Of a stretch of DNA of 23,295 nucleotides, positions 1 to 23,295 are shown piece by piece. The position numbers and the translations under genes are program-made. The DNA is taken from contig CAJPKN010000016.1 in NCBI GenBank assembly GCA_905370385.1, forward strand, positions 1 to 23,295, written 5' to 3'. Source of the DNA: Stomatobaculum longum (GTDB lineage: Bacteria > Bacillota > Clostridia > Lachnospirales > Lachnospiraceae). Under the pieces are notes generated by a model that was not told the DNA's origin, did not search any database, and was given only the letters and a program-made list of their open reading frames with translations. Position 1 is the stretch's first letter, and every line of letters starts with the position of its first letter.

Positions 1-225
1 GAGGAGCCCGACCGGAGACTTAAGCTCTTCTGGTCCATCCTCTTAATTCTCCTGCCGATTGCCCTCCTCTTCTCGGAGAGCTCCATGGCGAACCTGCAGA
101 CCGTCTCGATCATTGCGGCCTTCCCAATCGGCTTTATTATGATATTGATACTCGCTTCCTTCTTCCGGGATGCCTCGGACTATCTAAAGGAGCAGGAAAA
201 AGAAAGAAACGCGAAAGAGCGCTGA
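1..225 (+). CDS. BCCT-family betaine/choline/carnitine transporter, C-terminal fragment
   Basis: Only the last 74 codons are in the window; the 5' end lies outside. The frame is open from base 1 to a TGA at 223-225. The peptide has two hydrophobic segments (about residues 8-24 and 35-53) joined by a short stretch containing LQTVSIIAAFPIG, then a charged tail rich in E, K and R. The L-Q-T-x-S-I-I-A-A-x-P pattern before the last helix is typical of the C-terminus of BCCT transporters, which import glycine betaine, choline or carnitine with Na+ or H+ for osmoprotection. Which substrate is used cannot be told from this fragment. It is the only clear plus-strand gene and converges on the metallophosphoesterase gene, sharing the terminator between them. 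Confidence 0.8.
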   Translation, partial: EEPDRRLKLFWSILLILLPIALLFSESSMANLQTVSIIAAFPIGFIMILILASFFRDASDYLKEQEKERNAKER

Positions 226-246
226 GCCACCCGAGAATGTCCGAAC

Positions 247-285
247 AAAAAACCACCCCCGACTACGTTGCGGGGGTGGTTTTTT
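247..285. terminator. Bidirectional rho-independent terminator between convergent genes
   Basis: A perfect 14-bp inverted repeat (247-260 with 272-285) surrounds an 11-base loop. The stem core is CCACCCCC/GGGGGTGG, flanked by six A on the left and six T on the right, so both strands give a GC-rich hairpin followed by a U-run. It lies 21 bases after the BCCT stop and one base beyond the stop of the convergent metallophosphoesterase gene, so it can end both transcripts. Confidence 0.93.
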
Positions 286-286
286 G

Positions 287-1207
287 CTACTGCGCGGAAC
301 CTTCGGGCGAAGCGGGCTGCAAGTCTACGATAACCAGTTCCGGCCGATTGAAAATCCGCGGGACTCTCGTCGATTCTCTCGCGAGACCGCGACTCACAAT
401 CATTTGACCGTCCGCGAACCTATATTGCCCGCCGGCATATTTGGGAAACCAACCCTCATCCGGCGCAAACACACCGTTCAAAAGATAGGGTATCCTCCAC
501 TGTCCGCCGTGTGCATGTCCCGAGAGCACCAAATCAAACTTGTATTCTCGATAAAGCTTGATATACGAGGGGCGATGTGCCAAGAGAACGGAGAACAAGC
601 TCCTGTCCCTCTCTGTTTGAATTTCGTTTAATTGCGTGTAAAGCACCTCTCCGGCATCGCTGTAGTACGCGGCATCCGGATCGTCGATACCGCTGAGACT
701 CATGCTCTGTCCCTTGATTTCAATCGTCTTTGTTTTTCCGTCCAAAATCTCAACCCCGTATTTTCGCAGGGTGTTCAGCATCTCGTCGACGCGAAGGCTC
801 CAATACTCATGGTTGCCGGTCACATAATAGCAGGGGTATTTGTCGGCAATTGCCGCCAAAAAAATCTCGGTGTTTCGGTCCGGCAGCCTGTCGTCAAAGA
901 TATCGCCGCCGAGGAGCAAGAGATCCGGCTTCTGCTTCTCGATGGCATCCACCAGTGTTCTTTGCCCCTTCCCGTAGCTGCAGGAATGCAAATCCGTAAC
1001 CAAGGCAATGCGGACGGGCGCGCCGATCTTTTCGCTTTGAACGGTATATCGCACGGTCTTCAAACGTACATCAAACGCGAGGAGCAGAAAGAGCAAAACG
1101 AATACGGCTGCCGCGAACTTCGTCCGGCGTTTCCGCGCTCTACTCCCGCGCCCTTGCCGAGACGCCGTCTCAGCCGGACCCTTTGCCTTTGCGGACTTGT
1201 CTGACAT
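287..1207 (-). CDS. Membrane-anchored metallophosphoesterase (YkuE/YaeI-like)
   Basis: This is a 306-residue calcineurin-like phosphoesterase. A basic N-terminus (residues 1-30, many R and K) precedes one membrane helix (about 31-46), so the catalytic domain should sit outside the membrane. All the expected metal-site motifs are visible in order: TDLH (71-74), GGDIFDD (100-106), GNHEY (131-135), AHRP (210-213) and SGHAHGG (229-235). This arrangement is typical of the YkuE/YaeI group, whose known members act on lipid pyrophosphates such as UDP-diacylglucosamine; the substrate here is not known. The ATG at 1205-1207 follows a strong AAAGGGAGGG ribosome site about 5-7 bases upstream. No convincing promoter is visible in the 173 bases back to sod, so it may rely on a weak promoter or on read-through. 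Confidence 0.9.
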   Translation of the reverse strand: MSDKSAKAKGPAETASRQGRGSRARKRRTKFAAAVFVLLFLLLAFDVRLKTVRYTVQSEKIGAPVRIALVTDLHSCSYGKGQRTLVDAIEKQKPDLLLLGGDIFDDRLPDRNTEIFLAAIADKYPCYYVTGNHEYWSLRVDEMLNTLRKYGVEILDGKTKTIEIKGQSMSLSGIDDPDAAYYSDAGEVLYTQLNEIQTERDRSLFSVLLAHRPSYIKLYREYKFDLVLSGHAHGGQWRIPYLLNGVFAPDEGWFPKYAGGQYRFADGQMIVSRGLARESTRVPRIFNRPELVIVDLQPASPEGSAQ

Positions 1208-1319
1208 AGTATCCCTCCCTTTCCGATTGATCCCTCATTCTCTCCGCGGTTCCGCCCCTCGTCTTACATGACGATGCCTGAGCCGCATCCCATGTACCGG
1301 AGAAATCGCAAGGCCCGCA

Positions 1320-1353
1320 ATAAAGGCGCCGCAGTGTCCTGCGACGCCTTTAT
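1320..1353 (-). terminator. Probable terminator hairpin after sod
   Basis: Bases 1320-1334 and 1339-1353 pair over 15 positions with one mismatch (C1329/A1344) around a four-base TGTC loop. The stem contains GGCG/CGCC and CGCAG/CTGCG blocks and ends in A-U pairs, which gives the minus-strand RNA a short U-rich 3' arm (CCTTTATT). The U-run is poor, so this is less certain than the other terminators. Its position, about 28 bases beyond the sod stop, fits the end of a single-gene sod transcript. Confidence 0.6.
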
Positions 1354-1380
1354 AATCTCACTGTTTTGCGTACTCTCTTC

Positions 1381-1998
1381 TTACGCCAGTACCGCCTCGT
1401 ACTTCTCAGAAACCTTCTTCCAGTCGAGTACCTCGAAGAATGCCTTCACATAATCCGGGCGCAGGTTCTTATACTTTAAGTAGTATGCGTGCTCCCAGAC
1501 ATCGATGCCGAGTATCGGGACAAAACCCTTGCCCTCCATGAGGGGGCTATCCTGGTTTGCGCTCGCGGAGACCTCAAGTTCTCCGTCCTTGTTTGCAGAG
1601 AGCCATGCCCAGCCGGAGCCGAACTGACCGACCGCCAGTGCCGTGAGCTTTTCCTTCAGTGCCTCAACGGAACCGAAATGCTTCTCAATGGCAGCCGCAA
1701 GCTTGCCTTCCGGCGCGCTGTTCTTGTCCGGGCTCATAATCTCGAAATAGAGGTTGTGGTTATAGTAGCCGCCGCCGTTGTTCCGAAGTGCCTTGCGGCT
1801 CGCCTCGTCCTTCACCTCGTCGAGGGAAGAGAGAATCTGCTCTGCGGAGCTCCCCTGAAGGCCGGCAGCCTCAACCGCCGCATTGAAGTTCTTGGTGTAG
1901 GTCGCGTGGTGCTTGGAGTAGTGGGTCTCCATGGTCAGGGCGTCGATGTGCGGCTCCAGTGCCGCAAAGCTGTAGCTGAGTTTCACCTGCTCAAACAT
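1381..1998 (-). CDS. sodA: Superoxide dismutase, Mn/Fe family (Mn-type signature)
   Basis: The 205-residue protein has the normal length for this cytoplasmic enzyme, which converts superoxide to oxygen and hydrogen peroxide. The four metal ligands can be placed: H26, H81 (in NHNLYF), D166 and H170 (in DVWEHAYY). H30, H31 and Y34 of the active-site channel are also present. Glycine 77 with glutamine 149 (in ANQDSP) matches the Mn-type rather than the Fe-type pattern, in which the glutamine comes from the earlier site. A cambialistic enzyme is possible. The ATG follows AAAGGAG at about 2006-2012. The gene has its own promoter upstream and a hairpin downstream. It suggests an anaerobe or microaerophile that meets oxygen. 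Confidence 0.95.
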   Translation of the reverse strand: MFEQVKLSYSFAALEPHIDALTMETHYSKHHATYTKNFNAAVEAAGLQGSSAEQILSSLDEVKDEASRKALRNNGGGYYNHNLYFEIMSPDKNSAPEGKLAAAIEKHFGSVEALKEKLTALAVGQFGSGWAWLSANKDGELEVSASANQDSPLMEGKGFVPILGIDVWEHAYYLKYKNLRPDYVKAFFEVLDWKKVSEKYEAVLA

Positions 1999-2049
1999 AG
2001 CGAGCTCCTTTCGTTGTGTCCTCTGTTAGGAATCATTCTTGTTATTATC

Positions 2050-2077
2050 ACTATATCACATCTCCGTCGACTTGCAA
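2050..2077 (-). promoter_or_regulatory. Sigma-A type promoter for sod
   Basis: On the minus strand TTGCAA (2072-2077) and TATAGT (2050-2055) are separated by 16 bases. The -10 box is preceded by TG one base away (TGATATAGT), an extended -10 element. It lies about 50 bases before the sod start codon, just after the stop of the glycosyltransferase gene at 2094. Confidence 0.7.
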
Positions 2078-2093
2078 GTAAATCCCCACTTAT

Positions 2094-3068
2094 TCACTGG
2101 GAATTCATATTTTGATTGCCGGCCGCCTCGCGCTTCCGTCCGCGCTCCGCCGCGACAATGTAGATGGGCCGCCCCTTGACTTCCTCAAAGAGAACGCCGA
2201 TGTACTGTCCCATGATGCCGAGGATCAAAAAGAGCACCGCGAACATGAAGCAGATCACCACGATGATGGTCGTATAGCCCGCCGGCGCGCCGATGCGCAC
2301 CTTCATCACAATCGAATAAATCAGAAGAATGAGTCCCAGCAAGCCGGAAGCAATGCCTGCGTAAATGCCGAGTCGCAGCGGCAGGTCCGAAAAGCTCATG
2401 ATGGTATTCATCGAGAAACGAAAGAGTTTGGCGAGCGAGTACTTGGACTGCCCCGCCGCGCGCTCTGCCGCCTCATACTGTAGCGCTGTGCTCCGGAACC
2501 CGAGGCTCTGCACATAGCCGCGGAGAAAGCGCACCCGCTCCCTGTAATCGCGCCGCAACACCTCTGCCGCACGCGCCGAGACCGCAAAGAAATCCGAGGC
2601 GTTTTTCTCAAAATGCGTGCCGCTCAGCGCATTCATCACGCCGTAGAAAGCGGAGGAAGTAATGTTTTTGATGATGCCCGCCGAGCGGTTTGCGGTTCTC
2701 ACCATACTGATCACGTCAAAGCCCTCGTCGAGCTTTGCAAGGATAGCCGGGATGCACTGCGGCGGGTGCTGTAAATCCGCGTCCATGCAGATGACCGCCC
2801 CCTCCGCATAGTCGATGCCCGCGATCATCGCGGCCTCGTGCCCGAAGTTTCGCGAAAAGTGAAGCACGCGGACGTGAGGGTCTTCCGCCGCAAGGCAATC
2901 CAAAATCTCAGCGCTACTATCCCTGCTTCCGTCGTTTACAAAGAGGAGGGTGTAGTCCCTGCCGCTCTCCCGGAGCACCTCCGTGAGGCGCTCGTGGCAG
3001 AGCGGCAGCGCCGCCTCCTCATTGTAGACCGAAACCACGACGGTCAGCATTTCCGTTCTCTCAACCAT
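2094..3068 (-). CDS. GtrB/DPM-like polyprenyl-phosphate glycosyltransferase, family 2
   Basis: This is a 324-residue protein with a GT-A domain (about 7-225) followed by two membrane helices (about 233-254 and 266-289) and a basic tail. The N-terminal VVVSVYNEE (10-18), VNDGSRDSS (44-52), SRNFGHEAA (72-80) and the metal-binding MDADLQHPP (95-103) are classic for GT2 enzymes that move a sugar from a nucleotide to undecaprenyl phosphate (GtrB, ArnC, DPM1 groups). The lipid-linked sugar would be flipped and used outside by GT-C enzymes such as those encoded just upstream. The gene overlaps the LicD gene by 8 bases. Two starts are possible: ATG at 3068, taken here, or ATG at 3050 seven codons in, which gives the usual GT2 N-terminus; neither has a strong ribosome site. 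The donor sugar cannot be read from sequence. Confidence 0.9.
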   Translation of the reverse strand: MVERTEMLTVVVSVYNEEAALPLCHERLTEVLRESGRDYTLLFVNDGSRDSSAEILDCLAAEDPHVRVLHFSRNFGHEAAMIAGIDYAEGAVICMDADLQHPPQCIPAILAKLDEGFDVISMVRTANRSAGIIKNITSSAFYGVMNALSGTHFEKNASDFFAVSARAAEVLRRDYRERVRFLRGYVQSLGFRSTALQYEAAERAAGQSKYSLAKLFRFSMNTIMSFSDLPLRLGIYAGIASGLLGLILLIYSIVMKVRIGAPAGYTTIIVVICFMFAVLFLILGIMGQYIGVLFEEVKGRPIYIVAAERGRKREAAGNQNMNSQ

Positions 3069-3900
3069 AAATCTCTATCCCCGTGCTCTCGTGGGAAGGA
3101 CGCCGCTCTTCCTTCGGCGGGAGCTCCATATAATTTCCGTAAATCTTCGTGAGTACCTCGTCGTAGTGCTTCGGGATGCAGAGCGTGCAGTCCTCGAAGC
3201 GAATCTGGATGCGCTCCTGCGCAACCGCATCCGGCAGGCGTATGTCGATATAGCCCGGATCGTAATTCGAGTAGTACCACTCCGCCGTCTGCTTCTTGTT
3301 GGCCCGCCGCGCGACTTTTTCCTGAAGCGCAAAGAGCTTTCGCATGGGCAGGAGTTTTCCCGCACTGCTGCCGAGGAACACAGCGCCCTTCTGCCCGATT
3401 CCGTACTTCCGATAATTGAGCTTGCGCCGGTGTCCCATGGCGAGGGCGTAAATCGCCTTTTGCTCCACCAGGGTGTGCGCGCCGGCCTTACCGTCCGGCA
3501 GGCGGTCCAGGATGAAGATGTCCACCCAGAGATGATTTAGCTTCTCCTCGTAGAAAGCCGTCTCTTCGTCCGGTTTTCTGCGCCGCGAATACTCGTAAAT
3601 GATGCGCGGCGTAAAGTCATAAAAACGTCTGCCGCCCTGAAAGCTGTCCGGAAAGAGGAGCTTCATCCCCTCGGGCAGTTCGCGCGGCGCCACCTTTCGG
3701 AACGCCTCCCAGTGGTTTCTCGTCATCACGATATCCGCGTCGTCGTCCCAGGGGATGAAGCCGCCGTGGCGGATCGCACCGAGCAGCGTCCCGGAGTCCA
3801 GAGCATAGGAGATTCTGTACTTTTCGCAGATTCGGTGAATCTCTTTCAAAATCTTCAAATTCGCTTCCTGCACTGCCTGCAGGCCGTAGACATTGTTCAT
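3061..3900 (-). CDS. LicD-family phosphotransferase
   Basis: This 279-residue soluble protein has the LicD signature: SGTLLGAIRHGGFIPWDDD followed by AD (36-56). It continues with WVDIFILD (125-132) and a C-terminal IP-x-x-YDEVL-x-x-IYGNYM-x-LPP block followed by a histidine. LicD proteins are nucleotidyltransferase-fold enzymes; the pneumococcal founders add phosphocholine to teichoic acid, and relatives transfer phospho-groups such as glycerol phosphate to surface glycans. No choline uptake or activation genes (licA, licB, licC) are in the window, so phosphocholine should not be assumed. AAGGAG lies about 12 bases before the ATG at 3900, and an in-frame TAG just upstream excludes a longer protein. 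The gene sits between a membrane protein and the GtrB-like transferase in one operon. Confidence 0.88.
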   Translation of the reverse strand: MNNVYGLQAVQEANLKILKEIHRICEKYRISYALDSGTLLGAIRHGGFIPWDDDADIVMTRNHWEAFRKVAPRELPEGMKLLFPDSFQGGRRFYDFTPRIIYEYSRRRKPDEETAFYEEKLNHLWVDIFILDRLPDGKAGAHTLVEQKAIYALAMGHRRKLNYRKYGIGQKGAVFLGSSAGKLLPMRKLFALQEKVARRANKKQTAEWYYSNYDPGYIDIRLPDAVAQERIQIRFEDCTLCIPKHYDEVLTKIYGNYMELPPKEERRPSHESTGIEIYG

Positions 3901-3909
3901 GGGACGACA

Positions 3910-5253
3910 CTACTCCTTCTTCTCATAAAACACATTCAACTGTTTGCTCTCCAAGAGCCTGAGCGCCTTGCGTATGCGCGCGGCGTCGTGATACGAGAGC
4001 GTTTTGACCAGGGTCTCATCGCTCTCGGCGGCATAATTTCGCGCGACCTCTCGCATCGCGACGAAATTTTCCTTTCGATAGGGTGCCATGTGGATTTCAT
4101 GGGCCGTGGTCAGCACATTGCCGAGGCAAAAGAGCAGCAGCGCACCGTACGCAAGCCGTCTTGCACGCTTTGTTCCGCTCTCCCGTGCCGAGAGGAAAAA
4201 AATCAGCAAAAGCCCCAGCATGCCGACCTGGTACTGGAGGGCATAGCGCGAACTCATGCCGTAATTTTCCCGGAGGAAAATCCAGCGCGAGGCCGTGACC
4301 ATCATATGATTCAGGAAGCCCGAGCCGATTAAGCAGAGCGGAAACATGCTGCGCTCCTTCTCTAAGAGCTTTGCCGCGCGCCAAAACGCGAGCGCGTAGA
4401 GCGCGAGGACCGAAAGCCCGAGCAGGGTAAACACAAAGTCGGGAAGGCTTCCCGCACTCTCCTGTCCGATGACCGTCGAGGCAAAAGAGCGAACAAAGAA
4501 GCGCGGCAGGAGGAGCGGCCTACTCCGCACAACCGCAAAAATCGACTCGCTCGTCGCGCCGTGTCTCTCTTCGACCGAGAGGCTGCGGCTTATGAAATAG
4601 AGCCCGAAGGGCAGAAGCACCGCAATCACCCGAAGCGCACTCTGCCGAAAGCCCCGCCGAAAGCGGAACACGATCACCGCCTCCGCAAGCACGGCGGTCA
4701 GCGCATAAATTGCGCAGTAGGGGCCGGCAAAAAAGAGGATTGTGAGCGAGGGCAGCCAGAGCAGACGCCGCGCCGCCTTCCTGTCCCCGGTCTTTTGCAG
4801 CAGGGCGTCGAGACTCAGGTAGTGGCAGAAAAAGAGCGCAAAGGCCGCGAAGTGTACCCAACCCGAGCCGTTTGTCAGCATCTCCCACTTATTCAGGGAA
4901 AAGACGAGCAGAATGAGGAGCGCGCTCACCCCGACCGGCAGCCGCTTTTTCTCGCAGTAGCGCCCCAGCAAATAGGCGTTCAGTGCGAGGAAAAAGGCGC
5001 CGAGCATCATATCGAACATGGTGCTGTAGTGAAAGAAGCGCACATTCACAATGCGTTCCAAGTAGTTGACCGGAATCCGGGTCAGAACATCGCCGTGCAA
5101 ATAGGGCGATAAACTGTATACATTTTCCAGATAGCTGTTCACGAGGCGAATGTAGTCCGTGTAAACCACATCGGCGGTCGCACTCCTAAGATAGGCCGTC
5201 AAAAAGAGGAAGCCGAAAAGCGGCAAAAGCCGCACCGTCATTTTTCTACCCAT
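3910..5253 (-). CDS. Polytopic membrane protein, possible GT-C-like enzyme of unknown family
   Basis: I do not recognise the family. The 447-residue protein has about ten hydrophobic segments, beginning with one at about 8-24, then an outer loop with VYTDYIRLVN (30-39) and YLENVYSL. A second recognisable block is NKWEML-x-NGSGWVHF (121-134). The C-terminal ~60 residues are hydrophilic. An acidic residue soon after the first helix, many membrane segments and the position between two large GT-C-like genes and licD are compatible with an extracytoplasmic glycosyltransferase or a polymer ligase; this is inference only. The frame also opens with a GTG at 5254-5256, but GAGGA at 5261-5265 is 7 bases from the ATG at 5251-5253 and only 4 from the GTG, so the ATG is preferred. 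It begins right after the TGA of the upstream gene. Confidence 0.8.
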   Translation of the reverse strand: MGRKMTVRLLPLFGFLFLTAYLRSATADVVYTDYIRLVNSYLENVYSLSPYLHGDVLTRIPVNYLERIVNVRFFHYSTMFDMMLGAFFLALNAYLLGRYCEKKRLPVGVSALLILLVFSLNKWEMLTNGSGWVHFAAFALFFCHYLSLDALLQKTGDRKAARRLLWLPSLTILFFAGPYCAIYALTAVLAEAVIVFRFRRGFRQSALRVIAVLLPFGLYFISRSLSVEERHGATSESIFAVVRSRPLLLPRFFVRSFASTVIGQESAGSLPDFVFTLLGLSVLALYALAFWRAAKLLEKERSMFPLCLIGSGFLNHMMVTASRWIFLRENYGMSSRYALQYQVGMLGLLLIFFLSARESGTKRARRLAYGALLLFCLGNVLTTAHEIHMAPYRKENFVAMREVARNYAAESDETLVKTLSYHDAARIRKALRLLESKQLNVFYEKKE

Positions 5254-5256
5254 CAC

Positions 5257-7125
5257 TCAGTCCTCGGTTTCCGTCTCAAAGTGCACAAGCATGGCAAGCG
5301 GCGTGCTCCCCCGTTTTTCCGCCGCATTCGCAACGATAAAATTCGTCGAGAAGCTCAGGCGGTTCAGACTCCAAGGTGTCGCTTCGATAACGAACTCCGT
5401 CTCGTTCTCCGTGAGCGGAAAGCTCTGTTCTCCCGCCTCCGTGCGGACCGTGATTACTTCATCGCCCCGAAGTGTACCGGGGTAGGTCACATGAACGCGA
5501 ATTTTATCGCCGTCCTGCGTCAGAATGCGGAGCGCCGCGCGCTGATCCATCCACTCATCCCGGTAGTAGCCGTACTCGACCGCGCATTTCATATCGCGGA
5601 CCGCCTTGGTCACATCCCGGAAAGCATCGTGCGCGGGATCTTCCGTGAGCACCAGCATATGCGGGTGAATGAGTCCGATCGAATAGATCGAGTCCACACG
5701 GCGCACCGTGGTGCCCTGTCCGTTCCGCGCGGGATCGAAGGTCTTGAAAAAGGTGCGCTCCGTAAAGCCGTTCATCTCATAGCTCTTCCCGACGATGATG
5801 ATTTCTTTCCCGAGCACCTCTCTCCCGTAAGTGCCGTAGGTCACATCCGCAAGCGAATTATAGCGCGCCTGATCCGGAAAGAGATAAATTTTCGGGATAA
5901 ACTGCCGGTAATACTGCTGCATCACAAGACTCAAAAAGGCGACCAGACCGAGCAGCGTAAGCGGCGCCGCATTGTCGAAGCGGTAGCGGTGTTTTGCTTC
6001 GGGATCTTGATTTCTCGCGTGACAGGAGGCCTGTCGTATTCCGTAGAGATAGGCGACCGTGAGGAGCTGAAAGGCGTAGAGCACATAAACCCAGCGGAGT
6101 TCCACGCGTATCGTGACCGCCGAAGCCGCCGCACAGCCGATCCAGAAGCCCGCAAAAAAGATGAGGTCCCGGATAAGCTTCATGCCCTCGGCCCCCCGCT
6201 TTCGGTAGCGCCGCGACAAAAAGAGCTGATAAAAGCTAATCAGGAGATAGCTGAGCATCGCGAGGTTCCAGAAGAGCACCATCACCTTGACGCGGAAGGA
6301 GGTGTCCTCCCAGGGCCGCCCGCAGAGATGCTCCGGCCCCGCATTGATGCCGAGGGTGTAGAGTCCCTCAATGCCGAAATTTGTAATCGCACTCTGAAGC
6401 GTAAAGGTGTCCTTCAGGCTGGTGCCGCCGGTTCCCTCCGGCGATACCGTACCGATCATCAAAAGGCGTATGCCCTGCACCAGGAGAAAAACCCCCGCTG
6501 CCAACAGGTAGCGCTGCCACTTTTTATCCCTGCGGATCAGCAGGCAATAGAAAAACATGGGCAGGAGCACCATGTAGCGCTCGTGGGTAAAGCAGTTCAG
6601 AAAATAGGCGAGCAGCGCAAGGAGAAAATCCCTCCCCTCGCTTTTGCCGCTGAGATAGCGGTACAGGAAGTAAGCCTGTAACAGCGCAAAGAAAACACCG
6701 AGGGTTTCCATGAGTCCGAGCAGCTGCCCGATCTGGTAATAGGCAAAGTGAGAGCCGAGAAAGAGTGCACCGACCAAAAAAGCGACCGTACGGCTTCCGG
6801 AGAGGCGCTTCGCAAAATAATAGAGGAAACTCGCGAGCCCCGCGTTCAGTAAGATATTAATCGGAACGATCCACTCCAAATGTCCGCCGATAAGCCCCAG
6901 TTCCAGCCAGGAGAGGGTCCAGTAGACAAAACGGCAGCGCGTCGAATCGAGCGGAAACGCATACTGCAAAAAGCTCTGCTCCCCCCAACAGGACCAGGTG
7001 TAGAGATCGTCCTTATAGAGGCCGCTGATGCGGAACTGCCTGTTTACAAAGAAGGCCCAGGCAATCAGCGCCGCAATCAGCAAGAGATCGCTGCGCAGGT
7101 CACGTTTGGTCTGCTTTTCTCCCAT
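5257..7125 (-). CDS. Large GT-C-like membrane protein with C-terminal soluble domain
   Basis: The chosen start gives 622 residues. Many membrane helices cover about residues 12-440, and a hydrophilic, β-rich domain fills about 440-622. Just after helix 1 comes GLYKDDLYTW (35-44): a paired acidic motif in the first outer loop, the usual place for the catalytic or metal-binding residue of GT-C glycosyltransferases, which use polyprenyl-phosphate sugars. A FTHERYM block (179-185) lies in a later loop. Acceptor and sugar are unknown. The frame extends upstream to 7182, but that part overlaps the preceding gene; the ATG at 7123-7125 has AAGGAGG about 6 bases upstream and leaves 25 bases to the previous stop, so it is taken as the start. 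It is co-transcribed with its neighbours. Confidence 0.85.
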   Translation of the reverse strand: MGEKQTKRDLRSDLLLIAALIAWAFFVNRQFRISGLYKDDLYTWSCWGEQSFLQYAFPLDSTRCRFVYWTLSWLELGLIGGHLEWIVPINILLNAGLASFLYYFAKRLSGSRTVAFLVGALFLGSHFAYYQIGQLLGLMETLGVFFALLQAYFLYRYLSGKSEGRDFLLALLAYFLNCFTHERYMVLLPMFFYCLLIRRDKKWQRYLLAAGVFLLVQGIRLLMIGTVSPEGTGGTSLKDTFTLQSAITNFGIEGLYTLGINAGPEHLCGRPWEDTSFRVKVMVLFWNLAMLSYLLISFYQLFLSRRYRKRGAEGMKLIRDLIFFAGFWIGCAAASAVTIRVELRWVYVLYAFQLLTVAYLYGIRQASCHARNQDPEAKHRYRFDNAAPLTLLGLVAFLSLVMQQYYRQFIPKIYLFPDQARYNSLADVTYGTYGREVLGKEIIIVGKSYEMNGFTERTFFKTFDPARNGQGTTVRRVDSIYSIGLIHPHMLVLTEDPAHDAFRDVTKAVRDMKCAVEYGYYRDEWMDQRAALRILTQDGDKIRVHVTYPGTLRGDEVITVRTEAGEQSFPLTENETEFVIEATPWSLNRLSFSTNFIVANAAEKRGSTPLAMLVHFETETED

Positions 7126-7150
7126 AGCTTCCCTCCTTCTTACGCCGCGC

Positions 7151-9352
7151 TCAGTTTGCGCGGTGGTAGCGGTAGAGCGCATTGCCCTCCTGTTGAATGA
7201 TCACTTCTATGCTTTCCTCTTCCCTGAGGTAGCGGATGATATCCGCCGCGCGCTCGTGTGTCGCAAGGAACTCATCGTCCGTGTAGAGGCAGTTGATGCC
7301 CATGCGGTCCAAAAACTCCTTAAAGGCGTCCAAGCTGCGGACCAGATACACATTGCCGCCGCTGCCCTCGAGATCCGTGTAACTCTGCACGTCACAGGGC
7401 AGGAAGTAACACTCCGGCTCCCCGGCGAACGAGAGCACACGCATGCGCGGTGCGTTCTTTACATAGCGGTAGATGGGCTCCGCCCCGTCGAGTATCACAA
7501 CATCGCGGACTATGCGCCCGTGCGGGTGAAAGAGAAAGGCTCTTCCGCCGTAGCCGCTGAAGCCCCGCGCGCCAGCCCAGTTGGTGAGGCAGAGCATGAA
7601 AAAGGCAAAGGCAGATGCCGGCATAAGGGCAAGGGTGAGCGCCCGACTCTCCTCCTTCCAGCAAAGGAAGGCGCCGATTAGAAGGAGGAGGTAAAAGAGT
7701 CCGTAGTAATTGCCGTCAATCTGATGCAGGCGCTCCAGCGAAAGGAGGAGTAGGCCTCCCTGCACCGCGAGGAGACAGCCGAACAGTGCCGCCGCACGCG
7801 CGTCGCTCTTTGATTCCGCATCCCGCTTCTTTCCGCGGAGCAAAAGCGCCGCAAGGAGTACCGGAATCAAGGTGGTCCCCCAGGCAATGCGTATGTGCAG
7901 TCCCTCTTCTCCGATCGGTGCGAGGAAGAGGAGAAAGAGGCGGCGTACAAGTTCCGCCCCGCGCTCCGGCAGGCTCAGGGACGCGCCCGCATTCGGCAGG
8001 GTGAGTACCGCGAGCGGGTACTTGCCGTGAAAACCGAGCGCCTCGAAGACGCCGGTGAAGACCGATACCAGCGGGTAACCCGTTAAGTGCACGGTGCGCG
8101 CGGTCACGGCAATCAAAGCAAGCACGGTGAAAAGCGGCGTAAGAATGAGCCCCCGCAAATTTTTGCCCTCGGTTTCGTTCCGCTCCTCTCCCGCCGCGTT
8201 CTCCCGCCCGAGTCTCGGCCGAAATACAGCGGTATAGAGGAGCGCAGCGAACGCCAGCCCGCCCGAGAAGACGATGGCAGTCGGCTTTAACATCAGGGTA
8301 AAGAGAACGGCACTCGCAGCGAAGGCGAGCGCCTCCGTCCGCGCCCTGCCGCTCGACTGTTCCGCCGTTAGGAGTTCCCGCACGGCGATGAGCTGAAATA
8401 AAACCGTGATGAGATCGGTCTTTGCAGAGATCGAGAGGTTCATAACCCCGGGAATCAACGCCGCCGTAAAGACCAGGCGCTTTGCGCCCTCCGTCCCCAG
8501 GAGTGCACGGCCCAGGTCAAAGAGAAGCCAGAGCAGGCCGATTCCGAGGCAAAAGGAAAACGCGAGCACGGGCCCGAAGCTGTGCTCCGTATAGAGCGGA
8601 AGTGCCAGAATCTCAAGTCCCTTCGGATAGAAATACACCTGATTCACCGAACCGAGCGACTCAAAAATGCCGCGGCCGTTGTCGAGAACAAAGGGCGAGC
8701 GGAGCGCATAGCGGAGCGAGTCGTAGTCGATTGCGATGTTCATACGTCCAAGCTGTACGAGCACCGCCGTGACGGTCGCCGCCGAGAGCACGCTCTCCGT
8801 CCGGGTCTCTCGCCGTATCGTACAGTGATAGGAGAACGCAAAGCCCTTCTCTCCGAAATAGCGGAGGAGCGGCGGCAGAAAGGCCGCAAGACAAACGAAT
8901 GCCGCAAGTATGCGCCATAGCCTTGTCCCGCCGAGGTGCAGGGCCGAGAAGAAGCCGACGAGGACTATCCATGCCGCAGCGCCGAGTACGAAACCGCGTC
9001 CCGCGCGCTCTGCCGTTAGGCGTTCGCGATCGCCGAGCAGCTCTCGCCCGATGAGGGCAAGCGCCGCGAGCCAAAGTCCCGCAATGAGTACGCTGAAGAG
9101 CGCAAGGTGACGCGCCGCAAAAGTAACACAAATCAGTGCATTCGCAATTCCGCGCTGACAGCTCTTAACCCGCCGCGCGGCGACAAACAAAAGCAAAAAC
9201 AAAACGCCGATTTCAAGAAACATGGCGCCGGTCTCCTCCGAAGAGAACTGCGCCGCAAAGAAACCGTCGTCTCCCAGAAAATAAAAGGCGAGAGCGCTCA
9301 GCAAAAGTGCGAGGAGCAAAAGGCCCCCTGTCTTAACTCTTGTAGTCAACAT
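7151..9352 (-). CDS. Large GT-C-like membrane protein (733 residues)
   Basis: The protein has roughly a dozen or more hydrophobic segments from residue 9 to about 595, then a soluble C-terminal region of about 135 residues. The motif IDYDSLRYALRSP (208-220) after the early helices resembles the D-x-L-x-Y-x-L motif of the GT39/GT-C superfamily, and SAKTDL (309-314) resembles a second motif common in such proteins. The likely role is transfer of a sugar from a lipid carrier on the outer face of the membrane; the acceptor is unknown. The frame stays open up to 9442, but the ATG at 9350-9352 is preferred because CCGGAG lies 5 bases upstream and the longer version would overlap the preceding gene by over 100 bases. 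With this start the overlap is 20 bases, which suggests translational coupling. Confidence 0.85.
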   Translation of the reverse strand: MLTTRVKTGGLLLLALLLSALAFYFLGDDGFFAAQFSSEETGAMFLEIGVLFLLLFVAARRVKSCQRGIANALICVTFAARHLALFSVLIAGLWLAALALIGRELLGDRERLTAERAGRGFVLGAAAWIVLVGFFSALHLGGTRLWRILAAFVCLAAFLPPLLRYFGEKGFAFSYHCTIRRETRTESVLSAATVTAVLVQLGRMNIAIDYDSLRYALRSPFVLDNGRGIFESLGSVNQVYFYPKGLEILALPLYTEHSFGPVLAFSFCLGIGLLWLLFDLGRALLGTEGAKRLVFTAALIPGVMNLSISAKTDLITVLFQLIAVRELLTAEQSSGRARTEALAFAASAVLFTLMLKPTAIVFSGGLAFAALLYTAVFRPRLGRENAAGEERNETEGKNLRGLILTPLFTVLALIAVTARTVHLTGYPLVSVFTGVFEALGFHGKYPLAVLTLPNAGASLSLPERGAELVRRLFLLFLAPIGEEGLHIRIAWGTTLIPVLLAALLLRGKKRDAESKSDARAAALFGCLLAVQGGLLLLSLERLHQIDGNYYGLFYLLLLIGAFLCWKEESRALTLALMPASAFAFFMLCLTNWAGARGFSGYGGRAFLFHPHGRIVRDVVILDGAEPIYRYVKNAPRMRVLSFAGEPECYFLPCDVQSYTDLEGSGGNVYLVRSLDAFKEFLDRMGINCLYTDDEFLATHERAADIIRYLREEESIEVIIQQEGNALYRYHRAN

Positions 9353-10115
9353 AGGCACTCCGGTAGGCGCGAAGGATGAGCGCCGCAATTTTCTCCGGCC
9401 ACATGCGCCGGAACATCGCGCTCTCTTCCGCCTCTCGCACATGGTTTTCGGTCAACGCCGCAGTCGCGGCGCCGCCGTGAATGCGGTAGAGCAACAGGGG
9501 GCGCTCCGAGACAAACCAGCTCCCCGGCTCCGCCGCAAAGCGATAGAGCAAATCCCAGTCCAGCACAAAGCGGAGCGAAGTCGAAAACGGCGAAACGCCG
9601 AGCAAGTCTCTGCGATACGCACAACTCGGACAGACAATGGGATTTCCGAGGCGCAAGCTGAGGCGCTTGCCCGCCGTCGTGCTTTTGAAAAAAGGCAGGC
9701 GAAGCGGAAGGCGGAGCAATTTCTTAACACACTCGGCCTTACTGCGTCTCTGTATCGCGCCGTTCTTTAAGATGCGCGCATCCGAGGTAAAGAGCGCGAG
9801 GTTCGGGTACCGTTTGACCGCACGCAGCAATTCCTCCGTGTAGTGTGCGCCGTAGACATCATCCTGATGCGCGAGCGTCACAAAGCTACCCTCCGCTTGA
9901 CTCAACGCAAAATTCCAGTCCGCGCCTATCCCGGGCTTTCCCTCCCGCACGCAGTAGCGGAAGCCGTACTTCTTTGCAAGATCCTTCAAAAAGGCGCTTG
10001 GCGTCGCCGTGCAGAGCAGGCGCTCGGAGGAGACGCTCTGTCGAACCAGGGAGCGGAGGCAGGCTTCCAAATAAGGAGAGTCTCCGTAGGCGCAAACCGC
10101 AAAGCTATGCGTCAT
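9333..10115 (-). CDS. Glycosyltransferase family 2
   Basis: This 260-residue soluble GT-A enzyme begins with a short strand and SPYLEACLRSLVRQS (13-27), as in many family-2 transferases. The metal-binding motif is HQDD (83-86) in place of a plain DxD, followed by Y88. FVLDWDLLYRFA (183-194) and YRIHGG (210-215) are the later acceptor-side blocks seen in the same subgroup. It should move a sugar from a nucleotide sugar to a growing chain or lipid carrier on the cytoplasmic side. A basic, hydrophobic segment near 131-145 could touch the membrane. The ATG overlaps the TGA of the isomerase gene by four bases (ATGA), a sign of coupled translation, and GGGAGGAAG lies about 6-8 bases upstream. Donor and linkage are unknown. 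Confidence 0.88.
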   Translation of the reverse strand: MTHSFAVCAYGDSPYLEACLRSLVRQSVSSERLLCTATPSAFLKDLAKKYGFRYCVREGKPGIGADWNFALSQAEGSFVTLAHQDDVYGAHYTEELLRAVKRYPNLALFTSDARILKNGAIQRRSKAECVKKLLRLPLRLPFFKSTTAGKRLSLRLGNPIVCPSCAYRRDLLGVSPFSTSLRFVLDWDLLYRFAAEPGSWFVSERPLLLYRIHGGAATAALTENHVREAEESAMFRRMWPEKIAALILRAYRSAYVDYKS

Positions 10116-10765
10116 TTCGAAACTTCCTCCCCGAAAAAGCGATCCTCAAGCGCAAGGCAGAGCGCGTGGTAAATCGGCAGGTGCAGTTCCTGAATCTGAT
10201 AGGTCTCCTGCCGCGGCACAATCAGGGATACATCCGCAAGCTTTGCGAGCGCACCGCCGGTCTTTCCCGTGAGCGCAATGACCTTCAGGCCGAGCGCCCG
10301 CGCAGTCTCCGCCGCGTTCAGGAGATTCTCGGAATTGCCGGAGGTGCTGATGGCGAGCAGCACATCGCCCTCCCTTCCGTAGCCGTAGACTTGCTGTGCC
10401 ATGGCAAACTTCCAGTCCGTGTCGTTGCCGAAGGCACTGGTCAGCGCGTCGTGCCCGGTGATTGCAATGGCGGGAAGGGCCCCTTCCAACATCTCCGCGA
10501 GACGCTCACCGCGTGCGCCTCCCTGCTCTGTCAGTTTCTTCCGAAATGCCTCCGGCACCCTGCGCCGAAACGCGAAGCTCTTCATGAGCTCCCCGACCAT
10601 ATGCTCGCTGTCTGCCGCACTGCCGCCGTTTCCGCCGACCAACAGCTTCTTGCCCGCCGCAAACGAAGCGCGAAGCAGGGCCTCCGCGCGATACAGTTCT
10701 TCCCGCAAACCTTCCAGCTCCGGGTAACGCGTGAGCAAGAGCTCTAAATTCTTCTCTCTCTCCAT
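10112..10765 (-). CDS. gmhA: SIS-domain phosphosugar isomerase, GmhA-like (phosphoheptose isomerase)
   Basis: The 217-residue protein has one SIS domain. GGNGGSAADSEH (44-55) and STSGNS (140-145) form the phosphosugar-binding loops. H55, E59, Q192 and H200 occupy the positions of the catalytic residues of E. coli GmhA (H61, E65, Q172, H180). GmhA converts sedoheptulose 7-phosphate to D-glycero-D-manno-heptose 7-phosphate. The protein is longer than the ~192-residue E. coli enzyme because of an insert at about 64-97. No heptose kinase, phosphatase or nucleotidyltransferase is in this window, so the heptose assignment stays tentative. The frame opens at 10804; an ATG pair at 10768 and 10765 follows AGGAG (10773-10777), and spacing favours 10765. 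It is the first gene of the seven-gene operon. Confidence 0.85.
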   Translation of the reverse strand: MEREKNLELLLTRYPELEGLREELYRAEALLRASFAAGKKLLVGGNGGSAADSEHMVGELMKSFAFRRRVPEAFRKKLTEQGGARGERLAEMLEGALPAIAITGHDALTSAFGNDTDWKFAMAQQVYGYGREGDVLLAISTSGNSENLLNAAETARALGLKVIALTGKTGGALAKLADVSLIVPRQETYQIQELHLPIYHALCLALEDRFFGEEVSK

Positions 10766-10794
10766 CATCTCGCTCCTCTCTAGTCCATCCCAAC

Positions 10795-10823
10795 AGTGTA
10801 CCAAAAAAATCCGAGCTCGTCAT
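10795..10823 (-). promoter_or_regulatory. Possible promoter of the isomerase-glycosyltransferase operon
   Basis: On the minus strand ATGACG (10818-10823) and TACACT (10795-10800) are 17 bases apart, each matching 4 of 6 consensus bases. A run of seven T lies in the spacer. It is about 30 bases before the isomerase start and just after the tRNA terminator, which would otherwise leave the operon without a transcription start. It is a moderate match only. Confidence 0.45.
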
Positions 10824-10858
10824 ATTCCGAATCTCGCCCCGCGCTGCGGCGCGAATAT

Positions 10859-10894
10859 AAACAAGAAAAGCCGCAGGGCTTCTGCCTGCGGCTT
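10859..10894 (-). terminator. Rho-independent terminator after tRNA-Ala
   Basis: AAGCCGCAGG (10868-10877) pairs perfectly with CCTGCGGCTT (10885-10894) around a seven-base loop. In the minus-strand RNA the stem is followed by TTCTTGTTT, so the 3' side reads TTTTCTTGTTT. The hairpin begins 9 bases after the tRNA 3' end and isolates the tRNA from the operon that follows. Confidence 0.88.
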
Positions 10895-10903
10895 ACTTTC
10901 AAA

Positions 10904-10976
10904 TGGAGATGGAGGGATTCGAACCCTTGACCCCCACGTTGCGAACGTGGTGCTCTCCCAGCTGAGCTACACCCCC
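10904..10976 (-). tRNA. tRNA-Ala, anticodon CGC
   Basis: A 73-base cloverleaf can be drawn on the minus strand. The acceptor is GGGGGTG with CATCTCC and discriminator A. The D arm is GCTC/GAGC, the anticodon stem CCACG/CGTGG with loop TTCGCAA, the variable loop GGGTC, and the T loop TTCGAAT. The acceptor contains the G3-U70 pair, the main identity element for alanyl-tRNA synthetase. The anticodon is CGC, reading GCG. No CCA is encoded at the 3' end (the genome continues TTT). The outermost T-stem pair is an A-C mismatch (49-65). It has its own promoter and terminator. Confidence 0.95.
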
Positions 10977-11012
10977 ACGGGATTTGAGCGGTACTACCGT
11001 ACCAACGGAATT

Positions 11013-11041
11013 ATCTTACACCCAATCCCAAATCTTGTAAA
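11013..11041 (-). promoter_or_regulatory. Promoter of tRNA-Ala
   Basis: On the minus strand TTTACA (11036-11041) and TAAGAT (11013-11018) are 17 bases apart. This is the best sigma-A match in the window. It lies about 37 bases upstream of the mature tRNA 5' end and 24 bases after the pepT stop. Confidence 0.8.
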
Positions 11042-11065
11042 GCTTTCTTTCATTTCCTTACAAGT

Positions 11066-12307
11066 TTATTTCGTCTTTTTTCCGATGATTTCGGTAACCA
11101 AGGTCTTCAATACTTCGATCATACGGTAGAAGTCCGTGACATTCAAATACTCGTAGATGCCGTGGTAGTTCTCGCCGCCGGTCGAGAGGTTCGGGCAGGG
11201 CAGCCCCATGAAGGAGAGCTTTGCGCCGTCCGTGCCGCCGCGTATCGCGACCGTGCTCGGCGTGATATCGTGCTTCCGGAACGCAGCTCGCGCGGTCTCG
11301 ATTAAATACGGATAGGGCTCCACCTTTTCCTTCATGTTGTAGTAGCTGTCCTTCACCTCCGCTGTGAGCTTCGCCTCGGTGTTCGCATACTTTTCGTTCA
11401 GCTGATCCGCGACTGCGAGGAAGGTCTTCTTCATGCCCTCGAACTTCTCGCGGTCGTGCTCGCGGATGATGTAGCGGAGCTCTGCGGAACTCTCATCGCC
11501 CTTCATCTGGCAGAGGTGGAAGAAGCCCTCAAAGCCCTCGGTGTTCGCCGGGGTGCAGGGCGGCAGGAGGGACTGGAACTCCATGCCGACCATGACGGCA
11601 CTGACCATCTTGTTCTTCGCGGAACCCGGGTGTACATTCACGCCCTTGATGTGCAGGTAACCGGAAGCCGCGTTGAAGTTCTCGTACTCGATGCCGCCGA
11701 TCTCGCCGCCGTCCACCGTATACGCGACTTCCGCGCCGAAGTTCTCGACATCAAAGAACATTGCGCCCTCGCCGATCTCCTCATCCGGTGTAAAGCCGAT
11801 CAGAAGTTCACCGTGGCGGTGCTCCGGATTTGCCTGCAGGTACTCGACGAGCGCCATAATCTCCGCAATGCCGGCCTTATCGTCCGCGCCGAGCAGGGTG
11901 CTGCCGTCCGTGACCAGGAGATCGTCTCCCTTTGCAAGTTCAAGCTGCGGGAAGGTCTTCGGCGCAAGCACCTCACCGTGCCCAAGCTCAATGATACCGC
12001 CGTCGTAGTTCTCAATGAGGCGCGGCTTCACATTCGTATCGCTCGCCGCAGGCGAGGTGTCCATGTGTGCGATGAGGCCGAGTGCCGGGGTCACCGCATT
12101 TTCCGCCTCGCTGAGGTTCGAGGGAATGCGCGCATAGACATAGCATTTGTCTGTGAGGCGCACATCCTTCGCGCCGAGCTCCTTTAAATCCGCCTCGAGC
12201 TTACGCGCAAGGTCGAACTGCTTCTCGGTTGAGGGATGAGTCCCCGATTCTTCCGAGGACTGGGTATCTATTTTGATATAAGAAATGAGTCTTTCCAGTG
12301 CATCCAT
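11066..12307 (-). CDS. pepT: Peptidase T (tripeptide aminopeptidase)
   Basis: PepT is a cytoplasmic two-zinc aminopeptidase of family M20B that releases the N-terminal residue of tripeptides. The 413-residue length fits the family. Metal and catalytic residues can be placed: H81 and D83 in AHMDTSPA, D142 in LGADDKAG, E176 and E177 in TPDEEIG, D199 in YTVDGGE and H382 in GGENYHG. The RGGTDGA motif (356-362) is also present. The ATG has AAGGAG about 8 bases upstream and a probable promoter within the 91 bases that separate it from the ABC genes. It looks like a single-gene unit with no functional link to the glycan genes. Confidence 0.97.
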   Translation of the reverse strand: MDALERLISYIKIDTQSSEESGTHPSTEKQFDLARKLEADLKELGAKDVRLTDKCYVYARIPSNLSEAENAVTPALGLIAHMDTSPAASDTNVKPRLIENYDGGIIELGHGEVLAPKTFPQLELAKGDDLLVTDGSTLLGADDKAGIAEIMALVEYLQANPEHRHGELLIGFTPDEEIGEGAMFFDVENFGAEVAYTVDGGEIGGIEYENFNAASGYLHIKGVNVHPGSAKNKMVSAVMVGMEFQSLLPPCTPANTEGFEGFFHLCQMKGDESSAELRYIIREHDREKFEGMKKTFLAVADQLNEKYANTEAKLTAEVKDSYYNMKEKVEPYPYLIETARAAFRKHDITPSTVAIRGGTDGAKLSFMGLPCPNLSTGGENYHGIYEYLNVTDFYRMIEVLKTLVTEIIGKKTK

Positions 12308-12346
12308 ACCGCTGTCTCCTTCTTTTCAAACAAAGTCTGTTACAAT

Positions 12347-12364
12347 CCCATCCTACACGATGGG
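12347..12364. repeat. Perfect 6-bp inverted repeat overlapping the pepT -10 region
   Basis: CCCATC (12347-12352) and GATGGG (12359-12364) flank a six-base spacer. The repeat covers the predicted -10 box of pepT. It could be an operator, or a weak terminator for the ABC genes that end at 12399; the U-run after it on the minus strand (ATTGTAAC) is poor, so a strong terminator is unlikely. Confidence 0.4.
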
Positions 12365-12378
12365 TTTCAATAACTCAA
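12350..12378 (-). promoter_or_regulatory. Probable pepT promoter
   Basis: On the minus strand TTGAGT (12373-12378) and TAGGAT (12350-12355) are separated by 17 bases, each with 4 of 6 consensus matches. It lies about 43 bases before the pepT start codon and is the only candidate in this gap. Confidence 0.5.
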
Positions 12379-12398
12379 CACCCCCTCGCACACTCCCG

Positions 12399-13448
12399 TC
12401 AGGCCGCAAACTTCAAATAGTAATAGAGCGGGTTTGCGAGCTCAAGTGCGCGAATGCCGAGGTCCAAAAACACCGGCGCGCCGATCAGGCTAAGGAGTAA
12501 GAGCGGCAAGAGGAGGGCAATGAGCAAGCTCCGTTTGCCGCGCGTCAAAATACCGATTGACATCACGAATAAGAGGCAGAGCAGATTCAGGAGCAAAAGC
12601 GCTGCGATTTCCCGCGCCGGATGTCCGAAGAGGCCGCCCGCAAGAAGCAGAGCCGAAAAGGCGAGGGAGGCAAGCCCCTGCACCGCGATGAGGTAGCGGA
12701 GCGCATAGCGCCGCTGCGCCGCACGCGGTACAAAATCAAACATGCCCTGTCTCAGGTCTTCCAGATAATAGAGCAGCGCGACAAAACTCATGAGCAAAAG
12801 CCAGAGCGCTCCCATGCCGCGAAGCGGAGCGCGGAGATAACTCACCGCCGCAGCCTCTCTGCCGCCCTCGTTTACATAGGAGATCAAATCGCCGTCGATT
12901 TGAATCTCCGCATAGCGCGCCGCAATTTCCTTCGTAAACGCGGGATCGTCCGGATCGCGCGCAAAGTTCTCCGCGAGAAAACGGCGGTAAATCTCATAGG
13001 AAATCGTCGGAAAAAGCGCACGGTATAAGTTCTCGCGGGACAGTTTGACGACGGAACTATCCTCCCGCTCCAATACGGTGACCAACCATAGATTCTTTCC
13101 GGCTGTCATGCGCTCCACCCGCGCTTCGAGGTCCGCAGGCAGTATCCAGGCAGCATCCAGTTTCCCCGCGCGGAGCAAATCCCGCGCGGCGCTCTCGCTC
13201 TTTACGCTGCGGTAATGCAGCACGGACTCGCTTTGCAACAGGTTCTCGGCGATTGAAGCCGCGAGCGGGGAGCTTTTCCCCTCCTTCTCTTCCGCCACAA
13301 TGCCGATTTCAAGAATGCCGCTCTTTTCCCGGCTTCCTGCGCGAATCAAAAGACCCATGAGCGGCAGGAGAAGAAGGAGCACCAGAAAGCTCTTTCGCCG
13401 AAAGAAACGCTTGCAGAGCAGATATTCCCAGCGAAGAAACTGCCTCAT
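12399..13448 (-). CDS. ABC-2 type exporter permease, second subunit
   Basis: This 349-residue protein has the ABC-2 layout with a large outer domain: helix 1 at about 20-36, a hydrophilic outer region (about 40-208), then four hydrophobic segments (about 211-229, 252-272, 279-300, 306-325). It resembles the YbhR/YbhS type of permease, which works as a pair. The partner permease is encoded immediately upstream with an ATGA overlap, and the ATPase before that. The two permeases are clearly different in sequence, so the channel is probably a heterodimer. The substrate is unknown. It is the last gene of the lipoprotein-ABC unit; no strong terminator follows its stop. Confidence 0.82.
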   Translation of the reverse strand: MRQFLRWEYLLCKRFFRRKSFLVLLLLLPLMGLLIRAGSREKSGILEIGIVAEEKEGKSSPLAASIAENLLQSESVLHYRSVKSESAARDLLRAGKLDAAWILPADLEARVERMTAGKNLWLVTVLEREDSSVVKLSRENLYRALFPTISYEIYRRFLAENFARDPDDPAFTKEIAARYAEIQIDGDLISYVNEGGREAAAVSYLRAPLRGMGALWLLLMSFVALLYYLEDLRQGMFDFVPRAAQRRYALRYLIAVQGLASLAFSALLLAGGLFGHPAREIAALLLLNLLCLLFVMSIGILTRGKRSLLIALLLPLLLLSLIGAPVFLDLGIRALELANPLYYYLKFAA

Positions 13449-14617
13449 CTCTCCCTCCTTCCCGCCCGCAAAACACCCGCGAGCATGAGAAAAGCAAGCG
13501 CCCAGAGGAGCAACACGGCGCCGGGACGAAAAAGTGTGCCGAACGCCTCACCCGCAAGGAGCCGCTCCAGATAGCGAAAGCACTGCCCGCTCGGGAGCGC
13601 GCGGCTTAGCGCCTGCATGCGCGCAGGGAAGAAGGCCAGCGGATAAAAGCAGCCGGAGAGAAACGCGAGGAAGATTCCGGCAAAGAGTTGCAGAAACGCG
13701 CCGGCAAGCAGCCCCTCTGCGAGCTCGTAAAGCAGAAACTGGAGTGCGGTCGCAAAGAACAGCGCAGGCAGGAGCCCCGCAAACATTTCCCGAAGCAGCG
13801 GAAGGAGCGGAAGAAAGGCGAGGGTCTGCAAGCCGAAATAGGCAAAATATTCCGAAAGAAGCTGCGCACCGCAACTCACCCCCTCGGCCGTAAGCAAGCG
13901 CCCCAGTACCGGTGCGCGACCGGCCGCAAAGGGCAGGGCGCTTACCCCCGAGGCGAAGAGCAAAAAGCAGAGTAAGGCTGCCCGGTAGTACTGCGCGAGA
14001 TCCGAACCCGCAAGCGCTACCACCGTCTCCGCATTGTAGTTTCGGTTTCGGTTTAAAACCGTGCCGAGATAGCGGAGATTGATTTCCGTCAAGAGCTTCG
14101 CATGGCGATCCCGCGCGCCGTGGGCATCAAAATAGCCCTCCGCCGCATAGATGCCCCGCTCGGTTTCCTTTAAAATGACCTCTGCCGCACTGCCCGCCTC
14201 GCGAATCAAGGCGCTGTTTAACCCCGCCTCGAGCCCGCCTCCCACATAGCGTATGGTCTTATTCTCGCCCTCCGAGAGCGCGGAGAGAAAGTCATCCGGC
14301 ACTTCGAGATAGGCTTGGATTTCGCCTCGCTTTAATTTCTCGGCAGCCGCCTCTTTGTCCAGCTGTTCATAGGAGATTGCAAGGCGGGAGCTGTCCATGT
14401 TATTTAGGATGCCGAGCCCCGTCCCGAGATAGGTCTGTCCCTGTCCGCCGACAATGCCGAGTTTCAGCTTGGCAGTCCCCTCCTCCGAGGGCGCAAATAG
14501 CCGTGTCAGGTAAAGCAAAAGCAGGGCCGCCGCCGCGAGCAGGAGAAGATTCGCAAGGAGGGCACCCGGAAGCGAGCGGAGCGCGCGCTTCCACTGCGCG
14601 CCGAAATAGCGCCTCAT
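13445..14617 (-). CDS. ABC-2 type exporter permease, first subunit
   Basis: This 390-residue protein has one N-terminal helix (about 18-38), an outer domain of about 165 residues (42-208) and about five C-terminal helices (about 209-229, 250-277, 280-300, 301-329, 364-384). The motif LSGCFYPLAFFPARMQALSR (320-339), with a conserved SG and a P before an amphipathic stretch, is typical of ABC-2 permeases. It overlaps the ATPase gene upstream and the second permease gene downstream by four bases each (ATGA), so the three should be made in fixed proportion. The family (ABC2_membrane_3-like) includes exporters of drugs, lipids and peptides; nothing in the sequence fixes the substrate. Confidence 0.85.
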   Translation of the reverse strand: MRRYFGAQWKRALRSLPGALLANLLLLAAAALLLLYLTRLFAPSEEGTAKLKLGIVGGQGQTYLGTGLGILNNMDSSRLAISYEQLDKEAAAEKLKRGEIQAYLEVPDDFLSALSEGENKTIRYVGGGLEAGLNSALIREAGSAAEVILKETERGIYAAEGYFDAHGARDRHAKLLTEINLRYLGTVLNRNRNYNAETVVALAGSDLAQYYRAALLCFLLFASGVSALPFAAGRAPVLGRLLTAEGVSCGAQLLSEYFAYFGLQTLAFLPLLPLLREMFAGLLPALFFATALQFLLYELAEGLLAGAFLQLFAGIFLAFLSGCFYPLAFFPARMQALSRALPSGQCFRYLERLLAGEAFGTLFRPGAVLLLWALAFLMLAGVLRAGRRER

Positions 14618-15285
14618 AAAAACAAGGCCTCCGCCGCCGCCGCGCTCTCCGGCTGCGGAATCTCGCGCAGCACGCCGTCCCGGAGAAACACCAGTCGATC
14701 GCAGTGCGCAAACTCCGCAAAATCGTGGGTCACAAAGAGCGCCGTGCCGCCCGCCGCTGTAAAACGCTTTAGGTAGGCATAAAACTGCGCCTTGCCCTCC
14801 ATATCGAGCGCCGCGGTCGGCTCATCCAGCAAAAGAATTTTCGGCTCCCGCAACACGGCAATTGCGATCGAGAGTCGCTTCTTCATGCCGCCCGAGAGCT
14901 TTGCGACGGGCTTATTCAAAAACGCCGCAGCGCCGAGGGCCGTAATCACGCCCTCCGGTGCGAGCCCGCGCGCCACGGTCGCCCTGTCGTGCCAGAGCAG
15001 TAAGTTATCAAAACCGGACAACTCCTCCATCAGCGGATTCGCCTGCGGCGAAAAGCTGACCAGCGCCCTGCGGCGCTTCGCATTCGCGAAGAGTTCCTCT
15101 TCCTCGTAGCGGAAGCTGCCGCTGTCCGGCCGCAGAATTCCCCCCAAAACGGAAAGAAGTGTGGTCTTCCCGCTGCCGTTTCCGCCGAGAATGCCCACAC
15201 AACTTCCGTTCGCCGCCTGCAGGTTAACCTCCCGCAGGACAGCGTTCTTTCCGTATTGCTTTTTAATCTGATGTAAAACCAGCAT
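14614..15285 (-). CDS. ABC transporter ATP-binding protein of the lipoprotein-linked exporter
   Basis: The 223-residue ATPase has a complete nucleotide-binding domain: Walker A GGNGSGKT (34-41), Q-loop Q81, signature LSGGM (130-134), Walker B ILLLDEP (150-156) and H-loop H187 in VTHD. It should power the two ABC-2 permeases encoded directly downstream, with which it overlaps. The ATG comes three bases after the TAA of the lipoprotein gene, with no good ribosome site of its own, so its translation probably depends on ribosomes finishing the lipoprotein. The C-terminus is short, with no substrate-binding extension, unlike the Wzt homologue in this window. Confidence 0.92.
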   Translation of the reverse strand: MLVLHQIKKQYGKNAVLREVNLQAANGSCVGILGGNGSGKTTLLSVLGGILRPDSGSFRYEEEELFANAKRRRALVSFSPQANPLMEELSGFDNLLLWHDRATVARGLAPEGVITALGAAAFLNKPVAKLSGGMKKRLSIAIAVLREPKILLLDEPTAALDMEGKAQFYAYLKRFTAAGGTALFVTHDFAEFAHCDRLVFLRDGVLREIPQPESAAAAEALFL

Positions 15286-15288
15286 TGA

Positions 15289-16776
15289 TTACTGCATCAT
15301 ACCCGATGCCTTCAGGGACTGCTCGAGCATATCGAGGTAGTTGCTCGGGATATCCGTCTGACGGAGCTGTCCCAGATAACCGCTCCAGTTCGCGCCCTTC
15401 ATGAATGCCTCAAACGCCGCATCATCCGAAACGTCGACAATGTCGCTCGGTGCGCTCGGCTCCTCGCCGCCCTCGCCGCGGGTGGTATCAATCGCAATCG
15501 TGACGTACGGCGTGTCGCCGCTCTTCAGGGCCACCGTGCCCTTGGTGCTCTTCGCGGTCTCCGCGAGATCGAAGTCGATTGCAAATGCGCTGAGATCCAT
15601 CATCGAGCTGCTGCTCTCGCTCTCAAGGCGAACGCTACCCTTTGCGGTAAGCTCGCTCTTCTTGAGTGCCTCAAGATCGAGCTCGTCGAGCGTAAGAACC
15701 GCAACCTTCGAACCCTCCTGGGTGAAGGTGAACTCACCGCTCATCTTCTTGCCGTTGTTCTTGCCCTTGCCGTCCACGCGGAACAGCTCGTTTCCGTCCT
15801 CGGAGAAGGTGATCTCGGAAGCGAACTCCTCGCCCTTGTTCGGTGCCTTCATCGTGAACACATAGTTCTCGCTGGCATTCGCGTTCTCAATGCGAAGCTC
15901 TCTTGCGATGACCTTGTCGCCCTCGCCGAGCCAGATGGTGGAAACGAGCTTGCCCTCAAGCTTCTGCTCCCCTTCCTTCTCGAGAGACTCCTTGAACTTC
16001 TCGTACGTTTCCTCATCGGTGCTTGCCTTGATGATATCCGCAAGATTCTGGTCGTTCTTTGCGGTCTCGACAATCTTCTTGCCGAGCTCGGTCAGCTGCT
16101 CGCCGTCGAAAGTAACCTCAAGCTTGGTTGCGTTGACGGTGTAATCGCCGACCGTCACATCTTCCTTGGACTCCTTGACATCCTTCGCAGCGTCCGTGAT
16201 GATCTTCGTATAGTTGGTCACGAGCTCGTCGAGCTTCTTGCCCTCCGGGAGTTTCTTATACTCGCTCATCATCTCGCCGAAGCTTGCGCTGTCGCCGAGC
16301 ACGCTGCCCGGGATGTGCATGTACTTATCCGCGAGTTCCGGAATCTGCAGGTAGAGATCGTTGTCGGACATGACAAGGTTCATCGTGCCGAGTGCCTTGT
16401 CGTTCAGGCTGAGCGCAATGCTCTCCTCAAGCGCCGACTTGCCGATCTTTGCGCTCATCTTCATGCCGAGGGTCTTGATCCAGGAGAGGTCCGTGCCGCC
16501 CATCAACGCGCTGAGCGTGCTCTTGCCGCCGTCCTCCAGGGTAATCACGATATCACCGCTGCCGCTCTGGACCTTATCGCTCGCAAGCTTATCTCTCGTG
16601 GTCTCGTAAGCACCCGTGAACTGCGTGGTGAACTCCTTGACCTGCTTCTGCTCAGCCTCTTTGTAGCGCTGATCCGGAGAACTTGCCTTCTTTCCGCAGC
16701 CGGTTGCCAGTGCCATTGCAGCAACGACAGATGCCGCGCCGACCGCAGCTCTCTTCCATCTTCCAAACAATCTCAT
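15289..16776 (-). CDS. Secreted lipoprotein of unknown function, linked to ABC exporter
   Basis: The 495-residue precursor has a basic N-terminus (RWKR), a hydrophobic signal (about 10-25) and a lipobox LATGC ending at C27, so it should be lipid-anchored on the outer face of the membrane. The mature part is hydrophilic, rich in E, K, D and S, with many short alternating strands such as MNLVMSDNDLYLQIP. That pattern suggests a large β-sheet fold, possibly like lipid-binding lipoproteins of the LprG/LppX kind; this is a guess from pattern only. I do not recognise the family. GGGAGGAAA lies about 5 bases before the ATG, and an extended -10 promoter is found upstream. Three bases separate it from the ATPase gene, so lipoprotein and exporter are probably one functional unit. 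Confidence 0.85.
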   Translation of the reverse strand: MRLFGRWKRAAVGAASVVAAMALATGCGKKASSPDQRYKEAEQKQVKEFTTQFTGAYETTRDKLASDKVQSGSGDIVITLEDGGKSTLSALMGGTDLSWIKTLGMKMSAKIGKSALEESIALSLNDKALGTMNLVMSDNDLYLQIPELADKYMHIPGSVLGDSASFGEMMSEYKKLPEGKKLDELVTNYTKIITDAAKDVKESKEDVTVGDYTVNATKLEVTFDGEQLTELGKKIVETAKNDQNLADIIKASTDEETYEKFKESLEKEGEQKLEGKLVSTIWLGEGDKVIARELRIENANASENYVFTMKAPNKGEEFASEITFSEDGNELFRVDGKGKNNGKKMSGEFTFTQEGSKVAVLTLDELDLEALKKSELTAKGSVRLESESSSSMMDLSAFAIDFDLAETAKSTKGTVALKSGDTPYVTIAIDTTRGEGGEEPSAPSDIVDVSDDAAFEAFMKGANWSGYLGQLRQTDIPSNYLDMLEQSLKASGMMQ

Positions 16777-16818
16777 TGGTTTCCTCCCTTTCCGCCTAAG
16801 CTTTTAGGCCGTTCCGTT

Positions 16819-16847
16819 AGTATAACATATTTTCTTTATTCACGGAA
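16819..16847 (-). promoter_or_regulatory. Extended -10 promoter of the lipoprotein-ABC operon
   Basis: TATACT (16819-16824 on the minus strand) is preceded by TGT, an extended -10 element. The base run at the -35 position (TTCCGT, 16842-16847, 17-base spacing) is a weak match. The region upstream is AT-rich. TTCCGT recurs inverted as ACGGAA at 16812-16817, so a 6-bp inverted repeat flanks the promoter and could bind a regulator. The start codon is about 42 bases downstream. Confidence 0.6.
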
Positions 16848-16895
16848 TGTTCACAAAGCATATTTTGATTTCTTTTCGTTTTTCATAAGATATCT

Positions 16896-19800
16896 TCAGG
16901 AAAAGTCTGACGCAAGCGCTTCCCAGACCGCATCCATGCCGTTATGTGCGCGAATATAGGCAGAGGAACGCTCGGACAGTGTCTCCAGTGCCGTGCGGTC
17001 GCGGTATAAGCGGAGTGCCGCCGCCGCAAAGCCCGGCGCGCTGTCCTCGATCTCCATGACCGTCTCTGCCGCCGGAATGCCCTCCGCACCGATCGAGGTC
17101 GTGAGCACGGGCGCGCCGTAATAGAGCGCCTCAATGACCTTGCCCTTTACACCCGCACCGTAGCGGAGCGGCACCACGACCAGGCGGCAGTTCTCATAGA
17201 GTTCCCGCAGCCGTTCGTCCGAGACAAAGCCCAGGATGTGAATACCGTTCTCGGGGTTGTGAAGGGCTTTCAGTTCTTCCGGCACCTTGGAGCCCGCCAC
17301 ATAGAAATTGATCGACTCTTCCGCGCGTATCTCGGGGAATACCTCTTTCAGGAACCAGAGCACCGCATCCAGGTTCGGCGGGTGGGCAAAGCCGCCCACA
17401 AAGAGCAGCCCCTCCCGCTTCTCATAGCCGAAATCGCTCACCTCCGGGAAGCTGTCCCAGACATAGGCGGTCAGGGGCTTCACGCGTATGGTGCTGTCGA
17501 TTGCGTGTATCGCCTTGCACTCCTCCTCCGAGGGGTAGAAACTGAGCGCCGCCTTACGGAGCAGCGTAAGCTCCACGCCCTTCCAGTAGGCCGAGGCCTC
17601 CCGGTGCGCCTCCTCTCCCGTCAGCTCGTACTCCCGCCGCTCACGGAGGAAGTGAAGGTCATGTCCGTAGTAGAGGACGCGGATAGACGTTCTCTCCTGA
17701 ATAAAGTCAATGTACTTGCTCGCAATGTGCGGGCGGTTCAGGTAGACAAAGTCGATATCCGAAGCGTGCTTCTCAATCCAATCCCAGATGCCCTTCTGCA
17801 TGGCCTCGCCGTAGAGCACCTCAATGCCGAGCTGGGTCAGCGCCGTGGTGTAAGGCTCCTCCGCCGCAAAGTTGTCGCCGAGGAACTTGACCTGATAGCC
17901 CTGCTTCACAAACATCTTTAAGTACTGCCAGGTCGTGCGGCTGCCCGCGTCCTTGTCAAAGGTCGGTACATAGTGATCTACCACGAGGATGATCTTTTTG
18001 CCCTTGCTCCGCTCGCGCGCCCGGAAGGGATCCGGGTTGCCGTTATTCTCAAACTGCTCGGCAAGTTCCTTCTTCCACTTTTCTTTTAATTTCTCGGTGT
18101 TCTCGATCTGGTAGCGCTTTAAGCCCGTGCCCTGCACATCCGTGCCGTTCGAGATGCCCTCAAAGTGGATGACCACCGACTTCGGCTGATAGACCACGCG
18201 GTAGCCGTGGGCGCGCACCTCAAAGGCGAGATCCGAGTCCTCGCAGTAAGCGGGCGCATAGCGCGTGTCAAAGCCGCCGATTTCCTTCCAGAGCGCGTGG
18301 CGAATCAAAATCGCCGCGCCTGACATATAGTCGACATCCTTCACGTAGTTAAACTCCGGCAGTGTCGGGTCCTGCAGTCTGCCGTAGTTCCAGCCGGAGG
18401 CATCGCTCCAGATAATGCCGCCCGCCTCCTGAAGCCGCCCGTCCGGGTAGACCAGTTTGGATCCCGTCATACCGATGCTCAAATCTTCGTCCATCAGTTT
18501 TAAAAGCCAGGAGAGCCAGCCCTCGGTCACCTTGGTGTCGTTGTTCAGGAAAAAGAGGAATTCACCGCGCGCCTTTAAGGCCGCCTGGTTACAGTTCTTT
18601 AAAAAGCCCTGGTTGGTCTCGTTTCTCGCAATCACCAGTCCCTCCGCAAAATCCGAGAGGCGCTTGGTCGCATCGCTCGAGACATCGTCCGCAATGATCA
18701 CCTCATAGGGGATGTCCTTCGTGTGCTCGAGAAGAGAAACCAGGCAGGCATAGGTGTACTCGATCTGGTTATAACAGGGGATGATAATCGAGACCCGCGG
18801 CGCTTCGAACTGCGGGAAACGCAGCTTTCCGTGCTCGCGGTAAATATCTCCGATGGCGAACTCGCCGTCTACCAGATTCTTGCCCTCCGGCGTGTGCATG
18901 AGCTTCCAATGTTTCAGCGGATGGCGCACCGCGTTCAGACGGAATAAGAGGCGCTTTCTCTCCCTGGAGCCCTTCGGGTACTTCGCGTTGAAGATTGCAC
19001 TCGCCTTCCGACGAAGACGGGAGTAGAGCGTCTGGTGGCGACTCAAATACTGTAAGGTCTCCGCGAGCTGTCCGTTCTCCGCGCGGAGATCCCGTATCAT
19101 GGTCTCCAGGTTCACGACGTGATTGTCCGTCAGGCGCTTTACCTCGGTGATTTTCTTAATCTCCGCATCCCGAATGCGAATCTCCTCCCAGGAGGCCGCG
19201 AGCTGCTCCCTGGTCTCCTCGAGGGTGCGCTCGGTCCGCGCGATGATCTCCGCGTTCTGCTGGGAGACAATGAAGCGGTCCAAGAAGCGCGCCTGTTCCT
19301 CGCCGGCCACGCCGCGCTGGAAGGCCGCCTCCTCTGCGGCAAAGCCTGCCGCCTCTTTTGCCGAAATGCCGAAGCGCAGCAAAAAGGCCTCTTCCGTGCC
19401 GAGCCCCAGGCTCTCGCGCTGCTGCTCGTAAAAGCTTCGAAGCGCGCGGTAGCGCACATAGCTCTTGTTGAGCGGCTTTGCAGAGACCCACTCGCAGTCG
19501 ATACCTGTGAGCGGAACCTTGTCGATGCCGAGCGCTTCCGCGCCCTCCGGCACAAGGAAGTTGTCGAAAATTGCGTCTATATTATGCACCTCGCCGCCGC
19601 CGATGATACGCTGCAGTGCGCGCTCCAGCGTGTCCTCAAGAGGCTGTCCCTGCGAAAGCTCGCGGCAGAAGACGCTCGTAAAACTCTCGCCGAGCACATA
19701 GGGGAAGCAGGCGCTTGTAAGGCCGTCCGCGGTCGTTATCTCCGCATCCGCGTATTGCAGCCCCCTGTCCTCGCTCCGCAGTAACGCGAGGCGCTCCGCA

Positions 19801-20735
19801 AAGGCCGCAATGTGCGCATTGCCCTCGGGGGAGAGCGCCCGCTTTTCGACCCGCCGCGTGCCGTCCGCCGCCTCCCAAATAATCGTGACCAGGCGGTACG
19901 CTGCCGTCCGGTTTCGGTTGTACTTCACAAATACAGGGCGCTCCGCCGCGCTCTCTCCTCCCTTGGTCCAACAGGCGAGAAAGGAATCCGCAAAGCGCGG
20001 GTAGAGCCCGTCGCGGCAGACCTCGTTGTACTTTGCGCCCACATTGATTGCGACATAGGTCGGAAACCCGTAGGCCGGAATCACGCGGGAGAGCTCCCCG
20101 ACTTCCGGGAGACGCCGCTCCGAGTAAATCGTATCCGCCAGATTTTTGAGCGGCTCCGGGAAGTAGAAGAAACCGCTTCCCCCCTCCGCTTCCGTAAGCG
20201 CCGAGAGGGCCTCGTAGCTCAGCGCATTCTCGCCGAGTTTTTGTCCCGCGAAGGCACGGACACCGTAGGCATTTTCCGCGGCAATCAAAAGGGTGCCGCC
20301 CGGGCTGAGAAGTTCCCGTGCCGCAACGAGCGCTGCCTCGCCATCGCTTCCGAGGGTCCCGTCAAAGAGGATATAGTCAAACTGCCCGGAGAGCGCCGTG
20401 CTCTGATTGCCGAGTTTTCCTTCCAAAGTCTCAAGTTCTCCCGAGAGCTTTAAGCTTTCTTTTCGCGCCCGCAGAAGGGCAAGCGCCGACATATCCGTAT
20501 CAACTGCCGTGACCGCGAGTCCCTTTCGGAGCAGAAGTGCCAAAAGGCCGCCGTCCCCGGCGCCGGCGAGCAGAAGTTTCGCGCCCGCGCGGAAGGGATA
20601 CCAGTCAAGCAGGCTCTCGCGGCGATCGGAAAAGAGCTCTAAGGTTTCAAGCTCCGGATTTTCGTCGAGCATGCGCGCCGTATCGTTCCCGTAGCGCTCG
20701 AGCAATTCCTTGGCTTTTTCAATTCTCTCGCTCAT
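16896..20735 (-). CDS. Multidomain glycan enzyme: methyltransferase-like, kinase-like, coiled coil, GT2, GT4
   Basis: This 1279-residue cytoplasmic protein has five parts. (1) Residues ~50-235 form a class I SAM methyltransferase-like domain: GAGDGG (58-63), VDTD (78-81), FDYILFDG (119-126), LSPGGTLL (143-150) and AENAYGVRAFAG (153-164). (2) Residues ~265-440 are a kinase-like domain with candidate K298, DN at 391-392 and GIDCEW (411-416). (3) Residues ~490-565 are a charged coiled coil. (4) A GT2 domain at ~646-880 has SIIIPCYNQ (649-657), NNDTK (731-735) and AYCEDSDLAFEV (829-840). (5) A GT4 domain at ~913-1275 has VGGFAHPPN (1113-1121) and GVKGKVIEALYYGAPVL (1195-1211). The order of parts 1-3 matches E. 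coli WbdD, which caps O-antigen chains. It overlaps wzt by four bases (ATGA), so it is probably the synthesis and capping enzyme of the exported polymer. Confidence 0.88.
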   Translation of the reverse strand: MSERIEKAKELLERYGNDTARMLDENPELETLELFSDRRESLLDWYPFRAGAKLLLAGAGDGGLLALLLRKGLAVTAVDTDMSALALLRARKESLKLSGELETLEGKLGNQSTALSGQFDYILFDGTLGSDGEAALVAARELLSPGGTLLIAAENAYGVRAFAGQKLGENALSYEALSALTEAEGGSGFFYFPEPLKNLADTIYSERRLPEVGELSRVIPAYGFPTYVAINVGAKYNEVCRDGLYPRFADSFLACWTKGGESAAERPVFVKYNRNRTAAYRLVTIIWEAADGTRRVEKRALSPEGNAHIAAFAERLALLRSEDRGLQYADAEITTADGLTSACFPYVLGESFTSVFCRELSQGQPLEDTLERALQRIIGGGEVHNIDAIFDNFLVPEGAEALGIDKVPLTGIDCEWVSAKPLNKSYVRYRALRSFYEQQRESLGLGTEEAFLLRFGISAKEAAGFAAEEAAFQRGVAGEEQARFLDRFIVSQQNAEIIARTERTLEETREQLAASWEEIRIRDAEIKKITEVKRLTDNHVVNLETMIRDLRAENGQLAETLQYLSRHQTLYSRLRRKASAIFNAKYPKGSRERKRLLFRLNAVRHPLKHWKLMHTPEGKNLVDGEFAIGDIYREHGKLRFPQFEAPRVSIIIPCYNQIEYTYACLVSLLEHTKDIPYEVIIADDVSSDATKRLSDFAEGLVIARNETNQGFLKNCNQAALKARGEFLFFLNNDTKVTEGWLSWLLKLMDEDLSIGMTGSKLVYPDGRLQEAGGIIWSDASGWNYGRLQDPTLPEFNYVKDVDYMSGAAILIRHALWKEIGGFDTRYAPAYCEDSDLAFEVRAHGYRVVYQPKSVVIHFEGISNGTDVQGTGLKRYQIENTEKLKEKWKKELAEQFENNGNPDPFRARERSKGKKIILVVDHYVPTFDKDAGSRTTWQYLKMFVKQGYQVKFLGDNFAAEEPYTTALTQLGIEVLYGEAMQKGIWDWIEKHASDIDFVYLNRPHIASKYIDFIQERTSIRVLYYGHDLHFLRERREYELTGEEAHREASAYWKGVELTLLRKAALSFYPSEEECKAIHAIDSTIRVKPLTAYVWDSFPEVSDFGYEKREGLLFVGGFAHPPNLDAVLWFLKEVFPEIRAEESINFYVAGSKVPEELKALHNPENGIHILGFVSDERLRELYENCRLVVVPLRYGAGVKGKVIEALYYGAPVLTTSIGAEGIPAAETVMEIEDSAPGFAAAALRLYRDRTALETLSERSSAYIRAHNGMDAVWEALASDFS

Positions 20736-22036
20736 GCCTTCTCCTCTCTCACGGCCTCAACCTCCGAGCCCATGTCGTAAAAGCCCACGGTGTTCTTGTT
20801 CGAGATGACCGTTAAGCTCAGCACATTGTAAAGACGGTGGTACACCACGTGCTCGCCGTTCTCATAGCCGGTGCAACTCATGGAGAGCAGATATTCGCCG
20901 CCCTGCAGATTCATCTTCTGCCGGAACGAAACCGTGTAGACATCGCCGTCTTTGACCGGCTTAATCTCCGTGCCCTCAAAGAGGGTGTTGGTTCCCGTGA
21001 TATCCGTCCCCTTCTTATCCCGCAGGGTGTAGGTGAAAATCGGATTTTCAATCGGCGCGTGGAAGCGAACGCGCTCCCGTATCGTGAACATCTCCCCCTT
21101 TAAGAGGAGGTTCGTCACATTGCCGCGCGCGTCAAGGGTTCCGAAGTCCTCAAAGCTCGCTCTGCCGTCGCCGTACTCCTGCACTTCGGGATTCAGGTTC
21201 ATGCGGTCTTTCATGCGCTTATCGGAGACCGTCGCTTCGACCGGTAAGCCGAGTGCCTCCTTCTTCTCTTCAATCAGTGCCTCGGCAAGCTCGTCGGTCT
21301 GGTTTGCCAATATCTTCTTATAGAGGTCCACCATCTTGCCGGCCTCGCCCTGCGCCACAAAATGACCGCGATTTAAGAGCACTACCTTGTCACAGTACTT
21401 GATGATGCTGCCCATGTCGTGGCTCACCATGAGTATGGTCGTGCCGTTCTTCATCATCTCCTCCATGCGGCGGTAGCACTTCGCCTGGAAGAAGACATCA
21501 CCGACCGAGAGCGCCTCGTCGACAATTAAGATCTCCGGGTCCACATTGATGGCGAGCGCAAAGGCGAGGCGCACGAACATACCGGAAGAATAGGTCTTGA
21601 CCGGCTGGTTCACAAAGTCCCCGATGTCCGCAAAGCGGAGAATGTCATCCATTCTCCGCTCCATCTCCTGCCGCGAGAAGCCCATCATGGTACCGTTCAT
21701 ATAGATGTTCTCGAGGCCGGTGTATTCGCTGTTAAAGCCCGCGCCGAGCTCCAGGAGCGCCGAAATATTGCCGGAGACTTCCGCCGTCCCCGTGGTCGGA
21801 CTCAGCACGCCGGTGATGATTTTCAGTATGGTCGACTTCCCCGATCCGTTCGTCCCGATGATACCGACCGTCTCTCCCTTCTTCACATCAAAGGAGATGT
21901 CCGAGAGTGCAAAGAAGTCACGGTGATAGGACTTGTGGGTCAGGCTCACGGCCTCTTTCAGGCGGTCTATCGGTTTGTCGTAGAGCTTATAAATTTTACT
22001 GACTCCCTGCACCGAGATTGCCAGATTTTTATCCAT
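20732..22036 (-). CDS. wzt: Wzt/TagH-type ABC polysaccharide exporter ATPase with C-terminal carbohydrate-binding domain
   Basis: The 434-residue protein has an ABC ATPase domain (about 1-245) with Walker A GTNGSGKS (61-68), the YSSGM signature (149-153), Walker B ILIVDEAL (169-176) and H206. YSSGM in place of LSGGQ is usual for Wzt/TagH proteins. After a linker, a β-rich domain (about 285-425) includes NPIFTYTLRDKKGTDITGTN (331-350), typical of the Wzt C-terminal domain. In E. coli O8 and O9a that domain binds the capped end of the O-polysaccharide and makes export depend on chain termination. It should power the Wzm permease encoded 19 bases upstream. GAGGAG precedes the ATG by about 8 bases. 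Confidence 0.93.
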   Translation of the reverse strand: MDKNLAISVQGVSKIYKLYDKPIDRLKEAVSLTHKSYHRDFFALSDISFDVKKGETVGIIGTNGSGKSTILKIITGVLSPTTGTAEVSGNISALLELGAGFNSEYTGLENIYMNGTMMGFSRQEMERRMDDILRFADIGDFVNQPVKTYSSGMFVRLAFALAINVDPEILIVDEALSVGDVFFQAKCYRRMEEMMKNGTTILMVSHDMGSIIKYCDKVVLLNRGHFVAQGEAGKMVDLYKKILANQTDELAEALIEEKKEALGLPVEATVSDKRMKDRMNLNPEVQEYGDGRASFEDFGTLDARGNVTNLLLKGEMFTIRERVRFHAPIENPIFTYTLRDKKGTDITGTNTLFEGTEIKPVKDGDVYTVSFRQKMNLQGGEYLLSMSCTGYENGEHVVYHRLYNVLSLTVISNKNTVGFYDMGSEVEAVREEKA

Positions 22037-22055
22037 GAATCAGTCTCCTCTTTTC

Positions 22056-22859
22056 TCACAGCACATCGGAAAAATGCGGGCGCAGCTTGCGGAACAGGCG
22101 AAGCCCGAGCGCAAGCAGGGCAAGTGTCACCGCCCAGAAATAAAGGCTCTGCATGGGCCGCTCAAAGAACCAGTTCCCGGCTATCATGCTGTCCCGGTAA
22201 CCGCTCACAATGTAGTGAATGGGATTTAATTTCAGTATCGGCAGGAGCTTCGGCGGGAAGTTCGGGAACATCTCGGGCGCCCACATGATGGGAACCAGCC
22301 ACATGCCGAACTGGAGACAAATACTCACAATCTGCGACATGTCCCGGAAAAAGACCTGCACCGCCGATGTGACCAGCGTGAGCGCGAGAATCAAGACCGA
22401 GAGCGCCGCACTGTAGTAAATGAGCTGCAGCCAGGTGATGAGCGGCAGTCTCCCGTAGCAGAAGAACATCGCAATCATAATCATGACAAAGATTGCGTGC
22501 ACCAGAAGGCAGGACACGAGCTTGATGACCGGCAACACCTCTACGTTAAACACCACCTTCTTAACCAGATAGTGGTACTCCTGCAGACAGTTGGTGCCGG
22601 CATTCATTGCCTCCTGGAAAAAGAACCAGGGGACGATGCCGGGGACCAGCCAGAGCACATAGGGCACGCCGGGAATCGGCGGCACCGACTTAAAGCCGAG
22701 CTGAAAGATCATGAAGTAAATGAGTACGGTCACAATCGGTTGGACAAACATCCAGATAATGCCGAAGTAGGAGCCCACAAAGCGCTTTCGAAAATCCGCC
22801 TTGGCGAGCTCAAAGATGAGCTTTCGGTTCCCGAAGAGCTCACGCACAAGTTCCGTCAT
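22056..22859 (-). CDS. wzm: Wzm/TagG-type ABC polysaccharide exporter permease
   Basis: The 267-residue protein has six hydrophobic segments (about 31-55, 67-88, 111-133, 143-165, 175-195, 238-256), as expected for an ABC-2 permease that moves polysaccharide or teichoic acid across the membrane. Family marks are YFGIIWMFVQP (31-41), VFFRDM (169-174) and LNPIHYIVSGYRD (211-223). GAGGAG lies 6 bases before the ATG and partly overlaps the end of the preceding gene, from which it is separated by 10 bases. It pairs with the Wzt ATPase downstream. Because that ATPase has a carbohydrate-binding domain, a capped polysaccharide is a more likely cargo than plain teichoic acid, but TagG remains an alternative name. 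Confidence 0.93.
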   Translation of the reverse strand: MTELVRELFGNRKLIFELAKADFRKRFVGSYFGIIWMFVQPIVTVLIYFMIFQLGFKSVPPIPGVPYVLWLVPGIVPWFFFQEAMNAGTNCLQEYHYLVKKVVFNVEVLPVIKLVSCLLVHAIFVMIMIAMFFCYGRLPLITWLQLIYYSAALSVLILALTLVTSAVQVFFRDMSQIVSICLQFGMWLVPIMWAPEMFPNFPPKLLPILKLNPIHYIVSGYRDSMIAGNWFFERPMQSLYFWAVTLALLALGLRLFRKLRPHFSDVL

Positions 22860-22869
22860 AACAATCTCC

Positions 22870-23295
22870 TCAAACTCTCAGCACGGCAAGCGCAAAAATG
22901 CGGATTCCCACGCAGAGATTCAATATCACGAAGCCGTAGGGCACAAGGCGCTTAAACGGCAATTCGCTCTGAACCGTCTTATTCTGTAAGCCGAAGAGGA
23001 AGAGCGGCAGAAGGGGCAGGAAGTATCTGCCCTGTACGCCCTCAATCCAGAGCGCATCGCGAGAAGTCCAGGCGAGCAGCATCGCAAAGAGAATCCCGAA
23101 GAAACTGATGCATCCGATCAGGAGCGCATAGAAGCGCGCAAAGCGGCCCGGCTCTCTGACTTCCATGTAGTGCGGCCCGAACGTCTCCTCGTCGGCAAGC
23201 GCCTCTTGCGCCGCTTCCTCTTCCCGCGTTTCACGCAGCATTTCCGCCGCCTCTGCGATATGTTCCGTTGTCGCAGCGGTCAGCACTTCGCCCGC
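22870..23295 (-). CDS. DUF2142-like membrane protein, C-terminal part (truncated by window edge)
   Basis: The frame runs off the right edge with no start that must be used: the GTG at 23284-23286 is in frame but the codons before it are open to the end. The 141 visible residues hold an acidic, alanine- and glutamate-rich stretch (first ~45), a helix, the motif GVQGRYFLPLLPL near residue 90, and two more helices. G-x-QGRYFLP is the hallmark of the C-terminus of DUF2142 proteins, large GT-C-like membrane proteins often found in surface-glycan clusters; their role is not established. It lies 10 bases before wzm and is likely co-transcribed with it. Confidence 0.75.
   Translation of the reverse strand, partial: AGEVLTAATTEHIAEAAEMLRETREEEAAQEALADEETFGPHYMEVREPGRFARFYALLIGCISFFGILFAMLLAWTSRDALWIEGVQGRYFLPLLPLFLFGLQNKTVQSELPFKRLVPYGFVILNLCVGIRIFALAVLRV

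What the first reader, a model, noticed from the sequence alone, without database searches (positions are those of the whole stretch)
16896..22859. WbdD-like capping module fused to its own polymerase and paired with a Wzt carrying a carbohydrate-binding domain
The sequence shows one 1279-residue protein ordered methyltransferase-like, kinase-like, coiled coil, GT2, GT4, next to Wzt with a C-terminal domain and Wzm. In E. coli O9a, WbdD (methyltransferase, kinase, coiled coil) ends the chain, its coiled coil helps set length, and the Wzt C-terminal domain reads the cap. Here the same order appears in what looks like a Gram-positive, with the terminator and transferases on one chain. The inference is a self-contained polymerase-ruler-cap machine feeding a cap-reading exporter.
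Basis: partly seen in the sequence, partly recalled or inferred. Interest (0 to 1): 0.72.

Follow-up and report, generated by a model that had tools for sequence, protein, structure and literature searches.

The report
Fused glycan capping and polymerising enzyme
A Lachnospiraceae bacterium carries, next to a sugar-chain exporter, one protein that appears to build a surface polysaccharide and put a phosphate-based cap on its end; it looks like a Gram-positive relative of a machine already worked out in Klebsiella serotype O7.

The parts
16896..20735 (-). 1279-aa fused protein: methyltransferase, APH-like kinase, coiled coil, GT2, GT4
20091..20735 (-). class I SAM methyltransferase domain (residues about 1-215); G58-x-G60-x-G62 and D79 kept, motif-I acid replaced by L56
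19296..20045 (-). kinase domain (residues about 231-480); K298, D387, N392, D413, E415 invariant in 56 of 56 rows
18981..19253 (-). coiled-coil helix (residues 495-585, low model confidence)
18156..18800 (-). GT2 module (residues 646-860)
16941..17564 (-). GT4 module (residues 1058-1265)
   Evidence: Pfam 1109-1246; NCBIfam stretch 1058-1265, below that model's cut-off
20732..22036 (-). Wzt ATPase with C-terminal carbohydrate-binding domain; overlaps the big gene by 4 bases
20771..21181 (-). Wzt_C domain (residues 286-422)
   Evidence: E 5.6e-42; profile of the 45-locus subtype matches the C-domain of E. coli O9 Wzt, Prob 97
22056..22859 (-). Wzm permease
22870..23295 (-). DUF2142 membrane protein, cut by the window end; a DUF2142 protein also precedes wzm in L034 and L036

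Best explanation
The 1279-aa protein is a polymerase and a chain terminator on one chain, for a lipid-linked surface polysaccharide exported by Wzm/Wzt. Its GT2 and GT4 modules extend the chain at the membrane. When the growing end reaches the far end of the coiled coil, the APH-like kinase phosphorylates the terminal sugar, and the methyltransferase probably methylates that phosphate. The capped chain is then accepted by Wzt, probably through its C-terminal domain. It is a Gram-positive member of the methyltransferase-kinase terminator family typified by K. pneumoniae O7 ORF6, not of the WbdD kinase family. Shown here: domains, folds, conserved catalytic residues, linkage, and membership of a broad family by profile. 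Inferred: that O7 ORF6 belongs to that family, the reactions, the order of events, ruler function and cap reading.
Against: The window and its 22 closest distinct homologues hold only 2-4 of the six SAM-site residues at the published spacing, no better than shuffles; the motif-I acid is L56 and three tyrosine positions are not kept, so methylation is uncertain. Kinase and Wzt_C travel together partly by shared operon descent: a partial Mantel test gave 0.18 (p 0.014) for kinase and Wzt_C, but 0.27 for kinase and Wzm and -0.05 for methyltransferase and Wzt_C. Four of 49 genomes with the kinase have no Wzt_C; one linked-subtype locus (L072) has no kinase within 9.5 kb. In 13 of 19 free methyltransferase-kinase relatives the tail after the kinase is 153-181 residues long, with a pattern in the printed part that does not look like a coil, so a ruler coil is not a constant partner of the module. 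Only 19 of 398 genomes sampled across the phylum match the kinase profile. The O7 ORF6 sequence was not at hand.
Confidence: 0.72

Rival explanations
1. It is a true WbdD homologue: a eukaryotic-type kinase plus methyltransferase fused to its polymerase.
For: Foldseek rank 5 for the 1-640 model is WbdD; gene order wzm-wzt-terminator as in E. coli HS; methyltransferase profile matches WbdD over 78 columns (Prob 90).
Against: Kinase profile has no match to WbdD (Prob 0.5), and the broad family profile sees only 33 columns of WbdD. Motifs are N-x-D-x4-N and D-x-E-W, against H-x-D-x4-N and DFG. Best kinase folds are APH kinases. The methyltransferase match covers the general SAM motif.
Confidence: 0.06
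2. The kinase-fold domain modifies an internal or side-chain sugar, not the chain end, and the coil is only a dimerisation or membrane-scaffold element.
For: No end-group data seen; coil length is nearly constant (165 residues in 27 of 36 rows) and its core is strongly conserved, which suits a docking element as well as a ruler.
Against: Likeness to a family whose characterised member caps the end; linkage to one Wzt_C subtype; coil placed between cap module and GTs as in the known terminators.
Confidence: 0.15
3. The cap is phosphate alone, or another group, because the methyltransferase of this lineage has decayed.
For: Motif-I acid is not acidic in any of the first 8 rows (window and 7 close homologues), and three SAM-site tyrosine positions are lost, while kinase residues are invariant.
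Against: G58, G60, G62 and acidic D79 are kept and the fold is intact; the domain is present in 7 of 7 genomes of the genus, in one on a separate frame.
Confidence: 0.2

Closest known systems
Klebsiella pneumoniae O7 ORF6 (methyltransferase-kinase terminator fused to two GT2 modules; PMC11231755, abstract, passages and parts of sections 11 and 13 read)
   Same: N-terminal methyltransferase, then a kinase that domain libraries do not recognise with AmiN-like fold, coiled coil, two C-terminal GTs, ABC exporter; the broad family to which the window's kinase belongs shares the published SAM-site residues at the same spacing.
   Different: Window has GT2 plus GT4, no Ig-like CBM between kinase and coil, a diverged methyltransferase and a Gram-positive host. 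Reactions untested; sequences not compared directly.
WbdD of E. coli O9a (PMC3482155, passages and section 7 read)
   Same: Methyltransferase, kinase, coiled coil in that order; gene after wzm-wzt.
   Different: Kinase without detectable sequence relation; polymerase WbdA is a separate protein.
WbbB of K. pneumoniae O12 (passages of PMC11231755)
   Same: Terminator, coil and two polymerase GTs on one chain.
   Different: Its cap is beta-Kdo, added by a glycosyltransferase.
WsaE of Geobacillus stearothermophilus (S-layer glycan; PMC2943079, passages)
   Same: Gram-positive; methyltransferase fused to two GTs beside Wzm/Wzt, overlapping genes.
   Different: No kinase described; caps by 2-O-methylation of rhamnose. 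Sequences not compared.

Membership tests
O7 ORF6-type methyltransferase-kinase terminator | APH-like kinase with catalytic Asp between methyltransferase and coil | tested here: met
O7 ORF6-type methyltransferase-kinase terminator | SAM-site residues Y28, Y66, G91, G93, E112, Y158 (published numbering) | tested here: not met
   Broad family: 100 of 120 hold all six. Window: 2 of 6 (G58, G60; D79 in place of E); its close homologues 2-4. Read here as divergence within the family, because the kinase profile match is strong.
O7 ORF6-type methyltransferase-kinase terminator | Coiled coil followed by GT modules on the same chain | tested here: met
O7 ORF6-type methyltransferase-kinase terminator | Ig-like CBM between kinase and coil (the authors report it in no other terminator) | tested here: not met
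   In the model the kinase helices end at 486 and the coil begins at 495
O7 ORF6-type methyltransferase-kinase terminator | Phosphorylates then methylates the chain end | not testable with these tools
   needs biochemistry
O7 ORF6-type methyltransferase-kinase terminator | Direct sequence similarity to ORF6 itself | not tested
   sequence not available; 4 of 120 proteins had the six residues at the published numbers, none with Asp at 441
WbdD | Kinase homologous to WbdD's by sequence (H-x-D-x4-N, DFG) | tested here: not met
WbdD | Two-domain fold like WbdD | tested here: inconclusive
   Foldseek rank 5, E 4.2e-8, but TM 0.20-0.26; not among the kinase-only rows shown
WbdD | Separate polymerase recruited by the C-terminus | tested here: not met
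   GT2 and GT4 lie on the same chain
Wzt with carbohydrate-binding domain | C-terminal domain of the Wzt_C family | tested here: met
   (by family; the fold was not predicted)
Wzt with carbohydrate-binding domain | Binds the capped chain end | not testable with these tools
   co-variation test inconclusive
WsaE | Methyltransferase plus two GT domains without a kinase | tested here: not met
   kinase-fold domain present

The most novel reading that the evidence does not exclude
A portable cap-and-ruler cassette (methyltransferase, APH-like kinase, coil) has been joined repeatedly to unrelated polymerases across Bacillota (GT2-GT4, three GT2 stretches, WbsX-RgpF, RgpF). In the window's lineage the coil is held at 165 residues and lengthened chiefly by whole heptads, while the methyltransferase has decayed. 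This leaves a phosphate-capped Gram-positive glycan of stepped length that its Wzt subtype recognises.
Probability: 0.2. Interest if true: 0.6.

Novelty: new member of a known kind. Interest (0 to 1): 0.38.

Why it matters
In the papers read, the O7-type terminator is described from proteobacteria and cyanobacteria, with homologues in one archaeal gene cluster. This finding extends it to a Gram-positive family whose surface glycans I found little about. It predicts a phosphate-based end group that can be looked for. Natural relatives with coils of 165 and 172 residues, and with the module free, split or fused, make the ruler idea testable without engineering.

Tried and rejected
Pfam and NCBIfam for a kinase: none. 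A PDB sequence search with the A3 profile gave only weak JAK2 matches over positions 290-421, E 0.02-0.04, among many GT and methyltransferase matches. hhalign of the kinase profile to WbdD: none. WbdD does not appear among the kinase-only fold rows shown; this does not exclude it. A partial Mantel test for co-variation of the kinase with Wzt_C did not single out Wzt_C (36 of the 46 loci L034-L079: L034, L042 and loci lacking any of the five domains dropped). A search for ORF6 itself by its numbering failed. A 2020 review of the field was not held. The rows listed by paper searches (lists capped at 10-25 of what matched, except 93) showed no paper on this module in Lachnospiraceae; PMC12413058, a review of gut surface polysaccharides, was seen only as a listing. 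One search was a faulty run (wrong column) and was discarded; one search replaced it. Rows left out: one search aligned 12 of 23 homologues; A3 used 14 of 23 homologues and 41 kinase domains (L034, L042 and L071 left out); one search left out L034.

Full report
Observation. Pfam finds methyltransferase families within residues 38-165, GT2 at 646-860 and GT4 at 1109-1246; Wzt has an ABC ATPase and Wzt_C (E 5.6e-42), and Wzm an ABC-2 permease. The wzt gene and the big gene overlap by 4 bases, as wzt and the methyltransferase frame do in 7 of 7 genomes of the nearest genus. The host is a Lachnospiraceae: a locus 86% identical in its best segment is titled Lachnospiraceae bacterium ACC2, and the nearest genome held, G001, is 95.8% identical over the gene.

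Which family. With residues 1-640 Foldseek ranks WbdD (4azs) fifth over 529 columns, with low TM scores (0.20-0.26), so the overall plan is WbdD-like. But the kinase profile does not match WbdD (Prob 0.5). The window's motifs are N-x-D-x4-N and D-x-E-W, while WbdD has H-x-D-x4-N and DFG. Long proteins in other families of the phylum (L126, L127, L128) and in the same order (L142) carry a methyltransferase and a kinase match (33-46 bits for the first three, 105 for L142). Ahead of them lie, respectively, WbsX-RgpF, GT-like stretches below Pfam's cut-offs, three GT2 stretches, and RgpF. Their alignment A5 matches the window's kinase family at 99.6% over 247 columns. A search with A5 scored 7992 candidates and found 1224 proteins at E<=1e-10, of which 120 were listed. 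Of these 120, 119 show D-x4-N followed by D-x-E in residues 250-650, against 4 of 100 long ones in residues 700-1100, and 119 match the relatives' kinase profile at E<=0.01. In a sample of 398 genomes across the phylum, 19 match the kinase profile.

Link to the literature. PMC11231755 (abstract, passages, part 1 of sections 11 and 13) reports that K. pneumoniae O7 ORF6 is a methyltransferase, an unannotated AmiN-like kinase, a CBM, a coiled coil and two GT2 modules. It phosphorylates and partly methylates the chain end, and D441A abolishes phosphorylation. The SAM-site residues named there (Y28, Y66, G91, G93, E112, Y158) fall at one constant offset of 6 on residues invariant in A5. All six are present at that spacing in 100 of 120 relatives; of 2400 shuffled N-termini none held six and one held five. 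The window holds 2 of 6, its 23 listed homologues (P0001 being the window's own protein) 2-4, and WbdD 3. ORF6 itself was not in hand, so that it belongs to this family is inferred from the spacing, the kinase fold and the shared layout. The authors list orthologues in alpha- and gammaproteobacteria and cyanobacteria, and homologues in an archaeon's gene cluster.

Survey. In 145 relative genomes the kinase scores over 100 bits in 49, and 45 of these also have a Wzt_C match; of the 96 others, 15 have one (counted by hand from the lists). The four exceptions are G017, G082, G107 and G144; in G082 and G144 a Wzt without the C-domain lies near (L061, L143). Of 72 Wzt_C hits, the 70 over the family cut-off were fetched and the two below it were not. 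By profile score 45 form one subtype and 24 another; one (L104) scored too low to class. The kinase lies downstream, within 4 kb, in 42 of 45 and directly upstream in one more (L079). Of the other two, L077 ends 1.5 kb downstream and L072 has none within 9.5 kb, though that genome has the kinase elsewhere. The second subtype has 0 of 24. The linkage may reflect shared descent of an operon; a partial Mantel test did not single out Wzt_C.

Split to fused. One search shows free methyltransferase-kinase proteins of about 700 aa; a separate methyltransferase followed by kinase-coil-GT2-GT4 (L041-L047, one cut by a contig end); and the complete fusion in the window's genus (L035-L040 whole, L034 interrupted). 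Such a series supports, but does not prove, a working contact between cap module and polymerase. In 13 of 19 free forms the tail after the kinase is 153-181 residues long, and its printed part does not look like a coil.

Coil. From F472 to G636 the length is 165 residues in 27 of 36 rows, 172 in 5, 166 in 2, and 168 and 162 in one each (rows not independent, P0001 being the window's own protein, L034 dropped). So 5 of 9 departures are exactly one heptad. The period of 3.5 supports a coiled coil. The strongly conserved core (around T536-E544) suggests more than a passive spacer.

Caution on the cap. The window's methyltransferase has lost the motif-I acid and three SAM-site tyrosine positions, and keeps G58, G60, G62 and D79. 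Phosphorylation is therefore better supported than methylation.

Verdict. It is most likely a Gram-positive member of an already characterised kind of machine.

Noticed in passing
L034 7373-11211 (G001): In the nearest genome the fused gene is interrupted in the kinase region, leaving two overlapping frames (a sequencing error, or a real loss of capping).
   Followed up: partly
L091, L093: G001 and G006 carry a second Wzm/Wzt with the other Wzt_C subtype and no kinase in the 20 kb fetched: apparently two ABC-exported glycans in one cell.
   Followed up: partly
L126 6828-10958, L142 7430-10960, L128 4609-9276: The methyltransferase-kinase module is fused to WbsX-RgpF, RgpF or three GT2 stretches in other genomes of the phylum.
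   Followed up: partly
free methyltransferase-kinase proteins, L049-L067: In 13 of 19 the tail after the kinase is 153-181 residues with a recurring D-x-G-x-GF ... R-x-DP pattern, perhaps the Ig-like CBM seen in O7 ORF6.
   Followed up: no
L126, L143, L061: Methyltransferase-kinase genes near a Wzt that lacks the C-terminal domain, so cap reading by Wzt_C cannot be general.
   Followed up: partly
window 2094-10804: A separate row of glycan genes: SIS-domain protein, GT2s, large membrane proteins and a LicD-like protein (NF045866 match below its cut-off; the LicD name is recalled).
   Followed up: no
window 12399-16776: A lipoprotein-like gene and ABC transporter genes follow the big gene after about 120 bases; not thought part of the system.
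   Followed up: no
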